Positions 1 through 64,000 of a stretch of 64,000 nucleotides of DNA are shown piece after piece. The notes below the pieces were generated by a model that worked only from the letters and a program-made list of their open reading frames with translations, had not been told where the DNA came from and did no database searches. The translations under genes were made by a program, and so were the position numbers. Source of the stretch: a virus; the IMG/VR virus record IMGVR_UViG_3300006028_000010, positions 1-64,000 of that record, one strand, 5' to 3'. Position 1 is the stretch's first letter, and every line of letters starts with the position of its first letter.

Positions 1-410
1 GGTTGGGAGCGGGTTGTTGTCGCCGGGTGGTGGGTTGGCGCGGGTGCCGGGGCACGCCGGGGCTGGGCGGGGGCCGATGTATCAGGTGCAGCGGGGGACG
101 CGGCGTCAGGTGGGGGGGGTGACACCACCGACAACGGCGGGACAGCAGACGATGGGACAGTCGGGACACCGATCGGCTCCTGCGGCAACGGTCGGTGGGC
201 GGCGGTCAACGAGGGAGCGACCACGAACACCCCACCCACCAACACAAGACCAAGCCCGAGGGCGATCACCTTCAACCGGGCAGTAGCGGTCGCGAGGACG
301 TGGGGATGCCACGACCCCGGGTCCAGCCGCCGGTGCTTCCCCAACACCGGGATGGGAACGGTGGGGTGTTCATCCAACCGCGCTGGCCCGGTTTCGAGCT
401 GCTCGGTCAT
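1..410 (-). CDS. Membrane-anchored Pro/Ala-rich protein (3' end outside window)
   Basis: Open from an ATG at 410 to the window edge. About 45 polar N-terminal residues precede one hydrophobic helix (LKVIALGLGLVLVGGVFVVA), then a long Pro/Ala/Ser/Thr-rich region, presumably outside the membrane. The ATG overlaps the stop of the upstream gene (ATGA). No family recognised; the topology fits a cell-envelope protein. The C-terminus is missing because the window ends. Confidence 0.7.
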   Translation of the reverse strand, partial: MTEQLETGPARLDEHPTVPIPVLGKHRRLDPGSWHPHVLATATARLKVIALGLGLVLVGGVFVVAPSLTAAHRPLPQEPIGVPTVPSSAVPPLSVVSPPPPDAASPAAPDTSAPAQPRRAPAPAPTHHPATTTRSQ

Positions 411-727
411 GGTTGCCACCCCCCTTGGGCTTTGATCGCGGTCCGCATCGCTTCCTGCATCAACTCATGGGCTTGTGTGTCGGTGAACCCCGCGGTTCTG
501 AACGCCTCCAGCTGGTCCTCCACGAGCCGCACCTGCGGCGGCGCCGACCCCGACACGACCCCCGGTTTGGTGCGACACCTCAGCAGCACCACCAGCGCCC
601 ACACCACGTTCACCCCGAGCCACACGAGTTGGGTGATCTGCGCGACCGGGTCGCCTGGGGGGAGCCGCACCACCTGAACAACCAGCAGCGCCAGCCCAGA
701 CAGCAGCAGCCGGTCCGTGGTGGTCAC
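407..727 (-). CDS. Small two-helix membrane protein
   Basis: About 106 residues from a GTG start that overlaps the stop of the upstream Arg-rich gene (GTGA). Two hydrophobic stretches (around residues 7-20 and 30-48) are followed by a helical, charged C-terminus containing FRTAGFTDTQAHELMQEAM. Longer reading upstream is possible but the GTGA overlap favours this start. Function unknown; part of a three-gene operon with 724-861 and 1-410. Confidence 0.7.
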   Translation of the reverse strand: MTTTDRLLLSGLALLVVQVVRLPPGDPVAQITQLVWLGVNVVWALVVLLRCRTKPGVVSGSAPPQVRLVEDQLEAFRTAGFTDTQAHELMQEAMRTAIKAQGGWQP

Positions 728-861
728 TCGGTCCGCCGCCGCCGGTGCCGCCCACCCGTCCTGCGGGTGACTAGCCGCTCTAACCGTTCCTCCCGCTGCC
801 AGCGGGACACGACACGCTCCCACCAACCCCGCAACCCCACCCCCGAACGGTTGCCAACCAC
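724..861 (-). CDS. Small Arg-rich protein
   Basis: 45 residues, very rich in Arg and Trp (WWERVVSRWQREERLERLV), ending in a run of Arg. Supported mainly by the GTGA overlap with the next gene and a purine-rich AAGGGGG stretch ahead of the GTG. The frame stays open further upstream to 993, so the true start is uncertain. No family recognised. Confidence 0.45.
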   Translation of the reverse strand: MVGNRSGVGLRGWWERVVSRWQREERLERLVTRRTGGRHRRRRTE

Positions 862-1246
862 CCCGTGACCCCCTTCCCGGTGAATGCGCAGCCCTTGACC
901 TGAACCCCCTGATACGGGGCTAGACGCGCTGCTCAGGCCGCTGGTTGCCCGGCAGGGTACCCGCCCACCCCCACCGCGCCGGCGGTCGCTCACACGCTTT
1001 GCGGTGGCTAATCCCCGCCCTGGGATTTACGGTAAGCCGGTCCGATCGATGACGGCACATGCTGGCCTCTGAGACCGGAATGCGGCACCCTCCGAGAACC
1101 CCCGGGTCCGGGCGTTTCGCCCCCCTACCGATCCACCGGGCCCGGGGCCCACTCCGAGGGACACAACCCCAGAAAGAAGGGACACCCCAGCAGCCCCGGG
1201 GGGCACAACCGCCCGCAACCCCGGGGCACGAAAGGACAAAACGTAC
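862..1246. other. Divergent intergenic region
   Basis: 385 bases between divergent operons. No convincing gene: the open frames here lack ribosome sites and have Arg/Pro/Gly-rich shadow composition. It contains several CCCCGGGG-type short palindromes (near 1137-1152, 1193-1204 and 1219-1226) and must hold promoters for both sides; I cannot pick exact -35/-10 boxes. Confidence 0.5.
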
Positions 1247-1468
1247 ATGCTTGGGGGAGGTTGCCACCGACGCAAACTCATCACCTACCGACACGACACA
1301 GCCCGGCTCCGGGCGCTGATCTTCTCCTGGTACCCCAGCGAAATCGCCGCCCGCCGACGACGCAAACGTGTCCTCAACGACCTCGACCAAATCCTCGACT
1401 CGCTACCCCATCAAGCACTTCTGGAAATCACCATGCCCCTACTGACCATCCGCGGACGACGCCGATGA
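1247..1468 (+). CDS. Small basic hypothetical protein
   Basis: 73 residues with an AAAGGA ribosome site about 10 bases ahead of the ATG. Basic centre (AARRRRKRVLNDLDQILDSL). First gene of the rightward operon and ATGA-coupled to the next. No family recognised. Confidence 0.6.
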   Translation: MLGGGCHRRKLITYRHDTARLRALIFSWYPSEIAARRRRKRVLNDLDQILDSLPHQALLEITMPLLTIRGRRR

Positions 1469-1722
1469 CCACCACCGAAGAGCCCAAACACGGGTCGTAC
1501 GCCGGCTACCAATGGCACCGCAAAAACGGTGAACCGCCCTGCGACGCCTGCGTCCTCGCGAACAGCGCCTACCAAACCGCCTGGCGCCGCAGCAACCCCG
1601 ACAAACACGCCGCGCAGCAACGCACCCAGTACGCCCGGATCCGGGCGCTCCGCAAACTCGCGAAACTCCACCCCGAAGACATGCACCGGCTCTACCAACA
1701 AGAACTCAAACACCAACAATGA
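1465..1722 (+). CDS. Actinophage-type small protein with GExPCxxC motif
   Basis: 85 residues, ATGA-coupled on both sides. Contains HGSYAGYQWHRKNGEPPCDAC followed by a basic helical tail. The pattern H-G-x-x-x-G-Y-x-x-H-x4-G-E-x-x-C-x-x-C is familiar to me from small unassigned proteins of actinomycetes and their phages; the Cys/His residues suggest a metal site or DNA-binding role, but no function is established. Confidence 0.65.
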   Translation: MTTTEEPKHGSYAGYQWHRKNGEPPCDACVLANSAYQTAWRRSNPDKHAAQQRTQYARIRALRKLAKLHPEDMHRLYQQELKHQQ

Positions 1723-1961
1723 CCAGACAGCTACGCCCCGGCAACCGCATCACGCGGGCTAACATCTCTTACCCGGAGCCGCTGCCGCCACACACCATGG
1801 TGCGGCGCCGCACAGACGGCGCCATCGGCGAAGTGCAGCCTTACCACCCCGACGCGCTCCCCGCCCGAATCGGCACTTTTCCTGTTTTATGGCACAACGC
1901 CCAGTGGGGGACATTCGGCGCCAACGACGTCACCCCACTCATCCCCACCAGCCGATCATGA
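1719..1961 (+). CDS. Small hypothetical protein
   Basis: 80 residues. Start ATG overlaps the previous stop. The sequence resembles short beta-barrel-type fragments (MVRRRTDGAIGEVQPY, then WHNAQWGTFGANDVTPL), a type common in phage accessory genes. Function unknown. Confidence 0.6.
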   Translation: MTRQLRPGNRITRANISYPEPLPPHTMVRRRTDGAIGEVQPYHPDALPARIGTFPVLWHNAQWGTFGANDVTPLIPTSRS

Positions 1962-1981
1962 ACGGGTGCGCTGGATCATGA
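1958..1981 (+). CDS. Seven-codon linker ORF
   Basis: ATG overlaps the previous stop and its own TGA overlaps the next ATG, giving ATGA at both ends. Peptide MNGCAGS. Its only likely role is to carry ribosomes across the gap to the next gene; it may not be a functional peptide. Confidence 0.3.
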   Translation: MNGCAGS

Positions 1982-2109
1982 ACGGGCCACCGCGGATCCC
2001 GTGGACGTTCTACCTAGCGGTGGTCGTGTTCATCGTCTGCTGCGGCGTCGCTAGTTACATGCTGGGCTGGGCCTACATCATCAACAGCGTCAACCACACC
2101 CATCCCTAG
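1978..2109 (+). CDS. Single-helix membrane peptide
   Basis: 43 residues: short N-terminus MNGPPRIPW, then one hydrophobic helix (FYLAVVVFIVCCGVASYMLG) and a short polar tail ending NHTHP. Last gene before the HNH-helicase. Short membrane peptide of unknown role; phage and plasmid operons often carry such genes. Confidence 0.55.
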   Translation: MNGPPRIPWTFYLAVVVFIVCCGVASYMLGWAYIINSVNHTHP

Positions 2110-2145
2110 GGTGGACCGCCCGCGCAAGCACCAGCTGCGGTCCGG

Positions 2146-3996
2146 ATGAGCGAGCGGCGGCGGTTCAACCGGACCGAACGGGCTGTCCTCTACATCGCCG
2201 CTGATGGACGTTGCTCCAACTGCGGCGCGGCACTTCAGTCCGGTTGGCATTCCGACCACATCACCCCCCATTCCGCAGGCGGCGGCACTGACGTCGTCAA
2301 CGGCCAGGCGCTGTGTCCCCCGTGCAACGTGCAGAAGGGAAACGTCATGATCGCAGAGCCGCGTGCTTGGCAAACCCGAGCTGCTGCCGCATTCGCAGCG
2401 CATGCTTACCGAGATTTCCTCGTCTGCGCTACACCAGGTGCCGGGAAAACACGCTTCGCTCTGGATCTAGCCGTTGAACAACGACGTATCGGTGCCGTGC
2501 AACGCGTCGTCGTGGTGGTACCCACGGACCCATTACGGCAACAGTGGGTGGATGCCGCTGCCGCTCGCGGCCTGGACCTCATGCCTGTAGCGCAACCAGA
2601 GGACTACGACAAAGACGGCTACCACGGCTGCGTTGTCACCTATGCCCAGTTAGCCGTCGGTGTTGGAGCTGAGTTAGTTCGCCGCTCGACCCGCACACCA
2701 ACCATCGCGATCCTCGACGAAATCCACCACGCCGGGGACAACGAGTCCTGGGGTGTCGCCCTGTCGCACGCTGTGGAGCACGCCACATACCGGCTCGCGC
2801 TGACGGGCACACCATGGCGGCGAAACCCCAGCAGTCCCATCCCGTTCGTTGGTTACGGCCCGGACGGACGTGTCATCGTTAACTCAAGCTACGAATACGG
2901 TGAGGCTGTCGCCGATGGTGTGTGCCGACGCGTTGAATTCCATGCTTACGACGGTGAGGCCCGTTGGGCTGACTGCGGCCGGATCATCGAAGCTGGGCTG
3001 GGCGCTGACTTGTCCGACCGTGACATGTCAGCAGCGCTTGATGCTGTTCTGGCACCTTCGCATAGGTGGATACCATCATTGCTTGACCAAGCGAACAGAG
3101 CTCTAACTGAGCTGCGCGAAGAGGTTCCCGATGCTGGCGGCTTGGTGGTTGCCCACGAGCAGTGGCTAGCGAAAGAATACGCGCGGCTCCTTCGCAATAT
3201 CACCGGCGAGGAACCCACCCTGGCCATCTCCGAGGATGATGACGCCAAGGACAACATCGACTCCTTCAGCCGCAACCACAATCGATGGCTGGTTGCTGTC
3301 AAGATGGTCTCCGAGGGTGTGGACATTCCCCGGCTGCTAGTGGGTGTGTATGCGGCGAAGGCTAAGACACCGTTGTTTTTCCGGCAGGTCGTCGGCCGGT
3401 TCGTCCGAACCAGGCCGGGGGAAGAGGTCAACGCTCGCCTGTTCATCCCTGCCGTCCCAGCGTTCATGGCTCACGCTCGTGCGATTGAGGAGGAGCTACG
3501 TCACCAACTTGACTTAGAGGCTGAGCGGGACGATAAGACAAGGGCGGAGGCCCGCGCAGGGCAGCAGCTGTTCGAGCTGCGTCAGCCGCTGTCCGCCTCG
3601 GAACCGGTGTTCTCGCAGGCGATTTATGGTGGTGAGGGCACAGCCGCTGACCGGTATTCTCAAGCCGAAGCGCAATGCCGAAAGCTTGGGTTGCCGGAGC
3701 GCTACGCGATCAATCTGGTTCCAGTGCTCGACCAGTTGCTAGCCGACCAGATGGCTCCTGCCTATGAAGTGACGGTCACGCCCGCGCCACCGAGGGAGCC
3801 GCGGGCGCGGCGTGAGAAGCTGTTACGAGCCGAGATCAAAACCCTCGTGGGTAAGGTCGCCTACCGCGCAGGGCACGATCCACAAGAAGTCAACACGCAA
3901 CTCCTCCGTAGTGGTTTCCCGGCCCGCGCCAAAGCCTCCATCGACGACCTAGAACGAACCCTCCGCTATCTAGCCGAGTGGCTGGCCGAGCTATGA
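2146..3996 (+). CDS. HNH nuclease fused to SF2 helicase
   Basis: 616 residues. N-terminal HNH domain: C23xxC26, HSDH at 35-38, HSAGG, and C57xxC60 zinc ligands. Then a superfamily 2 helicase: Walker A ATPGAGKT (95-102), motif II DEIHH (191-195), motif III TGTPWR (220-225), and motif VI QVVGRFVR in the second RecA lobe. The C-terminal 150 residues are helical and charged. Both domains keep their key residues, so the protein should bind, unwind or move on DNA and cut it. Codon use is a little less GC-biased than the neighbours. ATGA-coupled to 3993-4571. Could serve in DNA processing or act as a phage-borne restriction-like system. Confidence 0.85.
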   Translation: MSERRRFNRTERAVLYIAADGRCSNCGAALQSGWHSDHITPHSAGGGTDVVNGQALCPPCNVQKGNVMIAEPRAWQTRAAAAFAAHAYRDFLVCATPGAGKTRFALDLAVEQRRIGAVQRVVVVVPTDPLRQQWVDAAAARGLDLMPVAQPEDYDKDGYHGCVVTYAQLAVGVGAELVRRSTRTPTIAILDEIHHAGDNESWGVALSHAVEHATYRLALTGTPWRRNPSSPIPFVGYGPDGRVIVNSSYEYGEAVADGVCRRVEFHAYDGEARWADCGRIIEAGLGADLSDRDMSAALDAVLAPSHRWIPSLLDQANRALTELREEVPDAGGLVVAHEQWLAKEYARLLRNITGEEPTLAISEDDDAKDNIDSFSRNHNRWLVAVKMVSEGVDIPRLLVGVYAAKAKTPLFFRQVVGRFVRTRPGEEVNARLFIPAVPAFMAHARAIEEELRHQLDLEAERDDKTRAEARAGQQLFELRQPLSASEPVFSQAIYGGEGTAADRYSQAEAQCRKLGLPERYAINLVPVLDQLLADQMAPAYEVTVTPAPPREPRARREKLLRAEIKTLVGKVAYRAGHDPQEVNTQLLRSGFPARAKASIDDLERTLRYLAEWLAEL

Positions 3997-4571
3997 CCAT
4001 TGACCAACTCGCCGCCAACGCCAACCTCATCGACCACATGGGCGCCCTGCTCCGCGACGAGGCCCACGCATTCAGCACCGGACCAGCATTGCTGCGTCGC
4101 ATCCTTGAGCAGGAAGCGTGGCGAGAGTTCACCACCAAACGCGGTGACCTTGTCCGGCCACGATCGTTCGCTGAGTTCGTTACCACTAAGCCCCTGAAGG
4201 GGCTGGGAGCTGACCTGAGTCTCGTGCGGCGGGTGGCGTCCGCTGACGCCGTCACCCTCGACCTACTCGACCAAGCAATGCAGCGATCACACGGCGGCGA
4301 CCGGAGCAACTGTGACAATGTACCGCTTGCTCCTTCCGGAAACAGTGCTACTAAGGCGCTGCGCCGGCTGCGTAAGGACGCGCCCGAGTTGCACGCTGAG
4401 GTACTCGCTGGACGGTTATCCGCTCACGCGGCGATGCTCCAAGCTGGCCTCCGCGTCCGAACATTCAGCGTCCGGCAAGACGTCACCTCGGCAGCCCGGT
4501 CGCTGCGCCGCAACTTCAGCAGCGACCAACTACAGGAACTCGCTCGACTACTCGCCGAGACAGACGTATGA
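3993..4571 (+). CDS. Partner protein of the HNH-helicase
   Basis: 192 residues from the ATG overlapping the helicase stop. The C-terminal half contains LRRLRKDAPELHAEVLAGRLSAHAAM-type sequence, seen in actinobacterial and cyanobacterial proteins, some ParB-like or HTH-like; likely DNA-binding. Tight coupling suggests it works with the HNH-helicase. Exact function unknown. An upstream in-frame ATG at 3978 exists but the overlap start is preferred. Confidence 0.65.
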   Translation: MTIDQLAANANLIDHMGALLRDEAHAFSTGPALLRRILEQEAWREFTTKRGDLVRPRSFAEFVTTKPLKGLGADLSLVRRVASADAVTLDLLDQAMQRSHGGDRSNCDNVPLAPSGNSATKALRRLRKDAPELHAEVLAGRLSAHAAMLQAGLRVRTFSVRQDVTSAARSLRRNFSSDQLQELARLLAETDV

Positions 4572-4636
4572 GGTAACAACCAGACAGGCGGTGACGAAAC
4601 AGACACCAACACATCGAACCTCTGGGGAGGAACACC

Positions 4637-4804
4637 GTGCGCGTCTCCGACGTCTTCACCGCCAACCTGACACCCACCCCCGCCCCCACCGACCGGGACG
4701 ACTGGCGCCACCACCGCGACCACGGCCGGCACCGGCGTGGGCACTGGGGCTGGTGGCGTGACCGCTGGGGCCACCCCAGACGCTCCTGGCACTGGGACGA
4801 CTAA
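4637..4804 (+). CDS. His/Trp/Arg-rich small protein
   Basis: 55 residues from a GTG with a strong GGGGAGG ribosome site 7 bases upstream. The second half is almost all His, Arg, Trp, Gly and Asp (HHRDHGRHRRGHWGWWRD). No family recognised; metal or nucleic-acid binding is possible. It ends just before a strong hairpin. Confidence 0.5.
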   Translation: MRVSDVFTANLTPTPAPTDRDDWRHHRDHGRHRRGHWGWWRDRWGHPRRSWHWDD

Positions 4805-4821
4805 CACCCCGGAAACAAGCA

Positions 4822-4859
4822 GTGAGGCCCCCTTGACCGGCTACCGGTGGGGGCCTCAC
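4822..4859. terminator. Bidirectional hairpin terminator
   Basis: Perfect 11-base inverted repeat GTGAGGCCCCC / GGGGGCCTCAC with a nested ACCGG/CCGGT stem in the loop. No T-run, as is common in GC-rich actinomycetes. Lies between the converging HNH-helicase operon and lsr2. Confidence 0.75.
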
Positions 4860-4878
4860 GCGCGTCACGTCGAGGGGG

Positions 4879-5250
4879 TTAACCAACAGCAGCTAGGCCA
4901 CTGCTGTGCGCGTGGTCGAACGCTCGCTGCACCTCAGTGGGGATACGCCCCCGATCACTAACATTCCACCCATTCTGCCGGGCCCATTCCCGCACCGCCT
5001 GGGTCTGCTCCCGCGACCGGCTAGGCGCACTCACCGCGCCGCTGCTCTTACGGCCACGCTTACCGGGGACGGACGTAGACATCCGCCGCGCGCTCTCCAC
5101 GAAACCCGCAACAGCGTCAGTGAACTCCTTAATGTTCTCACTGCTCAGATCGATCTCATACTGCGCGCCGTCCACCGCGAACGTGAACGTCCGCTCAGCC
5201 ACCGAACCGTCAATATCATCAATGAACTCACGGATCACCCGCTGCGCCAT
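4879..5250 (-). CDS. lsr2: Lsr2-family nucleoid-associated protein
   Basis: 123 residues. N-terminal dimerisation domain with the family start MAQRVIREFIDDIDGS and FAVDGAQYEIDLS (to about residue 50); a variable basic linker (KRGRKSSG); C-terminal DNA-binding domain with REWARQNGWNVSDRGRIP, including the AT-hook-like RGR at 100-102. Lsr2 is the H-NS analogue of actinobacteria: it coats AT-rich DNA and silences foreign genes. Carried on a mobile element it may compensate for or interfere with host Lsr2 silencing. Confidence 0.95.
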   Translation of the reverse strand: MAQRVIREFIDDIDGSVAERTFTFAVDGAQYEIDLSSENIKEFTDAVAGFVESARRMSTSVPGKRGRKSSGAVSAPSRSREQTQAVREWARQNGWNVSDRGRIPTEVQRAFDHAHSSGLAAVG

Positions 5251-5317
5251 TCGACACTCTCCTATCGCTCAACGCTTCCGAAAATAGGGGGGTGCGCCGA
5301 TACTACACACGCGCCCA

Positions 5318-6301
5318 CTAACCACCTAGGCCAGCCACCGGTGAACTTTGCTCCCGCTCAGCCCGCACCCGTTGCAAGTTCCCATCCCCATACAACCCCG
5401 GGTCAGACACGCGGAAAAACAACTCCGCCTCAGCATCCAACTGACCCTGCGTCTTCAACGACCCCGACCAACCACGCTCATCCTCCACGCTCGCCACCGC
5501 AGCGAACACCGCAGTAGCATCATCGCACCGCTTGTTCCGCGGATACCTCACACCCAACGGATCCGCGTCCTCAATGACCCGCACCAGTTTATTGATGAAC
5601 CAATGCGGCCCGCTGGATTCCAAGATCCGCAACACCCCGTCCCAATCACCGAGCTGGAACAGATCCGTGTACCTCGCCGCACCATCCGTCAAAACCGCGA
5701 GCCGCTCAACCTCACCAAGAGGCATCTGCCCAACCGTGGCCTGGTAAGCCGCAGCCGGGTCCGCCGCGGCGATCCAATACCCCCCAGGTGTGTTCCGGGC
5801 GGCCAGCTCAGCATGCTTCATGGGGACCAACGCCGCCGCTTTCTCGAGGCTACCGATGGGATACCGGTCAACTTCTCGGCGTTCCGCGGCGGCTGACGCG
5901 CTGATCCGCTGATCGCTGACCGGCCACACCCGCCCATCAACGGCGCCGATGACGATCGTGACGTCCCCCAGCACCAGATATTGCATGTCGCCGCCAACGA
6001 CGCGGACGATTCCCACGGCCGCTGATGGGGTGCCCGGGTGGGTCAGGTCACACGTCCCTGCGTGGAGTGTGGCGACGTGAGCGATGGCGTCGTGTAAGGC
6101 GCCGGTTAGGGGCTGGTTGGTGGTGTGGGTGAGGATCGCGGCGCCGAGTTGGCGGGTGTACCAGGCGGCGCCGTGGGCGCAGCCGGTTTCGGTGCGGATC
6201 GTGGCACCGTCGAGGACCACGATCAGGTCTGGTGTGGCGGCGTACCAGTCCTCGGTGGGGACGGACGGGTCACCGGGGGCAGTGGCTGCGGTGACGTTCA
6301 C
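5318..6301 (-). CDS. PP2C-like phosphatase-fold protein
   Basis: 327 residues from a GTG with AAAGGAG 9 bases upstream; the longer frame to 6637 only overlaps the next gene. VVLDGA near residue 40 and the late DDATAVFA match the metal-binding motifs of PP2C Ser/Thr phosphatases, and ETGCAHGAAWYTRQLG matches an actinomycete subgroup of this fold. Likely dephosphorylates proteins or acts as a pseudo-phosphatase regulator. Target unknown. Confidence 0.65.
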   Translation of the reverse strand: MNVTAATAPGDPSVPTEDWYAATPDLIVVLDGATIRTETGCAHGAAWYTRQLGAAILTHTTNQPLTGALHDAIAHVATLHAGTCDLTHPGTPSAAVGIVRVVGGDMQYLVLGDVTIVIGAVDGRVWPVSDQRISASAAAERREVDRYPIGSLEKAAALVPMKHAELAARNTPGGYWIAAADPAAAYQATVGQMPLGEVERLAVLTDGAARYTDLFQLGDWDGVLRILESSGPHWFINKLVRVIEDADPLGVRYPRNKRCDDATAVFAAVASVEDERGWSGSLKTQGQLDAEAELFFRVSDPGLYGDGNLQRVRAEREQSSPVAGLGG

Positions 6302-6354
6302 GACACAGGACTCCTTTAGGTGCGGAGGGAAGTGTTTGGCTGTCGGCATTATTG

Positions 6355-7239
6355 TCATGCGTCGCGCTGCTCGCGGAGCATTCTGACCACCGTCCTCGGA
6401 GGGTGCTCGTCCATTAAGGCCCGTGCCTGCGCTCGTTCGCTGGTGGTGAAGCCGCCGTATTCCTGTTCGATCCGGTTGAGTTCTCGGGCCATGAAGTAGT
6501 CGCCGATGCTGAGGTCGGGGTCGTGTTGATTGTGGGCTGTGACCTGTTCCGGGTCCGTTAGCCAGGACGTGGGTGTGGTCGGCGTGCCGCTCGCGGCCCT
6601 TGGTGCTGGAGGGTGGTCGGCGTCGTCTCGCGCGCACGTTACGTTAGGTGACGCTACGTCATCAACTTGCGTCCTCGTCTCCGGATGAACGGCACGCAAG
6701 CCAAAATGTGATCTTGGGTCTGGTTCTTCTTTTGGGTTTGGTTGCTTTAGTAGGTCTGGTTCTTGATGCGTCAGATCTGACGCATGGTCATGCGTCTCTG
6801 GTGACGCTTGGTGCTGACCTGCGAAAATAGGCTGTTCTTGCACGTCGAGGCCATGCGTCTCTGGTGACGCTTGGGTGGCGTGCTCGGCCTCGACGGTTGA
6901 TGAGTTGTCGGAAGGGTTCGGCGAGAGGTTCGCGAAGGTGTCGCGGGGGTCGTCCAGCGGGAGCCGGTAGAGATTCCCGCCGTAGTGCCCGTCGGCCTTA
7001 CGTGGGCGCACCACGATCAGCGCGTCGGCGACTCTTAGCTTCCGCAGTGCGCGTTGGATCGTGCTCCTTGAACAGCTCAGGTCTTTCGCGAGGCGTTCCT
7101 CGCTGGGGAACGCGTGACGCTTAGCGTTGGCGTACCGCCACGCGATGTATGTGTAGACCCGTAACGCGACAGGATCGGTGACACGCTCTATAACCCAGCA
7201 GGGCACCGCAGCAAACGGGGTCTGGATAGGGGCTGACAC
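6355..7239 (-). CDS. Winged-helix replication initiator or regulator
   Basis: 294 residues from a GTG preceded by AGAGGA. Residues 1-100 form a winged helix: RVYTYIAWRYANAKRHAFPSEERLAKDLSCSRSTIQRALRKL is a typical HTH, followed by a DNA-binding wing (GGNLYRLPL). The middle is low-complexity and carries two near-identical peptides (QASPETH) encoded by 23-bp DNA repeats. The C-terminus is a helical domain (ARELNRIEQEYGGFTTSERAQ). This layout fits replication initiators of actinomycete phages and plasmids; a transcription regulator is the alternative. Confidence 0.65.
   Translation of the reverse strand: MSAPIQTPFAAVPCWVIERVTDPVALRVYTYIAWRYANAKRHAFPSEERLAKDLSCSRSTIQRALRKLRVADALIVVRPRKADGHYGGNLYRLPLDDPRDTFANLSPNPSDNSSTVEAEHATQASPETHGLDVQEQPIFAGQHQASPETHDHASDLTHQEPDLLKQPNPKEEPDPRSHFGLRAVHPETRTQVDDVASPNVTCARDDADHPPAPRAASGTPTTPTSWLTDPEQVTAHNQHDPDLSIGDYFMARELNRIEQEYGGFTTSERAQARALMDEHPPRTVVRMLREQRDA
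6766..6874. repeat. Palindrome and direct repeats in the initiator gene (candidate origin)
   Basis: A perfect 20-base palindrome ATGCGTCAGATCTGACGCAT (6766-6785) is followed by two identical 23-base direct repeats (6789-6811 and 6852-6874), each starting CATGCGTC. The core ATGCGTC/GACGCAT therefore occurs four times within about 110 bases. Iterons inside an initiator gene are a known origin layout (lambda O, many plasmids). Assignment as origin is inference. Confidence 0.5.
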
Positions 7240-7386
7240 TGTGGTCCTCTCGTGTCTTCATGGACACGTGGGACGTGAGGGTGGCTAACGCTTCCCGCCG
7301 AGTTGTGGTCTACACTCGGCTGCGGTTAGGTTAGGGATGGAGCGCGCGTTAGGATGGTTCCACGTCCTACGTGTTGAGCTGTTGGT

Positions 7387-7418
7387 TGAGGCCCTGGGAA
7401 TCGGCGCCCTGGGCCTCA
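7387..7418. terminator. Hairpin terminator candidate
   Basis: Stem TGAGGCCC / GGGCCTCA with a 16-base loop, no T-run. Sits between the Nudix gene end and the initiator promoter region (7240-7453, otherwise without a gene). Confidence 0.5.
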
Positions 7419-7453
7419 CTTCCGTTTGTGCCTAGTTGTCGCCCAGCAGGATG

Positions 7454-8179
7454 TCATCCCATGGGTATCCCCAGCAGATAGTCATGTACGGGTTTGAACA
7501 TGCCACCGAAGGGCGCGAACGCGGCGTCAGCTTCGGCCAAACTCACCCAGCGAACGTCACTTAACTCAACGTCATCGCCTACGAACACTTCCGAGTCCTC
7601 AATCGGCGTGCCAGCAATATAAATTATTGTGCGACCGGTCTTCGGGTGGATGCGGCGCCCGAGTTCCACGCCTGGTCTCACGCGTAAGCCGGCTTCCTCC
7701 TTGCATTCTCGGACCATGGCGTCGACGGCTGATTCACCAGGCTCGACTTCTCCGGTGAGGAAGCCAGCCGGGGGTGTTTTGTCGTGTCGGTAGGTGATGA
7801 GCAGGCCACGGTCCGACGTGATGATTGCGGCGACAATGGGCTGCGGCTCAGCGGTCATAGAGGGCTCCAATGCGGGTTGTGGGAGGCCGCTTAGGCGTCG
7901 GCCTTGTCGTGCCAATTGGGACAGGCGTTGGGGGGTGACACCTACCCTGCGGGCGACGGCCGCGATGGTCGTCAGGTCGTCGCTCTGGATCTTGGCGGCT
8001 ATGTCAGCTCGGAGCATCTTGGCGTCTTGCTCTAGTTTTCCGAGTAGATCACGCAGGTCAGACGCTTGCTGGAACGACTTCGCAAGATCGTCTGACCGTC
8101 TGATCGATTCAACGGCCCGCGTGTAGGCACGGGCGATCGCGGCCAGACGTGCTTGGTGTTTGCGCGGGTCGGGGGACAT
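7454..8179 (-). CDS. Nudix hydrolase with N-terminal DNA-binding-like region
   Basis: 241 residues from ATG 8179. Residues 1-100 are helical with an HTH-like stretch (TTIAAVARRVGVTPQRLSQLARQGR). A complete Nudix box at 143-165 (GEVEPGESAVDAMVRECKEE) has all acidic metal ligands, so the domain should hydrolyse a nucleoside-diphosphate-linked substrate. The integrative element pSAM2 of Streptomyces encodes a Nudix protein, Pif, that blocks conjugal re-entry, so a transfer-immunity role is possible here. Frame is open to 8251, but ATG 8179 suits the domain. Confidence 0.8.
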   Translation of the reverse strand: MSPDPRKHQARLAAIARAYTRAVESIRRSDDLAKSFQQASDLRDLLGKLEQDAKMLRADIAAKIQSDDLTTIAAVARRVGVTPQRLSQLARQGRRLSGLPQPALEPSMTAEPQPIVAAIITSDRGLLITYRHDKTPPAGFLTGEVEPGESAVDAMVRECKEEAGLRVRPGVELGRRIHPKTGRTIIYIAGTPIEDSEVFVGDDVELSDVRWVSLAEADAAFAPFGGMFKPVHDYLLGIPMG

Positions 8180-8278
8180 GACTGGGAAGTGTAACCCATG
8201 TGTTGATCGCCCTCGCCGTCGCTGGCCGTAAGACAGGGCTTGCGGATCCACATCCCATGGATTTATGCTATGGAGAGT

Positions 8279-8298
8279 GCGCGGGAAACGGCCCGCGC
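8279..8298. promoter_or_regulatory. Leader hairpin ahead of whiB operon
   Basis: Perfect 7-base stem GCGCGGG / CCCGCGC with a 6-base loop in the divergent region 8180-8360. It would lie in the 5' leader of the whiB transcript. Role unknown. Confidence 0.35.
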
Positions 8299-8360
8299 AA
8301 TTGCCGAGAAAGGCCGACGTGCGGCGTATTCAGCGCGCCCAAAATGGGACGGAACCCGTA

Positions 8361-8645
8361 ATGTTCACGTTCACGGCACCCGACTGGCGTCAGCACAGTG
8401 CGTGCCGTGACGTTGATCCCGACATTTTCCACGGCCCCGCAGATTCACCCGACGGGCACCCCCTGTACGCGTGGGAGAAGGCGGCGCTGACCGTGTGCGC
8501 CCGCTGCCCCGTCGCCCCGGCGTGTCTCGCTGAGGCCCTGACCTACCCGGCCGGGGAGCAGTACGGCGTCGTGGGTGGCTTAACCGCCAGCCAGCGGCGA
8601 CGGCTGCCGTGCCACACCAACCGCCACCACAAGGCGGCGGCATGA
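8361..8645 (+). CDS. WhiB-like iron-sulfur regulator
   Basis: 94 residues from ATG 8361 (upstream in-frame residues lack homology). Four cluster ligands C15, C46, C49 and C55, with CARCPVAPAC, then the GVVGGLT turn (69-75) and a basic C-terminus. WhiB-like proteins bind a 4Fe-4S cluster and sigma factor region 4 to alter transcription. As first gene of the long rightward operon it probably regulates the element, the host, or both. Confidence 0.93.
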   Translation: MFTFTAPDWRQHSACRDVDPDIFHGPADSPDGHPLYAWEKAALTVCARCPVAPACLAEALTYPAGEQYGVVGGLTASQRRRLPCHTNRHHKAAA

Positions 8646-8791
8646 ACAACAACGGAAAGGGGGGACGCGCGCCGGGTGTGGTCGCCGTCAGGCGGGAGGG
8701 CCACGGCGACCACACCCACCAACCAACCCGGACACAAAAAGGGGCCGGGGGCACTCACGATGCCAACCCGGCCCAGTCGAAACGCCCCTAG
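8642..8791 (+). CDS. Small Gly/His-rich hypothetical protein
   Basis: 49 residues starting MNNNGKGGRAPG, ATGA-coupled to whiB. Low complexity and hydrophilic. Supported mainly by the overlap; no family recognised. Confidence 0.45.
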   Translation: MNNNGKGGRAPGVVAVRREGHGDHTHQPTRTQKGAGGTHDANPAQSKRP

Positions 8792-8808
8792 CGAGAGGGA
8801 TTCAACCC

Positions 8809-9138
8809 GTGAACACTAACCCCACCACCCCACACGGGGCCAGGATGTGCCCCCCATGGTGTTCCCACTGCATCACCGACAACGCTGGCGTCACCCACAC
8901 CTCCGCACCCACCACGGTCCAAGTCGGGGACGAGCAACTAACCCTGCGGCTCACGCACACCGTCCACTTCGACGACCCGGAACCCCGCTCCGTTGAAGTC
9001 CACATCGACGGGGAAAGCCAAGGCTTCGTCCTCCCCACCACCCAACACGAGTGGCCCGTCAACGACCTACCAGGGTTGATCGCCGCGTTAACCGATGTGT
9101 ATTTCCGGCTCACCCCGATGCTGGTGGTGGCGTCGTGA
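8809..9138 (+). CDS. DUF6907-like protein
   Basis: 109 residues. MCPPWCSHC near residue 13 followed by HTSAP and alternating beta-strand sequence (VQVGDEQLTLRLTHTV) matches the pattern of the actinomycete DUF6907 group. Function unknown. A purine-rich GAGAGGG lies ahead of the start. Confidence 0.65.
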   Translation: MNTNPTTPHGARMCPPWCSHCITDNAGVTHTSAPTTVQVGDEQLTLRLTHTVHFDDPEPRSVEVHIDGESQGFVLPTTQHEWPVNDLPGLIAALTDVYFRLTPMLVVAS

Positions 9139-9317
9139 TGCGCGTCGTGTTCGAGGACACCGAAACCGGGTGCACCGTCCACGCTGACATCGCACCCGCC
9201 GAACTGAAACGCCTCTCAGGTGTGCAACTCGCTGCGGCGCTTTTCCCGGACCCCACCACCACAGAAGTCACGACCATCAACGAGTTCCTCACCCGATATC
9301 AGGCGGGTGCGCCGTGA
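9138..9317 (+). CDS. Small hypothetical protein
   Basis: 59 residues (MRVVFEDTETGCTVHADIAP), start overlapping the previous stop as TGATG and stop overlapping the next GTG. Fold looks small and mixed alpha/beta. Function unknown. Confidence 0.55.
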   Translation: MRVVFEDTETGCTVHADIAPAELKRLSGVQLAAALFPDPTTTEVTTINEFLTRYQAGAP

Positions 9318-9478
9318 CCGCCGCCTACGAGCACGACGAGCGTGGCTTGTACCCGGCGGATGATCGGGTGGAAACGTTCGAAGACGTCGTGTATTTCGAC
9401 CGCTACTCGCCGGACCAAACCAGCCCCTACGCCTACTACATCGAACCACGCGACCGGTGGGACGAGGTGACCCGATGA
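9314..9478 (+). CDS. Small acidic hypothetical protein
   Basis: 54 residues, Tyr- and Asp-rich (FDRYSPDQTSPYAYYIEPRD), with GTGA and ATGA overlaps on its two sides. No family recognised. Confidence 0.5.
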   Translation: MTAAYEHDERGLYPADDRVETFEDVVYFDRYSPDQTSPYAYYIEPRDRWDEVTR

Positions 9479-9987
9479 AAAACAACATCGACGTGCCGGA
9501 CCTCTCCCCGACCGGTTGCACGGTCCTCTTCAGCTACCTACCGGACACCGACGACAGCTTCCCCGTCGCCGTCAAATTAGTTTGGGATCCCTGTGATCCT
9601 CTCGCGGTGCGGCTGGGGTTCGCCCACGGAAACTGGTGGGCGGTGGGTCGCGACCTGCTGGAAGAGGGGTTGTCAACGGACGACGTCGCCGGGTTGGGTG
9701 ATGTCCGGATTTACCCGGACAGGGTTTTCGGCGATTCGGTGATTATTGAGTTCGACAGTCCCGACGGGTGGGCGGTTTTCCGCGCGCCTCGGGACCAGTT
9801 GACCGAGTTCCTGGCGGCAACAGCCCGGCCTGGGGTAGATCCGATGGACGCGTTGGACACGTGGCTTGAGCGGGAGGTACCCGCAGCGAGCCCCCACGGT
9901 TCCGTACCGAGCCTAAACGTTACTGGGATCGGCATAGGAATCGCTTTGATGCTTGCCGGTGTGACGCTTTGGGTGTTCCGTGACTGA
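9475..9987 (+). CDS. SsgA-like protein with C-terminal membrane anchor
   Basis: 170 residues. Residues 20-130 follow the SsgA-family pattern closely: LVWDPCDPLAVRLGF, VGRDLLEEGL, LGDVRIYP, DGWAVFRAPRDQLTEFLAAT. SsgA-like proteins control septum placement and cell-wall events during sporulation, partly by recruiting FtsZ, and are confined to morphologically complex actinomycetes. Unlike the usual family members this one ends in a hydrophobic helix (GIGIGIALMLAGVTLWVF), which would tether it to the membrane. It lies upstream of the transfer-like genes, suggesting it links element transfer or lysis to septa. Confidence 0.85.
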   Translation: MKNNIDVPDLSPTGCTVLFSYLPDTDDSFPVAVKLVWDPCDPLAVRLGFAHGNWWAVGRDLLEEGLSTDDVAGLGDVRIYPDRVFGDSVIIEFDSPDGWAVFRAPRDQLTEFLAATARPGVDPMDALDTWLEREVPAASPHGSVPSLNVTGIGIGIALMLAGVTLWVFRD

Positions 9988-10186
9988 TAGGGGGATCCCG
10001 GAGATGAGTTTCGCTGCTGCTCTTGAGTTGCTGCGTCGGGCGGAGCAGGAACTGATGGACACCACACCGGCCGGTAGCACGCAGCGGCACGCGAAAGACG
10101 CCGCCCTCGCCCACATCACCGACGCGTGCACCGCGCTACGCAAAGCCACCGACGAACCCCGCGCCAACAACGAGTGGGGGCGGTAA
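9980..10186 (+). CDS. Small helical hypothetical protein
   Basis: 68 residues from a GTG inside the end of the SsgA-like gene; an alternative ATG at 10004 has a better GGAG site. Predicted helical throughout (AAALELLRRAEQELMDT). Unknown function. Confidence 0.55.
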   Translation: MTDRGIPEMSFAAALELLRRAEQELMDTTPAGSTQRHAKDAALAHITDACTALRKATDEPRANNEWGR

Positions 10187-10190
10187 CAAG

Positions 10191-10604
10191 ATGTTCGGTA
10201 GAAAAACTCCGCAGCAGATCTGGGATGAGCAGCAAGAACTGAACCGGGACGCGTTCGAAACCCACAAGCACACCGTCCGACGCGCGAACCAACTCAGCCG
10301 ACTAGGTATCAGCGAATGGTACATAGCCGGTGCTGGTACCCGATCCAGGGAAACATCACACGCTGAAGCCCGGGACCTCCAGTGGATGCTGGACCGCGCT
10401 GAACGGTGCCCGAACAATCCCCACAACGGCGCACAGTACAAGCCACCGACCTGGTGCGGCGGGATGGAAATCCGGGAAGACCGGCGCGGACCCGGGTGGC
10501 GATACGTCGAAGACCAGCGGGAGATCGAGGCGCGGGAATCCGCGATCGATCCTCTAACCAAACCGAACGTCGACGCGATCCACGAACAATTGGAGAGGCA
10601 ATGA
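10191..10604 (+). CDS. Hypothetical protein
   Basis: 137 residues, charged, with FGRKTPQQIWDEQQELNRDAFETH at the start and a central PNNPHNGAQYKPPTWCGG. No domain recognised. ATGA-coupled to the next gene. Confidence 0.6.
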   Translation: MFGRKTPQQIWDEQQELNRDAFETHKHTVRRANQLSRLGISEWYIAGAGTRSRETSHAEARDLQWMLDRAERCPNNPHNGAQYKPPTWCGGMEIREDRRGPGWRYVEDQREIEARESAIDPLTKPNVDAIHEQLERQ

Positions 10605-10774
10605 GCACATACCGGTGCGATATGGGCTGGTCAGATACCGGCGGCTTTGAGCACGGGTGCCGAAACGAGGCGACCACTCAATTTGGTCTCGCTAGCCTGT
10701 GCGAACCCTGCGCTGATGACCATCGGGCGATTGCGCAGAAGCGAGAACAAGAGCAACGGGAGATGGGCCTGTGA
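10601..10774 (+). CDS. Zinc-ribbon-like small protein
   Basis: 57 residues with C6, C20, C34 and C37 (YRCDMGW, HGCRNEA, LCEPCADDH), spacing that fits a small zinc site. Coupled by ATGA and GTGA overlaps. Function unknown. Confidence 0.6.
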   Translation: MSTYRCDMGWSDTGGFEHGCRNEATTQFGLASLCEPCADDHRAIAQKREQEQREMGL

Positions 10775-12660
10775 AACTGTTCGATAATATACGTGCGCGC
10801 CACGAACTGAACACCGCGTTCGGGCAGCTGGACATTTACTGGCATGAGGTTCGCGGCACCGACCGGGACACCCCCGAGGTCAGGGCCGCGGTCATGCAAC
10901 GCTGCGACGAGGCGGTACGCAGCGCGCCAACGTCTTGGGCGCTGGACAGTGTGCACGATCACCTCGCCGACCCGAACGATGAACGGCGCAGTATGGAACA
11001 CGACGAATACATCTGCGCCTGGGAGAAACTACAACTCGAACTAGCCGAAGAAGCGATCGAGGATGAGCTAGACGAAACGGATCCGCTTCTCCGCGAGGAC
11101 GAAGAGGCTGCGTACGAAAAGCTCGCGCCCGCGCAGGATGCGTTTGATCAGCGGTGGCCGTACGCGAAAGAAGCCGACGAGGCAAACCGCCGCGGGTGGG
11201 ACCCCGTTGAGCTCAACAACCGCGAAGGCGACGCGGAACTAGGGACCGATGCGCCGGTTGATGAACTCCCAGCGGACGAGCCGGAGGTTGCTGAAGAGTC
11301 AGTCACGGCAGCGCCCACGCAGTACCTCGGGTACGCCGATGGTGAGCTGGTGCGGGACGTACGGTCCGGTGTTACGGGTCGTGTCCGGGTCCGTGACGAC
11401 GAAGAAATCGGCCGGTATGCCGAGGTCCGGTGGGACGGCGTAGCCGTCAGCGACCAGCTCGAGGTCGCTATCGACAACGGCCCGGAACGCGAGCCGGATC
11501 CTTCGGTTGGTGTACCGGACACTGAACTGGGCCACGAGCTAGACGACGTGGCTGGCGTCGCTGGCGCTAATGAAGCCGAACTTGACGATGACAGGTCTGC
11601 CGAATACCGCGATGACATCAACACCGTAGTTGAAGGGCTCCGTGCTCGCGGTCGCCATGAGGAAGCCCAGATATGGCGCGACGGCGCCGATGAGTTCCTG
11701 GCTGGTCGCACCGGTAGCCATAACTGGCACTCGGCTAAGGAGCTGCTGCACGAGTTCGATCAGGATCCGGCGCCGACGTCGACCACGCCCGAGTTGGGGA
11801 TTGACGACGCGGAGCTCGTGGTCGAACCCGACGGGCTGGCGGAGCCGGAACCAACCACCGACGAAGCAACCGAGCCCACACCCGCCGCGCCCGTGGCGCT
11901 TGAGGTTGCTGAGCCGGAGCTGGTGGCCAGCGAGCAGGAACCAACCGGGCCGGCCAGTCAGGTGGCGCTGACCGAACCCGAGCTGGTGGCTGGTGAGCAA
12001 GAGCTACCCGAACTGGGTCAGCCTGTCGCCGTTGCAACGGCCGAACCAGAACTCGTCGCCAACGAACAGGAACTAGCCGCCCCCACTGCTGACGCTGAAC
12101 TAGAAGCCGACGCCACGCCCCCGAGCGGCGCTGAGGTTGTCGCTGAGCAGGAACAGTCCACCCTGACGGTTGCCGAGCCGGAGCTGACGGTTGACGAGCC
12201 CGGCGCCCCGGATGATGAGGTCAAAACCGACCCCGAGCCGGAGCCGGAGCCCGGGCCGGAGCAGCCGTCGTCGTGGTGGCAATCCAAGACCGCGACCGCC
12301 AAGACCTGGCTAGACAACAAAGCCGCCGTGGTCCGGGGCCGGATACAAGACAAAGCCCAATTCGCCAAGGCGTGGATCAGTGAGCTACGCAGCGGGCGGC
12401 ACCGCCAGTGCCACGGCGCGTGGGAAGAATCCAGCCCGTTCGGCGGTGTCAGCGAATGCACCATCCAAGTCGCGAAAAACGAGTTCGGCGTGTCCCTGGA
12501 TGAGATCCAACGAACCTTCGGGCACGGGCTTGTGAACGACGTTCTTTACCAAAACGACGTTGAAGGAAAGTCGTACCGCCACATCTCGGACTTCATGGAG
12601 GACACCCTATTGAAGGGCCGTCGCCGGGAGTTAGACGGCAGCAAGGAAATCGAATTGTGA
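10771..12660 (+). CDS. Large acidic repeat protein upstream of the TraG-like ATPase
   Basis: 629 residues. Residues 1-130 are charged and helical; about 180-240 resemble a small beta-barrel (VRDVRSGVTGRVRVRDDEEI); about 375-500 is an acidic low-complexity region with repeated peptides of the type AEPELVAxEQEL; the last 120 residues are basic then globular. GTGA-coupled to the TraG-like ATPase, so a role in the transfer complex, such as a spacer or recruitment protein, is plausible. No named family recognised. Confidence 0.65.
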   Translation: MKLFDNIRARHELNTAFGQLDIYWHEVRGTDRDTPEVRAAVMQRCDEAVRSAPTSWALDSVHDHLADPNDERRSMEHDEYICAWEKLQLELAEEAIEDELDETDPLLREDEEAAYEKLAPAQDAFDQRWPYAKEADEANRRGWDPVELNNREGDAELGTDAPVDELPADEPEVAEESVTAAPTQYLGYADGELVRDVRSGVTGRVRVRDDEEIGRYAEVRWDGVAVSDQLEVAIDNGPEREPDPSVGVPDTELGHELDDVAGVAGANEAELDDDRSAEYRDDINTVVEGLRARGRHEEAQIWRDGADEFLAGRTGSHNWHSAKELLHEFDQDPAPTSTTPELGIDDAELVVEPDGLAEPEPTTDEATEPTPAAPVALEVAEPELVASEQEPTGPASQVALTEPELVAGEQELPELGQPVAVATAEPELVANEQELAAPTADAELEADATPPSGAEVVAEQEQSTLTVAEPELTVDEPGAPDDEVKTDPEPEPEPGPEQPSSWWQSKTATAKTWLDNKAAVVRGRIQDKAQFAKAWISELRSGRHRQCHGAWEESSPFGGVSECTIQVAKNEFGVSLDEIQRTFGHGLVNDVLYQNDVEGKSYRHISDFMEDTLLKGRRRELDGSKEIEL

Positions 12661-14330
12661 CTAAACACAAACAGATAGCGGTCGGCGCTGGGGTGGTGGC
12701 CTGCGTCGCCCTGGTCGGGTGGTTCACCGCCCCGGTCCTCACCGTCATCGTGAGCGCGCTGCTCACCCTCACCACCGTGTACGGCGCCTGGTGGCGGCGC
12801 CGTCGCGCTGGTTCCGCCGCGCTGGTGGCCCGGTGGACGGACAAAGCGAAGAAACACCACGGGGTCGCGAACTACTGGACGATCCTGCGGGTCTCCTCCT
12901 GGTGGTCGCTACGACGCCGGGCCCGCGTCCTACGCCCCTCCCTGCGTGGCCAAACGTGGTGGGCCAGATGGCGACAAACCCCCATCACCCAACTCGGCAC
13001 CCGCGTCATCCGCTCCGGGTGGCTATGGGTCATGTCCAGCGTGGAAGAGCACAGCATCACACTCGGAGGACCCCGCCAGGGCAAGAGTGGACGCCTCGCC
13101 AACACGATCCTCGACGCCCCCGGCGCGGTGCTCGTCACGTCGACTGGCAGCGACCTCGTGCGCAACACCGCTGATCTACGCGCGAAGCTAGGCCCGGTTC
13201 ACATCTTCAACCCATCCAACATCGGCGGCTTAGCATCCACCCTCGGTTTCAACATTCTCGGTGGCTGCGAAAACCCCCGGACCGCCAGCGAACGAGCCGC
13301 TGACCTTCTCTCAGCCACACCCCTAGCGCAGGGCCATAAAGAGCAAGAGTGGGTTGAGCGCGCCACCGAAGCGTTGTCCGCGTTCATGCACGCCGCCGCG
13401 ATCGGCGGGGCCACCATGCACCACGTCCAACGCTGGGTCGCCGACCCCGATGCGGCGATCGAACCGGTACTCGGCATCCTGCGGAACTCGCCGGAACCCG
13501 CGATCGCGCACCAGGCGTTGCAGTTCTTCAAACTCGGCCGCCCACAAAGCTCCGTGTGTATGACGATCACTCCCGCGCTTCGGTGGCTCGCCGACCCGGT
13601 CACCGTCGCCACCGTCACCACCGGTCACTTCGACGTCGCACAATTCCTCGAGCAGCGGGGCACGATCTACCTCCTCGCGGAGAAAGACGGCCCCATCGCC
13701 CCGCTGATCACCGCGTTCGCTGGTCACATCACCCGAACCGCGCGACGTCTCGCCGATCAGCAACCATTTGAGCGGCTCGAGCCGGCATTCACGATGGTCC
13801 CCGACGAGGCCGTTTCCATCTGCCCACTGCCCATCCCATCGTGGAGCGCCGATCTAGGCAAACGGAACATCACCATGCACATCGGCGCCCAATCATTTTC
13901 CCAACTTCAGGACCGCTGGGGCGAGAAAGGCGCGGGCACGTTACTGACGAACTGCGCCACGATCATGGTGTTCGGTGGCACGAAAGACCCCGCAGGGCTC
14001 AACGCGTTCTCCACCCTGGCTGGTGGCCTGTTGACCCCCGCGCAGATTCAGCAGTTGCCGCCGTTGCATGCGGTGGTGTTCCGCAACGGCATGCTCCCGG
14101 TCGTGGGGCGCCCGCAGATGGTGTGGCAACGCCCGGACCACAAAGCAGCGGCCAGCAAAGCCGTGTGGGACACGCGGCTCGCACGAATCAGCGCCATCTG
14201 CCGCGCACCATTCCGGCTAGCCCTCACACCACGCCGCACCCCGGTCCGCCAGCCCATGGCCGCGCTACCCCCCGGTGGGGCCGCGATGCGGGAACACGCG
14301 CAACTCCTCGAACAACACGGACTCAAATAA
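12657..14330 (+). CDS. TraG/VirD4-type DNA-transfer ATPase
   Basis: 557 residues. N-terminal membrane segments (about 8-46), then a P-loop domain with Walker A GGPRQGKSG (137-145) and sequence typical of the TraG/TraM-recognition group (FNPSNIGGLASTLGFN, LLSATPLAQGHKEQEWVERATEALSA). Type IV coupling proteins pump DNA or protein substrates toward a secretion channel. No VirB-type channel genes are visible here, so it may work with the FtsK-like pump or with a host system. Confidence 0.8.
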   Translation: MTKHKQIAVGAGVVACVALVGWFTAPVLTVIVSALLTLTTVYGAWWRRRRAGSAALVARWTDKAKKHHGVANYWTILRVSSWWSLRRRARVLRPSLRGQTWWARWRQTPITQLGTRVIRSGWLWVMSSVEEHSITLGGPRQGKSGRLANTILDAPGAVLVTSTGSDLVRNTADLRAKLGPVHIFNPSNIGGLASTLGFNILGGCENPRTASERAADLLSATPLAQGHKEQEWVERATEALSAFMHAAAIGGATMHHVQRWVADPDAAIEPVLGILRNSPEPAIAHQALQFFKLGRPQSSVCMTITPALRWLADPVTVATVTTGHFDVAQFLEQRGTIYLLAEKDGPIAPLITAFAGHITRTARRLADQQPFERLEPAFTMVPDEAVSICPLPIPSWSADLGKRNITMHIGAQSFSQLQDRWGEKGAGTLLTNCATIMVFGGTKDPAGLNAFSTLAGGLLTPAQIQQLPPLHAVVFRNGMLPVVGRPQMVWQRPDHKAAASKAVWDTRLARISAICRAPFRLALTPRRTPVRQPMAALPPGGAAMREHAQLLEQHGLK

Positions 14331-14348
14331 CCAACGGGAGCTAATCCG

Positions 14349-14657
14349 ATGTCTTTTATGACCGGGCTGTATTTGTTCGGTGTGGTGGTCGTGTTCATGG
14401 TGGGGTTCGCGGTGGGGTACGCGGCGCGCAGGGACGACACCCGCGGCTGGTACGAGAGTGGTTACCAGCCGGAACCGGTACCACAAATCGCCGCCCCCAT
14501 CCCCGCCGTAGCCGAACGGGTCCTACCCCCGCAGCAGCCGCCGGCGGTGGTGAACGTGTGGGTCGCCAGCCCGCAACTACCCCAGCCGAATCCGTACGCG
14601 CGGCTCGAGCCACCCATAGACCTCGACGCGCTCCAACTACCGAGGGGCACGCAGTGA
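14349..14657 (+). CDS. Membrane protein with Pro-rich tail
   Basis: 102 residues with GGGAG ahead of the ATG. One N-terminal helix (LYLFGVVVVFMVGFAVGYAA) followed by a Pro-rich cytoplasmic tail. Between the two DNA-pump genes; probably part of the transfer apparatus, exact role unknown. Confidence 0.6.
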   Translation: MSFMTGLYLFGVVVVFMVGFAVGYAARRDDTRGWYESGYQPEPVPQIAAPIPAVAERVLPPQQPPAVVNVWVASPQLPQPNPYARLEPPIDLDALQLPRGTQ

Positions 14658-14788
14658 TCCACGGTCAGGGCAAAAACACTGAGCAGCTCGCCCGGATGCA
14701 TGAACTCATGACCACAAAAGTCAAACTCGTAAGGGTTGATCCCCCCGCGCTCGGACCCAATGTCACCGACCCTAAGCGCGGGCTATGA
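14654..14788 (+). CDS. Small hypothetical protein
   Basis: 44 residues from a GTG, with GTGA and ATGA overlaps on the two sides. Sequence MIHGQGKNTEQLARMHELMT, then a short tail. No family recognised. Confidence 0.5.
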   Translation: MIHGQGKNTEQLARMHELMTTKVKLVRVDPPALGPNVTDPKRGL

Positions 14789-15654
14789 CCGCAGCCGTCC
14801 ACGAACGCACCCCGGCCGCTATCGACACGGCCGGGGTCTCACACGTTGTCCTCACCGGACTATGGGCCGACGCGGCGCTCGTCATGGCCGCATCCGCCTG
14901 GAACGGCGGCCGAGCAGCCCAAGCCCTCGGCGACCCCTTCTGGTGGGGCTTCATGCTCGGCATAGCCGTCGACGTCGGCCTCGCCACCGCCCTCGCCGGC
15001 GACCGGTCCCTCTACCAACTCGGACGACGAGAACCATGGGGCCGCGCCGTCCGCATCGTCACCGCCCTCATGTCCCTCGGCCTCAACTGCGCCTACCCAA
15101 TCTGGGCTGGGCAAGTTGGGCTCGTCCTGTTCCACGCGTTCCTACCAGTCCTGCTTGTCCTGCTCTCCGAGTACGCGCAAAGCCTCACGCTGCACTTCAA
15201 CACAATCGCGGCGGAACAGGTAGCGGCGGTGAAAGCCGACTGGGACGCGAACCACACCGCCGCTCAAGCAGCAGCCGATAGCGCCGCTGAGGCCGCGCGG
15301 ATACGCCAAGAACGCGACGACGCCCGCGTGGAAACCGCCCGACTCCAACGGGAAATAACCCGGCTCAGTGCTGACCTCGAATCGCAGATCACCGCCACAC
15401 GAACCGCCCAGACACAAACCCCACCACCACCTGCAACACCCACCCAACCACCCACCACCCGGCCAACACACAAACAACCCGCAGACCGCGAAACCAGACG
15501 GCAATGGGTCCGAGACCAACGCGCCCACGGAACAACACCCACCGGCGCCGACGTCGACAAACGATTCGGACCACCCCGCAACGGCGCCGCCGTCATCCGA
15601 GAAGTCCTCGCAGAGGAGAAGAACAGGTTGCACGTGGTTGGAGGAAAACGGTGA
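14785..15654 (+). CDS. DUF2637/SpdB-like membrane protein
   Basis: 289 residues. Four hydrophobic segments in the first 140 residues (VLTGLWADAALVMAAS, PFWWGFMLGIAVDVGLATAL, VRIVTALMSLGLNC, VLFHAFLPVLLVLL), then a coiled coil (IRQERDDARVETARLQREI), a Thr/Pro-rich linker and a basic C-terminus resembling a small DNA-binding domain. This DUF2637 layout is common next to tra genes of Streptomyces plasmids, where Spd proteins spread plasmid DNA between hyphal compartments. Location directly upstream of the FtsK/TraB-like gene supports that role. Confidence 0.75.
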   Translation: MTAAVHERTPAAIDTAGVSHVVLTGLWADAALVMAASAWNGGRAAQALGDPFWWGFMLGIAVDVGLATALAGDRSLYQLGRREPWGRAVRIVTALMSLGLNCAYPIWAGQVGLVLFHAFLPVLLVLLSEYAQSLTLHFNTIAAEQVAAVKADWDANHTAAQAAADSAAEAARIRQERDDARVETARLQREITRLSADLESQITATRTAQTQTPPPPATPTQPPTTRPTHKQPADRETRRQWVRDQRAHGTTPTGADVDKRFGPPRNGAAVIREVLAEEKNRLHVVGGKR

Positions 15655-17837
15655 CAGACGGTCCCGGCAAGGGTGCTGACATTCTGCGGCTCCCCGTGCG
15701 CAAAGACGCGGGGGGTGACTCGTCACCAGCTGAACCATCAACCTCTGATCTTGACCTGAGGGACACCAGCTTCGAGATCGCCCTCGACGATGCACCCATC
15801 GGCCGACCGGTACCGGTGGATTCGGAACCAAGCAAAGATCCGGTATTCAAACCGGTCATCCCAGAGCACCTACAGACCTGGGTTGGTGTCAAGAGGACCG
15901 CGGTCCGGTTCACGGGCCGGCAGTGGCACAGGGTCAAGGTGCATTCGGTTCGCTCACCGGCGTATGCGTTCTGGGCGGTCATCTACGCGTTTGTGGGCGC
16001 ATACAAAGCCGCCAAGGCGCTGGGCCAGTGGTGTTTTCTGGCCGAAGCTGCCCCGCTGCGCAAACACGCCGCGCAGAACAATCACCACAAGGAATACCTA
16101 GAGCTGCACAAGACCGGGCAAGCCACGGCCTCAGGGCGCGTCAAGCGAACATTATTCGCGGTCGTGTGCCTCATCGCCGCGCTCGCCGCGTTGTTTTTCC
16201 TCGCGCCGTGGTGGATCTGGATTGCCATCAGCGTCTGCCTCATCCTCCTGTTGGCCCACTATGGGAGACCCGCTGACAGGCCAATCGTCAACGCGGCGGT
16301 GGTGACACCACAGTTCCGTAAGCTCAACGCCGATACCGTGCTCCGCGCCTACTACGCCGCCGGGCTGGGCAACGCGGACAAGCCGGACCAGCAAATCAAG
16401 TTCGGATCCACGATGAGCCGCAACCACAACAACACCGGCTCAAAAGTCCTCGTGTGGCTACCCTACGGGAAAGGGTTCGACGACGCCCTCAAAAACAAAG
16501 GAGCCATCGCCAGTGGCCTGGATGTGGCCACCTCACAGGTGTACCTCACCAAACACAAAGACTCGCACCGCGGGCATTGGCTGTTCGTGACTGACGTGGA
16601 CCCGTTGTCCATCCCCGCTGGGCGCACACCACTACTGGACGGGAAGCGGCGGGACATTTGGCGGCCCGCGCCCCTCGGATTAGATGAGCACGCTAACAAG
16701 GTTGCGTTCCCGCTCGTGTTCTGGTCCATGTTGTTCGGGGCGCCACCGAGGAAGGGTAAGAGCTACTCGGCGCGGCTCCTAGCCCTCTACTCCGCGCTAG
16801 ACCCCTATGTGCGGCTGTCGGTGTTCGACGGTAAAGGCTCACCCGACTGGCGCATGTTCGCCGCTGTCGCACACACCTACGGGTTCGGTCTCCTACCGGA
16901 CCGGAAGCAGGGTGACCCGGTGCAGAACCTGCTCGCCACTCTCCGGTCCGGGAAACGCGAGATCCAGGAACGGAACCAGCGCCTATCCGACCTACCGACC
17001 AATGTGTGCCCAGAAGGGAAACTGACTCGGGAGATCGCCCGGAACAAGGCATACAAGATGCCCGTGTGGGTGCTCGTGTTCGACGAGATCCAAGAGTTCC
17101 TGACCCTGGAAGACAAAGCTGTCGCACTGGAGATCGCCCGACTGCTGGTGTCCATCATCAAAGTCGGCCCATCGGTGGGTGTCATCCCCATCACCGCGAC
17201 ACAACGACCAAGCGGTATCGGCTCCGAAGGGAACGTGCAAAAGTTGTTCACCGACTTCCGCGACAACCACCTCATCCGATTCGCGCTCAAGAGCCCGTCG
17301 TGGCAGTTCTCTGACCTTGTACTCGGGGCCGGTGCACACACAGAGGGATACGACGCGGCCACGCTCCCCGTCGGGGACGAATACCGGGGGGTCGGGATCC
17401 TCTACAACGCCCCCGTCGACAACTGCACCGTCCGCTGTTACCTCGCCGATAATGAGGACGCGGAGAAGATCCTGCTTGCCGCGCGGAGGCATCGTGAGGC
17501 GTGTGGAACTTTGGATGGGATGGCCGCCGGTGAAGCTGTTGCGATCCAGCCCCGCGATCCGCTGGCGGACACGCTTGACGTTTTCCAGCTGGGGGAGAAC
17601 TGGCTTTCCTGGACTGAGATCGCGTCGCGTTTAGCGGAGCAGTTACCGGAGCAGTACGCGCAGATAACAGGCCGCGCGATCGGCGACACGTTACGCGGGA
17701 TGAACCTTGGTATTGAGAACTCTGACGGACGCGTACCCAAGTGCGACGAGGTGCCCTCCGGTGTCACGTCCGGCGTCAAGCGGGCAGTGCTGGAGCGGGC
17801 CATAGCGCGACGGGACCGCGAGGAGGTGCGGCCGTGA
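15651..17837 (+). CDS. FtsK/TraB-like DNA translocase
   Basis: 728 residues from a GTG with GGAGG 6 bases upstream. Membrane region about 166-202; motor domain with Walker A GAPPRKGKS (363-371), Walker B VWVLVFDE (472-479) and a later ATQRPSG; C-terminal winged-helix-like region (EIASRLAEQLPEQYAQITGRAIGDTLR). In Streptomyces plasmids and AICEs, such FtsK-like TraB/TraSA proteins alone move double-stranded DNA between mycelia. The TraB hexamer recognises short repeats (clt) on the plasmid; see the ACCTAC repeats just downstream. Confidence 0.85.
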   Translation: MTDGPGKGADILRLPVRKDAGGDSSPAEPSTSDLDLRDTSFEIALDDAPIGRPVPVDSEPSKDPVFKPVIPEHLQTWVGVKRTAVRFTGRQWHRVKVHSVRSPAYAFWAVIYAFVGAYKAAKALGQWCFLAEAAPLRKHAAQNNHHKEYLELHKTGQATASGRVKRTLFAVVCLIAALAALFFLAPWWIWIAISVCLILLLAHYGRPADRPIVNAAVVTPQFRKLNADTVLRAYYAAGLGNADKPDQQIKFGSTMSRNHNNTGSKVLVWLPYGKGFDDALKNKGAIASGLDVATSQVYLTKHKDSHRGHWLFVTDVDPLSIPAGRTPLLDGKRRDIWRPAPLGLDEHANKVAFPLVFWSMLFGAPPRKGKSYSARLLALYSALDPYVRLSVFDGKGSPDWRMFAAVAHTYGFGLLPDRKQGDPVQNLLATLRSGKREIQERNQRLSDLPTNVCPEGKLTREIARNKAYKMPVWVLVFDEIQEFLTLEDKAVALEIARLLVSIIKVGPSVGVIPITATQRPSGIGSEGNVQKLFTDFRDNHLIRFALKSPSWQFSDLVLGAGAHTEGYDAATLPVGDEYRGVGILYNAPVDNCTVRCYLADNEDAEKILLAARRHREACGTLDGMAAGEAVAIQPRDPLADTLDVFQLGENWLSWTEIASRLAEQLPEQYAQITGRAIGDTLRGMNLGIENSDGRVPKCDEVPSGVTSGVKRAVLERAIARRDREEVRP

Positions 17838-18112
17838 ACGCAGCACGCGTAGGCCCAGTCGCCGCGAGCCGGGATCTGGCTCAACACGCCACCTACCATG
17901 ATCCTCACAGCGGGGACCTGCGACCTACACCTGACAGTAACCGCAGGTCACGCCGCTTCCCTCGTGTAGGTTCTCGTGAAGGTCAGCACCTACGTGTAGG
18001 TCGGCCGAACCTACAGAAACGATCGCATCCGGGGTGCTGTCGCATCACCCGTCGCACCGAACAGACAGCGATGCGATGCGCCGCGCGACCGCGACAAGAG
18101 CGCTCGTCGTGA
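17834..18112 (+). CDS. Arg-rich ORF spanning ACCTAC repeats
   Basis: 92 residues, GTGA-coupled to the FtsK-like gene and to the next gene. Composition (many Arg, Pro, Ser, little hydrophobic core) is poor for a folded protein, and the DNA carries six ACCTAC/GTAGGT repeats, so the coding role may be secondary to a DNA site. Confidence 0.4.
   Translation: MNAARVGPVAASRDLAQHATYHDPHSGDLRPTPDSNRRSRRFPRVGSREGQHLRVGRPNLQKRSHPGCCRITRRTEQTAMRCAARPRQERSS
17891..18014. repeat. Six ACCTAC/GTAGGT repeats (candidate clt or operator)
   Basis: ACCTAC at 17891, 17923, 17988 and 18009, and its complement GTAGGT at 17966 and 17996. The pair at 17988-18001 forms an inverted repeat with a 2-base centre. Clustered within 124 bases immediately after the translocase gene, the same position as clt/TRS repeats that TraB binds in Streptomyces plasmids. 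Function is inferred. Confidence 0.45.
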
Positions 18113-18294
18113 CGCGCGACGACGGGACCGGGCCGCGTGGTTTGACGCGTCGCCAGTTCCTTGAAGACGTGCTCGACGTGATGAGTGACGCAGACCGGAT
18201 CTACCACCTTGACGCGGACGGAAACGAGGTTGTTGTCGCCACCCGGCTCGATATTCTCACGATGCTCGCGGCTGAAATGGGTGATGGCTCATGA
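18109..18294 (+). CDS. Small hypothetical protein
   Basis: 61 residues from a GTG overlapping the previous stop. Contains LTRRQFLEDVLDVMSDADRI and a C-terminal helix (RLDILTMLAAEM). An upstream in-frame ATG at 18076 is possible. Unknown function. Confidence 0.5.
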   Translation: MTRDDGTGPRGLTRRQFLEDVLDVMSDADRIYHLDADGNEVVVATRLDILTMLAAEMGDGS

Positions 18295-18566
18295 ACATGC
18301 CTATGACGGTCGCGGTTGTCGCTGTCGTGTTCTTCTGGCTCGGTGGGCGGCGTGACGTTGCGCTGGAGATAGCCGCGCTGGCGGCGGTTGTGTACTTCGC
18401 TCAGGTGTTTGTGTTCCACCTGATTACATGCAGCCGGTGTGGCGGTAAAGGGAAGCTGGAGAATCCGTTCGGGGCGGGGCATCGGCCGTGTAAGAAGTGT
18501 GGGCGTAAGGGTGAGCATGTGCGGTGGGGGCGTCGTATGTGGGATAAACGAGTGACAGGAGATTGA
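18291..18566 (+). CDS. Membrane protein with zinc ribbon
   Basis: 91 residues. Two N-terminal hydrophobic helices (residues 4-18 and 24-44), then a DnaJ-like zinc knuckle CSRCGGKGK and CKKCGRKG. The ribbon would face the cytoplasm. Function unknown; coupled within the transfer operon. Confidence 0.6.
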   Translation: MNMPMTVAVVAVVFFWLGGRRDVALEIAALAAVVYFAQVFVFHLITCSRCGGKGKLENPFGAGHRPCKKCGRKGEHVRWGRRMWDKRVTGD

Positions 18567-18568
18567 GG

Positions 18569-18922
18569 ATGGTTCGTAAGCTGATGATGTTGGTGGTTGG
18601 TGTTGGTGCGGTGTTTTTGTTGGTGTCGGCGTGTGATGTGTTGGGTTCGGGTTCGGCGCCGCAGCAGCAGCAACAGGAACACACCACGGTGGTCACGACA
18701 GGTGACAGCTCGGCGTTGTATGTGTTGTTGACGTTGGCGATTGTTGGGGTGGTGGGGTTGGTGTGGTATGCGATGAATCAGAGGGTGGAGCGGGTGTTGG
18801 ACCGGGTGGAGTATCGGGAGTTGTTGTTGGCGGGGCGGGAGCGGCCTGAGTTGAATGGGGAGCCGTATGTGCCTGCGTCGTCGCGGTTGGACGTGGGGGA
18901 TCATCGGCGGATGCTGCGGTAA
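18569..18922 (+). CDS. Probable lipoprotein with membrane helix
   Basis: 117 residues from ATG 18569 with GGAG upstream (a TTG at 18563 also overlaps the previous stop). Signal peptide with lipobox LVSAC; a Gln-rich spacer; a second hydrophobic helix (ALYVLLTLAIVGVVGLVWYA); a charged coiled tail. Likely lipid-anchored envelope protein of the transfer system or a phage superinfection-type lipoprotein; unproven. Confidence 0.55.
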   Translation: MVRKLMMLVVGVGAVFLLVSACDVLGSGSAPQQQQQEHTTVVTTGDSSALYVLLTLAIVGVVGLVWYAMNQRVERVLDRVEYRELLLAGRERPELNGEPYVPASSRLDVGDHRRMLR

Positions 18923-19008
18923 CGGTTCACCCGATTAGCCCCTAGCTGTGTCGGATCCCCACACATACGATTGGTGTTACAAGAACAACACTAGTCGGGG
19001 AGCCGAAG

Positions 19009-19212
19009 ATGTGGATCGTCAGCCTCGTCCTGATCGGAATGAAATACTACGGAGCCATCAACCTTGACTGGTCCACCGTCCTCATCTTCGCCACCGGACC
19101 GGTGTGGATGCCGCTGGTGTTCGCTTACTTCATCAGCCACCGCACCACCCGCACCGCATCAACCCGGAAACGCGCCAGCAGCCGTCGTCGTCGTTCCCCG
19201 TCGTTCCTATGA
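19009..19212 (+). CDS. Small two-helix membrane protein with basic tail
   Basis: 67 residues, ribosome site GGGGAG ahead of the ATG. Two short hydrophobic segments, then a highly basic tail (RKRASSRRRRSPSF) likely to face DNA or the membrane surface. The 86-base gap before it may hold a promoter, since coupling breaks here. Confidence 0.55.
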   Translation: MWIVSLVLIGMKYYGAINLDWSTVLIFATGPVWMPLVFAYFISHRTTRTASTRKRASSRRRRSPSFL

Positions 19213-19481
19213 GCACAACCAAAACGCAGCTGCTGGCCCTGTTAGCTGCCGCCGCGAGCCGTCACGCAGCTGCCCAGACCGAAGCGCAGCGCACACGTAG
19301 CTCCCTGCATCGGGCGGTATTAGCCGCTGTGGATGGTGGGTGCAGTCTCGCGGAGATCGGCGCGGTGATGGGGATTGATCGGCAGTCGGTGCGGTGGCAC
19401 ATCACCAAAGCACACGAAACAAAGGAACAAAATGGCAGACAAATGGATGATCGAAACCCCCATTCAAGACATGCTCATTGA
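19209..19481 (+). CDS. Small HTH protein
   Basis: 90 residues. GGCSLAEIGAVMGIDRQSVRWH is a clear helix-turn-helix, preceded by an Ala-rich helix. Probably binds DNA; target unknown. ATGA-coupled to the upstream membrane gene. Confidence 0.65.
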   Translation: MSTTKTQLLALLAAAASRHAAAQTEAQRTRSSLHRAVLAAVDGGCSLAEIGAVMGIDRQSVRWHITKAHETKEQNGRQMDDRNPHSRHAH

Positions 19482-19581
19482 AATCGAGTGGTCAGCGATG
19501 TGTGAAGCAAGCCGAGAGGCAAACCGAGAGGCAAGCCGAGAGGCAAGCCGAGAGGCAGACGACCTCACCAAGGAGGGCTGA
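19432..19581 (+). CDS. Small protein with REAS repeats
   Basis: 49 residues starting inside the end of the HTH gene, with AAAGGA upstream of the ATG. Ends with four tandem copies of a REAS/REAN-like unit encoded by a 12-base DNA repeat, which could vary in copy number. Helical, function unknown. Confidence 0.5.
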   Translation: MADKWMIETPIQDMLIEIEWSAMCEASREANREASREASREADDLTKEG

Positions 19582-19782
19582 GTGATGTTTTGGCAGCGTC
19601 GTCGCCGGCATAACGTGCCCGGCGGCTTCTACTGGAACAGTTTCAACTTCCGGCCGACGTCGTGGGGTGTCCACGAAGGCCCAGCTACCTACAATGTGAC
19701 GCGTCGCCGGTTGTCGCTTCGTTTGCCGTTCGGTTTGGGTGATTTGGTGTTCGGTGGGCGGCGGGGCAGGAGACGACGGTGA
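19582..19782 (+). CDS. DUF4236-like small protein
   Basis: 66 residues from GTG 19582 (ATG 19585 also possible). FYWNSFNFRPTSWGVHEGPATYNVTRRRLSLRLPF resembles the aromatic/Gly pattern of DUF4236 proteins. Basic C-terminus. Function unknown. Confidence 0.55.
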   Translation: MMFWQRRRRHNVPGGFYWNSFNFRPTSWGVHEGPATYNVTRRRLSLRLPFGLGDLVFGGRRGRRRR

Positions 19783-19994
19783 GTACGCCGGAGACGGATC
19801 CGGATCGTATTGAGCAGGCGATTGAGTTGGCGCTGTACTACGGGGGTTACGACGGCGCTGATCATAAGGCGTGGGTGATTGATCAGATGCTTCGTGTTCT
19901 CACCGGGGACCGATACGAGCGGGTGATCACCGATTATTGTGCTGGTGAGGACGGCCCCGACACCTACAGCTGGGACACCGGGAGCGCACCATGA
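19779..19994 (+). CDS. Small acidic hypothetical protein
   Basis: 71 residues, GTGA-coupled. Contains HKAWVIDQMLRVLTGDRYERVI, a pattern seen in short actinophage proteins I cannot name. Ends at an ATGA into a 10-residue linker ORF. Confidence 0.55.
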   Translation: MSTPETDPDRIEQAIELALYYGGYDGADHKAWVIDQMLRVLTGDRYERVITDYCAGEDGPDTYSWDTGSAP

Positions 19995-20023
19995 CGCGCT
20001 TAGGTGGGCAGGCACGGCGATGA
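19991..20023 (+). CDS. Ten-codon linker ORF
   Basis: Peptide MTRLGGQARR with ATGA overlap at both ends, joining 19779-19994 to 20020-20235. Likely a ribosome relay, not necessarily a functional peptide. Confidence 0.3.
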   Translation: MTRLGGQARR

Positions 20024-20235
20024 CCCGGTATCCGAATGTGGAAGACGAACACGGCGGGAAAGTCCACCTCGGCGCCAGAGTGGGTGGTGTCCTCGAGCCT
20101 GTTTGTCGGTGGGCGCGGCACGGCATCACCTACCGCCCCGTGAACAAAGACCTCACCTGCAAAGACTGCCTAGCCATCCGCGCCCGCACCGACCGCAAAC
20201 GAACCGCGAACACGATCAACGGAGACAACCAATGA
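20020..20235 (+). CDS. Small Cys-containing hypothetical protein
   Basis: 71 residues. CRWARHGITYRPVNKDLTCKDC resembles a zinc-binding motif. Coupled on both sides. Unknown function. Confidence 0.5.
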   Translation: MTRYPNVEDEHGGKVHLGARVGGVLEPVCRWARHGITYRPVNKDLTCKDCLAIRARTDRKRTANTINGDNQ

Positions 20236-20555
20236 GCAATCCATCAGACCCGTTGCTGTACGGAGCCGACGCGGACGCATGGGGCGCGTCGGCTGGCACT
20301 CCAGCGTCAACGCTGCCGAAGAACTACACAGAATGGCTAGCCGAGGGCCGGGTCGAGAACGGCGCTGAGATGCCGCAGCGGGGCAAGCTCCAACCTAAAG
20401 TCGTGTGGGTATGCAAAGACTGTTTAGAACGCAGCCATGCCGTCTGCGGCAATCGTGGATGCATCTTTGAGGACTGGCCGATTGGGAACGTTCCTGACCT
20501 GTTCGATTTTCCGAAACCAACCGGGCTTGACTGGGGCGAGGACGCCCACCGATGA
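20232..20555 (+). CDS. Cys-rich hypothetical protein
   Basis: 107 residues with CKDCLERSHAVCGNRGC in the centre, a likely metal site. ATGA-coupled on both sides. No family recognised. Confidence 0.55.
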   Translation: MSNPSDPLLYGADADAWGASAGTPASTLPKNYTEWLAEGRVENGAEMPQRGKLQPKVVWVCKDCLERSHAVCGNRGCIFEDWPIGNVPDLFDFPKPTGLDWGEDAHR

Positions 20556-20977
20556 CGACGAACATCGCGGTAAATGACAGCATCATCCTAACTGCTACAC
20601 CAACACTACTCGATCCAACCGCAGACAAGCGGGTCCTACCTGATGTCACGTGGGCACCTCGAATTCTGATCTACCTCACGTGGTCTTCCGGGAAGCGGGA
20701 TGCGGCACACTTGCAGCTCGTGCCTACACCATCACTCGCTCAGTGGCTCCCCGACAGCGTGCTCAACCACAAAGGCTGGAATCTTGACCTGGCGCTGCTG
20801 ACCGATGGTCTAGACGCCCCCGCCGGTGATGACGACGTGATGGTCAGCCCTTCACGTCGTAAAGATCTCATTGAAATCATCCTCGATTCGGGACGTGATC
20901 AGATCGGTCTGCGCTTCCGGAGAGCGGCGCTCGTTGAGTTCGTCGCGAGGGTGCACGAACACTCCGTTCAGTCATAA
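20552..20977 (+). CDS. Hypothetical protein
   Basis: 141 residues, mixed alpha/beta, no recognised domain. Last gene before a short hairpin; codon use less GC-biased than neighbours. Confidence 0.6.
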   Translation: MTTNIAVNDSIILTATPTLLDPTADKRVLPDVTWAPRILIYLTWSSGKRDAAHLQLVPTPSLAQWLPDSVLNHKGWNLDLALLTDGLDAPAGDDDVMVSPSRRKDLIEIILDSGRDQIGLRFRRAALVEFVARVHEHSVQS

Positions 20978-20997
20978 TCTTGGTTATGTGCCAAGAT
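20977..20997 (+). terminator. Short hairpin between genes
   Basis: Perfect 7-base stem ATCTTGG / CCAAGAT with a 7-base loop right after the stop of 20552-20977. No T-run; may be a weak terminator or processing site. Confidence 0.4.
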
Positions 20998-21032
20998 CGA
21001 GCTGAGCCATATTCGATCACTTGGAGATCAAC

Positions 21033-21074
21033 ATGGAAGCCATCATCTTTATCGACATAGCCAAGTACGCATGA
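21033..21074 (+). CDS. 13-residue leader ORF
   Basis: Peptide MEAIIFIDIAKYA with GGAG 8 bases upstream; its TGA overlaps the ATG of 21071-21427. Probable translational-coupling leader. Confidence 0.4.
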   Translation: MEAIIFIDIAKYA

Positions 21075-21427
21075 GTTGCGTACTGACGTTCCTCCACGCT
21101 CGCCTCGACGAAGACGAGCAACGCGCCCGGGCCGAAGCTGTCCTGCGCGACGGTGACCCATACTTCGTGAACGAGGCCAGCAACTTTGAGCGCTGCTTCA
21201 CCCCCCAACGGGCGCTGGCCGAGGTGGAAGCTAAACGGGAAATCCTCAAGCTGCATCGGCCGGGGCGACCCATCTATGAAGCCGAGGACTCGACCCGTCG
21301 CACATGCTGGTCGTGTGGTGTGGATGACGGCTGGTATGACGTGCCCGCGCCGTGCGACACGTTGAAAGCCTTAGCGCTGCCCTACGCGGACCATCCTGAC
21401 TACGACCCCGCGTGGAGCGTTCAGTGA
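21071..21427 (+). CDS. DUF6221-like protein
   Basis: 118 residues. N-terminal FLHARLDEDEQRARAE, then LAEVEAKREILKLH, CWSCG and a C-terminal LKALALPYADHPDYDPAW, the pattern of the DUF6221 group of actinomycetes and their phages. Function unknown. Confidence 0.8.
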   Translation: MSCVLTFLHARLDEDEQRARAEAVLRDGDPYFVNEASNFERCFTPQRALAEVEAKREILKLHRPGRPIYEAEDSTRRTCWSCGVDDGWYDVPAPCDTLKALALPYADHPDYDPAWSVQ

Positions 21428-22500
21428 CCGCTGAACTCGTTCCCGCTGCCGCAGCCACCGAAGATGAGCGGTGGCTCACCGAACTCAAACTCGTCGGCCA
21501 ATGGCTCCTCGAACACTCCGGTAACACACTCGCCGCCTACTCCAGCAGCATCGGCTGGCCCTACCGCACCAACGGCACCTGGCGCGGCTACCAAAGCGCC
21601 CGCAACGGCGTCACCTGGCTAGGCTGGTGCCACACCAACGGCGTCTACCTACTCGACGCGAAACGGATCCACATCCTCGCCTGGATCGAAGCGGTCAATG
21701 CCAGCCGGCACCCCGACAGCGGGGAACCACTCGCAAAACGGAGCCGCGCGCAGCTGGTGTCCACCGCATCAAGCTTCTACACCTGGGCCATGCACGAAGG
21801 GCACACCGAATCCAACCCCGTCGCGCTGATCAACCGCCGCAAGAAACAACTCAACGTCAGCCACGACCCTTCCGCGAGCCGGTCCCTGTCAGCGACAGAA
21901 TCCCAAGCGATGATCGCCGCAGCGGACAACGACCCCGTCCAGTTCACCCGACCACGCACCGCCGCGATCATCGCCCTACTGTTCTGCTGCGGGCCACGCG
22001 TCGGAGAGGTGTGCAACGCCAAGCTCAGCGACATGCGCGTGCAAGATGGTAGGCGCGTCCTCCGCACCGTAGCCAAAGGCGGGAAGGAACTCCTCTTCGC
22101 CTTACCGCCACAGGTATGCACGAGACTTGACGCCTACCTGGCGACGCGAGAAGACATCTCACGGCTACCAGCCCGCCGCGGTGAGGGCTCCGGGTCCTCA
22201 ATACCTCTGATCGCCACCTCAACAGGTAAACCGCTAGGTCGGGGGGAGGTGCGTACGCTGGTCAAACGCATCGCCCGGTTCGCGGGTCTGGATGACCCAC
22301 AGAGCGTTTACCCGCACGTGGCGAGGCACACGTACATCACCGAAGCCCGACGGCTGGGCTATTCTGGGGATGTGATCCAGCACTCGGTTGGTCACGCCCA
22401 CATTGAGCAAACCGACAAGTACGGCAAGCACATCATCAACATCGAGAAGTCCCCGGCGTACGGGGTAGCGGAAGCATTCGCGCCCGAGAGGCAGTCGTGA
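21424..22500 (+). CDS. Tyrosine recombinase (second integrase)
   Basis: 358 residues from a GTG overlapping the previous stop. N-terminal SAM-like core-binding domain, then a catalytic domain with the first Arg in CCGPRVGEVC, a Lys in AKGGKE, HVARHTYIT (H-x-x-R), VGHAHIEQ and the nucleophile in TDKYGK. All expected residues are present. No tRNA-like attachment core is seen next to it, so it may act on a distant site, as a dimer resolvase, or as the integrase of an AICE-like module. It differs from the phage integrase at 38189. Confidence 0.9.
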   Translation: MTAELVPAAAATEDERWLTELKLVGQWLLEHSGNTLAAYSSSIGWPYRTNGTWRGYQSARNGVTWLGWCHTNGVYLLDAKRIHILAWIEAVNASRHPDSGEPLAKRSRAQLVSTASSFYTWAMHEGHTESNPVALINRRKKQLNVSHDPSASRSLSATESQAMIAAADNDPVQFTRPRTAAIIALLFCCGPRVGEVCNAKLSDMRVQDGRRVLRTVAKGGKELLFALPPQVCTRLDAYLATREDISRLPARRGEGSGSSIPLIATSTGKPLGRGEVRTLVKRIARFAGLDDPQSVYPHVARHTYITEARRLGYSGDVIQHSVGHAHIEQTDKYGKHIINIEKSPAYGVAEAFAPERQS

Positions 22501-22793
22501 GCACCTACCATCGGTATCGAGCGTGGCCGCCGCGTCGCCCATGTCCTCAATGCGGCGACGTGACAGCCGTGCGACCCAACGGGCTATTCAGAGTGCACCC
22601 CATCGCACGTGGTAATCCGCGATGTCCTGGCGGTGGCCAAGTAGCGCCTCCACTACCAGTGACAGACACCCTACGTGGTCGCAGGTTGGCTTATTTGGAA
22701 CTACTGCTCGGCTTGATTGAGCGGCATGGTTACCAGCCCGGTCTTTGTGATCGGGTTGAACGAGTAATGCGCTGCGAAGAAACCCCCGCTTAG
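22497..22793 (+). CDS. Cys-containing hypothetical protein
   Basis: 98 residues from a GTG overlapping the integrase stop. PCPQCGDVTAVRPNG and a later RCPGGG give a possible zinc site; C-terminus helical. Position after an integrase could suit an accessory DNA-binding protein, but it lacks an excisionase motif. Confidence 0.55.
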   Translation: MSTYHRYRAWPPRRPCPQCGDVTAVRPNGLFRVHPIARGNPRCPGGGQVAPPLPVTDTLRGRRLAYLELLLGLIERHGYQPGLCDRVERVMRCEETPA

Positions 22794-22809
22794 TTATCTT
22801 ATCGGGGGT
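22782..22809. terminator. Bidirectional terminator
   Basis: Stem ACCCCCG / CGGGGGT with a 14-base AT-rich loop, between the converging rightward operon and the leftward early operon. Confidence 0.7.
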
Positions 22810-22823
22810 GCTGGCGACGGAAT

Positions 22824-23021
22824 CTAGCTGGTGTCAGATTCTGACTCATCAGCGCGCTCTCGAGCCCGACCAGCAGCGCGACCTAAACCGTACGCCACAC
22901 CACCCTCATGCGGATGCGTCACCTCAAACTCCTGCGCATCAGCCTCAAGGTCATCAGCAAACGCGCGTAACGTCTCGGGGGGATCCTCCGGTGCATCGCC
23001 AATCGTGTTGCATCCTCTCAA
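22824..23021 (-). CDS. Small hypothetical protein
   Basis: 65 residues; no ATG or GTG in frame, so a TTG start at 23021 just after the sigma factor stop is assumed. LRAFADDLEADAQEFEVTHPHEGG is a coherent helical sequence. Last gene of the early operon. Unknown function. Confidence 0.45.
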   Translation of the reverse strand: MRGCNTIGDAPEDPPETLRAFADDLEADAQEFEVTHPHEGGVAYGLGRAAGRARERADESESDTS

Positions 23022-23024
23022 AGG

Positions 23025-23648
23025 TCATGCTGCTGCTTGTGTGTTGAGCGCGCGTATCGCTGTGGCCAACTCGCTGATGGTGCCGCCCTGGGTCAGGTAC
23101 TCAATCGGCTGCGTCGTAACCGATTCGCGGAGACAAGCCACGCCGTGATGCTGCGCGGTTTTCACCGCGCCCTCACTGATCCCCAGAATCTTCGCGGTCT
23201 GGGGGATCGACAGGCCGTGTATGAGACGCAGCCGCAGGACCTCAGCCTGCCGGGGTGTTGCTAGGCGCGTGATGCGCCGGCTGATTTCACCAGCGGCGAG
23301 AGCGGCGAGGATACGGTCCACGACGATGCTGTCCGGGCCCGGTTCGTCGTCGGCGGTGTCGGTGATCGCCGCTACGGGTGTTTCACGCCGCGCCGCTGCG
23401 GCCTTGTGGTGGTCGTACAGGACGTTCCGGGCCATCACCCGCAGCCAGCCACCCGGGTTCCGCCCATCGAACCGGTCGGCGTATCTCAGGGCGCGTTCGA
23501 ACGTGGCCGCGGTCAAATCCTCAGCGAAAGCGGGGTCCTGGGTTTTCCTGGTAAGCCACCCCAGGATCCACGGGTGGTGTTCGGTGTACATGTCAGCGAC
23601 CACCCGGGCCGGGTCAGGGCGCATCCGGGGTGCCCCATTCCCACACAC
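23025..23648 (-). CDS. ECF-type sigma factor
   Basis: 207 residues. Region 2 is seen in DLTAATFERALRYADRF and PGGWLRVMARNVLYDH; region 4 HTH in PRQAEVLRLRLIHGLSIPQT with AKILGISEGAVKTA. No anti-sigma gene is adjacent. Near the end of the early operon, so it may redirect RNA polymerase to late or transfer promoters, or alter host development. A shorter start at 23624 is possible. Confidence 0.85.
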   Translation of the reverse strand: MCGNGAPRMRPDPARVVADMYTEHHPWILGWLTRKTQDPAFAEDLTAATFERALRYADRFDGRNPGGWLRVMARNVLYDHHKAAAARRETPVAAITDTADDEPGPDSIVVDRILAALAAGEISRRITRLATPRQAEVLRLRLIHGLSIPQTAKILGISEGAVKTAQHHGVACLRESVTTQPIEYLTQGGTISELATAIRALNTQAAA

Positions 23649-23907
23649 GGCCTTCCACAGGTCTTACCGAACCGGGATGGACCTCAGCTGGGTGACTGAC
23701 CAGATGCGGGGTCGGTCGGTAACGACACACCGGGTTCGGTGCCACGGTCCGCCAATCCCGGTGCACATTCCAGCAAGCCTGCTGGTGCCGTTCAAGCTCG
23801 GTCCGCCACCACCACGACCCATCCAAATACACCGGGCCCCCGCAGAGCACCGCCAGCTCCCCTTTAGCGGGAATGTCCCTCGCCCAACCATCCGGTTTAC
23901 GTTTCAT
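23614..23907 (-). CDS. Trp-rich hypothetical protein
   Basis: 97 residues (YLDGSWWWRTELERHQQACW), start ATG overlapping the SsgA-like stop. Overlaps the sigma factor start by 35 bases. No family recognised. Confidence 0.55.
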   Translation of the reverse strand: MKRKPDGWARDIPAKGELAVLCGGPVYLDGSWWWRTELERHQQACWNVHRDWRTVAPNPVCRYRPTPHLVSHPAEVHPGSVRPVEGRVWEWGTPDAP

Positions 23908-24326
23908 CGTGTTTCCTCGAGGATCCGGGTGAGTGCCTCGTCAAGCGCGGCGCGGGTGCGGCCGTGTTCAACACAGGCCGGGTCCACGCAAGCCGGGTCC
24001 ACGCACGGCGGGTTCACGACCATCGTGGCGCCCAGGAACGCGGACGCCACCGCAACCGGGCAGGACACCCGCACAGCCTCCCCAGGGGGCCGCAGAACAA
24101 CCCACAAGCGGCTACCAGCGGCCAGCAGCCGGACGTCGCCTTCCCCGACCAGCGTGTGGGTTTGGAGAGCGGCGGTGAGTAAGTCCCGGGCGAACACCCA
24201 CTCAACCTGCCCCCCGCTGGGGGTGTGGAAGGTGAGGGTGACCGCGTGCGGGTCCGTGGTGGCGTAGGCCCAGCGGGCGTTGACCGGCTCCCCCCTAGTG
24301 GTGCGGAACACCACACCCGAACTCAC
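23904..24326 (-). CDS. SsgA-like protein 2
   Basis: 140 residues from GTG 24326, which forms a GTGA overlap with the preceding gene; longer starts would overlap that gene. Clear SsgA-family signature: YATTDPHAVTLTFHTPSG, VEWVFARDLLTAAL, GEGDVRLLA, and the C-terminal LDEALTRILEE that closely matches SsgA. A tandem duplicated peptide (VDPAC twice) sits before the C-terminal helix. SsgA-like proteins steer septation and peptidoglycan remodelling in sporulating actinomycetes. No membrane anchor, unlike the copy at 9475. Confidence 0.9.
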   Translation of the reverse strand: MSSGVVFRTTRGEPVNARWAYATTDPHAVTLTFHTPSGGQVEWVFARDLLTAALQTHTLVGEGDVRLLAAGSRLWVVLRPPGEAVRVSCPVAVASAFLGATMVVNPPCVDPACVDPACVEHGRTRAALDEALTRILEETR

Positions 24327-24562
24327 CTCCACGGCGCGCCCGTCCGGTATTCGATGACGCACACGCAGTCTTCTGTTCGCCTGGATTGATCCGCCGGACA
24401 GTCCGGGCGATGCGGTTCCCCATAGCCCCGTTTCCGGCAGACCGGATCCGCGCACGCTAACGCCGCTTCGCGGGTGCAGAACGTACACTCACGCGGGTAC
24501 CACTCGTCCATCACGCCGCCGATCCGTCCATTGAATACGTCGGACTTGTTCATAGGGTTCAT
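24323..24562 (-). CDS. Cys-rich small protein
   Basis: 79 residues from ATG 24562 overlapping the DnaB stop. Eight Cys in pairs (CTFCTREAALACADPVC, then CPAD and CVCV) suggest a zinc-binding protein. Unknown function. Confidence 0.6.
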   Translation of the reverse strand: MNPMNKSDVFNGRIGGVMDEWYPRECTFCTREAALACADPVCRKRGYGEPHRPDCPADQSRRTEDCVCVIEYRTGAPWR

Positions 24563-25878
24563 GCTGCGGTTCCCCGTGCGAGGGAACGGATCCGGGCGTA
24601 ATGCGGCGACCACGCCAACGTCACCACACCCGTTCGACCGTGACGGTTTTTCACCACATACGCGTCGAGTTCACCGGCGCGTTCCGGTTCCGTAGGCAGC
24701 TTCAAAATGATCCCAACATCACAATCAGCTTCGATGCTGCCCGACTCGCGAAAATCGCTCATATCCGGCGTCTGCCGCTCCATCGATTTCCGGCTCGTTT
24801 GGTAAAGAGCGATGATAGGAATGTTCAGGAGCATCGCCAGCAACTTGAAATCGCGGGTGATCTCACTGATTTGTTGCTCACGGACCGCTTTAGGATCAGC
24901 CGGGGTCATCCGCTGGGTGTAATCAACAATGACAAGCCCCAAACCGGGTGGCCTACGCGCAAGCCTCTCAGCCTGCCGACGTAACCCCACCGATGTGAGA
25001 CTCGGCGTGTCCCGAATCAACAAAGGCGCACCACGGAACTGGGCTTGAGCCTTCCGCAACCGCACCCAATCAAAATCATTCAACCTATGCGTGTTAATAG
25101 CAGTCAGCTCAACACCCGACATATCAGAAAGAATCCGACTAGTGATCTCACAACGCCCCATCTCCAGGGAATTGATGAGCACACCCACACCACGCTCAGC
25201 GACGCGAAGCCCGATACCGCTACCAACAAGCGACTTCCCGCACCCAGGCCGCGCCCCAACCGCGTAAACCGCGCCGTTACGCAAACCCCCATTAAGAACA
25301 TCATCCAAATCATGCAAACCAGTAGGAACCGTCGGCGGCACCGGGCCCGCTAAACGCTCCAACGCCTCCGCCACAGCCGTATCCAAATCAACCAACCCAT
25401 CATCAACCCCCGACCCGGCCGACACACCCGCCGCGAGCTGCTCAACACGCTCCCTCAGACCATCCTCATCCGCAGGCCACGAATAACCAACCTGAACAAT
25501 ACGATTCCCAGTTTCAACAGCCAGCCGCTTCACCGCCTGCCGACTCACCAACCCCACATAATACGCAACATTCAACGCCGTCGGCACATCCCGAGTCAAA
25601 GTATGCAAATACGGAGCCCCACCCACACGCCGCAACTCACCATCAGCATCCAAACGCGCCGCAACCGTCACCGGATCAACCGGCTCACCACACCCATACA
25701 ACGCCAACACCGTCGCATAAATCACCTGATGCGCCGGACGCCAAAACTCCGCCACACTCAACGTGTCCACCACCACATCAAGCGCCGCCGGGGAAATCAA
25801 CACCGAACCCAACACCGCCCGCTCAGCATCCACATCACACGGCGGCAACAGCTCCTGCCCCGCATCGGGGGGGCTCAT
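24559..25878 (-). CDS. dnaB: Replicative DNA helicase, DnaB family
   Basis: 439 residues. N-terminal DnaB domain (DVDAERAVLGSVLISPAALD), linker, then RecA-like motor with Walker A GARPGCGKS (about 205-213), Walker B region LVIVDYTQRM and the arginine-finger segment. Length is typical. It unwinds DNA at the fork for phage replication. Flanked by coupled initiator and loader-like genes. Confidence 0.95.
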   Translation of the reverse strand: MSPPDAGQELLPPCDVDAERAVLGSVLISPAALDVVVDTLSVAEFWRPAHQVIYATVLALYGCGEPVDPVTVAARLDADGELRRVGGAPYLHTLTRDVPTALNVAYYVGLVSRQAVKRLAVETGNRIVQVGYSWPADEDGLRERVEQLAAGVSAGSGVDDGLVDLDTAVAEALERLAGPVPPTVPTGLHDLDDVLNGGLRNGAVYAVGARPGCGKSLVGSGIGLRVAERGVGVLINSLEMGRCEITSRILSDMSGVELTAINTHRLNDFDWVRLRKAQAQFRGAPLLIRDTPSLTSVGLRRQAERLARRPPGLGLVIVDYTQRMTPADPKAVREQQISEITRDFKLLAMLLNIPIIALYQTSRKSMERQTPDMSDFRESGSIEADCDVGIILKLPTEPERAGELDAYVVKNRHGRTGVVTLAWSPHYARIRSLARGTAA

Positions 25879-26708
25879 AACCGCACCCGCAGTTCCGGCT
25901 GGCCACCGAAACCCCGCAGCAACGCCGCCTGGCGTTCCAGTTCGCTAGCAGCCCGATCCACCACCTGCTGGGCTCGTTTCACCGCGCCATTACCTTCGAG
26001 GACCGTTCTCAGCGCCGCGGCCACCTCCGCGGTCCTCACGCCGGGCGAACTACCCCACCCCGTTATATGAGTCCCCAACACGTTTTCTATCTCAGCGACC
26101 GCTCGGCGTGCTCTTTCAGCATCCTCGATCGCCCGTTCATACAACCGCTTCCACTCATGCCCGCTGTCTTCAGCCGATTTACGACCCGCCTCCCACCCCT
26201 GCTCCCGGGCTTCCTTAATAGCCGCCTCATCCGGTGTGAACGACAACCCCGCACCAGCAGCCCGAAGAACCGGAACCAGAAGATTCCGCTCCAGCGGCAA
26301 ACGGGTTTCCCGAAGCAGCGGCGCCTGCACCGTGACCGTGAGACCGCGCGCACCCGTCTCCAGCAGCCCCCACGTTGACGGCAGCTCGTCCCGAGGAACG
26401 ACACCACGGGGCGCCACAATCCACCAGCGGTCAACAATCGCGCACCAACCATCCGCCTTAGCCGGATCGGCTAGTTCCCGACGCCAATCACCCCGACTGA
26501 CCTTCACCTCAAACCCATGCAACTCACAACCACGGCTCTGCCACAAACTCAGAGCTAAGGCATCCGCAGTTCGTTTAGCGTCGAAACCAGCAGCATCGCG
26601 AACCTTCTCGACATACGCCCATTCTGGCCCGTTGCCGCGTTTCGCCGCGTGACGCTCCCGCAGCAAACCCAATATCGACGCCTCAGTGTGACGCTCCACC
26701 GCGGTCAT
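25875..26708 (-). CDS. MmcB-like nuclease-fold protein
   Basis: 277 residues from ATG 26708 with AGGGA upstream; the longer frame to 26927 is low-complexity. RTADALALSLWQSRGCELHGFEVKVSRGDW is the pattern of MmcB-related proteins with a PD-(D/E)XK-like fold (E and K of EVK). The C-terminal half is a helical region rich in Glu/Arg. Role in phage DNA metabolism is likely; catalysis unproven. Confidence 0.65.
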   Translation of the reverse strand: MTAVERHTEASILGLLRERHAAKRGNGPEWAYVEKVRDAAGFDAKRTADALALSLWQSRGCELHGFEVKVSRGDWRRELADPAKADGWCAIVDRWWIVAPRGVVPRDELPSTWGLLETGARGLTVTVQAPLLRETRLPLERNLLVPVLRAAGAGLSFTPDEAAIKEAREQGWEAGRKSAEDSGHEWKRLYERAIEDAERARRAVAEIENVLGTHITGWGSSPGVRTAEVAAALRTVLEGNGAVKRAQQVVDRAASELERQAALLRGFGGQPELRVRL

Positions 26709-26745
26709 CAGCAGATCCCTCCGAGCGACAAGACACCAGCCACGA

Positions 26746-27129
26746 TCACGCCTCCAACTCAAGAGGCTGCGGCAACCGCCCAAACTCAGCCCACTCCGCC
26801 AAACCAACAACCATATGCTCAGCAGCACACCCCCTCGCCCACGCCACAAACCCCGGACCATCATCCGCCAACTCAGCCGAATGCGGTGGAATCCGAAACG
26901 CTGCGTACACAGCCTTACGGGCCTCACCGATACGACGAGTGATATCCGCCGGCATCACCCGATCCCGACACTCCCCGTAATGGTCAATCAACGCGCGACG
27001 AGCCAACGGCCACGTCCAACCCTGAGCCACCGCGACAGCATGCCAAGCCCGAGCATCACCCTGCCCAACCGTACGCTGATCAAAACAAGCAGCCAAAGCC
27101 AACAACGCAAGAATCTCCTCAACACTCAC
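26746..27129 (-). CDS. Phage replication accessory protein (helicase-loader-like position)
   Basis: 127 residues from a GTG overlapping the initiator stop. ALLALAACFDQRTVGQGDARAW, then RALIDHYGECRDRVMPADI is familiar from actinophage replication clusters, placed between a DnaD-like initiator and DnaB. Possibly the helicase loader; no ATPase motif is present. Confidence 0.6.
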   Translation of the reverse strand: MSVEEILALLALAACFDQRTVGQGDARAWHAVAVAQGWTWPLARRALIDHYGECRDRVMPADITRRIGEARKAVYAAFRIPPHSAELADDGPGFVAWARGCAAEHMVVGLAEWAEFGRLPQPLELEA

Positions 27130-28079
27130 GCCGCACCACCCGGAAGCGCAAACAAATTCACAGACGCCGCATCCCCACCACACATCTCATCACGCAAAGC
27201 CAAAACCGCAGCCACCCGCTGATCCGTCGTGGACGGGCGAGGAGGGGACTGGGCCGGCGGGTTCACGATCGCGTCTCGGGTGCGGATCACCTCAGAAACA
27301 AGAGAGGGCAACGTTCTAGGTCCGAGAGTCGGTTTCACCAACCACAGTTTGAGCGCGGCAGTGATAAGGTCCTCACTGATTTCGTCGCGGAGGAGTCCGG
27401 TAACTTGAATAGCTAAATCGGTCCGGACGGCGGACGGGTGGTTAAGTCCGATGGCTCGATCAACGATCCGATAGGCGCCGCCTGAGTGGGGTCCGGTAAT
27501 GGCGGGGCCTGGGCGCGGCGTTGGGGGGTCTGCTGGCTCGTGCGCGGGCGCAAACGCAGGCGCACGGTCTGGAGTTAAGTTTTTAGCTGCGTCACAGGAG
27601 ATCTTTTCCCCTGTTCCTCTTTTCCCCTCTTCCCCTGTTCCAGCTACGCGCGCGCGGGGCGAGACCGTCGCGATATCTCGCGGCACCTTCGCGAGATGAT
27701 CCGGCCCATTGTGGTTTCCCCTGGTAGAAGGGTCAAAGTCGGTCGGTGGGCGCGGGAACCGTGGCTTGGCTGGGCGATCAACCTTTTGATGCCGATCCCA
27801 GTTCGTGACGAAGATCAACGATTTGTCGTCGATCTTGTATCGAACCACCAACAACCGTCGCGACAGGATCGCGAGCCCGTCGCGAACGAACTGCCGGAAG
27901 CCTGCTTGGTCTTCCTCCAATGCGAACAGATCAGCCGTGATCTGACGGTAGTCATCCAGGCCAACCCCGTTGTCATCCACGTACGACCACAGACCAACGA
28001 AAAGCATGCGCACATCCATCGGAAGTGCTGTGATGTCGTCTGAGCGCCAGAACGACGGCTTGATCGTCCTAATGCGCAT
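27126..28079 (-). CDS. DnaD-like replication initiator
   Basis: 317 residues from ATG 28079 overlapping the HNH stop. N-terminal winged-helix region begins MRIRTIKPSFWRSDDITALP, common at the start of phage replisome organisers; a Pro-rich linker; a helical C-terminal domain (ITAALKLWLVKPTLGPRTL). Likely binds the phage origin and recruits the DnaB complex. Confidence 0.75.
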   Translation of the reverse strand: MRIRTIKPSFWRSDDITALPMDVRMLFVGLWSYVDDNGVGLDDYRQITADLFALEEDQAGFRQFVRDGLAILSRRLLVVRYKIDDKSLIFVTNWDRHQKVDRPAKPRFPRPPTDFDPSTRGNHNGPDHLAKVPRDIATVSPRARVAGTGEEGKRGTGEKISCDAAKNLTPDRAPAFAPAHEPADPPTPRPGPAITGPHSGGAYRIVDRAIGLNHPSAVRTDLAIQVTGLLRDEISEDLITAALKLWLVKPTLGPRTLPSLVSEVIRTRDAIVNPPAQSPPRPSTTDQRVAAVLALRDEMCGGDAASVNLFALPGGAA

Positions 28080-28777
28080 CAGACCCGCGACCCCTTCCTG
28101 GAGTTGCACGACACGCACAGAACTTGCATGTTTTCGTATGCATTAGTTCCACCGCGGGCAAGCGGGACAATGTGATCTACCGTGAGCGAGTTGTTGGCCC
28201 CGCAGGGGCATGTGTGCAACCCAGCTTTGATTTCGGCGTGCAGCCGACGGCGCCCGGCGCTGACTGCGAATGACCGTCGCAACTCTTTCAGCTCGCTCAC
28301 TGAAATGAGATTATTTCGTTTGCGCAGGACCGAGTTGGGCGCAAGATTCGTTTGCGCTATCAACGCGACGGCGGCGTCGAGAGCTCTCTGGTTACCGCTA
28401 GCCTCGAACACGCTCGCGATAAGAAGTTGTAGTGGCCGTGAGCGGACCGCTTCGACGTCACGGATGGCGCGCTCCAGCACGGTTGGAACTTTGAACACAT
28501 ACTCGTCATGGATGGCGTCCTCGATGAACAACTCCGCTGTCTCATCATCGATCGCGATAACGCCATTTGATCGGAGGTCAAGGAGTGCTACGTTAACCCC
28601 GTGATGGGTCATGTTCGTCCATTCAACCCAGAGGTCGGGGAGCAGTGTCGTGACTCCAACCCGGTTAAGGGTTGGAGTGGTGCGAATGGCAAAGTAAAGA
28701 AGTTGCGACCAACGGTGCAATGCGCGGAACTCTGATCGGCGCCATACATGTGTTGAGATTAGCGCTGATTCTCGCAT
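28079..28777 (-). CDS. HNH endonuclease with initiator-like N-terminus
   Basis: 232 residues, ribosome site GAGGGGGG. The N-terminus (HVWRRSEFRALHRWSQLLYFAIRT) resembles the same initiator fold as the next gene. C-terminal HNH: CPCGANNSLTVDHIVPLARGG, then LCVSCNSRKG. Codon use is less GC-rich than the neighbours. Likely a nuclease that targets DNA via the wing domain, or an HNH inserted into a duplicated initiator gene. Confidence 0.8.
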   Translation of the reverse strand: MRESALISTHVWRRSEFRALHRWSQLLYFAIRTTPTLNRVGVTTLLPDLWVEWTNMTHHGVNVALLDLRSNGVIAIDDETAELFIEDAIHDEYVFKVPTVLERAIRDVEAVRSRPLQLLIASVFEASGNQRALDAAVALIAQTNLAPNSVLRKRNNLISVSELKELRRSFAVSAGRRRLHAEIKAGLHTCPCGANNSLTVDHIVPLARGGTNAYENMQVLCVSCNSRKGSRV

Positions 28778-29232
28778 CCGGCCCCCCTCGTCAAGCTATT
28801 GACGTCCCCCGACTGCCCAAGTTGAGTTATGGTGATTTCGAGCCACATTCCGCCGGTGTGTGGTGGTGGGAGGATGACGGGTGTGTGTTTGGTCATGTGG
28901 CGGGGTGTGTCTTTGGGGACGATGCGCGCGTCTTCTGCTATGGCGTCGCAACATGCTTTATAGGTGGGGTAGGGGTTGTCTTCGTCGCGTTCGCGGTGGT
29001 CGCCTGGTGCCCAGTAGAGGACGACGGTGCAGTGCTCAACGGGGGGTATTCGGGCGGCTTTGATGAGCCAGGTGACGTCGTGGCGGATTTGTTTGGTGAG
29101 GCGGGCTCGGGCCATGTGGTGGAGTCGTTGGTTGGCGGTGAGTGGCGGCTTGGGCCAGGGGAGGTTGATGTGGTGGGTGGTGGGGGCGTCGGTGTGGTGG
29201 GGTTGTGGTTTTGTGGTTGGTTGTGGTGTCAT
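28759..29232 (-). CDS. rusA: RusA-like Holliday-junction resolvase
   Basis: 157 residues. PLTANQRLHHMARARLTKQI and RERDEDN with T/K-rich downstream helix and a DTP motif follow the actinophage RusA-like pattern, with the acidic metal-binding residues kept. Cuts branched recombination intermediates. The N-terminal 25 residues are a Thr/Pro/His-rich extension. Confidence 0.8.
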   Translation of the reverse strand: MTPQPTTKPQPHHTDAPTTHHINLPWPKPPLTANQRLHHMARARLTKQIRHDVTWLIKAARIPPVEHCTVVLYWAPGDHRERDEDNPYPTYKACCDAIAEDARIVPKDTPRHMTKHTPVILPPPHTGGMWLEITITQLGQSGDVNSLTRGAGCENQR

Positions 29233-29333
29233 GGGGGTGCCGGCGCTCCTTTTCGTGGGTGTTTGGGTGTGTCGGGGTTGGTTGTTGGCTGGGTCTCTGG
29301 GTGTGGTGTCTGGGGGCCCAGTCTTTTTTGTGT

Positions 29334-29432
29334 TTAGGGGCTCATGGGGCCGCTCCGTTGAGCCTTCAGTAGGTCCAGCAGATCTAGCGGATCCTCATGA
29401 CCAGTTGAGGTGTACCTGCACGGGTGGATCAC
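29334..29432 (-). CDS. Small hypothetical peptide
   Basis: 32 residues from a GTG overlapping the methyltransferase stop (GTGA). DPLDLLDLLKAQRSG forms a helix. The rest of 29233-29428 holds no other gene. Confidence 0.4.
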   Translation of the reverse strand: MIHPCRYTSTGHEDPLDLLDLLKAQRSGPMSP

Positions 29433-30220
29433 GATGCCTCCCCGTCAATAATGTCTAGGAGAGAGCCTTGGCGGTCGTTCAGTCGTAACGCGGCCGTTTC
29501 GCAGGTTGCTTCGTCGGCTTCAATGAGGAGAGCGCGGCGTCCGATAGTCTTGGCTGCTACTCCGGTGGTTCCTGAACCCGCGAAGCAGTCCAGGACGAGT
29601 CCACCGGGTGGTGTGCATTCACGAACCAGTGGAATAACAGCAGAAAGGGGTTTCTCGTCTTGGTGTCGTTTCTGATATCGAACGGATCCAGCCTCAATTA
29701 CGAACGTGACAGACCGGGGTTGGCGTGTGCCGTCGTCGGTCCAGGCTTGGTTTTCGTATCCGTTACGTTGGGGTGAGCTGGGGGTAATCCGTTGTTTCGT
29801 TCCTTCGCTGGAGCCGAAATATTTATCTCGTTCCCATTCGTGATGTAAATCGGACCAGCGCCCGCGGTACCAGTGGTAGGCCCATTCGTGGATCTTCACG
29901 AGTCGGTCACGGCTCGCGGGTCCGGTTCCGTTTCTCTTTACCCAGAGCGCTTCTTGTGCGTAGCGCCACTGGGTGAATTCGTTCACGTGATCGAGGAACA
30001 TCCGCGCTGATCCGAAGCACCAAAGAGATGCTGTGTCGGGCACTACGGCGCCTACTGCGGCGACCCATCCATCAGGCCAGCGATCCCACGCTGCTGACGT
30101 TTCCCCGTACGGTGGATCACATACGGCCGAATCGGGTTTGATGTCCAGGGTTGGCAGCAATTCGCGGCAATCGCCAAGCAACAATGTGACGTGTTCGTCA
30201 GCGTAGTACGGTTTATTCAT
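29429..30220 (-). CDS. DNA methyltransferase, beta-type motif order
   Basis: 263 residues from ATG 30220 (ATGA overlap). Catalytic DPPYG near residue 40, followed much later by the SAM-binding FAGSGTTG, the order of beta-class N6-adenine or N4-cytosine methylases. No cognate restriction enzyme is adjacent, so it probably protects phage DNA from host restriction. Recognition sequence unknown. Confidence 0.88.
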   Translation of the reverse strand: MNKPYYADEHVTLLLGDCRELLPTLDIKPDSAVCDPPYGETSAAWDRWPDGWVAAVGAVVPDTASLWCFGSARMFLDHVNEFTQWRYAQEALWVKRNGTGPASRDRLVKIHEWAYHWYRGRWSDLHHEWERDKYFGSSEGTKQRITPSSPQRNGYENQAWTDDGTRQPRSVTFVIEAGSVRYQKRHQDEKPLSAVIPLVRECTPPGGLVLDCFAGSGTTGVAAKTIGRRALLIEADEATCETAALRLNDRQGSLLDIIDGEAS

Positions 30221-30486
30221 GGCGCTATCACCGCGTCGTGGGCGTGATATTGGTGCCACGTGCCGTCTTCTTTCGCATCCAGCGGGTTGGCGTAGGGCCC
30301 GGCCCATCTACGGCAGCCTCGCGTCAAGCAGCGGCGATACCATGCATCTTTGGCTGTGGCGCCGAGTTCTGTGGTTTGTGACCGACGCCATGGCATGTAT
30401 ATCATGCGCGGTGCTTTGCCTTGGCCAAATGTTGGATTTGACACGGTGGATTGCGCCAGACTCCAGCGTGCTGCGTCGGCGATCAT
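30217..30486 (-). CDS. Small hypothetical protein
   Basis: 89 residues from ATG 30486 with ATGA overlaps on both sides. Contains CLTRGCRRWAGPYANPLDA. Unknown function. Confidence 0.6.
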   Translation of the reverse strand: MIADAARWSLAQSTVSNPTFGQGKAPRMIYMPWRRSQTTELGATAKDAWYRRCLTRGCRRWAGPYANPLDAKEDGTWHQYHAHDAVIAP

Positions 30487-30869
30487 GTCGTGATTTGTCG
30501 GTAGGTGGATATGGATGCTTGTCCTGGGTGGCTTCCGGTGACGCCGGGTAGGGCTGTGAGGGTTGTGTGTATTTGTTGGGGGTTGGCGCCGTGTCGTAGT
30601 AGGGCGACGGTGGTGAGGCAGCCGGGGTTGTTGTTGGTGGGCCACGTAACGATTCGGCTGATTTGGTGTCGTAGCCCAGCCGTGGTGAGGGCGGTGTGGG
30701 CGTCTTGGGTGGCTTGTTCTGGGGTGAGGGTTGGTGGGGTGTGGCGGACGGTGGGTGGGTTGTTGGGGATGGGTCGTAAATGCCGTCTGGTTCGCTTGTG
30801 GGGCGGTTTAGCGGGCTGGGGGGTGTCCCAGAGTGGGGGTTGGGACATGGCGGGGTTGGCGGGGCTCAC
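30483..30869 (-). CDS. Pro/Thr-rich hypothetical protein
   Basis: 128 residues from GTG 30869 (ATG 30848 also possible). N-terminal half is low-complexity Pro/Arg/His-rich; the second half (AHTALTTAGLRHQISRIVTW, then LTTVALLRHG) looks folded, possibly DNA-binding. No family recognised. Confidence 0.5.
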   Translation of the reverse strand: MSPANPAMSQPPLWDTPQPAKPPHKRTRRHLRPIPNNPPTVRHTPPTLTPEQATQDAHTALTTAGLRHQISRIVTWPTNNNPGCLTTVALLRHGANPQQIHTTLTALPGVTGSHPGQASISTYRQITT

Positions 30870-30900
30870 AGTGGCACCGCCGGCCGGTTCGGGTGGGGTT

Positions 30901-31479
30901 TCATGCGGCGGTTGTCTTTCGGCGTTCGCGTTGGCGGCGTGTGTAGTTGTCGCGTTGGCAGGTGGGGCCGCAGGTGATCTGGTTTTTGTGTTTGGGGGTG
31001 AAGGGTAGGTCGCAGATGCGGCAGTTTTGTGTGACTGGTGCTGGTCGTGTGGCGTTCCGGCGGTTTCGTTTGCGGTCCACGGCGGCTTGTTTTTCGCAGG
31101 TGTCGGAGCAGTATTTGCGGAGGGTGGAGTAGTTGTTGTTGGTGATGGGTCCGCCGCAGTGTGTGCAGTTGCCTTGTTTGTGTTCGAAGAGTTGGCCGCC
31201 CCATATTCCGGGGCCGAGGGTGGGGTTGGTGAGGCGTTGTGTGAGGCATGCGGCTTGTTCGGGGCAGTTGTTGCAGCTGGCGGTGGCCTTGGTGTGCCGC
31301 TGGGCGCGTTCGTCGTCTTCCTCGCCGTCGATGTTGGCGTCCCAGAGGTTGCCTCCGCCTTTGCATGCGGCGTCGGGGAGGTTGGGGCCGAGGGTGAGGG
31401 GTGTGGGTCGGTGGTATTCGGGTGGGTGGGTGTAGTGGCCCATGCGGCGGGCGCCGATGGGTTCGAGTGTGGTGGTCAC
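30901..31479 (-). CDS. WhiB-like domain fused to zinc fingers
   Basis: 192 residues from a GTG overlapping the upstream stop. Residues 35-98 form a WhiB-like domain: C39, C69, C72, C78 and the GIWGG turn (91-95). The second half carries two Cys4 units, C105/C108/C124/C128 and C153/C156/C170/C174, then a basic tail. Most WhiB proteins stop soon after the turn; here extra zinc fingers could add DNA specificity. Likely a phage transcription regulator. Confidence 0.9.
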   Translation of the reverse strand: MTTTLEPIGARRMGHYTHPPEYHRPTPLTLGPNLPDAACKGGGNLWDANIDGEEDDERAQRHTKATASCNNCPEQAACLTQRLTNPTLGPGIWGGQLFEHKQGNCTHCGGPITNNNYSTLRKYCSDTCEKQAAVDRKRNRRNATRPAPVTQNCRICDLPFTPKHKNQITCGPTCQRDNYTRRQRERRKTTAA

Positions 31480-31850
31480 GCGGCGCCCGCTTCGCGCGGT
31501 TCAGGTGCGGTCGCTTCAGGGGCCGGTGGGGGGTGGTCGCCGTTTTGTGACGTGTCTGGGGTGGTTGCTGCGGGGTTGTCCAAAACGGATGGCGCGGCCG
31601 GTGGGGGGGTGGGGGTGATAACGGTGGGTGGGGTGAGTTGCACCACGACCTGCACGGCTTTGTCGTCGGCGTCGAATTCGACTTGCTGAATGGTTAGGGT
31701 GATGACGCCTCTGGCGCCTTTGGTGATGATGGCGTCGGCGCGGACGAATTTGCTGTTGATGTAGTGGAGTCCGGTGACGGAGTCCGCGATGAGTTGCGCG
31801 ACGAGTTTCGCGGTGTCGGTTTCGGGGTTTTGGATTGTTGTGGTGGTCAC
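31476..31850 (-). CDS. Hypothetical protein with Pro-rich tail
   Basis: 124 residues from GTG 31850 (GTGA overlap). First 80 residues look like a compact beta-rich domain (FVRADAIITKGARGVITLTI); the tail is Pro/Thr-rich. Located between RecT and WhiB genes; no family recognised. Confidence 0.55.
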   Translation of the reverse strand: MTTTTIQNPETDTAKLVAQLIADSVTGLHYINSKFVRADAIITKGARGVITLTIQQVEFDADDKAVQVVVQLTPPTVITPTPPPAAPSVLDNPAATTPDTSQNGDHPPPAPEATAPEPREAGAA

Positions 31851-32050
31851 GAGAGGATCACTCCGATCGCGATGATGAGCATGAGGGCGGCGATGACGAT
31901 GGCGGCGGTGGTGTCGTTGCTGGTACGCACGTGTGGTCTTTCGTCTGGTGGTTGGCATTCGCATTCGGGGTTGTTGCAGGGGGGTTCGGTGAGGGCTGCG
32001 CCCCACAAATCCCAGAGGGAATCCCGGTCCCAGCCGTCGGGCGGGCTCAC
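31847..32050 (-). CDS. Small membrane protein
   Basis: 67 residues: acidic, Cys-containing N-terminus (CNNPECECQPPDE) and a C-terminal hydrophobic helix (TAAIVIAALMLIIAIGVIL). GTGA-coupled on both sides. Unknown role. Confidence 0.6.
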   Translation of the reverse strand: MSPPDGWDRDSLWDLWGAALTEPPCNNPECECQPPDERPHVRTSNDTTAAIVIAALMLIIAIGVILS

Positions 32051-33078
32051 TGGTCATCACCATCTTCGGGTTGTCCGATTAGTTCAGCGATGGTTTCCGC
32101 GAGGTTGCCCGTGGCCTCAAACTGTTCTAGTTGGTCAATCAGGTGGGATGCTTCCCGCTTGGTGAGGTCAGCAGAGGATCCGAGTTCGCGGCCCACGATG
32201 AGGCTGGCCGCTTGGAGTTTCGTTTCGCGGTCTTTGACGCCCGCGTTCCCGAACAGGGCGTGGAGCTCGTCGCTTTGCGGCTTCGTGATCCCCGGCTCAG
32301 GTTCGGTGGCGGGTTCGTAGTCGTCTTCGCCGGGCAGAGGCGGTCCCTGCGGCTCCGCAGCGAGCTCCGTGGGTGGTTCCGGCTCGGGTGGGGCCTGTCG
32401 GGGTTGTGTGCGCCGCTGCGCGGTCCGGCGCGCCGGCGGCGCGGATGGTTGTTGCGCGCGTTCAAGTTCTGGCCCGGGGGCAAAATCCGGTAGCAACCCG
32501 TCGGCGAGTTCTTCCGCCGAGTACGGGATACCCATGATCGCGTCGGACGCCACCAGTCGACACACCTCAGACGTCGCACGCGCCATCAGCATCGCCTTCG
32601 GCTGTTTCTTGTAATTGTCTTTGTTCGCTAGCCCCAGCTGACGAGCACGCTCAATTGTCCACACGGATTCCTGAACTTCGGTTTCCCCGGCGCGTCGACC
32701 CCGGAAGATCGCCCGAGTGTCCGTCGCTTCTACCAGCCAAACCGAATGACCCACTGACTGCAACACGGCGCGCTGTGTGATGGCTTTGGGTGCCGCGTTT
32801 CCTTCGATAACGTCGAAGGCGCGTAACGACGCCATCGGCGAGAAACCCAGTTCGTCTCCAGCGAGGATCGCCGCGGTTGCTTCGTGTGGCTTATCCCGAA
32901 ACTGCTTAGGGACGAACGATGTTTTGACCAACTTCTCGGCCACGGTGTAGGCCGCCTGCGCGGACTCCGCCCACTCGGTGAGCCGCTGCACGGTACGCGG
33001 CCGCAACGCGACCTGATTGGGTTGCTGGTAGTGGGTGAGACCGTTGCGGGAGTCGTCGTAGGTTTCGAGTTCGGTCAC
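32047..33078 (-). CDS. recT: RecT-family single-strand annealing protein
   Basis: 343 residues. Central RecT signature: FRDKPHEATAAILAGDELG, FSPMASLRAFDVIEGNAAP, KKQPKAMLMARATSEVCRLV. C-terminal tail Pro/Glu-rich. RecT anneals complementary strands exposed by the coupled exonuclease (33075-33884), forming a Red/RecET-like recombination pair for phage DNA. Confidence 0.9.
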   Translation of the reverse strand: MTELETYDDSRNGLTHYQQPNQVALRPRTVQRLTEWAESAQAAYTVAEKLVKTSFVPKQFRDKPHEATAAILAGDELGFSPMASLRAFDVIEGNAAPKAITQRAVLQSVGHSVWLVEATDTRAIFRGRRAGETEVQESVWTIERARQLGLANKDNYKKQPKAMLMARATSEVCRLVASDAIMGIPYSAEELADGLLPDFAPGPELERAQQPSAPPARRTAQRRTQPRQAPPEPEPPTELAAEPQGPPLPGEDDYEPATEPEPGITKPQSDELHALFGNAGVKDRETKLQAASLIVGRELGSSADLTKREASHLIDQLEQFEATGNLAETIAELIGQPEDGDDQ

Positions 33079-33884
33079 GACGCCACCTCGCTGGCCACGA
33101 TCTCCAGACGGCGGCGCTGCACCCGGCTGGGCGGGTCGATCGGCGCGCCGATCAGATCGCGGGCCTCGTCGTCGAACCGTTTGATCTGCTGCGCGTACAA
33201 AAAGTCACGGAATTGTTGGGGTCCAGCGATGACGGGAACAAGGTCGAACCCGTCGGACCGGACGTGGATCGCGGCGCAGTCGTCGACCTCTATCATCGGC
33301 CGGGGCTCGCCATCAACGACGCAGGTCTCTGCGTATCGGTACCCGGCGAGTTGCAGCGCGGTCTCACCAAAGATACCGGTGCGGTTGGTTTTGACGTCGA
33401 CGAGTAGCCGCTTACCCATTGTGGGGAAGTCCGCGATCAGGTCAAGCGTTCCCGCATACCCGTACTTGATCGAGTAGATGGTGCCTTCGATCAGGACGGG
33501 TTGCGGTTCGAACTGGTCTAAGAATTGGACGTAGCTTTCGGTGTGCCCGGCTAGTTCTTCGGGGATGGGTACTTCGGCGCCGGTGATGAGTTGTTCAGCT
33601 AGTTTGTGGACTTGGGTGCCGCGGTTCGCGGCTTTGTCTCGGTCTTCGTACCGTCCGCCTTGGAGCCTGCGTAGGCGTTCGGAGGGGGGGAGTGTCGCGA
33701 GTTCGTCCCAGTTGTCGATGGCGTAGCCAGCGGTGGCGTTCCCGGCCCAGTTGATGAGGGCTGCTTTGGGTAGACCACCACCGAGGATGGTGGTGACTCC
33801 GGGGACCCGGCGCCCGTTGGCGTCCACGTAGTGGTGGCCTTTGGCGGTGTCGACGCGCCGGATAGGCCCGGTGAATAGGCTCAT
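33075..33884 (-). CDS. PD-(D/E)XK exonuclease paired with RecT
   Basis: 269 residues. Catalytic core GTLDLIADF and LLVDVKTNRTG supplies the D and D-x-K residues, with an upstream helix Q-type motif (QLAGYRYAE). RecB/Cas4-like fold. It resects ends to generate single strands for RecT; stop and RecT start overlap. Confidence 0.85.
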   Translation of the reverse strand: MSLFTGPIRRVDTAKGHHYVDANGRRVPGVTTILGGGLPKAALINWAGNATAGYAIDNWDELATLPPSERLRRLQGGRYEDRDKAANRGTQVHKLAEQLITGAEVPIPEELAGHTESYVQFLDQFEPQPVLIEGTIYSIKYGYAGTLDLIADFPTMGKRLLVDVKTNRTGIFGETALQLAGYRYAETCVVDGEPRPMIEVDDCAAIHVRSDGFDLVPVIAGPQQFRDFLYAQQIKRFDDEARDLIGAPIDPPSRVQRRRLEIVASEVAS

Positions 33885-34225
33885 CCGCTGTCGCCTTGCC
33901 CGGCCTGACGCGCCTCACGGGCGATGTCTTGGTCGGTGACGTCGAACATGTGGTGTTCGAACGCGCGCCACTGCCCAGGGTCCGAGAAGTCGGGGCCGCA
34001 GTGTTCAGCGAGTTCAGCGCGTCCCCGGTCGGTGAGGGTGACGTAAGAATCATCCGTGACGGTGACCCATCCCCACTGGTGCAGCACGGCGACGGCGAGC
34101 CCCTGGAACAGGGTCGCTGGTGTGTTGTCGATGTAGATGACGTCGTGGGGATCGAGGGTGATGCGGTGTTCCCGGGCGGCGTCCGCGATGACACGCAGCG
34201 ACGCGAGGACCGCCGCGCTGGTCAT
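33881..34225 (-). CDS. Winged-helix-like small protein
   Basis: 114 residues. LFQGLAVAVLHQWGWVTVTDDSYVTLTDRGRAEL has the look of a winged helix. Coupled on both sides in the recombination cluster. Unknown function. Confidence 0.55.
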   Translation of the reverse strand: MTSAAVLASLRVIADAAREHRITLDPHDVIYIDNTPATLFQGLAVAVLHQWGWVTVTDDSYVTLTDRGRAELAEHCGPDFSDPGQWRAFEHHMFDVTDQDIAREARQAGQGDSG

Positions 34226-34497
34226 GACGCAGCCTCATGAGGCGCAAGGCTCATTCCTGCGGCCGGCGATCCCGGTACCGATCCGATTACTGGCCAATGC
34301 GCGACTCGCGCTGGTTCTTCATAGCCGACGGAACCGCAATGATCGATGAGATGCCATGAACGTGGGTGCGGCGGACTGGGCCACATGATCGCGAGGAAGC
34401 AGCCGTTGGGGGATCGGCGGACTGTTCCGATCGGGTCCGCAGAGGAATCGCCTTGGATCTGTCCGCGTCCACCGAAGGGCGGTTTACGCGTGCTCAC
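34222..34497 (-). CDS. Hypothetical protein
   Basis: 91 residues from a GTG with overlaps on both sides. Pro/Gly-rich; no domain recognised. Accepted because it fits exactly between two coupled genes. Confidence 0.5.
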   Translation of the reverse strand: MSTRKPPFGGRGQIQGDSSADPIGTVRRSPNGCFLAIMWPSPPHPRSWHLIDHCGSVGYEEPARVAHWPVIGSVPGSPAAGMSLAPHEAAS

Positions 34498-35123
34498 GCC
34501 GCGCCCCTAGCCGCCATTGCCGCGAGATCACCAGCAAGGTGCCGCCAATCGGGGAACCACCGGATCTGCGGGAGGGTGTGGAAAATGTTCTCCCTGGGGC
34601 CACAAATTATGACTTGCTTGCCCAGCCCGAGAGCGAACCCGTGTTCAACGTGCCGGCCGCCTTTACCGCCCCCGTCGACGGAGGTGAAGGAGATGACGGT
34701 GTCCGCGGCTTTCAGATCGTCCAAGTCATGTTGCCCGAGGACGGCGCATTCGTCGGGGTCGGCGTTTAGTTTGGCGGGGGTGTATGACTGCTCAAGTGTG
34801 CCGTTGTGTTGGTCGATCCACCGTGAGGTGACTTCGTACCCGAGTGCGAGGAGGACGTCGCGGACTGCGCGCATTTCGTTGTGGCGGCTGTACCGGGCGG
34901 CGAGGTAGATCCTGCGGGGCCTGTTCAGGGGGCCGCCGTTGCGTTGTTGCCAGTCCCGCGCGCCGTGGGCGAGGAGGGTGTAGCAGCGGTCGCCGAGTAC
35001 CTCGGCGGCCCGGTCGGACAGGTCCGGTTCACCGATGTGAGCACCGCCGCTGTAGTAGCGGGCGGTCCATTCGAACGCGCCCCGGATCTGTTCCCTGGTT
35101 GGTGACTTGACGGGTTGTGGCAT
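34494..35123 (-). CDS. Nucleoside 2-deoxyribosyltransferase-like protein
   Basis: 209 residues from ATG 35123. RIYLAARYSRHNEMRAVRDVL, DLDDLKAADTVISFT and GGRHVEHGFALGLGKQVI are the strand-loop motifs of the nucleoside 2-deoxyribosyltransferase fold, which moves deoxyribose between bases or hydrolyses nucleotides. Probably adjusts the nucleotide pool or makes a modified nucleotide. The N-terminal 75 residues are a separate helical region. Confidence 0.75.
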   Translation of the reverse strand: MPQPVKSPTREQIRGAFEWTARYYSGGAHIGEPDLSDRAAEVLGDRCYTLLAHGARDWQQRNGGPLNRPRRIYLAARYSRHNEMRAVRDVLLALGYEVTSRWIDQHNGTLEQSYTPAKLNADPDECAVLGQHDLDDLKAADTVISFTSVDGGGKGGRHVEHGFALGLGKQVIICGPRENIFHTLPQIRWFPDWRHLAGDLAAMAARGAA

Positions 35124-35246
35124 GATGTGTTTAAGACCTTTCTTGGGTTGGTTGGGCACCGTTCGTGGTGGTTCGGGTGCCGGTTGGTGTTGTTGCGGGG
35201 CGGCTTTCGGGTGTTTTGTGGGCACCTGGGGGCCGCTTCCGCATTT

Positions 35247-35525
35247 TCAGGCGGTGTTTTCGTGGGTGGCCCAGTCGAGGATTTTGGGGATCTCCGAGAG
35301 GGGGATCACTTTCTCGCGGAGCCCTTCGCTGATGACCCGGATCCGGCCTTCGTGGATGCGGTCGTGCAGCCACCGGTACGGCAGTCGTGTGAACACGGCT
35401 GCTTCTTTGACGGTGAGCGCGCCGACTGTGATGTCCCCGATGTTGAGCACGTGAAGCGCGGGAGCGGTTTCGACTGCGGCGTCGCGGAGGGCGTCGAGTC
35501 CTTTGAGTCGCCGGGGTGTGGCCAT
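35247..35525 (-). CDS. Excisionase-like HTH protein
   Basis: 92 residues. GALTVKEAAVFTRLPYRWLH, then a basic wing and IPLSEIPKILDW form a MerR/excisionase-type HTH. Second gene of the leftward early operon. Could be the directionality factor for the integrase at 38189, or an early regulator. Confidence 0.65.
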   Translation of the reverse strand: MATPRRLKGLDALRDAAVETAPALHVLNIGDITVGALTVKEAAVFTRLPYRWLHDRIHEGRIRVISEGLREKVIPLSEIPKILDWATHENTA

Positions 35526-35528
35526 GGT

Positions 35529-35774
35529 TCAGGCCGCTGGTTCTGTTTGGTGGCGGCGGAGGGCGTCAATGAGTTCGGAGGGGCGCAGGTGGTAGATGCC
35601 AGCGATGGCTTGGAGGAGTTCGTCGCTGGGGTTCCCGCTGCCGCGTTCGATGCGGGCGAGGTGGTTCGGGGAGCAGCCGATATGGGTGGCTGCTGCGCGG
35701 AGGCTGAGGTTCGCGTCTAGGCGCAGTCTGCGTAGGTAGTTGTCGCTGGTTCGCCAGGATGGTGTTCCGCCCAT
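35529..35774 (-). CDS. Cro-like HTH regulator
   Basis: 81 residues. XRE-type HTH: LSLRAAATHIGCSPNHLARIE, then RGSGNPSDELLQAIAGIY. First gene of the early leftward operon and divergent to the repressor, the Cro position. Its ATG lies at the predicted transcription start, so the mRNA is probably leaderless. Confidence 0.8.
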   Translation of the reverse strand: MGGTPSWRTSDNYLRRLRLDANLSLRAAATHIGCSPNHLARIERGSGNPSDELLQAIAGIYHLRPSELIDALRRHQTEPAA

Positions 35775-35780
35775 GATGCC

Positions 35781-35809
35781 AGAATAGGGCTTATGAGACC
35801 ATACCGCAA
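35781..35809 (-). promoter_or_regulatory. Early leftward promoter (leaderless)
   Basis: On the minus strand, -35 TTGCGG (35809-35804), 17-base spacer, -10 TATTCT (35786-35781). Seven bases downstream lies the ATG of the Cro-like gene at 35774. Close match to vegetative actinobacterial promoters. Confidence 0.6.
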
Positions 35810-36062
35810 CACATCAGGACCCACCAGGGCAGACTGCGGTGTGTGACAACAGGGGCACAGACCGTTACTTCCGGGTGTTTTTTGTTGCTCTTACAGGTGG
35901 TTACCCACCGTTGAGACAGCCGTGTTCAGGGTTCACGTGGCAACATGCGAACAGTGCCCGCCCCAAACCCCCAAACCCCCGGACGTCATCCGCGGGGGTT
36001 GCAGGCCACCCACGGGGCCAACGAGCCCAACAAACCAAACACTCACCCGCACGCCTATTCCC

Positions 36063-36093
36063 GCCCACGACCTTAACCAGCCGTGGGCTTTTT
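36063..36093 (+). terminator. Intrinsic terminator just upstream of the repressor
   Basis: Stem GCCCACG / CGTGGGC, 12-base loop, followed by TTTTT. It ends six bases before the repressor ribosome site, so a transcript from this leader would stop before the gene unless the hairpin is overcome. Confidence 0.65.
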
Positions 36094-36111
36094 CCTTCGG
36101 GAGGATTCTCA

Positions 36112-36552
36112 GTGCCCGTGAAAACGTTCGCAACGAAAGTCAGGACCGCGCGGGAAGAACAGCGCCTATCCCGCCCGGATCTCGCGAAACTGGCCGGGGT
36201 GTCCCCTAACCTCCTGGAACGGCTGGAAGGGATGGATCACCCACCTAAACCGAAACGCCCCACCGTGATCGACCTATCTCACGCCCTAGGGCTGAACATA
36301 GACGCGGAACTCGCCGCGCTGGGCTACCCGCCACTGACGAACGCGGAACGGTCACGGCTACCGAGCAGAACGGACCCGTGGCCCGAGTTAGAACAGTTAT
36401 GGGGCCGGCTGACCCCCGCACAGAAGCACGCCGTCGTGTCCCTGATCGGCGCGTTCACCGAAGGGCGGAACCCCGCGCCCGGGCGGGAACCCGTGAACGT
36501 GGTCCGGTTGTCCACAACCGACGGCGTCCCAGAAGACATGAACAACCATTAA
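36112..36552 (+). CDS. XRE-family repressor
   Basis: 146 residues from GTG 36112 with an excellent GGGAGG site; the longer frame is not needed. HTH: VRTAREEQRLSRPDLAKLAG, then VSPNLLERLEG; C-terminal helical dimer-like domain (WPELEQLWGRLTPAQKHAVV). Divergent from the early operon; probable immunity repressor. Confidence 0.75.
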   Translation: MPVKTFATKVRTAREEQRLSRPDLAKLAGVSPNLLERLEGMDHPPKPKRPTVIDLSHALGLNIDAELAALGYPPLTNAERSRLPSRTDPWPELEQLWGRLTPAQKHAVVSLIGAFTEGRNPAPGREPVNVVRLSTTDGVPEDMNNH

Positions 36553-36782
36553 ACCCGGCTGTCGCAGCCAGGGCAGCCCTCACTGCACCCCAACAGGTGC
36601 TGCCCCCGCCTCGTAAGTTCCGCCGTGACACGGGGATCGTCCCCAGTGGGGTACACCGCGAAGACCTCCCCGTCCTCGGTCAACGCGAGGGTGACCCAAG
36701 CGGCCACCGGTTTACCGACACGCTCAGCGATGTGAAAGCGGGCGCTGGACGTGTCAACGGCGCCGCCAAGACTCTCAGGCAT
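36549..36782 (-). CDS. Small hypothetical protein convergent to the repressor
   Basis: 77 residues from ATG 36782; longer start to 36911 possible. KPVAAWVTLALTEDGEVFAV is coherent beta-strand sequence and the C-terminus CSEGCPGC is a likely metal site. Function unknown. Confidence 0.5.
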   Translation of the reverse strand: MPESLGGAVDTSSARFHIAERVGKPVAAWVTLALTEDGEVFAVYPTGDDPRVTAELTRRGQHLLGCSEGCPGCDSRV

Positions 36783-37258
36783 AGCTATGGGGTACCCCCT
36801 CCGTAAGGTCGCGGGGTTCGCCACATCGGCTACTGGTGGGTCACCCGATCGATCCTTTGCTAACGGGGGTGGCTCCCAACCGGTGGACTTACCGGCGGCC
36901 TGCACATGCACGTGCCGATGCTAACCCCAGCACGCTCAGCGTCGCATCCGTCAACACGGATTAAACCCGATGCGCTGCCCCTAGCCCAAACTGTCACCAC
37001 GGTCGTAGACACGCAAACACACCCTGTTCCATAATGGCCCGTTTGCCACCACCGGAGTAGCCGCGTCAATGGTGCGTTTGTCGTATTCCTGGTCGGTGAG
37101 CGCGGCTAGCTGGGGTGCCATGCGAAAGCCCACTCTGGCGCTGGTTCCGCCCTGGGGTTGCCCTTATGTTGGTATGCACTGTCGTGCGTTGTGCGGCACA
37201 GTTCGGGGCGGCCGGCTTGGCATGATGCCACGTAATGCACTGTTACGCACGAGCGCCA
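36783..37258. other. Non-coding attP arm region
   Basis: 476 bases without a convincing gene, leading into the att core. Short frames on both strands lack ribosome sites. Contains the ATGCACTG repeats listed separately. Confidence 0.5.
37174..37242 (+). repeat. Possible integrase arm-site repeats
   Basis: ATGCACTG occurs at 37174-37181 and 37235-37242, each followed by GTCGTGCG- or TTACGCAC-type sequence, 17-80 bases left of the att core. Position fits integrase arm or excisionase sites. Confidence 0.35.
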
Positions 37259-37300
37259 GTTAATCGCAGGGTTGTTGGTTCGAGTCCAACTCGGGGAGCC
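37259..37300 (+). other. attP core: 3' part of tRNA-Asn(GTT)
   Basis: 42 bases match a tRNA from the anticodon to the end of the acceptor: GTT anticodon with AA, anticodon stem TCGCA, variable loop GGGTT, T-arm GTTGG-TTCGAGT-CCAAC, acceptor TCGGGGA, discriminator G and CC. The 5' half of a tRNA is absent upstream. Such partial tRNA copies are the usual attP cores of tyrosine integrases and restore the host tRNA on integration. It lies 0.9 kb from the integrase. Confidence 0.85.
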
Positions 37301-37409
37301 CAAACGCCCAGGTCAGAGGCCGAGTTAAGGGCAGACGTCACCGTTAGGTGATAAGATCGGCCCGTACGCACGCCCATGATCACCGTTCGATCGAGGGCGT
37401 AATAAGAGA

Positions 37410-37438
37410 CCCCGGCAACGGCGGCAACCGTCCCGGGG
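37410..37438 (+). promoter_or_regulatory. Leader hairpin ahead of the BRO gene
   Basis: Stem CCCCGG / CCGGGG with an inner CGG/CCG stem, 24 bases before the start of the BRO-N gene. An inverted repeat TCACC-GTTA-GGTGA lies at 37338-37351. Regulatory role not known. Confidence 0.35.
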
Positions 37439-37462
37439 CGTGGCCGACTGGTAGGAGTCGAC

Positions 37463-38173
37463 GTGGGCAACAGTAAGACGAAGGTGAACCGACCGACCCC
37501 CTCTGTTGTCTTTCAGATAGACGAGTTCACCTACGAGGGGCACCCTGTGCGGACGGTGGTCCTTGACGATCAGCCCTGGTTCGTCGCATACGACGTGTGC
37601 CGGATCACCGGGTGGAACCTCATGACTGCTGTATGGTCAGTTCACGGTGATGACCGGTACAGCATCCCCGCGCGATGCCTAGGAACGGGTCAGGCTCATC
37701 TGCGGATCACTGGCGACGATGCGGTCTGGTTCTTCTCCGAGTATGGCCTTCATGACGTCGTGTTTCGCAGCGGCGATCCCTACAGGAAGAACTTCCGGCG
37801 TTGGATCATCGGCGAGCTGCTTCCAACCATCGCGGCACGAGGACTGCCTTCAACTAACAGAACGGACCTGCCGGCGCGTCGCCACAAAGTGACGGTCAGC
37901 AAGAGCGATCAGCGTCGCCAGAAGGTGGATCCCCTGTGGCGCAAGCCGCACGCTCTGTATCGCTTGTTCACCGACCGCTGCGATCTGTTGTATGTGGGCA
38001 TATCACTATCGGCGCTTCAACGGATGAGTTCGCACCGGGCACGACAGCCATGGTGGCACGAAGTGGCATCGATCGAGATCGAGTACTACCCGACTAGGCA
38101 AGCCGTACTTAGTGCTGAGAGACAGGCGATCCGCACGGAGCATCCCAGGTACAACGTCGCGCTCGTGAGTTAG
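37463..38173 (+). CDS. BRO-N protein with GIY-YIG-like C-terminus
   Basis: 236 residues from a GTG with GGAG upstream. N-terminal BRO-N domain: PVRTVVLDDQPWFVAYDVCR, then a typical AVWFFSEYGLHDVVF and RRWIIGELLP. C-terminal 80 residues resemble GIY-YIG nucleases: LYRLFTDRCDLLYVGIS, HRARQPWWHEV, ERQAIRTEHPRYNV. BRO-N proteins bind DNA and regulate phage genes; the nuclease module is an uncommon partner. Confidence 0.8.
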   Translation: MGNSKTKVNRPTPSVVFQIDEFTYEGHPVRTVVLDDQPWFVAYDVCRITGWNLMTAVWSVHGDDRYSIPARCLGTGQAHLRITGDDAVWFFSEYGLHDVVFRSGDPYRKNFRRWIIGELLPTIAARGLPSTNRTDLPARRHKVTVSKSDQRRQKVDPLWRKPHALYRLFTDRCDLLYVGISLSALQRMSSHRARQPWWHEVASIEIEYYPTRQAVLSAERQAIRTEHPRYNVALVS

Positions 38174-38188
38174 CAGGGGGGGTCAACC

Positions 38189-39451
38189 ATGCCGAACAGT
38201 CGTTTGCGTCCAGGCGAGCCGCCGCGCACCGTCCGTTTCGACGAACGCACTCGCACGCTTGCGGACGGCACCACCAAGACCGTTATCCGTGCGCGGGCCT
38301 ACGTGTGCAACCTTCAGGGCCGCCGCGTGGAGTGCTCCGCGAGCGCGGCCACACAGAAACAAGCCGAACGCAAGCTCCGTCACCTCATTGCTGAAACCTT
38401 CTCCAGTCGTCGACCGACCATCAACGGCCAGACCCGCTTGCGCGCGTTCGCTGAGGTCATGTTCGACGAGAAACGCGCCATGGTCGCCGAAGCCCAGATG
38501 TCACCCGGCTCCCTACGGACTTATGAAGGGCACTGGCGGCGACACATCGAACCCGAACTCGGGGACCTCGCCGTCGAGTGGGTCGGCGTGCAACGCTGCG
38601 ACCGGTTCCTGAAAACCCTGCGGGCCGCACACGGCTATGCCACCGTGAAAGGCGTCCGCTCGGTGCTGTCAGAGATCCTCGCGGTCGCCGTGCGGCATGA
38701 GGTCATCCCCCGTAACCCCATCGAAGGCTGCGCCGACATCCACGGCGACGGCCGGCGCCGCATCAAAGCCCTCGAGGCCGGGGAGGCGGTGCACATTTGG
38801 CGGTTACTGTCAGACCTTGCCCGCACCCCCGCGCCGGCGGTGAACAACCGGCGTTACCGGGCGATGATGTGCGAGGCGTTCATCCCTGATCTGTGGTTGT
38901 GGATGCTCGGCACCGGGGACCGGATCTCTAACGCCCTCGCTGTCCGCTGGCCCTTGATCGACATGGTCAACGGGACCGCGCGCCTCGGCCCGAACGTGAT
39001 CCGGGTCCCCGGCGAAGGTTTACGGATCAACGAGGGCACCAGCAAAAGCCAGGAAGTTGAGGGCGTTGATCTGCCTGAGCAGGTGATCGCGATGCTGCTC
39101 GCCCGCCAACAACGGGATGACTACAACCCGAAGGGGCTGGTGTTCCCCGGCCGGTTCGGGGAGCTTCGTGACCCGTCGAACGTGTCCAGCAAGCAGCTAC
39201 GGCCAGCGTTGAAAGCGATCGGTTACGGGCATGTGTCGTCGCATTGGTGCCGCCGCACCCTCGGGTCGGAACTGAACGCCGCTGGGTGCACCTTGATGGA
39301 GATCGCTGGTCGTCTCCGTCACTCCGATTCGCGGACGACTGAACGTCACTACATCGCTAAACGGGGCGGTAACTCCCGCGTCAAGGCCGCGATCGAGGCC
39401 ATGCTGGACACCGATCCTGAACAAACCGTGATCACATTGAACCGCAACTAG
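38189..39451 (+). CDS. int: Phage integrase, tyrosine recombinase
   Basis: 420 residues, ribosome site GGGGGG before the ATG. N-terminal arm-binding and core-binding domains, then a catalytic domain with the first Arg in GTGDRISNAL, HWCRRTLGSELN (H-x-x-R), LRHSDSRTT and the nucleophile in ERHYIAK. Next to the tRNA-Asn attP core, so it should integrate the phage there. Confidence 0.92.
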   Translation: MPNSRLRPGEPPRTVRFDERTRTLADGTTKTVIRARAYVCNLQGRRVECSASAATQKQAERKLRHLIAETFSSRRPTINGQTRLRAFAEVMFDEKRAMVAEAQMSPGSLRTYEGHWRRHIEPELGDLAVEWVGVQRCDRFLKTLRAAHGYATVKGVRSVLSEILAVAVRHEVIPRNPIEGCADIHGDGRRRIKALEAGEAVHIWRLLSDLARTPAPAVNNRRYRAMMCEAFIPDLWLWMLGTGDRISNALAVRWPLIDMVNGTARLGPNVIRVPGEGLRINEGTSKSQEVEGVDLPEQVIAMLLARQQRDDYNPKGLVFPGRFGELRDPSNVSSKQLRPALKAIGYGHVSSHWCRRTLGSELNAAGCTLMEIAGRLRHSDSRTTERHYIAKRGGNSRVKAAIEAMLDTDPEQTVITLNRN

Positions 39452-39471
39452 GGAAAGGAGGCCACTAGCCG

Positions 39472-39981
39472 ATGCAGACCTGGACAACTGTGGCGGATAA
39501 AGCTGCTTGGGGCGATGGCCCGTGGGTGGATGAGCCCGACAAGGTGCAATGGGTCGACCAGGCAACCGGTCTAACATGCCTAGCGAAGCGCAGCGGGACG
39601 TCTGGGAGTTGGTGCGGTTACGTCGGTGTCCATGCCGATCACCCACTCCACGGCCGTGACTACGACTCGGATGCCGCTGGGCACCTCGAGGTGCATGGTG
39701 GCCTCACGTACGCGGACGGCTGTCAGGAAGACGAACGGCCTATTGAACACCGCGTGTGCCACATCCCGGCACCCGGTGAGCCGGATGACGTGTGGTGGTT
39801 CGGTTTCGACTGCGCGCACTGCAGGGATTACAGCCCAGCGATGGCTGCCTGCATGACCGCGGTGGGGGTGCCCTATGACCGTTTATACGGTGAGGAGTAC
39901 CGCACCTTGGCGTACGTGCAGGCGGAATGCGCGGATCTTGCTAAGCAACTCGCTGACGTAGCGGCAGGAGACGCGTCATGA
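39472..39981 (+). CDS. Actinophage hypothetical protein
   Basis: 169 residues, ribosome site GGAAAGGAGG. Contains Trp-rich N-terminus and central CGYVGVHADHPLHGRDYD, with CAHCRDYSP near the end; a type found near lysis or integration genes of actinophages. Function unknown. Confidence 0.65.
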   Translation: MQTWTTVADKAAWGDGPWVDEPDKVQWVDQATGLTCLAKRSGTSGSWCGYVGVHADHPLHGRDYDSDAAGHLEVHGGLTYADGCQEDERPIEHRVCHIPAPGEPDDVWWFGFDCAHCRDYSPAMAACMTAVGVPYDRLYGEEYRTLAYVQAECADLAKQLADVAAGDAS

Positions 39982-40085
39982 TCCTGGTCAATGGTGAATT
40001 GTGTTCGTTGGTGGAGGCGTTGGAGCGTGTGCGCCGCTGGTTCGGGGTGGTGTCGGGGCCGGTGTTGTCGTCGGAGAGGCCATGA
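39978..40085 (+). CDS. Small hypothetical protein
   Basis: 35 residues (MILVNGELCSLVEALERVRR), ATGA-coupled to the previous gene. Overlaps the minus-strand zinc-ribbon ORF on the opposite strand; one of the two may be spurious. Confidence 0.4.
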   Translation: MILVNGELCSLVEALERVRRWFGVVSGPVLSSERP

Positions 40086-40206
40086 ATGGCTGACATAGCG
40101 GCAGTGGCGCTCCCTCGCAACAGCTCGCGCGATGAAAACAGTTAGGGCAGCGCCAGCGATACCTGATCGGGTCAAACTGCCGGTTGCACTGGAGGCAGGT
40201 CTCCAC
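39988..40206 (-). CDS. Small zinc-ribbon protein
   Basis: 72 residues from GTG 40206, five bases after the preceding stop. CLQCNRQFDPIRYRWRCPNC is a clear C4 zinc ribbon, then CCEG and a Pro/Thr-rich tail. Opposite strand to 39978-40085 at the end. Confidence 0.5.
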   Translation of the reverse strand: METCLQCNRQFDPIRYRWRCPNCFHRASCCEGAPLPLCQPFMASPTTTPAPTPPRTSGAHAPTPPPTNTIHH

Positions 40207-40211
40207 GGGCT

Positions 40212-40361
40212 CTACAGCACCGTGTGCAGCAGCAGGATGATCCCGGTGACCGCGAACAGGACGACGCCGATCAGGGCGAGCAGGGCGAGTTTGATGACGA
40301 ACCCGAAGATCGCTAACGCAAGCCACACGAGGAGCGCGACGAGGATGAGGGGGAGCATCAT
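40212..40361 (-). CDS. Small hydrophobic membrane protein
   Basis: 49 residues, almost entirely two hydrophobic helices (MMLPLILVALLVWLALAIFG, then LLALIGVVLFAVTGIILLL). ATGA-coupled to the upstream gene. Could be a lysis-assisting membrane peptide. Confidence 0.6.
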   Translation of the reverse strand: MMLPLILVALLVWLALAIFGFVIKLALLALIGVVLFAVTGIILLLHTVL

Positions 40362-40549
40362 CGGTCACCGGTGGTGGTGAAGCTGGTGTTGACTGTGACG
40401 TAGCGCCAGGCGAACACACCGGCGGCGGTGATGAGGGCGACGGCGGGTGCCCATTTGGCGGCGTTGCGTAGGTGTGGGTGTTTGGGTTGTTGGGGGTGGA
40501 GTTGGTTGAGCGCGTCGCGGACGTGTCGGCGCGTTGTGCGTTTGCTCAA
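40358..40549 (-). CDS. Small protein with one membrane helix
   Basis: 63 residues from TTG 40549 with an excellent GGAAGGA site; basic N-terminus (SKRTTRRHVRDALNQ) and helix (APAVALITAAGVFAWRYV). The same frame is open to ATG 40738 and codes plausible protein (GPGLIVLNPGADDPVYGVIV), so a 127-residue form is an alternative. Confidence 0.5.
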   Translation of the reverse strand: MSKRTTRRHVRDALNQLHPQQPKHPHLRNAAKWAPAVALITAAGVFAWRYVTVNTSFTTTGDR

Positions 40550-40798
40550 GTGTGTTCCTTCCGGGCCCGGCTCTCTGTTTGTGGTAGTTGGCTCGCCGGT
40601 CGGGGCGGTGGTGGCTGGCCATTTAACCGAGGTGGTCCAAGTCTCTCGCCGGTTGGACACGATGACCCCGTAAACCGGGTCGTCCGCTCCGGGATTGAGG
40701 ACGATGAGCCCAGGGCCGCCCTGGGGTAGCGCGCCCATCTCACTGTCCGGGGCGCGGGGTATTTGACAACTGGGTGTCTTTCCGTCTGGTCGTGGGTC

Positions 40799-40832
40799 GG
40801 TCGCGTGCCGCTCAGACGAGGGACACGCGACC
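40799..40832 (-). terminator. Hairpin terminator after the Ig-like gene
   Basis: Perfect 9-base stem GGTCGCGTG / CACGCGACC with a 16-base loop, downstream of 40875-41168 on its transcribed strand. No T-run. Confidence 0.6.
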
Positions 40833-40874
40833 GACCTGGGGGAGGATCTTTTAACCCGACCTAGCTGGGTGTTT

Positions 40875-41168
40875 TTACTGAGCGACGGGCGCACCGGTGG
40901 TGATCGTGAGGCTCGTGGCGTCACCAGCGGTCACATCGACCGCCAACGTGCCTTGAAGATCCCCACCGGGACTGTCGGGCCAGTCCGCTGTGATCACGGT
41001 AGAGCCTGGGTTGCCGGCGACGACCCAGACTGTGCCGTCCGGGTCTGTGGTGATCGTGGCGATCGTGGGGTCTGCTGAGGTGAAGGTGACGTCGGTAACG
41101 GAAGCGGTGACTTGACCTTTCGCGTCTTCAGCGGTGACGGTGATCGGCGCTTTTTCGGTGTCTTTCAT
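40875..41168 (-). CDS. Ig-like (BIG2-type) virion or surface protein
   Basis: 97 residues from ATG 41168 with a perfect AAGGAG site. Repetitive beta-strand sequence (VTFTSADPTIATITTDPDGT, then VWVVAGNPGSTVITADW) matches bacterial Ig-like group 2. Likely decorates the virion or binds carbohydrate. The same frame continues open upstream to about 41390 with coherent sequence (AALSHRNDFGPCNPRRVLRT), so a longer or separate upstream gene is possible. Confidence 0.7.
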   Translation of the reverse strand: MKDTEKAPITVTAEDAKGQVTASVTDVTFTSADPTIATITTDPDGTVWVVAGNPGSTVITADWPDSPGGDLQGTLAVDVTAGDATSLTITTGAPVAQ

Positions 41169-41420
41169 CGTGTCTCCTTCGTTGTTTGTTGGTTGCCTGG
41201 TTGTTTGGTCAATCGTTGGTCCGCGGTTGAGGGTGAGTCGGATGGGTGCGGTGAGCCAGCAGAAGTAGAGGTTCGCGGTGCGCAGCACCCGGCGTGGGTT
41301 GCATGGCCCGAAGTCGTTTCTGTGTGAGAGCGCCGCGTACATGAGCGCGTAGTTACGTTCATCGCTGTAGTCGGTGATCCCTGATCCCTCCCTTCGCGAG
41401 TTCTGGTGTGTCGGGAGGTT

Positions 41421-41466
41421 ACTTCCCGCTGGGGGTGAGGCCGGTGGCGGCGAACCAGTTGGGCAT
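41421..41466 (-). CDS. 15-residue micro-ORF
   Basis: MPNWFAATGLTPSGK with an AAAGGGA site, starting three bases after the stop of the cysteine-protease-like gene. May be a leader for the following open frame. Note that the nearest boundaries give 45 coding bases plus one. Confidence 0.25.
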
Positions 41467-41468
41467 GG

Positions 41469-42422
41469 TCAGATCCCTTTAGCCCGTCGCCAGGTGTTGA
41501 TGGCGTCGGCGATGTTCTGCGTCCACGGATGCCAGCCCTGCGTCGCCCAGGGTCCGACAGCGGTGACGAGGGCCTGGTCGGCGGCGTCAACAACAGGCGT
41601 GGGGGTTGGTGTGGGGGTTGGTGCGACAGGGAACGGTCCAGGCTGCCCGGTCAACTGCTGGAACGCGGCATTAAGCGCCACCACGTCCAGCCCTTGCGGG
41701 GCCTTATTAGCGCTGATCCACTCAAATGAGACCGGAGCCCACGCTTCTTCCATATAACGCGCCCAGAACCTGGGGGTAACATGTTGCAATCGTCCCCATG
41801 TCGTTACCACCAAATCCTGCCCGTTCACGTTGCAACCTAGATGGACGCAGTGACCACCAGCAATACCCCCGTCATTAGGGACCACATCCCAGGGTTGCCC
41901 GTTGCGGAATTGCTGAAGGGCGGAGTTGGGGCAGTTGAGGCCCACATAGAGTCCACCGAATAGATACAACGCGGCTTTGAGTTCGACCAAGTCCGTGACG
42001 TTGATCTCAAAAAACGCGCCGATCCTGTGCCCGCCGATCCCGGTTTTGCGCCAGATGTTGAGGCAGTCCTGCATTACCGCGCCGCTGTCACTGCTGGGAT
42101 TGTTTGGATTGTACCCGGAGCACAGTTCGTAGAAGGTGAGGACATCCTGGTCTGTCGGTGTTGCGGTCACACCGGAACCATACGTAGTCCACGCCTCGGT
42201 GCAGTGGCATGCGGCTGATGCTGTGCAGCACCCGAGACGGTCGTTCAACGCCATCGGCCACGTTTTCACCGACGACAGATAATCAACAGTTGGGGGAACT
42301 TGGCCGGTGTACTCGGCTCTAAGGAACGGGCTGAGCCTAAGCCGAGGCTTCGTTGGGTCGTTCGGTAAACGACCGAATTTCAATTCTGGGTAGTGAGTAC
42401 CAATATGTGGGGGTGTTGGCAT
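41469..42422 (-). CDS. Papain-like cysteine protease-fold protein
   Basis: 317 residues from ATG 42422 with AAGGGG upstream. MALNDRLGCCTASAACHCTE resembles the active-site Cys helix of C1-type proteins (normally Q-x-L-G-x-C-T-x-N-A), and GGHCVHLGC supplies the His. The usual Asn is not obvious, and the oxyanion Gln is replaced by Asn. C-terminus is a Pro/Thr linker plus a helical segment ending WRRAKGI. Located by the lysin; may cleave host surface protein or peptidoglycan crosslinks. Confidence 0.65.
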   Translation of the reverse strand: MPTPPHIGTHYPELKFGRLPNDPTKPRLRLSPFLRAEYTGQVPPTVDYLSSVKTWPMALNDRLGCCTASAACHCTEAWTTYGSGVTATPTDQDVLTFYELCSGYNPNNPSSDSGAVMQDCLNIWRKTGIGGHRIGAFFEINVTDLVELKAALYLFGGLYVGLNCPNSALQQFRNGQPWDVVPNDGGIAGGHCVHLGCNVNGQDLVVTTWGRLQHVTPRFWARYMEEAWAPVSFEWISANKAPQGLDVVALNAAFQQLTGQPGPFPVAPTPTPTPTPVVDAADQALVTAVGPWATQGWHPWTQNIADAINTWRRAKGI

Positions 42423-42474
42423 TGTGACCCCTTCGCATGTTGAGTGGTCCGACGCGGAATACCGCACCAGGTGG

Positions 42475-43230
42475 TTATCCTTTGAAGCCGGCGCGGGTTA
42501 ACGCTGCGATGGTCTGGGGTCCGATGTCTCTACCGTCCGCGCCGGTGATGCCCACTCGCCGCTGAAATTCGGCGATGACCGCTCGGGTCATGTCCCCGTA
42601 GTATCCGGTCACTGGTAGTTTGCTGTATGACGCGTAGTTCGCGTTGAGCCAGGTTTGTAGGCGCCGGATTTCGTCGCTGGTCTGGCCGTAGTGCATCTCA
42701 ATGATCGGGCCTGGCTGCGGTGGCGGCGGCGGGTGGTTGCCGCCCGGGTTGGCGTACGCCATGAACACGTCCCACGGGAAATTCGGGCCGGGGTCGGTGT
42801 GCGTTCCATCGTTTTTTCCGAGGGTCCAGTCCCAGTGCCCGCAGATACCTGAGTGGTCCGCGCCGACTTGCGCTGGGGTGAGTTTCACCGCCGGGATGCC
42901 CCACTTGGCGCACCATGCGCGGGCGACGGCGGCGGCGGAGCGGAGCATCCGGTCGTGGGCTAGCCATTCGGAGCGGGGCCATTTCGCGAACCCTGTGAAG
43001 CAAACTTGGAGTGATCTGTGGTTGCCGGACAGCATCGCCCATGCTGCGACGTCGTCGGGTAGGTATTGGATGGTGGTGGTGTCGTCGACGATGACGTGGT
43101 AGGAGGCTTCGACGCCTGGCTGGTCCAAGTAGTTGACTAGGCCCGCTGCTGTGGTCGCGCCTTCCGCAGTGTGCACGCTGATGAGGCTGATGGGGGTGCC
43201 TTGGCGGTTTTCGCAGCCTCGGGGTATCAC
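42475..43230 (-). CDS. Endolysin: amidase with peptidoglycan-binding domain
   Basis: 251 residues from GTG 43230 with AAGGA upstream. Residues 1-150: Amidase_2 fold with zinc ligands in SVHTAEG and CGHWDW and HTDPGPNFPW. Residues 170-250: PG_binding_1 repeat (SDEIRRLQTWLNANY, VTGYYGDMTRAVIAEFQRRV). N-acetylmuramoyl-L-alanine amidase that digests the cell wall for phage release. GTGA-coupled to the holin-like gene. Confidence 0.92.
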   Translation of the reverse strand: MIPRGCENRQGTPISLISVHTAEGATTAAGLVNYLDQPGVEASYHVIVDDTTTIQYLPDDVAAWAMLSGNHRSLQVCFTGFAKWPRSEWLAHDRMLRSAAAVARAWCAKWGIPAVKLTPAQVGADHSGICGHWDWTLGKNDGTHTDPGPNFPWDVFMAYANPGGNHPPPPPQPGPIIEMHYGQTSDEIRRLQTWLNANYASYSKLPVTGYYGDMTRAVIAEFQRRVGITGADGRDIGPQTIAALTRAGFKG

Positions 43231-43442
43231 CGGAGGTGTCCTTGAGGTGGCGGCGCTGGGGGTGTGTTGGGTATTTGGTGTACGCCGAGCGCGCCGAGCG
43301 CGGCGGTGGCGATGATGAGCCATCCGGCGGTGGTGAATCCGCCGGCGATGTTGACGGCTTGCGCGGCGGTGAGTGCGGCGAAGAGGACCGCGACCACGGT
43401 TTTCGAGTAAGGGCGTAGGTCCCACGCGGGCGGGCTGGGCAC
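43227..43442 (-). CDS. Holin-like membrane protein
   Basis: 71 residues from GTG 43442 with GGGAG nine bases upstream. Two hydrophobic helices (KTVVAVLFAALTAAQAVNI, then AGWLIIATAALGALGV) and a Pro-rich tail, directly before and coupled to the endolysin. Likely forms the hole for lysin export. Confidence 0.75.
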   Translation of the reverse strand: MPSPPAWDLRPYSKTVVAVLFAALTAAQAVNIAGGFTTAGWLIIATAALGALGVHQIPNTPPAPPPQGHLR

Positions 43443-43457
43443 AAGGATCACTCCCGG

Positions 43458-43850
43458 TTAGTGGGTGATGAGGGGGTCGAGGGCGACGGTGCCTTCGGCG
43501 AGGCACGCTGGTTCGTCTTGGGCGTGGGTGAGGAAGCAGTCCCAGGACGCGAGCCCGGGGAAGGTGAGCGCGGCGGTTTGCGCGCCGGTGATGACCAGCG
43601 TCAGGGTTGAGGTGAGGGTGACCGTGGAGTAGGTCAAAGCGGCGGCGCCGGTCTCTTCCCCGGGGGTGGTGTTCCATTCGAACAGGGCCGGGCCGCCACC
43701 GGCCCGGATTTGGGCGCGTGCCCCGTATCCGGTGGGGTCGGTGATGGCTGCGCCTAGCCGGTCGACGACGGTGAGGGTGATCACGGCCCCGGCGCCCTGT
43801 TTGAGGACCAGGTTGAGGTTGAGGATCGTCGGCGCGAGAAGGGTGGACAC
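43458..43850 (-). CDS. LtfC-like beta-sandwich tail protein
   Basis: 130 residues. VLKQGAGAVITLTVVDRLGA, then beta strands and LTFPGLASWDCFLTH match small beta-sandwich domains found in actinophage tails (LtfC/p132 type). Likely minor tail or fibre-tip protein. Confidence 0.6.
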   Translation of the reverse strand: MSTLLAPTILNLNLVLKQGAGAVITLTVVDRLGAAITDPTGYGARAQIRAGGGPALFEWNTTPGEETGAAALTYSTVTLTSTLTLVITGAQTAALTFPGLASWDCFLTHAQDEPACLAEGTVALDPLITH

Positions 43851-43865
43851 GGGGGGCTCCTCGCG

Positions 43866-46310
43866 TTAGACGTACGCGGCGGATGGGGCGGTGGGGGTGT
43901 CGGCGAGTGCTGCGGTGGCGCACCCGGTTGTTGATTCGGTGGTGGTGTTGGTGGCCGAGGCGGCGACGATTGTGACGCGGCCGTTGGTTGCGGTGGCTGC
44001 GCCGGCGAGGGCGGCGGTGATGCTGTGGTTCCCGACCAGTTCGGCGTTGGACACGCCGCTACTGGTGACGACCAGTTCCCCGTTGGTGGCGGAGCTGAGG
44101 ATCGTGACCCGGCCGTTGATTCCAGCTGCGGTGACGCTGATGCCACCGGCGGTGGCCAGCGGGGGCCAGGCCGCGGGGTGGGAAACCACCGCGTGTCCGT
44201 GGGCGTTGTCGGCGCTGGCGGCGATGTCGTCGCTGACTGGCCGTGCTTGGGTGGTGAGCCAACGAATGGCGGTGTCGGTGGTGGTGGCAGCGTCTGCGGC
44301 GAGGGAGAGCAGGGGGGCGCGGTAATAGGCGCTGGACACAACGTCAGCGGCGACGGCTTGGTCGGTGCTGGTGTCACGAAGCAGGTCTTGTGTACGGGTC
44401 GTGGTGTCGTCGCCAGCCCCGGTGATGTCGGTGGCGGCGCGGTAGGTTACCCCGGACGCGGCACCGGCCGTGTCCGTTGCGGTGGCGGCGTCGCTGACCA
44501 CCCGGCTGCTGACGGTGGCCGCGCTGGCGCTGTCCCCAGCGGGAGCGGTATCGCCGCTGGCTACCCGATTGCTGATGGTCGCGCTGGCGGCGCTGTCCAA
44601 AGCCGAAGCGGTGTCGTTGACCACCCGGCTGCTGACGGTGGTCGCGCTGGTGCTGCTTTCCCCAGAGGAAGCGGTATCGCTGATCGGGCGCCCGGCACCC
44701 GTAACGGGAGTAACAACATCGGCGGAGGTCGCGGTGTCGGCGCGGTCGCGTGCCGCAGTGTTTGACCGGGTTGCGGCGTCGCTGGTGACAGCGGCGTCAC
44801 CAAGGGCGCGGTCTTGGAGACCGCTAGATGATGAGGTGCTGACGAATTCCGTGGCGGGCGCGGTGCCCGATGTTTCGCGTAACACGATCAGGGCGCGACC
44901 GGCGCCGTCTGCGGCGGTGCCGCTGTCCGTGACAGCGCGGGTAACGGTCAGACCGCGGCTGGTGGCTTCTACGAATGCTGCTGTGGAATCGGCGGTGCTG
45001 CGGGCAAGGGACCGCGGGGAGCGGGTTGCGGTGTCAGCGGTATTCGCCGAGTCGGCGCAGCCGCGTACCCGGGTGGGGATACTGCGGGCGGCAACGTCGA
45101 GGAAAGCGGCTGCCGTGTCCGGGGTGGCGCGGGCCTCAGATAGCGGCGAGTGAACGGCGGTGTCCGCGGCAGCGGCGATGTCAGCGGCAACACGCGCCCG
45201 GACCGGGGCGCTACGCGCGGTCGTGTCAGCGCCCAACGCGCTCTCAACGGTGGCTCTGCCGAAAGCCTGGGTTGCGCGGCTTTCGGTGTCCGCGCCCGCA
45301 GCGGTGTTGTCCGTGGCCACGCGAACCAGGGCGAAGGCGCGGGACGAGGCGTCTGAGGCGGTCGCGGTGTCCAGCGACGCGATGCGGACTTTGGTGCCAG
45401 CGCTGCGGGTAACGCTATCGGTGGCCGTGGTGATGTCAGTGCTGACCCGCGCCCAGGTGGCGCCGCCGCGGGTGGCGCCGTCCGCGGCTGTCGCCGTGTC
45501 CGGGGCGGCGCGGGTACTAGATCGCGATGAGCGGGCCGCGGTGTCAGCGACGGCAGCGCTATCAGCAACGGAACGCGCCCAGCCCACGAGTGCGCGGCCA
45601 ATCGCATCAACAACAGGTGCGCTGTCAATACCCAACCTGGGTAGAACCGGAGTTGCCCGGGTGGCGGTTTCCGTTGCTTGCGCGGTGTCCGCAATGACCG
45701 CTCGGATCAGGGCGAAGGCGCGGGCCACGGCGTCGGTGGTGGGCGCCTGATCTGAAGTAGTACGCGATTTGGCGGCGCCGCAGGTCACAGCGTCCGTGGC
45801 TGTCGCAGTGTCGGCGCGGGCACGGGTGAAACTCAGCGCCGAGCGGGCGGGGGCATCCGACGCGGCGGACGTGTCCCCAGCAGCCCCGGCTTTAACCGAA
45901 ACCCGTGTCGCGGTGTCCGTTGCGGTGGCGGTGTCCGTCGTGACGCGGGTGAGGGTTGACGCTGCCCGGCTGGTGGCGTCAACAGCGCCGCCAATGTCCG
46001 TGGCGGCGCGGGAACCCGCAGCGCCCCGGGTTGCCGCGTCGGTGCCCGTCGTTGCGTCCGCGACGGTGCGGGTGACTTGAGTGGTTCTCCCCGCCGCGTC
46101 GGTAGCTGGCGCGTTTTCGCCGTCAGGGCGGGTTTTTAATCCTGCGACCCCGGTGACGGAATCCGTCGCTAGGGTCGTATCAACCACGGTCCGGGTTTTC
46201 GCGGCAAACCTTGACACGGAATCAGTCGCTGACGCCGTATCGGTTGCCGTCGCAGTAACAGTGCGCGCCGCTAGGGGAAGCCAGTGAGCGTGATAATGCT
46301 TGACCGCCAC
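43866..46310 (-). CDS. Giant 20-residue-repeat virion protein 1
   Basis: 814 residues from GTG 46310 (GGGGG upstream; TTG 46316 also possible). About 30 degenerate tandem repeats near 20 residues long with the pattern R-x-x-D-[TS]-A-x-A-x-D-[AT]-x-x-R. A C-terminal region begins at AWPPLATAGG and has its own NGRVTI/NGELVV repeats. Very low complexity: Ala, Thr, Asp and Arg dominate. Placed among tail genes, it is probably a long fibre or shaft. Paralogue at 50191-53181. No named family recognised. Confidence 0.7.
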   Translation of the reverse strand: MAVKHYHAHWLPLAARTVTATATDTASATDSVSRFAAKTRTVVDTTLATDSVTGVAGLKTRPDGENAPATDAAGRTTQVTRTVADATTGTDAATRGAAGSRAATDIGGAVDATSRAASTLTRVTTDTATATDTATRVSVKAGAAGDTSAASDAPARSALSFTRARADTATATDAVTCGAAKSRTTSDQAPTTDAVARAFALIRAVIADTAQATETATRATPVLPRLGIDSAPVVDAIGRALVGWARSVADSAAVADTAARSSRSSTRAAPDTATAADGATRGGATWARVSTDITTATDSVTRSAGTKVRIASLDTATASDASSRAFALVRVATDNTAAGADTESRATQAFGRATVESALGADTTARSAPVRARVAADIAAAADTAVHSPLSEARATPDTAAAFLDVAARSIPTRVRGCADSANTADTATRSPRSLARSTADSTAAFVEATSRGLTVTRAVTDSGTAADGAGRALIVLRETSGTAPATEFVSTSSSSGLQDRALGDAAVTSDAATRSNTAARDRADTATSADVVTPVTGAGRPISDTASSGESSTSATTVSSRVVNDTASALDSAASATISNRVASGDTAPAGDSASAATVSSRVVSDAATATDTAGAASGVTYRAATDITGAGDDTTTRTQDLLRDTSTDQAVAADVVSSAYYRAPLLSLAADAATTTDTAIRWLTTQARPVSDDIAASADNAHGHAVVSHPAAWPPLATAGGISVTAAGINGRVTILSSATNGELVVTSSGVSNAELVGNHSITAALAGAATATNGRVTIVAASATNTTTESTTGCATAALADTPTAPSAAYV

Positions 46311-46331
46311 GGTCAACCCCCGGAGGTCAGG

Positions 46332-46988
46332 TCAGTCCAATGTGAGCACGCACCATGGGTACGCTCGCCCGGTGCCAGCGGTTTGTTTAAGGATGAACGT
46401 GGCCCCCTGGTTGGACGACACCGGAACGGTTTCGATGATGGGGACACCGAGCGTGTTAGCGAATGTCTGATAATACTGGTCCCGCAGGGTGCCGGCCGCC
46501 AGTACGGGTGTTTGTACATGCAATTCCAGAATATCCCCGGATGCCATCGCCGCGAGGTCAACACGCAGCACCCGCGTTTTGTTGGTGCTGGGCGCCGCCA
46601 ATGTGTGCGAGGTGCCGATTACTGCGGTTTGGGTGCCAGATGATTCGACCGCCGGGACGAGGCCCGTAGTAAGTATCGTCCACGGATATGCTTTGGCTGC
46701 GCCCGCGGTTTGTTTAAGGGTGACCGTCAAACCCTGGTTAGCGGTAACCGGGATGGTTTCAACGATCGGAACACCGGGCGCGTGGAAATAAGTCTGATAT
46801 AACTGATCGCCCACTGCGCCAGCGGCGAGTACCGCTGACTTGAGGCGAACCTCAATCGTGTCACCGGCCACCATCGCACCGCGATCAATCCGCAGCAACC
46901 GGCACTGACTAGTGCTCGGCGTCGCCAGCGTATGCTCAGTACCTATGACTGTTGTTTGGGTGCTCGATGACTCGACGGTAAGGGTCAT
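46332..46988 (-). CDS. Virion protein with internal duplication
   Basis: 218 residues made of two tandem copies of about 105 residues, each containing VESSxTQTxVIGTxHTLAxPS, GDQLYQTY or RDQYYQTF, and LKQTAGxxxAYPW. Likely a structural domain of the tail fibre complex. Confidence 0.7.
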   Translation of the reverse strand: MTLTVESSSTQTTVIGTEHTLATPSTSQCRLLRIDRGAMVAGDTIEVRLKSAVLAAGAVGDQLYQTYFHAPGVPIVETIPVTANQGLTVTLKQTAGAAKAYPWTILTTGLVPAVESSGTQTAVIGTSHTLAAPSTNKTRVLRVDLAAMASGDILELHVQTPVLAAGTLRDQYYQTFANTLGVPIIETVPVSSNQGATFILKQTAGTGRAYPWCVLTLD

Positions 46989-47812
46989 CAGCCGAATCCC
47001 GTCAGCGTGATGTTAGGCCGCGAGGCGGTGGAAATCGACGTGCACTGGTAACGCGCCGCGAGGCTAATGCCCGCAGGAATGTCCACGGGGAATAGCAGCG
47101 GTCTCCCGCAGTTGATCTCTTCATTCACGGACACAGAAAACGGCAGGTCCGGGATGATGACCCCGGGGGTGGCGCCCGTTCCAATGTCCAACAAGCCATC
47201 CCCCGCGGTCGCCGTCGTGGTGGGCGGTGAGCTGATGCCTACCAGCATCCAGCGAGCGGGGGCGGTGGTCGTGGCGATGGCTGTCCACGCCGATTTGGTG
47301 TTGATCGCGGTGGGTGCGGCGATCGCGGTTCCGGTGCTGGATGCGGTGACCGCCCCGTAGGTCACCGCCCGGTGCGCGGCCTCGATGCCCTGCCCCCCAC
47401 CGAAAAGGCGGATGGCGAACGTGTTTGCTTTGCTGGCAACCGCGGAACGGACTCGCATTACCACGCGGCTACCGATAGGGATGTACAGCGGGAATGACCA
47501 GGATGCGAACGCTACCGATCCGCCGAACGCGATATCTTGGCTGATGGCGACCTCAGCTCCGGATGCTCCCCGACCTAGGTCTAGTAGTGCCTGAGTGTTG
47601 CTGGCCGCTACCGCCCATCCGGTTTTTCCCATAAACAGCTCGACACCGAAGACCGGAAACGTGACCCCCGCGTGCAGCTGTATCCAGTTTCCTACCGCGT
47701 TAACCGTGGCTGAGGCTGTCACAGTCGTCATAAGCGAAGTGGTCGGGACGTGTCCGCCCATGCCGTTGCATCCCGCATCGGACACAAACCAGGGCACTAG
47801 CTCGACCCCCAC
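46988..47812 (-). CDS. Virion structural protein
   Basis: 274 residues from a GTG, mostly beta-strand (NWIQLHAGVTFPVFGVELF, SWSFPLYIPIGSRVVMRVRS) and ending SRPNITLTGFG, a C-terminus similar to other proteins of this array. Probable tail or fibre component. Confidence 0.65.
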   Translation of the reverse strand: MGVELVPWFVSDAGCNGMGGHVPTTSLMTTVTASATVNAVGNWIQLHAGVTFPVFGVELFMGKTGWAVAASNTQALLDLGRGASGAEVAISQDIAFGGSVAFASWSFPLYIPIGSRVVMRVRSAVASKANTFAIRLFGGGQGIEAAHRAVTYGAVTASSTGTAIAAPTAINTKSAWTAIATTTAPARWMLVGISSPPTTTATAGDGLLDIGTGATPGVIIPDLPFSVSVNEEINCGRPLLFPVDIPAGISLAARYQCTSISTASRPNITLTGFG

Positions 47813-48240
47813 CCGGCCTGCAAATCGATGTCCTGAAAATCGAACCGGTAGCGGTACGGCCCGAGCATCTGCCCGATCCGAGCCTGCATCGCTTGACTAT
47901 CGTTAGCGGAAAGTGAAGCCCATGCCGAGGTGAGTGTGGGGTCGGCAACCAGATCCACCACCCGGTCCACGAGAGTAGCGACAGGGGCGGCCACATAATT
48001 TCTCGCGGTGGTGTCCCAGATCAGTGAGGCGTCTGGTTCGTTACCTATTACTAAAACATCAGTACCGGACGGCAGAGGTAAATCCAGGGTGGTACCCAAA
48101 GAGAGCAGTTCACCCGTGGTCGTGTCATAGAGGGCGTACCAGAGGGTTTGCGGAACGGCAGTTATATTGTTGTAGGGGGTGATTTTTGCTTGGAGCGCGT
48201 AGCTGCGGCCTAAACGAGACAACTGAATCCCCCCCTGCAC
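47797..48240 (-). CDS. Virion-associated protein
   Basis: 147 residues from a GTG. Beta-rich start (RLGRSYALQAKITPYNNITA), helical C-terminus. Overlaps the next gene by 16 bases. Probable tail accessory protein. Confidence 0.6.
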   Translation of the reverse strand: MQGGIQLSRLGRSYALQAKITPYNNITAVPQTLWYALYDTTTGELLSLGTTLDLPLPSGTDVLVIGNEPDASLIWDTTARNYVAAPVATLVDRVVDLVADPTLTSAWASLSANDSQAMQARIGQMLGPYRYRFDFQDIDLQAGWGSS

Positions 48241-48279
48241 TGTTACTGTTGCGTGCGGTGGGCAACAGACCGTCCCCGA

Positions 48280-48780
48280 TCAACATTCTTGCCAGAGCAC
48301 CCATGTGTAACAATTGACGGCGACTGGGGCGGTGACCCGCACCCTCAAGAACTTGCTGACCGGGACTTGTGGTTCGTTGTCCAGTGGCCACTGGTAGCTG
48401 TATTGGTTGGTGGGCGCGATGAATTGTAAATCAAATTGCCGGGTGGCGGTGATGGTGCCTTCGGCGGTAGCGGTGTATCCGGTGGCTGTGGTGCCCAGTG
48501 TGACTAAAGATAGGGGAGCATTCGGGTCGTTGAACGCCTGCACCCCGGTGGAGGTGTGCGCGGTGACCGTGGCAGCCACGTCGGTTTGGAGTAGTTCACA
48601 TCGGATGGGGGTAGCGGCGGCGCTGCCGTCGAAGCTGATGGACCATGCTTTGATGGTGAGCGGCCGGGTCGCTGGGGTGGCGATTTGCAGCATCGTTTTG
48701 ATGGCGGAGCCGGTGGTGACCGGTGCGAACGCGGCGGTCGTGGGCATGGGGCCATTGCCGGCCCAGTACAGATCAGGCAC
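48280..48780 (-). CDS. Virion protein, small beta domain
   Basis: 166 residues from a GTG. Beta-rich with PLTIKAWSISFDGSAAATPIR and a C-terminal YTWVLWQEC. Similar in layout to 53264-53749, suggesting duplicated fibre modules. Confidence 0.6.
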   Translation of the reverse strand: MPDLYWAGNGPMPTTAAFAPVTTGSAIKTMLQIATPATRPLTIKAWSISFDGSAAATPIRCELLQTDVAATVTAHTSTGVQAFNDPNAPLSLVTLGTTATGYTATAEGTITATRQFDLQFIAPTNQYSYQWPLDNEPQVPVSKFLRVRVTAPVAVNCYTWVLWQEC

Positions 48781-48794
48781 CTTAGTCTACCCCA

Positions 48795-48839
48795 TTACCG
48801 ATAGTAAGATCGTCGGACGGCCTCTTGGGCAAAGAGTGT
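48795..48839 (-). other. In-frame C-terminal tail beyond a UGA stop
   Basis: Directly after the TGA of the gene at 48840 the same frame continues TLFAQEAVRRSYYR and ends in TAA. QEAVRRSYY also ends the protein at 49418 (QEAVRRSYYW), with mostly synonymous codon differences. Suggests readthrough or a recent nonsense change. An 18-codon ORF (MNTLCPRGRPTILLSVMG) also starts as ATGA over this stop. Confidence 0.6.
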
Positions 48840-49391
48840 TCATTCGCCTGGGTCGAGGCCGGCGATCGCGCTGAACACATTCGTCGGGACAGTGGAATTA
48901 ACGGTGAAATTGAGGTTGGTGTCCGTTTCCATCTTCTGCACCGTGCCGGTCGCGCCACCAACACCGTTACCAGGCCAAGGGATTGAGAACGTGGTGGTGC
49001 TCAACACCGTCACGACCCACGTACCGTTGGCGTTGGTGTTCACCGCGTGGTTGAGGACCTCCACCACATCACCGGAGGTGTATCCGTGTACTGGCGTGGT
49101 GATCACGATGGGGTTAGCGTTGGTCGATGACGTGATCGCAATTGGGGCGAACCACGACAGCGATAGCCCAGGGTCGGAGGCCACCGCCGCCACAAACGAC
49201 GGTAGATACGAGTCCGGGTTAACGAGGATCCGGTTAGCTAGTCGTCGACGCTTCCACCAAGCGTTGACGCTTAGTGTGCCTTGCGGTTCGGTGGATACGT
49301 TCATCGCGGCCTTGACCATCGCCGCTCGGATCCGTGCCTGGAATGACGCGTCGTTCACGAGCTGCGCGCCTTGACCTAGCGTCAACGCCAT
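48840..49391 (-). CDS. Virion protein with possible readthrough tail
   Basis: 183 residues. Helical N-terminus (LTLGQGAQLVNDASFQARIRA) like other actinophage head or tail proteins, then a beta domain containing VVEVLNHAVNTNANGTW. Stop TGA is followed in frame by a peptide shared with 49418-50083. Probable tail component. Confidence 0.65.
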   Translation of the reverse strand: MALTLGQGAQLVNDASFQARIRAAMVKAAMNVSTEPQGTLSVNAWWKRRRLANRILVNPDSYLPSFVAAVASDPGLSLSWFAPIAITSSTNANPIVITTPVHGYTSGDVVEVLNHAVNTNANGTWVVTVLSTTTFSIPWPGNGVGGATGTVQKMETDTNLNFTVNSTVPTNVFSAIAGLDPGE

Positions 49392-49417
49392 CGAGAACTC
49401 TCCTCATGCGGGCTCGA

Positions 49418-50083
49418 TTACCAGTAATAGGACCGTCGCACAGCCTCCTGAACCAACACCCTCGGAGGAGGTGGCGGAGGTACAGGCGGAACAGCGAACG
49501 TCACCGCGAACCAAGTGCCAGACCCCCCACCGAACGCGCCGGGGTTTTCGCTTGCGGCGTTGAGCTGGCGCGTTCCTACAGCCACACTTAGACCAAGCCC
49601 GTTCAGGGGATTAACAAGCCCGGCATAGTTCGTTGGGAGAGTCGCGGCGGTTGACCCCGCATACGATTCAGCGGCTATCCATAACGTGTCGAGTTGGCCG
49701 TAGCTCGGCGTGTACGAGGGTGGGTCACCACTACCTGTACCACTAGTCGCGAAAGTACCGATCTGTGGTGCAGTGACAGCCGATGCGGTAGTAATCCGGA
49801 GCATCACCCAAGCCCACGAAACGGTAGTAGCCGCAGTTAATGACGGTGGCGAATCACCAGTCTGATAATACCGGTACCCAGACTCCAACTTATTGGCGGT
49901 GCCACCGTTGTTGTTGAGCTGTGTCCAACCGGTCCAGCCTGTCGTTTGCCCAGCAGAAGTACCCGCAGCGGCAATCAACAGCAACAAATCGCCTTGGGTT
50001 ACACCTGTGGGAAAAGTTATAGTGGTTATCGTTGCTGCGGTCGCTATACCGTTAGAGCTTGTGGCAACAGACGGAAACGCCAT
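49418..50083 (-). CDS. Tail fibre module protein (GDLLLL type)
   Basis: 221 residues. Single domain with FPTGVTQGDLLLLIAAAG, GWTGWTQLNNN, YRYYQTGD and GDPPSYTPSYGQLDTLWIA, then a Pro-run and QEAVRRSYYW. Close duplicate of the second half of 53766-55028. Probable adhesin or receptor-binding domain. Confidence 0.7.
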   Translation of the reverse strand: MAFPSVATSSNGIATAATITTITFPTGVTQGDLLLLIAAAGTSAGQTTGWTGWTQLNNNGGTANKLESGYRYYQTGDSPPSLTAATTVSWAWVMLRITTASAVTAPQIGTFATSGTGSGDPPSYTPSYGQLDTLWIAAESYAGSTAATLPTNYAGLVNPLNGLGLSVAVGTRQLNAASENPGAFGGGSGTWFAVTFAVPPVPPPPPPRVLVQEAVRRSYYW

Positions 50084-50149
50084 CTACATCACGCTTTGAT
50101 TAAAGCTGGAAAAACCCATCGGTGATGAGGCGTCTTCAGGAATAGGCAT
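50084..50149 (-). CDS. 21-residue micro-ORF
   Basis: Begins MPIPEDASSPMGF with a perfect AAAGGAGG site and ends directly at the ATG of 49418-50083. Its start resembles MAIAEDASTP of the tail protein at 61010, so it may be a remnant of a duplicated tail gene or a leader peptide. Confidence 0.4.
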   Translation of the reverse strand: MPIPEDASSPMGFSSFNQSVM

Positions 50150-50190
50150 GGGCCTCCTTTGGGTACCTCTGAAACGAGGGCGCCTCGCGT

Positions 50191-53181
50191 TTAGTGAGCA
50201 ATAAATGCGGGTGGGGTTAGTGTGGCGGTGGGTGCTCTGAGTGTCGCGAATTGTGGTCGGCTGGTGGCGTTGGGGATGAGCGCGGCGCTGGTGGCGTGTG
50301 GTGGCCACGGCGCGGGGTACAGCCAACGGGTGGTGTCCGCTGCGGCGGCGGTGTCCGCGGTGGTGGCGGTGATCAGGACCTGGGTGATCGCGGTAGCGGC
50401 GTCGGTGGTGGGCGCGGGGTCGCCAAGGAGTCGGGTGATGCGACGGCCGGTGACGGTGGTGGTGTCGGTGACCGCCGCGGTGTCCGTAGCGGTTCGGGTC
50501 TTGACTGGCGCCCCGACGGGGGTGTCGGCTGCGGGTGCGGTGTCCAGCGCCAGGGACCGGAGCTGGGTCAGCGCCTGGGTTTCCGCGTCTAGGGCGAGAG
50601 CTGTGCCGGTGACCGGTCGGGCTGTGCTAACCCGGCGGGTCAACGCGTCGGCGGCGGGTGCGGTGTCGGTGGTCGCCCGGGGTTGGGCCGCTGCCCTAGT
50701 GACGACCCCGGTTGCTGGTGCGGTGTCGGTGGGGGCGCTGGACTGGGTGCCCGCGGTTGCGGGCGTGTCCACCGCGGTCGCGGTGTCCCCTCGGTTGCGG
50801 GTCAGGGTCAGCCCGCCGCGGAGTGCGGCGTCCGCGGCGGGCGCTGTGTCGGTCGTGACCGCAGACGCGCCCCGAACTGGGGTGGTCGTGTCGTTGACGG
50901 TGGCGGCGTCGGTTGCGGTGCGGGTGAATAGCTGAGCTGTTCGGGTGGTGAGGGCGGTGGCGGTGGCGGGGTCTGGGGTGCTGCGGACGCTGGTCGTGGC
51001 CCGGGTGGTGGTGTCGGTCCCGGCGGCAGCGTCGGTTGCGGCGCTGATCCGCGTCGTGGCTCGGGTGGCGGCGTCGCCGGCAGTAGCGGTGTCCGCGGTG
51101 GCCCGGGGCGTGGTGGCCAGGACCCGGGTGGTGGTGTCCGCTGCGGTCGCCGTATCGGTGGGCGCGGCACTCGCGACGTGACCTGAAGAAGCAGCGTCCC
51201 CCGCCGTCGCGACGTCGCCCGTGCTGCGCCCTAGGGCCACCGTGGCGCGCTGGGTTACGTCGGCGGGTAGGGCAGTGTCGGTGGCTGCCCGCGTCGCAGT
51301 GCGGGCTCGCGTGGGCAGGTCAGTGACGGTGGTTGCGTCCGCCGCGGCCCGGGTCCGGGTGGTGCCACCACGGGTGGCGGTGTCCGATGCGGTGGCAGCG
51401 TCCGCGGTGCCCCTGGCCCCCGCACCCGCGGCCCGACTCGTGGCGTCGAATGCCCCCGCGGTGTTGTCGGTAACCAGTCGGGTCTCGATCGGCGAGCGGG
51501 TTGCGGCGTCGGTGGCGGGTGCGGGGTCGCCACCGATCCGCGTGGAGGTTCTACCCCGAACAGCTACGTCAACAGCGGAAGACGACGCGTCGGTAACCAC
51601 CCGGAGCTGCGCCGACACCCGGCTACCCGCATCGGTAACCGGTGCGAGATCACCGACCGCGCGGGCGCGGACCGATATCGGGCCGGCCACGTCGGCGCTG
51701 TGCGCGGTGTCGCTGATCGGCCGTGCCGCGATACCAGTACGAGAAGCTGCATCAGCGGCCGGTGCGATGTCGGCAGCGGCGCGGGGGTTTGTTTCAGCAC
51801 CCCGAATGGCGGTGTCAGTAGCGGGCGCGGTGTCCGCGGTGGCGGTGCGCGTGGCGTGCCCAACGCTCACCGCATCAGCTGCGGTCGCGGTGTCTGTGCC
51901 GCCGCGGCCCAACCCGAGAGCGCTCCGTCCGGTACTGTCCGACGCCGACGCAAGGTTGGTACCGGCGCGACTGAAGGCGCTAACACCGCGGGCGGACACC
52001 TCGCCGGCGTTGGCGGTGTCGCTGGCCGCACCCGTAAGGCTTTGACCTGCGCGAACGGCCGCATCGGTCGCAGCAGCGGTGTCCGTAACGGCGCCGCGGG
52101 TGAGAACCAACCCGGCCCGGGTGACGGCATCCGCCACCGGGGCGGAATCAACGAGGCCGCGGGTTTTCCCGCTCGCGTCGCGAACAACCGCATCGGCTGC
52201 TGCGCTGGTGTCAACTGTTGACCGCGCCAGTAACAGCGTCGCCCTGACCGGGGTGTCCGCGGCGGGTGCGGAATCCGCGGTGCTACGGGTGATGCTTTGC
52301 GCTGACCGCGCGACACCATCAGACGCGGACGCTAGATCACCAACGGTTCGCGCTTTGGTTAACGCGCTGCCCGTGGCAACGTCGCTAGCCGAGCTCGTGT
52401 CACCTAATGCCCGGGCGAACAGCTGAGATGGGCGGGTAACAATGTCCGCGGCGGGGCTAGCGTCCGCTCTAGCCCGAGCCGTGGTGATAGTTCGGGCGCA
52501 GCTATCACTAGCGCTGGCCGAGTCGCCCAGCGTGCGTGACCAAGCCGCTGCGCCACGAGAAGTGCTATCAGTGGCCGCTGCCGCGTCGGCGGCGCCGCGA
52601 ATGAACACCTGGCCAGCGCGCGAGCTTACGTCCGTGGCGGCAGCAGCGTCGGCGACGGCCCGGGAATGGGGCGCCGTCCGGCTGGTGCCATCGACCGCGG
52701 GGGACGTGTCGGTGGCACCACGAACCCACGCCGACCCGGATTTGGCCGCCGCGTCCGCGGCTGACGAGGTGTCCGTGGTGGCCCGCGACTGCACAGCAGC
52801 ACGGGTCACGGAATCCGTGGCGCCGCCGCCGGAATCAGAAACAGCGCGTGTTTTCAGCGCCGCGCTGCTTACTGTCGCGTCCACTATGGGAGCCGTGTCC
52901 GCGGCGGCGCGGATCAGGGCTTGCGCGGTTTTCGACGAGGTGTCCGTGGCCGCAGCGGTGTCGGCGGCCACCCGGGTTTTGATTGCTGCGCTGGTGGTGA
53001 CCGCATCGACCGCGCCCGCGGTGTCCACGGCGCCCCGGGTGGGGACAAAAGCGGCCCGAGGGGCCGCGTCAGTCGCCGCAGCGGTGTCCGCCGCAGCGCG
53101 CGTTAAAGCAGCCGACCCCGCCCCGGGAATCGGCCGAATCCAGCGAACCCGATCGGGGAAACCGCGCCCAAGCCTGGCCAT
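50191..53181 (-). CDS. Giant 20-residue-repeat virion protein 2
   Basis: 996 residues. After a short basic N-terminus (LGRGFPDRVRWIRP) come about 45 degenerate repeats near 20 residues long, pattern R-x-x-D-[TSA]-A-x-A-x-D-[AT]-x-x-R. C-terminus WLYPAPWPPHATSA, then RPQFATLRAPTATLTPP, which also ends 55038-55688. Paralogue of 43866-46310. Likely a long fibre shaft; regular Asp spacing may bind cations. Confidence 0.7.
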   Translation of the reverse strand: MARLGRGFPDRVRWIRPIPGAGSAALTRAAADTAAATDAAPRAAFVPTRGAVDTAGAVDAVTTSAAIKTRVAADTAAATDTSSKTAQALIRAAADTAPIVDATVSSAALKTRAVSDSGGGATDSVTRAAVQSRATTDTSSAADAAAKSGSAWVRGATDTSPAVDGTSRTAPHSRAVADAAAATDVSSRAGQVFIRGAADAAAATDSTSRGAAAWSRTLGDSASASDSCARTITTARARADASPAADIVTRPSQLFARALGDTSSASDVATGSALTKARTVGDLASASDGVARSAQSITRSTADSAPAADTPVRATLLLARSTVDTSAAADAVVRDASGKTRGLVDSAPVADAVTRAGLVLTRGAVTDTAAATDAAVRAGQSLTGAASDTANAGEVSARGVSAFSRAGTNLASASDSTGRSALGLGRGGTDTATAADAVSVGHATRTATADTAPATDTAIRGAETNPRAAADIAPAADAASRTGIAARPISDTAHSADVAGPISVRARAVGDLAPVTDAGSRVSAQLRVVTDASSSAVDVAVRGRTSTRIGGDPAPATDAATRSPIETRLVTDNTAGAFDATSRAAGAGARGTADAATASDTATRGGTTRTRAAADATTVTDLPTRARTATRAATDTALPADVTQRATVALGRSTGDVATAGDAASSGHVASAAPTDTATAADTTTRVLATTPRATADTATAGDAATRATTRISAATDAAAGTDTTTRATTSVRSTPDPATATALTTRTAQLFTRTATDAATVNDTTTPVRGASAVTTDTAPAADAALRGGLTLTRNRGDTATAVDTPATAGTQSSAPTDTAPATGVVTRAAAQPRATTDTAPAADALTRRVSTARPVTGTALALDAETQALTQLRSLALDTAPAADTPVGAPVKTRTATDTAAVTDTTTVTGRRITRLLGDPAPTTDAATAITQVLITATTADTAAAADTTRWLYPAPWPPHATSAALIPNATSRPQFATLRAPTATLTPPAFIAH

Positions 53182-53263
53182 CGCGACAGCCCCCCACCGA
53201 GCGGCTCAATACGTTATTGCCCGGCGGGGGATGCCCTCAAGAAACGGGCCGCTACAGAATGGG

Positions 53264-53749
53264 CTATTCAGTCCACGCGAGGCAGGCTGTGCACGCCACT
53301 ATAGCCGGGGCCACGCATTGAATACCGATACCGCTGCCAGCCACCGCGGGGGTCACCACCTCTAAACCGAGGGGTATTTGGTAAACCATTCCCGAGGTGG
53401 GGGAGATGTACCAGCTGCGAAGCATGACACCCACGGTGGGTGCTGTTGTTGCATACACCCCCGGGCTTGCCGTGGTGGGCATATACGCGGTGCATAAACT
53501 GGCCGGGGAGTTGGTGTCGGTCGGCGTTGGCGCCTGGGTGATCGTGCCGCCCCCCACCGGAACCACCGTGGTCCGCACCACCCGAACAATTACCGGTACC
53601 GCCGTCGCGCTGGTGCCGTTGAACGTCACCGACAGCTCATTCAGGCCCATGCGCCGGGTGGTGCCAGTGGGGGTAACATCCAGCACCACCAAGGCAGTCG
53701 CCGCGCCCAGGTTAATACCTTCCGATATGGCAACATACTGGTCGGCCAC
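53264..53749 (-). CDS. Virion protein, small beta domain
   Basis: 161 residues from a GTG. Beta-rich (LNELSVTFNGTSATAVPVIV), C-terminus IVACTACLAWTE. Between two fibre genes; similar layout to 48280-48780. Confidence 0.6.
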   Translation of the reverse strand: MADQYVAISEGINLGAATALVVLDVTPTGTTRRMGLNELSVTFNGTSATAVPVIVRVVRTTVVPVGGGTITQAPTPTDTNSPASLCTAYMPTTASPGVYATTAPTVGVMLRSWYISPTSGMVYQIPLGLEVVTPAVAGSGIGIQCVAPAIVACTACLAWTE

Positions 53750-53765
53750 AGCACCCTCTTATTCG

Positions 53766-55028
53766 CTAAAAGTTCGCGGCGCGTGCCACGGCCTGGGAGA
53801 CAATCCGAAGTCTGATGGGAACACCACCTGACACCGGGGGTACGGCGAACGTCACCGCGAACCAGGTGCCAGAACCCCCACCGAACGCGCCGGGGTTTTC
53901 GCTCGCGGCATTGAGTTGGCGGGTTGCTATAGCCACGCTTAGACCAAGCCCGTTTATGGGATTAACAAGCCCGGCATAGCTCGTTGGGACGGTAGCCGCG
54001 GTTGACCCCGCATACGACTCCGCCGCTATCCATAGCGTGTCAAGCTGACCGTAACCCGGCGTATACGACGGTGGGTCACCACTACCTGTACCACTAGTCG
54101 CGAAAGTACCAATCTGCGGCGCCGTGGAGGCCGATGCGGCAGTGATCCGAAGCATTAACCAAGCCCAAGAGACAGTAGTGGCCGCGGTTAACGTCGGAGC
54201 GGTATCACCGGTTTGGTAATACCGGTACCCGGATTCCAGTTTGTTAGCAGTACCACCATTGTTGTTCAGCTGAGTCCAACCGGTCCAGCCTGTCGTTTGC
54301 CCAGCAGAAGTACCCGCGGCGGCGATTAACAGTAATAGATCCCCCTGCGTTACACCCGCAGGGAAGGTGGTGGTTACTGATGCCGCGGTTGTTGTGCTAT
54401 TAGAGTTACTAGCAACGGTCGGAAACGCCCCGGGTGGGACGGCTATCGTTGCGGCATACCAGGTGCCACTGAAACCGGCAAAAGCGCCGGGGTCTTCCGT
54501 GGCGGTCGTGAGTTGCCGCGTTCCTATCCCCACGGTCGGCCCGACCGCCGCGGAAGACTGGACCAATCCCGTGTAGTTGGCGGGCGCGGCACTCGGAATC
54601 GCGTTACCGGTAGCTGACGCTATGGCTATCCATAACGTGGCGGCGCTTCCGTAGCTCGCGGTATACGACGGCGGGTCAGGCTGACCGCTCGCGGAGGTCG
54701 AGAATGTGCCCACCTCGGGCGCGGCGGTAGCACTTCCTCCGGTGATTCGTAGCATTAGCCACGCCCACCCCGTGGACGGTCCACCAATGGTTGGTGCGGT
54801 ATCCCCGGCCTGATACCGGCGATAAGCAATCTCCGCTTTTCCACCGAGCGTGGTGTTCACGAGCTTGGTCCATCCGGTCCACCCGGTGGTGGTTCCCGGT
54901 GCCGCACCCGTCGCGATCACTAGGAGCAGTAAATCCCCAGCGGTGACACCCGTGGGAAATGTTGTCACCGCTGAGGTACCGGAGGTGACCGTGTTACTTG
55001 AACTGGTGGCAACAGTGGCGAAACTCAC
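53766..55028 (-). CDS. Tail fibre protein with two GDLLLL modules
   Basis: 420 residues from a GTG. Two tandem modules of about 195 residues; the second is nearly the same as 49418-50083 at protein and DNA level. C-terminus RIVSQAVARAANF resembles the QEAVRRSYYW tail of that protein. Likely receptor-binding or adhesin component. Confidence 0.7.
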   Translation of the reverse strand: MSFATVATSSSNTVTSGTSAVTTFPTGVTAGDLLLLVIATGAAPGTTTGWTGWTKLVNTTLGGKAEIAYRRYQAGDTAPTIGGPSTGWAWLMLRITGGSATAAPEVGTFSTSASGQPDPPSYTASYGSAATLWIAIASATGNAIPSAAPANYTGLVQSSAAVGPTVGIGTRQLTTATEDPGAFAGFSGTWYAATIAVPPGAFPTVASNSNSTTTAASVTTTFPAGVTQGDLLLLIAAAGTSAGQTTGWTGWTQLNNNGGTANKLESGYRYYQTGDTAPTLTAATTVSWAWLMLRITAASASTAPQIGTFATSGTGSGDPPSYTPGYGQLDTLWIAAESYAGSTAATVPTSYAGLVNPINGLGLSVAIATRQLNAASENPGAFGGGSGTWFAVTFAVPPVSGGVPIRLRIVSQAVARAANF

Positions 55029-55037
55029 ACGCCGTCC

Positions 55038-55688
55038 TTACATACTGACTGTTTCAGTAACGGTCAAAGCGTCGCCGGTGGCCGTCAACGTGGCGGTGGG
55101 TGAAATAAGCGTCAAAAACTGCGGACGACCAGTCGCGCCGGACAGGGTATTAAAAATACCCATCTTTCCAATAGTGCGCGCCCCAAAAGTCTGGTCAGTA
55201 CCCGTGTACGTAAAAGTCGCCGCCAGCGAATAAGAGGCCACCGTGGTGGTGTGCGCGTAGGTGGCGAGTTTCCGTAAACAACCCGAGCTGGCCGCAGTAA
55301 TTTCCGAAGTAAGGGTCGAGTCCGTGGCCAAGACGGTGGCCGTGTCAGTGCTGATCGCCATATACCAGTAGGGCGCCTGGCCAGGCACAATCATGAACAC
55401 GGTGGTCGCGGTCGGCGTTGTCGCCGGGCCGGAACCGGGGGTGCCCAACGCATACCACTGATCCACCGTCAACTGAGACGTAGTATTCGCTGTGATAACC
55501 CCGTACGCCGCTGCTGCGGAAACGGTGACCACAATGTGCCCAATGTAGGCACTGGCCACGAACGGTGTGCCGGTGGCTGTTAATGTGGTGGCCGTGCTGG
55601 CGGTGGCTGTGCCAGTATACCCAGCAAGATCACCACCCATCGAGGCGGCTTGGGCGTCAGTCCCGCTATTGATCCGGATCTTGAACAC
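55038..55688 (-). CDS. Tail fibre-like protein
   Basis: 216 residues from a GTG with AGAAGAAG upstream. Thr/Ala-rich beta sequence; start FKIRINSGTDAQAASMGGDL and C-terminus RPQFLTLISPTATLTATGD shared with the repeat protein at 50191. Probable fibre component. Confidence 0.65.
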   Translation of the reverse strand: MFKIRINSGTDAQAASMGGDLAGYTGTATASTATTLTATGTPFVASAYIGHIVVTVSAAAAYGVITANTTSQLTVDQWYALGTPGSGPATTPTATTVFMIVPGQAPYWYMAISTDTATVLATDSTLTSEITAASSGCLRKLATYAHTTTVASYSLAATFTYTGTDQTFGARTIGKMGIFNTLSGATGRPQFLTLISPTATLTATGDALTVTETVSM

Positions 55689-55764
55689 CTTCTTCTATTT
55701 AGGGCACGAAAAAGCCCCGGACGATGATCCAATCCTGGGCGGTTCGCGCGGGAGTGACTTAAAG

Positions 55765-55784
55765 CCACCCAACGTTTAGGGTGG
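55765..55784 (-). terminator. Terminator candidate in the tail operon
   Basis: On the minus strand CCACCC / GGGTGG stem with an 8-base loop followed by CTTTAA. Lies in the 137-base gap between 55826-56116 and 55038-55688. Confidence 0.45.
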
Positions 55785-55825
55785 GTCGGAGGCAGCGACT
55801 AGGTAGCCAATTGCTGCCATAAGCC

Positions 55826-56116
55826 TTATTCGGTGAGTTCGCGGGCGTCGTCGGGTGCTTTATCTAAATCGGGTTCGCCGGCTGGGCAGTCGAAATGCCG
55901 GGCGAGCGCGGCTTCGAGTTCGGGGTCGTCGGACGCGACCCACGCGGGGGGTTCAGCGGCGAGCCGGGACCACAACCCGTCCCGGTGGGTGATGTTCCGC
56001 ATCCGGTCCTCGTGGGGGTCCGTGTCGGGGATGTGGATGGTGGTGATCTGCTGACCGGGTACGGTGTTGCCGTCCGGGTCGAGCGCGGCGTGGTTACCGA
56101 GGCGGACAGTGGGCAT
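55826..56116 (-). CDS. Hypothetical phage protein
   Basis: 96 residues starting MPTVRLGNHAALDPDG, with acidic C-terminus. Looks like the small proteins that follow tail genes in actinophages. No function known. Confidence 0.6.
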   Translation of the reverse strand: MPTVRLGNHAALDPDGNTVPGQQITTIHIPDTDPHEDRMRNITHRDGLWSRLAAEPPAWVASDDPELEAALARHFDCPAGEPDLDKAPDDARELTE

Positions 56117-56128
56117 AACACAACTCCT

Positions 56129-56482
56129 TTAGTGATGCGTTTCCTCGCGGTGCCGGCCGGTGGGTTCGTTGGGGGACAGTTGGTGTTTGAGCCGCAGGTC
56201 GAGGAGGCTGCTGCCCAGCCAGAGGCATTGGGTGAACCCGAAACACAGGAACGCGGCGACCCCGGCGACGGCTGGGGTGACGAGCAGCGCACCAGTTCCG
56301 AGGAGCACGTAGAGGGCGGCGGCGAACACGCGGCAGGCCACGGTGCGGACCAACCCGCGGCGCCGCACATCACCTGCCGTTTTGTTGCGTCGGATGCGGA
56401 TGAGGGTCACGGTTTGCGCGGTCAACGCGACCGTGCTGATGACGAGGAAGGCGCCGGGTGCTGCGTCGAGGGCGAAACTCAT
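56129..56482 (-). CDS. Three-helix membrane protein
   Basis: 117 residues with hydrophobic helices around residues 10-27, 50-70 and 72-92, and a polar His/Glu-rich tail. Clustered with two other membrane genes; could be a second holin or an envelope protein. Confidence 0.6.
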   Translation of the reverse strand: MSFALDAAPGAFLVISTVALTAQTVTLIRIRRNKTAGDVRRRGLVRTVACRVFAAALYVLLGTGALLVTPAVAGVAAFLCFGFTQCLWLGSSLLDLRLKHQLSPNEPTGRHREETHH

Positions 56483-56512
56483 CGGTCGGGGCCCCGCCTT
56501 CAGGCGTGGGGT

Positions 56513-56965
56513 TTATGACCGCGGGGCCTCGTCTTCGATGAGTTCCCCACCTTCGGTCATCGCGTCTTCGGCTGCCTGGGAGGCTTCGGCGTTCATCCGC
56601 ATCCGGTTGGTGACCCGCAGTTCCTCGATTTGGCGGTGCGCGATGTCCAGGTCGGTGTGGAGTGTGGCGATGATCGCGGCCATGCGGGAGTTCTCGTCGT
56701 GCGCCCTGGTCAATTGTTCGGTGAACCGGGTGCGGTCCGTGCTGGCATCGCTTTCCGCTTTTTCGAGTCTCGTGTCGAGGGCTTTCACTTGCTCTTGAAG
56801 CATGGTCACCAGCGCCGCCGCGGCGGTGATTTGGGTGGCGTCGGAGGTGGTGTTGTTCATCCGCAGTTGGGATTTGCGGGTGAACAAGAAAATGAACAGG
56901 GGCACGGAGGCTGCGAATATGGCCACCATGGAGGTGGTGAGCGCACTGGGCAGGTCGACGGTCAC
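56513..56965 (-). CDS. Membrane-anchored coiled-coil protein
   Basis: 150 residues: N-terminal helix (MVAIFAASVPLFIFLFT), then a long coiled coil (EQVKALDTRLEKAESDAST onward) and acidic tail. Resembles spanin- or holin-partner layouts, but no lysis function is shown. Confidence 0.6.
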   Translation of the reverse strand: MTVDLPSALTTSMVAIFAASVPLFIFLFTRKSQLRMNNTTSDATQITAAAALVTMLQEQVKALDTRLEKAESDASTDRTRFTEQLTRAHDENSRMAAIIATLHTDLDIAHRQIEELRVTNRMRMNAEASQAAEDAMTEGGELIEDEAPRS

Positions 56966-57402
56966 GAACCGTGGGGGTCGAGCCGGTCACGGTCACGGCC
57001 GTCGGTGACCTGAATGTGGACACGCCCCAACAAGGAAGCGATGACACAAACATGCCCAGCGGCGGCGAGTAAACCCAACATCCCCAACCCGAGCAGGTCA
57101 CCGACAACATAAATTCCGCTGCCTAGGGTGATGAGCACTAGCCCGACAACCTCGTAGAGAGGGTCGTTACGCCAAATCCCCCACAGTTTGGTCACGCTAC
57201 CAACGGTCCACGCCGCCCCCAGGATACGAACGTCGGCGCCGCCGCCCACGTTGGTGAACGCGCGAGAAACGTCCTCACCGAGGATCATGGCGATGATTCC
57301 GATGGGGCCCAGGATGATGGGGGTGGTTAACCCGGCTTGGTGGTCAACCCAGGCGCGGATGAAACGCGGCACCCAGCCCCGGATCCTGCCGCCGGTGCTC
57401 AA
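56962..57402 (-). CDS. Four-helix membrane protein
   Basis: 146 residues from TTG 57402 (TTGA overlap, GGGGAA site); ATG 57420 is an alternative. Several hydrophobic helices (PIILGPIGIIAMILG, VVGLVLITLGSGIYVVGDLL, LGLLAAAGHVCVIASLLG). Function unknown. Confidence 0.6.
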   Translation of the reverse strand: MSTGGRIRGWVPRFIRAWVDHQAGLTTPIILGPIGIIAMILGEDVSRAFTNVGGGADVRILGAAWTVGSVTKLWGIWRNDPLYEVVGLVLITLGSGIYVVGDLLGLGMLGLLAAAGHVCVIASLLGRVHIQVTDGRDRDRLDPHGS

Positions 57403-58487
57403 AGGGTGTTCCCCGCGCATTGGTGCCCGTTGTGGCTGGTCACTAATTTGTCAACGACCTCAGTTAAGGAGTCCACTCTGGCTTGTTCGATCCCTAACGC
57501 TGTCCACAACACGCGGACCATTCCCGCGGTTTGGTCCGCACCTGACGGCTGCCGGGTAGTGCGGTTACCGTCTTTGTTGGCTATCGGGGAGTAGGTGCGG
57601 TAGGGGCCGAACCCGGATACTGTGACTTCGGATCGGCGGGGTTCAACCAACAGGGCGGGAAGGTCTTTGCGTACGGCTTTGACGAGCCACCACACGTCGA
57701 TGTTTCCGGGACCGTCAGCGAAAATACGGAAACGACCCCCGGTGGGGTAGGTGGCGGAGAGGACGGGGGTGTCGATCACGTCTCGTACCGTGCGATCGGG
57801 TGGGGCTGTCGCGGTGAGATGCACCGACCGGTTCCCGGTTTCGGTGAGGGATTCGAAATAGGGGGGCAGCGCAACATCTACGAAACCGCCGGTGAGGGTC
57901 GCGGCACCCCAGTATTCAACCCCGTTATGCGGCGCCTCGGTGCAGGCGTGCACCAGCCAACGCTGCGAATCGGTGGGGTGGTCAACAACAAACCCTTTAG
58001 GACCGGCGGGTCCAACGGGGCCCACAGGACCAACAGGACCCTGCACCTGGGGGAACACATTCCCGAAGTGGTTTCCGTGACTATCCCCGAAGATGACCCC
58101 GTCTACCACATCGCCGTGATGGATACCCACAGTGTGACCATTGAAATAATACCAATCACCGGTTACTCCGACATCACCGTGGTGGGTGCCGAAGGTGGCC
58201 CCGTTCACATTATTTGCGGTGACGGAGTCCGCTTGCACGGCCCGATAGTTCGAGCCGGACTCGTCCATAACATGCAGCGTGCCTTCACGCATATTGAGGG
58301 CGACGTCGTGGCCTTGCGCGGCGAGTAGCGGGGTCGCCGATGTGGGATCGAGCGCGAGAATGTTCCCCGACGGGTCACGCAGCGCTGGCTGCCCGTGACT
58401 CACCGCCCGCGACAAATCCGCCTGGTTCTGCGCGAGCCGCTTGATGTGGTCCAGTGTGGACGTGTCAATTTCGGGGTGCGCGCCCAT
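57399..58487 (-). CDS. Minor tail protein with collagen-like segment
   Basis: 362 residues, GAAGGGA site. Central VTANNVNGATFGTHHGDV beta-helix-like repeats, a short collagen-like run (GPVGPVGPVGPAGPKG), and a globular C-terminal domain (FRIFADGPGNIDVWWLVKAV). Fits a trimeric minor tail or receptor-binding protein. Confidence 0.75.
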   Translation of the reverse strand: MGAHPEIDTSTLDHIKRLAQNQADLSRAVSHGQPALRDPSGNILALDPTSATPLLAAQGHDVALNMREGTLHVMDESGSNYRAVQADSVTANNVNGATFGTHHGDVGVTGDWYYFNGHTVGIHHGDVVDGVIFGDSHGNHFGNVFPQVQGPVGPVGPVGPAGPKGFVVDHPTDSQRWLVHACTEAPHNGVEYWGAATLTGGFVDVALPPYFESLTETGNRSVHLTATAPPDRTVRDVIDTPVLSATYPTGGRFRIFADGPGNIDVWWLVKAVRKDLPALLVEPRRSEVTVSGFGPYRTYSPIANKDGNRTTRQPSGADQTAGMVRVLWTALGIEQARVDSLTEVVDKLVTSHNGHQCAGNTL

Positions 58488-58502
58488 AGGTTCCCTTCTC
58501 CC

Positions 58503-61010
58503 CTATAGTGATTCTGTGCTGGCCAGGGACACCCACGGGCTGGCGTCACCCGAGACTTCGGTGATCCGCCGGGTGTACACGTCGGGAATGATGATCGGGT
58601 GCCGCCTAATATCGAGCAGCATGGAATCACCCACCCGATAGGAGCCGAGGCCGGGTTCACCGTCGGCGCGGGTTTTCACCGTCCATTTGTCAACGGGTAG
58701 CGTGTACCGCGCCAGTGAGGCCCGCGCGTAGGAGTCCAACGCGGCTGGGTCGGCCACCGAACTTTGGGAGGTGTCGACCTCTTCCAACGCGGGGAACCCT
58801 TGATCCACCAACTGGTTGTCCACCCACCAAGACATCAGTTTCTTCTCGTCTTGTCCCGAGCCGGGGACGAACAGCATGCTGGCCATTCGGGCGGCGTCAA
58901 TGTCTTGGCTGATCAACGAATTGGAATCGTCGAAAACCCAGGGATCGCTGGTCGACCCAAGGTGCGGGTTGCCGATGTTGAGTTCCCACGCCACATACAG
59001 CCCGTCGCGCCCGGTTTGCAGATAGGGGTCCAAGCGAAAATCTGGGCCGTCTTCTAATGTGACGATGCTGTTGATCGCTTCGGTGGCTGTGACGGTGTCG
59101 AACCCTTGGAAGAATCGGGTGACCGATCCTTGGGTTGAGGGTGGGTTGCTGCACGTGATGGGCAGTTCCCGCCCGGTGCGCCACCACGTGGTTCCCGGGA
59201 TTTGTGAGGTGGCCGAATCGATGATCTGTTTGACCATGTCGCCGGGGCTGGTGGGTCCCAGGCTTAACGACCCGGCGGGGTCCGTCAGGACGCGCTTATC
59301 GAAAATGCGGGCCAGCTCGGAGGCGCCGATATCGATTTTCGGGGTGTCCCCCGGGATGGTGCCCGGCAGGTAGGGGCCGGCGAACACGACAGCGTTGCCC
59401 CACACCAGGACCAGCGAGATCCGGTAGGGGCCGGTCAGGACTTCCCGGAGGGTGGCCCTCGGATCGATCGACCCGGTGGCCGCGATCTGGTCCAAGGCGT
59501 CTTCGATGACCAGGGATGCGCGTAGCTGCCCGACCGCGTTGATCGGGGTGTTCCATTGGATCGACTCGAAGGGTAGTTCCCACCCGATGCGCCCGGTGCG
59601 GGTGTCCGCCGCGTAAAGCCGGTACTGCGGGGTTTGCACCGGGTGGTAGACGCTGCCAGCGGGGGTGACCAAAGCCGGTCGGTAAGAGTCCGCGTTGGCA
59701 ACAAGCCGGGATGAGACGACCAGGAGTACGAGGTCCGAACCGCCGCCTACCAAATATGGGCCGATGACAGTGAATTGCGCGGCAGCGCGCAGCGTAGCCG
59801 CTACCGCCGGAACAGTCCCACCGGAAGTTAATACGGTGATGCTGCGCAGATTCGCGGCCCCAGCCCAGGTGGTGAACAACGTACCCGCGAACCCCGACTG
59901 GGCGTTAAGTTGCGCACCAACCGGGATGAACCCGAACCCGACAATCCCCAGGCTTGAGGTCGCGGCCAATCCGCCGCCCGCCTTGGCGGGTGTTAACAAC
60001 CCGGTGGTGACCAGTTGGGAATTCGCCAGCAGCGCGGTCGGGGGTGTCGTCAACCCGCTGAACAAAGACGTGGCGCTCAAGGTGGCCTGGGACACCGCGT
60101 AATACGTCAGCGCCGCGCCCAGATTAGAGCTGGTCACCAACGTTGCCGCGGCTACAGGTACCGCCGCGCCGGCAACAAGGTTGGATTGCCCCGCTAACGT
60201 GGCCGTCAGGAGCTGGGTAGGTGCCGACGCGGATATGTTCGATGTCGCCGCCAGCGTTGCTGCCCCGGCCGGAAGTGACGCCCCCACCGTCAATGACGAT
60301 GCGGCAGCCAGCGTCGCCACACCGACCGCGGCGGCCGTGGGCAGAATCTCTAAAGCGGCGGTGTTGCTCTTGTCCGCGGTGGGCCACGTGCCACCGAACG
60401 ACGGGGACGTGCCCACCGCAGCTGACGTGGTGGCGCTAGCCGAACGCCACGCCACAAGCCGTACCGTGTCAGTCGTGTCGTTATAGTCACCACTCGCGAC
60501 AATGGTAGTAGCCGCATTAGGGGTCAGCGCCTCATTGATCGAACAGTTATCCGAGATCCCATAAACCCACGACCCGGTAACTGTCAGCGGGACAGTGAGC
60601 GCCCCATTAGTGGTGCCCGTCGCATCAACCCGTGTGTTAGAACCCGCGCCCGCCTGGCTACTAGCCGCGCCCGTAAGCACCCGAACGGCCAGCATCCGCC
60701 CGCCACCAAGATTGGTGAACGTCGCGGACACCGTCATCGCACCCGGCGCGGTAGTCAGATAACGCGTGAATATTTTGGCGACACCACGCGCGGCACTCGC
60801 TGTGCCCTGCGCATTAGGCCCCGCGGTCCACGTGCCCCCAACGGAGTCCGTGACCGAAGCATCCATGAGGCTGCCGCTGCCCCAACCACCAGCGACCAAA
60901 GCGACCAACAGTGACTGCGCGGGGGGCGTGAACGACGCGGTGGTACACGCCCCCGACGTGCCAGTAACCGGGACAGGCGCCGGGGTTGATGCGTCTTCGG
61001 CGATAGCCAC
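58503..61010 (-). CDS. Large minor tail protein (Gp37-like C-terminus)
   Basis: 835 residues from a GTG. N-terminal 190 residues form a beta domain (FTPPAQSLLVALVAGGWGSG); about 200-440 is an Ala/Ser/Leu repeat region (AATSNISA, LAATSSLG); the last 400 residues match siphovirus minor tail proteins of the ReqiPepy6 Gp37-like type (TGRIGWELPFESIQWNTPIN, then PFxxG-type strands). Likely baseplate hub or host-contact protein. Confidence 0.75.
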   Translation of the reverse strand: MAIAEDASTPAPVPVTGTSGACTTASFTPPAQSLLVALVAGGWGSGSLMDASVTDSVGGTWTAGPNAQGTASAARGVAKIFTRYLTTAPGAMTVSATFTNLGGGRMLAVRVLTGAASSQAGAGSNTRVDATGTTNGALTVPLTVTGSWVYGISDNCSINEALTPNAATTIVASGDYNDTTDTVRLVAWRSASATTSAAVGTSPSFGGTWPTADKSNTAALEILPTAAAVGVATLAAASSLTVGASLPAGAATLAATSNISASAPTQLLTATLAGQSNLVAGAAVPVAAATLVTSSNLGAALTYYAVSQATLSATSLFSGLTTPPTALLANSQLVTTGLLTPAKAGGGLAATSSLGIVGFGFIPVGAQLNAQSGFAGTLFTTWAGAANLRSITVLTSGGTVPAVAATLRAAAQFTVIGPYLVGGGSDLVLLVVSSRLVANADSYRPALVTPAGSVYHPVQTPQYRLYAADTRTGRIGWELPFESIQWNTPINAVGQLRASLVIEDALDQIAATGSIDPRATLREVLTGPYRISLVLVWGNAVVFAGPYLPGTIPGDTPKIDIGASELARIFDKRVLTDPAGSLSLGPTSPGDMVKQIIDSATSQIPGTTWWRTGRELPITCSNPPSTQGSVTRFFQGFDTVTATEAINSIVTLEDGPDFRLDPYLQTGRDGLYVAWELNIGNPHLGSTSDPWVFDDSNSLISQDIDAARMASMLFVPGSGQDEKKLMSWWVDNQLVDQGFPALEEVDTSQSSVADPAALDSYARASLARYTLPVDKWTVKTRADGEPGLGSYRVGDSMLLDIRRHPIIIPDVYTRRITEVSGDASPWVSLASTESL

Positions 61011-61078
61011 CCGCCCGCCACCACCTCACCTCAACCAGTTACGGGCGGTGACACCTTCGCACGGGTGACAACGTCACA

Positions 61079-61112
61079 TGTTTGCGTTGCTCCACGAGGC
61101 TTGACGCAAACA
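61079..61112 (-). terminator. Hairpin between tail genes
   Basis: Perfect 9-base stem TGTTTGCGT / ACGCAAACA with a 16-base loop in the 131-base gap 61011-61141. No T-run. May be a terminator or mRNA-processing site. Confidence 0.45.
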
Positions 61113-61141
61113 CGCAGGTCAAACCAGACAATCGGCGCATA

Positions 61142-61555
61142 CTAGGTGAAACTGGCGACGAGCGCCCCTATGGCAAAGCTAAGCGTGTCACCGGCGGCGG
61201 TTATACGGGGAGTAGTCAACGCTCCGAACCATTCCCGGCGCGGGGTGGCCCCGTTGTCGTAAACCTCGACACCTTGCACACCAGGTGAGCCAACGGCGGG
61301 CATCCCGGTGAAGTTGATCGCCGCGACGTTCGAGTTACTCAACGACGCAGCCGAGGCCATCGTGAACGCTTGCCGCGCGTAGGAGCCGCCAGTGACTTCG
61401 GTGCCGGCCGTGGTGGTTGTGCCCACGGTGCTGCTCAGAGCGAGCCGCATCCCGGAGGTGCCGCCCCCGCCGGTGAGGCTGGGTGCGGTGTAGGTGGCGA
61501 CCCCGAAGCTCGCGTCTAGTAGCCGGTTGCCTTCGGTGGTGGTCAACGCTGCCAT
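61142..61555 (-). CDS. Phage tail fibre-type protein
   Basis: 137 residues. ALTTTEGNRLLDASFGVATYTAP, then GTEVTGGSYARQ are hallmarks of a small virion protein common in actinophages. Probable tail or fibre-tip protein. Confidence 0.8.
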   Translation of the reverse strand: MAALTTTEGNRLLDASFGVATYTAPSLTGGGGTSGMRLALSSTVGTTTTAGTEVTGGSYARQAFTMASAASLSNSNVAAINFTGMPAVGSPGVQGVEVYDNGATPRREWFGALTTPRITAAGDTLSFAIGALVASFT

Positions 61556-61882
61556 TTACTTGTCGTCCCTTCCCGGCGGGTCATGGCGCCGCTTTTCTTC
61601 CGCGTCTTTCTTCGCCTGGGCGTGCTGCAACAGGTGCAGCCGCAGCTGGTGCCCGGTGCGGCCTTCGGCGCCGTGGATCGCGACTTGGATGTCTTCCCAC
61701 CCGGGCTGCTGGGAGATGACGTAGCAGTCGTGGTGCCAGTAGATGGGTGGGGCGTCCAGCGCACCGGTGATGAGTTTGGGGTGGTTGTCTCGTTGCCCGC
61801 AGGCGATGCAGGTCCGTTCCAGTGCCCCCACCCACGCGGGCACCAGCTCGTTGGGGGGAGGCTTTTCGATAGCGTCGGTCAT
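61556..61882 (-). CDS. Small Cys/His hypothetical protein
   Basis: 108 residues with CIACGQRDNHPK and YWHHDCYV, a probable zinc site, then a helical charged tail. Start overlaps the previous stop as TAATG. Unknown function. Confidence 0.6.
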   Translation of the reverse strand: MTDAIEKPPPNELVPAWVGALERTCIACGQRDNHPKLITGALDAPPIYWHHDCYVISQQPGWEDIQVAIHGAEGRTGHQLRLHLLQHAQAKKDAEEKRRHDPPGRDDK

Positions 61883-63078
61883 TACAAAAGCTCCATTTCC
61901 CCGGTGATACTCAAAATTCCGGCCTGCGGGTAGTTACCCGAGATGTAGGGGATGCCGGTACCCGTGAATTGGGATGATGTCGACGCGACTTGGTAGTAGC
62001 CGAGACGGCAGTCGCTGGACGAGAACGGGTACTGCGGGTACATCAGGTTCCCGGATGCGAAGATGACCGCGTCGCCAACCCACCGGGTGGTGTTGGTGGC
62101 CACATACAGCCAGGTGTGCAGGTGGGTTTCTTGTTTGGCGAACGCCCCCGCGGGTAGGAGTGTGAATACCGCGCCCCATCCCATGTTGTAGGGGGAGTTG
62201 CCCCAGTCGAAGAAGTAGTTGAGTCGCAGTGTTTTACCGACGGTTTGGTAACGGGCCACGGTTACCGCGCCGGACCCGAGGCTGCAAATTTTGGTGAGGT
62301 CGACTGCGCTGCCCGGCCCGCTGGGCTGGTAGTAGAGGGACGGGGTGAAACTGGACCATCCGGTGAGCGACACGATAGGCACCCACGCCTGTGCGGTGCC
62401 CTCCCACCCTTCGTAGGCGAGGGTGGTGAGGTTGTACCGCATTTGCCCCGGGTAGCCGCCTTGGCGGGTGTCGATTGATGTTGCTGGGTAGATGCCGCCG
62501 CGGGCGGTGGCGTACACCCTGCGACCGGAGATGTCGCTGGTCAAGATTTGGGTGGTGGCTGCCCGGACAGTGACCGCGGCCAGCAGGAAATCGCCTTCGG
62601 TGAGCAGCCCGGTGGGTTCCGCCGGGGTTGATGAGGGGGTGCCCTGAAGGATGACGATGTCCGCGGTGCGTGTCGGGGCGGGGGTGTCCACGTCACCGTC
62701 GCGGATGCGGATCACCACGTAGTCGATGCGCGGGTTGGAGGCGTTAGCGGTGGCGAACGTGATCGGAACAGGTGAGGTGATCGCACCCAGGTACACGCCC
62801 CGGTAGGAGCGGGCGATCATGTAGTTGCCGAAGTTGACTTGGGCGCCCATGTTCGCGGTGGGGGTGTTCGCCGTGACCTGGCAGTCGGTGATGGTGCCGT
62901 TGCTGGTTTGGGTGGGGAAAATACCCGAGCCGAAACCGAACGAGCCGCCACCGGGCAGCCCCTGGCTTAACCCGCCGAGCGCGATCCGCCAGTCGTCGGT
63001 TGTGTTGCCTATCCCGTTAGTGACATCCTTGTGCACGGCGACGGGATCCGTCATTTGGGATAAATTGGAAATTGTCAA
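61882..63078 (-). CDS. Minor tail protein
   Basis: 398 residues from TTG 63078 (TTGA overlap with the HNH stop, GGGGG upstream); ATG 63054 also possible. N-terminal virion-attachment region (WRIALGGLSQGLPGGGSFG), beta strands (NPRIDYVVIRIRDGDVD) and C-terminal receptor-like domain (LRLNYFFDWGNSPYNMGW). The first 200 residues are typical of siphovirus tail fibre bases. Confidence 0.75.
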   Translation of the reverse strand: MTISNLSQMTDPVAVHKDVTNGIGNTTDDWRIALGGLSQGLPGGGSFGFGSGIFPTQTSNGTITDCQVTANTPTANMGAQVNFGNYMIARSYRGVYLGAITSPVPITFATANASNPRIDYVVIRIRDGDVDTPAPTRTADIVILQGTPSSTPAEPTGLLTEGDFLLAAVTVRAATTQILTSDISGRRVYATARGGIYPATSIDTRQGGYPGQMRYNLTTLAYEGWEGTAQAWVPIVSLTGWSSFTPSLYYQPSGPGSAVDLTKICSLGSGAVTVARYQTVGKTLRLNYFFDWGNSPYNMGWGAVFTLLPAGAFAKQETHLHTWLYVATNTTRWVGDAVIFASGNLMYPQYPFSSSDCRLGYYQVASTSSQFTGTGIPYISGNYPQAGILSITGEMELL

Positions 63079-63674
63079 GCCCCCATCCTGGCCCCCTTGC
63101 GCTGGTTGCACACCAGGTGAGCCAATTGGACGTTATGTAGCGCGTGAACGCCGCCGCGAGTCAACGGAGTAATATGATCTAGTGTTGGACTTAGCGGGTG
63201 TGTGTACTTTACGCCTTTTTGTACAGGCTCCCCGCACAACTGGCAGATCCAGTTATCACGACGACACACGTCTATCCGAGAAAACGTAGCCATCTCGATA
63301 CGATAACCCGTACGCCGTTTATACCCGTTGCGTCGTGTTAGTTCCTTAACAATATCATGATTGTCAGCACGGTAACGCGCCTCTCGTCGGAGAATCATCT
63401 CACGCCCAGGCCCTAGCCTACGCGCTTTCTGTGTACATGAATTGCTGCAAAACCTACGGTTACGCTGGACACCCGCGGGAAGCATTCGGTCACAGCCAGT
63501 GCGTTCACAACTCCGAGCGGTTGAAGAGTCCCCTCGCGCTCTGCGTTCACATCTTAAGCCGACGACATGATGTTTACATGCGCGTGAACAATAAATCTTG
63601 TCAGAACGATTAGGTATAAAACGCTTGCCGCAACGTGTATCCGCGCAAGCGCGCGGGGTATGTATAATCGCCAC
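63075..63674 (-). CDS. HNH endonuclease with zinc-finger N-terminus
   Basis: 199 residues. Three zinc-knuckle units (CADTRCGKRF with CSRACKHH; CERTGCDRM with CSNSCTQK), then HNH: CRRDNWICQLCGEPVQKG, LDHITPLTRGG, LVCNQRKG. Visibly AT-richer than flanking tail genes. Likely a free-standing homing endonuclease inserted between tail genes. Confidence 0.85.
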   Translation of the reverse strand: MAIIHTPRACADTRCGKRFIPNRSDKIYCSRACKHHVVGLRCERRARGDSSTARSCERTGCDRMLPAGVQRNRRFCSNSCTQKARRLGPGREMILRREARYRADNHDIVKELTRRNGYKRRTGYRIEMATFSRIDVCRRDNWICQLCGEPVQKGVKYTHPLSPTLDHITPLTRGGVHALHNVQLAHLVCNQRKGARMGA

Positions 63675-63765
63675 TGTCTGACCTGCCTCACAGGTTGGGC
63701 CACGCCCCCGGACGGTTGCGCCCGTCGCGGGGGTCCGTTTAATCTACGCAGCATACAGTAAATGA

Positions 63766-64000
63766 TTAGTACCAAGCTGAGCGCACGGACGCGACGAGCA
63801 CGGCGGTGGACAGCGCGGACGCTGTGATTTGGTAGGTCGCGATGTCCTGCGGGTCGATTTGTGGCCAGTCGCCGTTGCGGACGACTTGGGACCACACGTT
63901 GGTGGCCCCGTTGAGGAGGGCGCTGTGCCCTGGTTGGCCCCGTTGTGGGAATTCGTCGCAGTTGATGGTGAGTACGTCACCGGCGAGTAGGGACCCGATG
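63766..64000 (-). CDS. Siphovirus tail protein, C-terminal part
   Basis: Open at the window edge; the last 78 residues are present. IGSLLAGDVLTINCDEFPQR, LLNGATNVWSQVV, then WPQIDPQ and a final AW-type C-terminus fit the distal-tail/Dit-like protein family of siphoviruses. The N-terminus lies outside the window. Confidence 0.7.
   Translation of the reverse strand, partial: IGSLLAGDVLTINCDEFPQRGQPGHSALLNGATNVWSQVVRNGDWPQIDPQDIATYQITASALSTAVLVASVRSAWY

Follow-up and report, generated by a model that had tools for sequence, protein, structure and literature searches.

The viral genome analysed here encodes a genuine SsgA-like protein (SALP) with a predicted SsgB-type fold and a hydrophobic C-terminal tail that probably anchors it in the membrane, and the gene of this protein, SALP-1, lies in one same-strand run with genes for VirD4-like, Spd-like and FtsK-like proteins. 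In sporulating actinomycetes, SALPs exert positive control over where septa are placed; the passage of mobile DNA across hyphal cross-walls is a long-standing question. We tentatively read SALP-1, with somewhat less than even confidence, as a septum-acting accessory of the element's DNA-spreading or maintenance module that docks or shapes septa for the pump, in which case the virus may influence the position, or even the formation, of cross-walls in its host. The stretch of DNA analysed (the window) spans 64,000 nucleotides, positions 1 to 64,000 of the 100,329-bp IMG/VR virus record IMGVR_UViG_3300006028_000010.

An SsgA-like septation protein had been proposed at this locus in the initial annotation. 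The open reading frame is present, its ATG start being stronger than the alternative GTG at 9457, and the Pfam and phmmer matches agree on its identity. PF04686 (SsgA) matches residues 31–118 (E = 1.1e-18; 67.3 bits; Pfam cut-off, 25), and phmmer links the protein to the Streptomyces SsgA/SsgB-type structure 6slc (2e-12) and to T. fusca SsgB, 3cm1 (6e-6). The domain is followed by a C-terminal helix (residues 123–134), a linker and the hydrophobic tail (residues 147–168). Structure prediction against SsgB, which the initial annotation had suggested as a check, returned an SsgB-like fold rather than one unlike SsgA: in an AlphaFold model built from an alignment of viral SALPs, the core has pLDDT values mostly above 90, and all eight Foldseek matches in the PDB at E ≤ 0.001 are SsgB/SsgA entries, the best being 6slc with the S. 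coelicolor SsgB fold (E = 1.3e-10, TM 0.79 by target), alongside 6suj (~1e-10) and 3cm1 (7e-9). Assignment to SsgD specifically was rejected, as the NF052496 equivalog model scores 45.3 bits against a cut-off of 185.

Mutation of Y35, V37, L57 or L97 in SsgB abolishes sporulation (PMC8061694). The residues aligned to these positions in SALP-1 are L, V, L and F; not all are identical, and the hydrophobic character of the patch is thus kept. The VPxGxE motif of the α2–α3 loop is missing from SALP-1, which carries ATARPGVDP instead and is about three residues shorter there. In SsgB this loop governs septum placement, but the SALP family as a whole is not defined by it.

Beyond the conserved C-terminal helix and linker, roughly 20 residues of SALP-1 form a hydrophobic stretch. 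Its segment VTGIGIGIALMLAGVTLWV has a mean Kyte–Doolittle hydropathy of 2.06 over 19 residues, the summed biological-scale ΔG of the tail is about 0, and equal hydrophobicity over the last 30 residues arose in 141 of 20,000 whole-protein shuffles. Among 25 distinct SALPs from phages, viral contigs and plasmids, a set that makes the comparison one of mobile-element SALPs, SALP-1 stands alone in the hydrophobicity of its C-terminus (the runner-up reaches 1.15, at an insertion cost of 9.5). Segments within the cores of other SALPs come close to the tail in hydropathy (up to 1.94–1.96); the insertion cost is lowest in the tail itself (~0 versus at least 1.3 for the other SALP segments tested). Polar residues close the tail, as they do in tail anchors; its lower GC3 (0.58 versus 0.78), by contrast, would suit an eroded end. 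On balance, it is a probable tail anchor. Of the transmembrane helix claimed in the initial annotation, the hydrophobic tail therefore stands, whereas AlphaFold leaves residues 147–170 disordered (pLDDT ~50 or below, no helix), so that transmembrane status is only likely. No tail-bearing relative was found, the tail being known from one sequence, and a single-sequence search of viral and genome contigs returned no close relative of SALP-1; degenerate DNA patterns took the place of alignments A1 and A2, whose diversity made them unsuitable as queries.

SALP-1 is one of three SALP genes on the 100,329-bp record (Table), the other two of which go unmentioned in the initial annotation. It shares only about 25% identity with each of SALP-2 and SALP-3, and the three genes are therefore not recent copies of one another.

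Table. Positions, in window coordinates, of the SALP genes and of the left-arm genes surrounding SALP-1.
Feature	Position	Strand	Remarks
Lsr2-type nucleoid protein	4879..5250	-	PF11774 5.7e-23, PF23359 6.5e-16; homologs in G1, G2
PP2C-like phosphatase	5318..6637	-	41% identity over 287 aa to PhiNon1 protein at equivalent position
WhiB-like regulator	8265..8645	+	PF02467 6e-17; homologs in G1, G2, G015, G016
SALP-1	9475..9987	+	SsgA-like protein, 170 aa, ATG start
Putative transmembrane tail of SALP-1	9913..9984	+	LNVTGIGIGIALMLAGVTLWVFRD; codons 147-170
Acidic protein upstream of VirD4	10771..12660	+	part conserved in G015
VirD4/TraG-type coupling ATPase	12657..14330	+	PF02534 8e-18, PF12696 6e-16
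Spd-like membrane protein	14785..15654	+	homologs adjoin FtsK genes in G1, G2, G015
FtsK/TraB-like DNA pump	15504..17837	+	31% identity over 633 columns to FtsK of pPaSha2; start probably GTG 15651
Small membrane protein with Cys motif	18291..18566	+	third module gene common to G1, G2; weak, E 5e-4 and 0.01
SALP-2	20552..20977	+	141 aa, divergent, without hydrophobic tail; PF04686 E = 1.2e-8
XerC/D-like tyrosine recombinase	21412..22500	+	
ECF-type sigma factor	23025..23648	-	homolog in G015
SALP-3	23904..24488	-	third SsgA-like protein, up to 194 aa; adjoins sigma factor and DnaB

The placement of SALP-1 upstream of DNA-pump genes, as initially annotated, was borne out, the VirD4/TraG-like and FtsK-like genes both lying downstream. 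SALP-1 starts within the stop of the preceding gene (4-bp overlap), and the WhiB gene lies about 0.8 kb upstream; on another contig (IMGVR_UViG_3300037760_000114), a phage SALP gene sits immediately beside a WhiB gene. Membership of DUF2637 was considered for the membrane protein preceding the FtsK-like gene and discarded, as neither the window protein nor those of G1 or G015 gave a Pfam match; the designation “Spd-like” therefore refers to position and homology to its counterparts only. Scans for promoters and terminators yielded no signal beyond chance expectation.

The carrier, roughly 100 kb long, is a temperate siphophage or a phage-plasmid of spore-forming actinomycetes. Capsid, terminase, portal, tape measure and minor tail protein genes are found on the record together with genes for an endolysin, a DnaB helicase and two tyrosine recombinases, and virion genes thus share one record with a plasmid-type FtsK/Spd arm, as in plasmid-phages of the PhiNon1/pZL12 type. 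The initial annotation correctly called the element mobile; more precisely, it is the genome of a phage or phage-plasmid and not a simple conjugative element. VirD4 is present; VirB4 and relaxase were not recognised among the larger ORFs scanned, nor ParA/ParB among the carrier proteins scanned, and a search of genome contigs with VirD4 for host assignment gave no match. Gene order on the single linear record is permuted relative to the related contig G1, which suggests a circular or permuted genome.

Several further features of the genome were recorded. The SPP1-type portal gene (77484–80240 of the record; L006:2485–5241, minus strand) is interrupted by a LAGLIDADG homing-endonuclease-like insertion, probably an intein, and an insertion of this type also matches inside the DnaB gene of the phage contig G015. 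Direct repeats at 49494–50000 and 53845–54350 of the window, 4,351 bp apart and with identical stretches of 20–44 bases, flank a large minus-strand ORF (50191–53181) and may reflect duplication of a cassette on both sides of this fibre-like gene. Glycosyltransferase, epimerase and methyltransferase genes in or beside the virion region (72325–73359 and 86342–91000 of the record), conserved in G1, may serve glycan decoration of the virion or host. In the left arm, window positions 2146–3996 encode a fusion of an HNH endonuclease domain with a ResIII/DEAD-type helicase.

Three related contigs bear on whether the left arm belongs to the phage. The capsid proteins of G1 (95.8 kb) and G2 (74.3 kb) are 78–79% identical to that of the carrier, and both contigs carry Lsr2, WhiB and the three-gene run of Spd-like, FtsK-like and small Cys proteins. 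Their FtsK-like proteins correspond to that of the window by position and motif, the pairwise score not being significant, and no SALP was detected in either contig, though the pump module is present. The phage contig G015 (104 kb) encodes a VirD4-like protein with 60% identity over 531 aa to that of the window and retains part of the gene upstream of it. It further carries a SALP with 39% identity to SALP-1, an FtsK-like gene and genes for DnaB and a sigma factor. With genes of the arm present on all three contigs, it is very probable that the left pump arm is part of the phage. An alternative, in which the left 22 kb would be an integrative conjugative element of its own that lies by chance beside a prophage in one host chromosome, was first considered on account of the recombinase at 21.4 kb, which ends the arm at a point where the strand switches. 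This reading was dropped on the synteny with G1, G2 and G015 and is now very improbable: the pump module, Lsr2 and WhiB lie within the G1 and G2 contigs, the VirD4 gene recurs on a phage contig, and neither a tRNA nor a convincing att-type repeat turned up.

The SALP–pump association extends beyond the window. Among the seven elements found to carry both a SALP and a recognisable pump, five (the window, PhiNon1, pSROS01, pNon2 and G015) have the SALP gene and an FtsK-type pump gene about 6 kb or less apart; the count is a lead rather than a test because sampling was non-random. In G016 and the large Streptomyces plasmid NZ_CP108601 the two lie far apart, the phages Dagobah and Comrade have SALPs without a nearby pump, and G015 has its SALP close to FtsK yet some 37 kb away from VirD4. 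The link between SALP and DNA pump made in the initial annotation is strengthened by the four other elements but is not general. That a septum-placing protein recurs beside FtsK-type pumps on plasmids and phages offers a direct, testable connection between septation and DNA spread.

Two roles had been envisaged for SALP-1, docking of the transfer machinery at septa and blocking of spore septation, and the data are compatible with both. Our tentative preference for docking builds on the fold, the unique tail, the same-strand pump run, the recurrent SALP–pump proximity and the retained patch, and on what is known of the host systems: TraB, on which Streptomyces conjugation relies, is an FtsK homolog, and passage of plasmids through septal cross-walls is attributed to Spd proteins (PMC4170104), while SsgB recruits FtsZ to place septa but, lacking a membrane domain, needs SepG to reach the membrane (PMC4852450). 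We infer that the globular domain of SALP-1 would bind the host septation machinery (SsgB, SsgA, FtsZ or partners) and that the tail would fix the protein in the membrane, the task of SepG for host SsgB. So placed at the septum, SALP-1 may bring the FtsK-type pump and Spd-like proteins there, or build septa suiting them, and the element's DNA would then move between compartments of the hypha and persist during growth and sporulation. A wider proposal, that the DNA-spreading modules of actinomycete plasmids and plasmid-phages regularly include SALPs, which dock FtsK-type pumps at septa so that a phage genome spreads without virions, with SALP-1's own tail bypassing SepG, is speculative and on balance unlikely. 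Docking itself is weakened by the elements in which SALP and pump are separated (G016, NZ_CP108601), the SALP has no pump nearby (Dagobah, Comrade) or no SALP was detected (G1, G2), by the SALP–VirD4 distance in G015, by a tail known from one sequence and not modelled as a helix, and by the altered loop of SALP-1.

The main rival fits nearly as well, although we regard it as rather unlikely: a membrane-held SsgB/SsgA mimic would act as a decoy, titrating FtsZ, SsgA or SepG, so that the mycelium stays multinucleate and vegetative during phage replication. An altered α2–α3 loop combined with a retained hydrophobic patch would suit such a decoy, as would the neighbouring developmental regulators (WhiB, Lsr2 and a sigma factor). 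A precedent is phage TM4, whose WhiB is reported to hinder host septation (PMC7650747), and the SALPs of phages with no pump nearby need a role independent of transfer. The SALP-1 gene, however, lies in the plasmid/transfer arm and not beside virion genes, and on pSROS01 and pNon2, where no virion genes are annotated, SALPs stand in operon-like pump runs. SALP-1 could instead be an ordinary soluble phage SALP whose tail is eroded or disordered. The low pLDDT, the comparable hydropathy of other SALP cores, the lower GC3 and the lack of a tail-bearing relative favour this, but the tail is set off from the fold by a linker, costs less to insert than any other SALP segment tested and ends in polar residues, and we think a soluble protein quite unlikely. 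Promotion of septation or sporulation, by which the element would be packed into spores and inherited, serving maintenance rather than transfer, appears improbable. It would accord with the positive regulation of septation by SsgB (PMC8061694), with three SALPs on one element and with the differentiation role that the PhiNon1 authors proposed for such elements (PMC5431353), yet the co-located genes are pumps and not partition genes.

SALPs on phages and plasmid-phages have already been reported, in Streptomyces phage Dagobah (PMC7650747) and in Nonomuraea PhiNon1 (PMC5431353). The membrane tail, the presence of three SALPs on one phage and the recurrence of SALPs near FtsK-type pumps look new, as we found no report of any of these in the open-access literature. 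With Streptomyces SsgB, the archetype of the family, SALP-1 shares the domain, fold, C-terminal helix and hydrophobic patch, and differs in its extra linker and tail, its shortened α2–α3 loop and its location on a phage. The closest parallel to the carrier in layout is the Nonomuraea gerenzanensis plasmid-phage PhiNon1 (NZ_LT559120.1), likewise a phage genome with a plasmid-type arm, whose order of PP2C (minus strand), SsgA (plus strand), DUF2637 and FtsK-like genes equals the carrier's PP2C, SsgA, membrane protein and FtsK; PhiNon1 is smaller (59 kb versus ~100 kb), has a single SALP without hydrophobic tail, and no VirD4 homolog was detected in it. On the Streptosporangiaceae plasmids pSROS01 and pNon2, the SsgA gene is part of the run toward the FtsK-type pump, between BldC and HATPase genes, and the encoded SALPs are tailless. 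Streptomyces phages of the Dagobah and Comrade type also encode SALPs, in Comrade with Lsr2 nearby, but only one each, without hydrophobic tail and not beside a DNA pump. SepG (YlmG), finally, supplies the membrane attachment that SsgB lacks, as the SALP-1 tail would do; SepG is a separate protein to which we claim no sequence relation, whereas SALP-1 would unite anchor and SALP in one chain and, if so, would be a natural tool for probing the role of SepG for SsgB.
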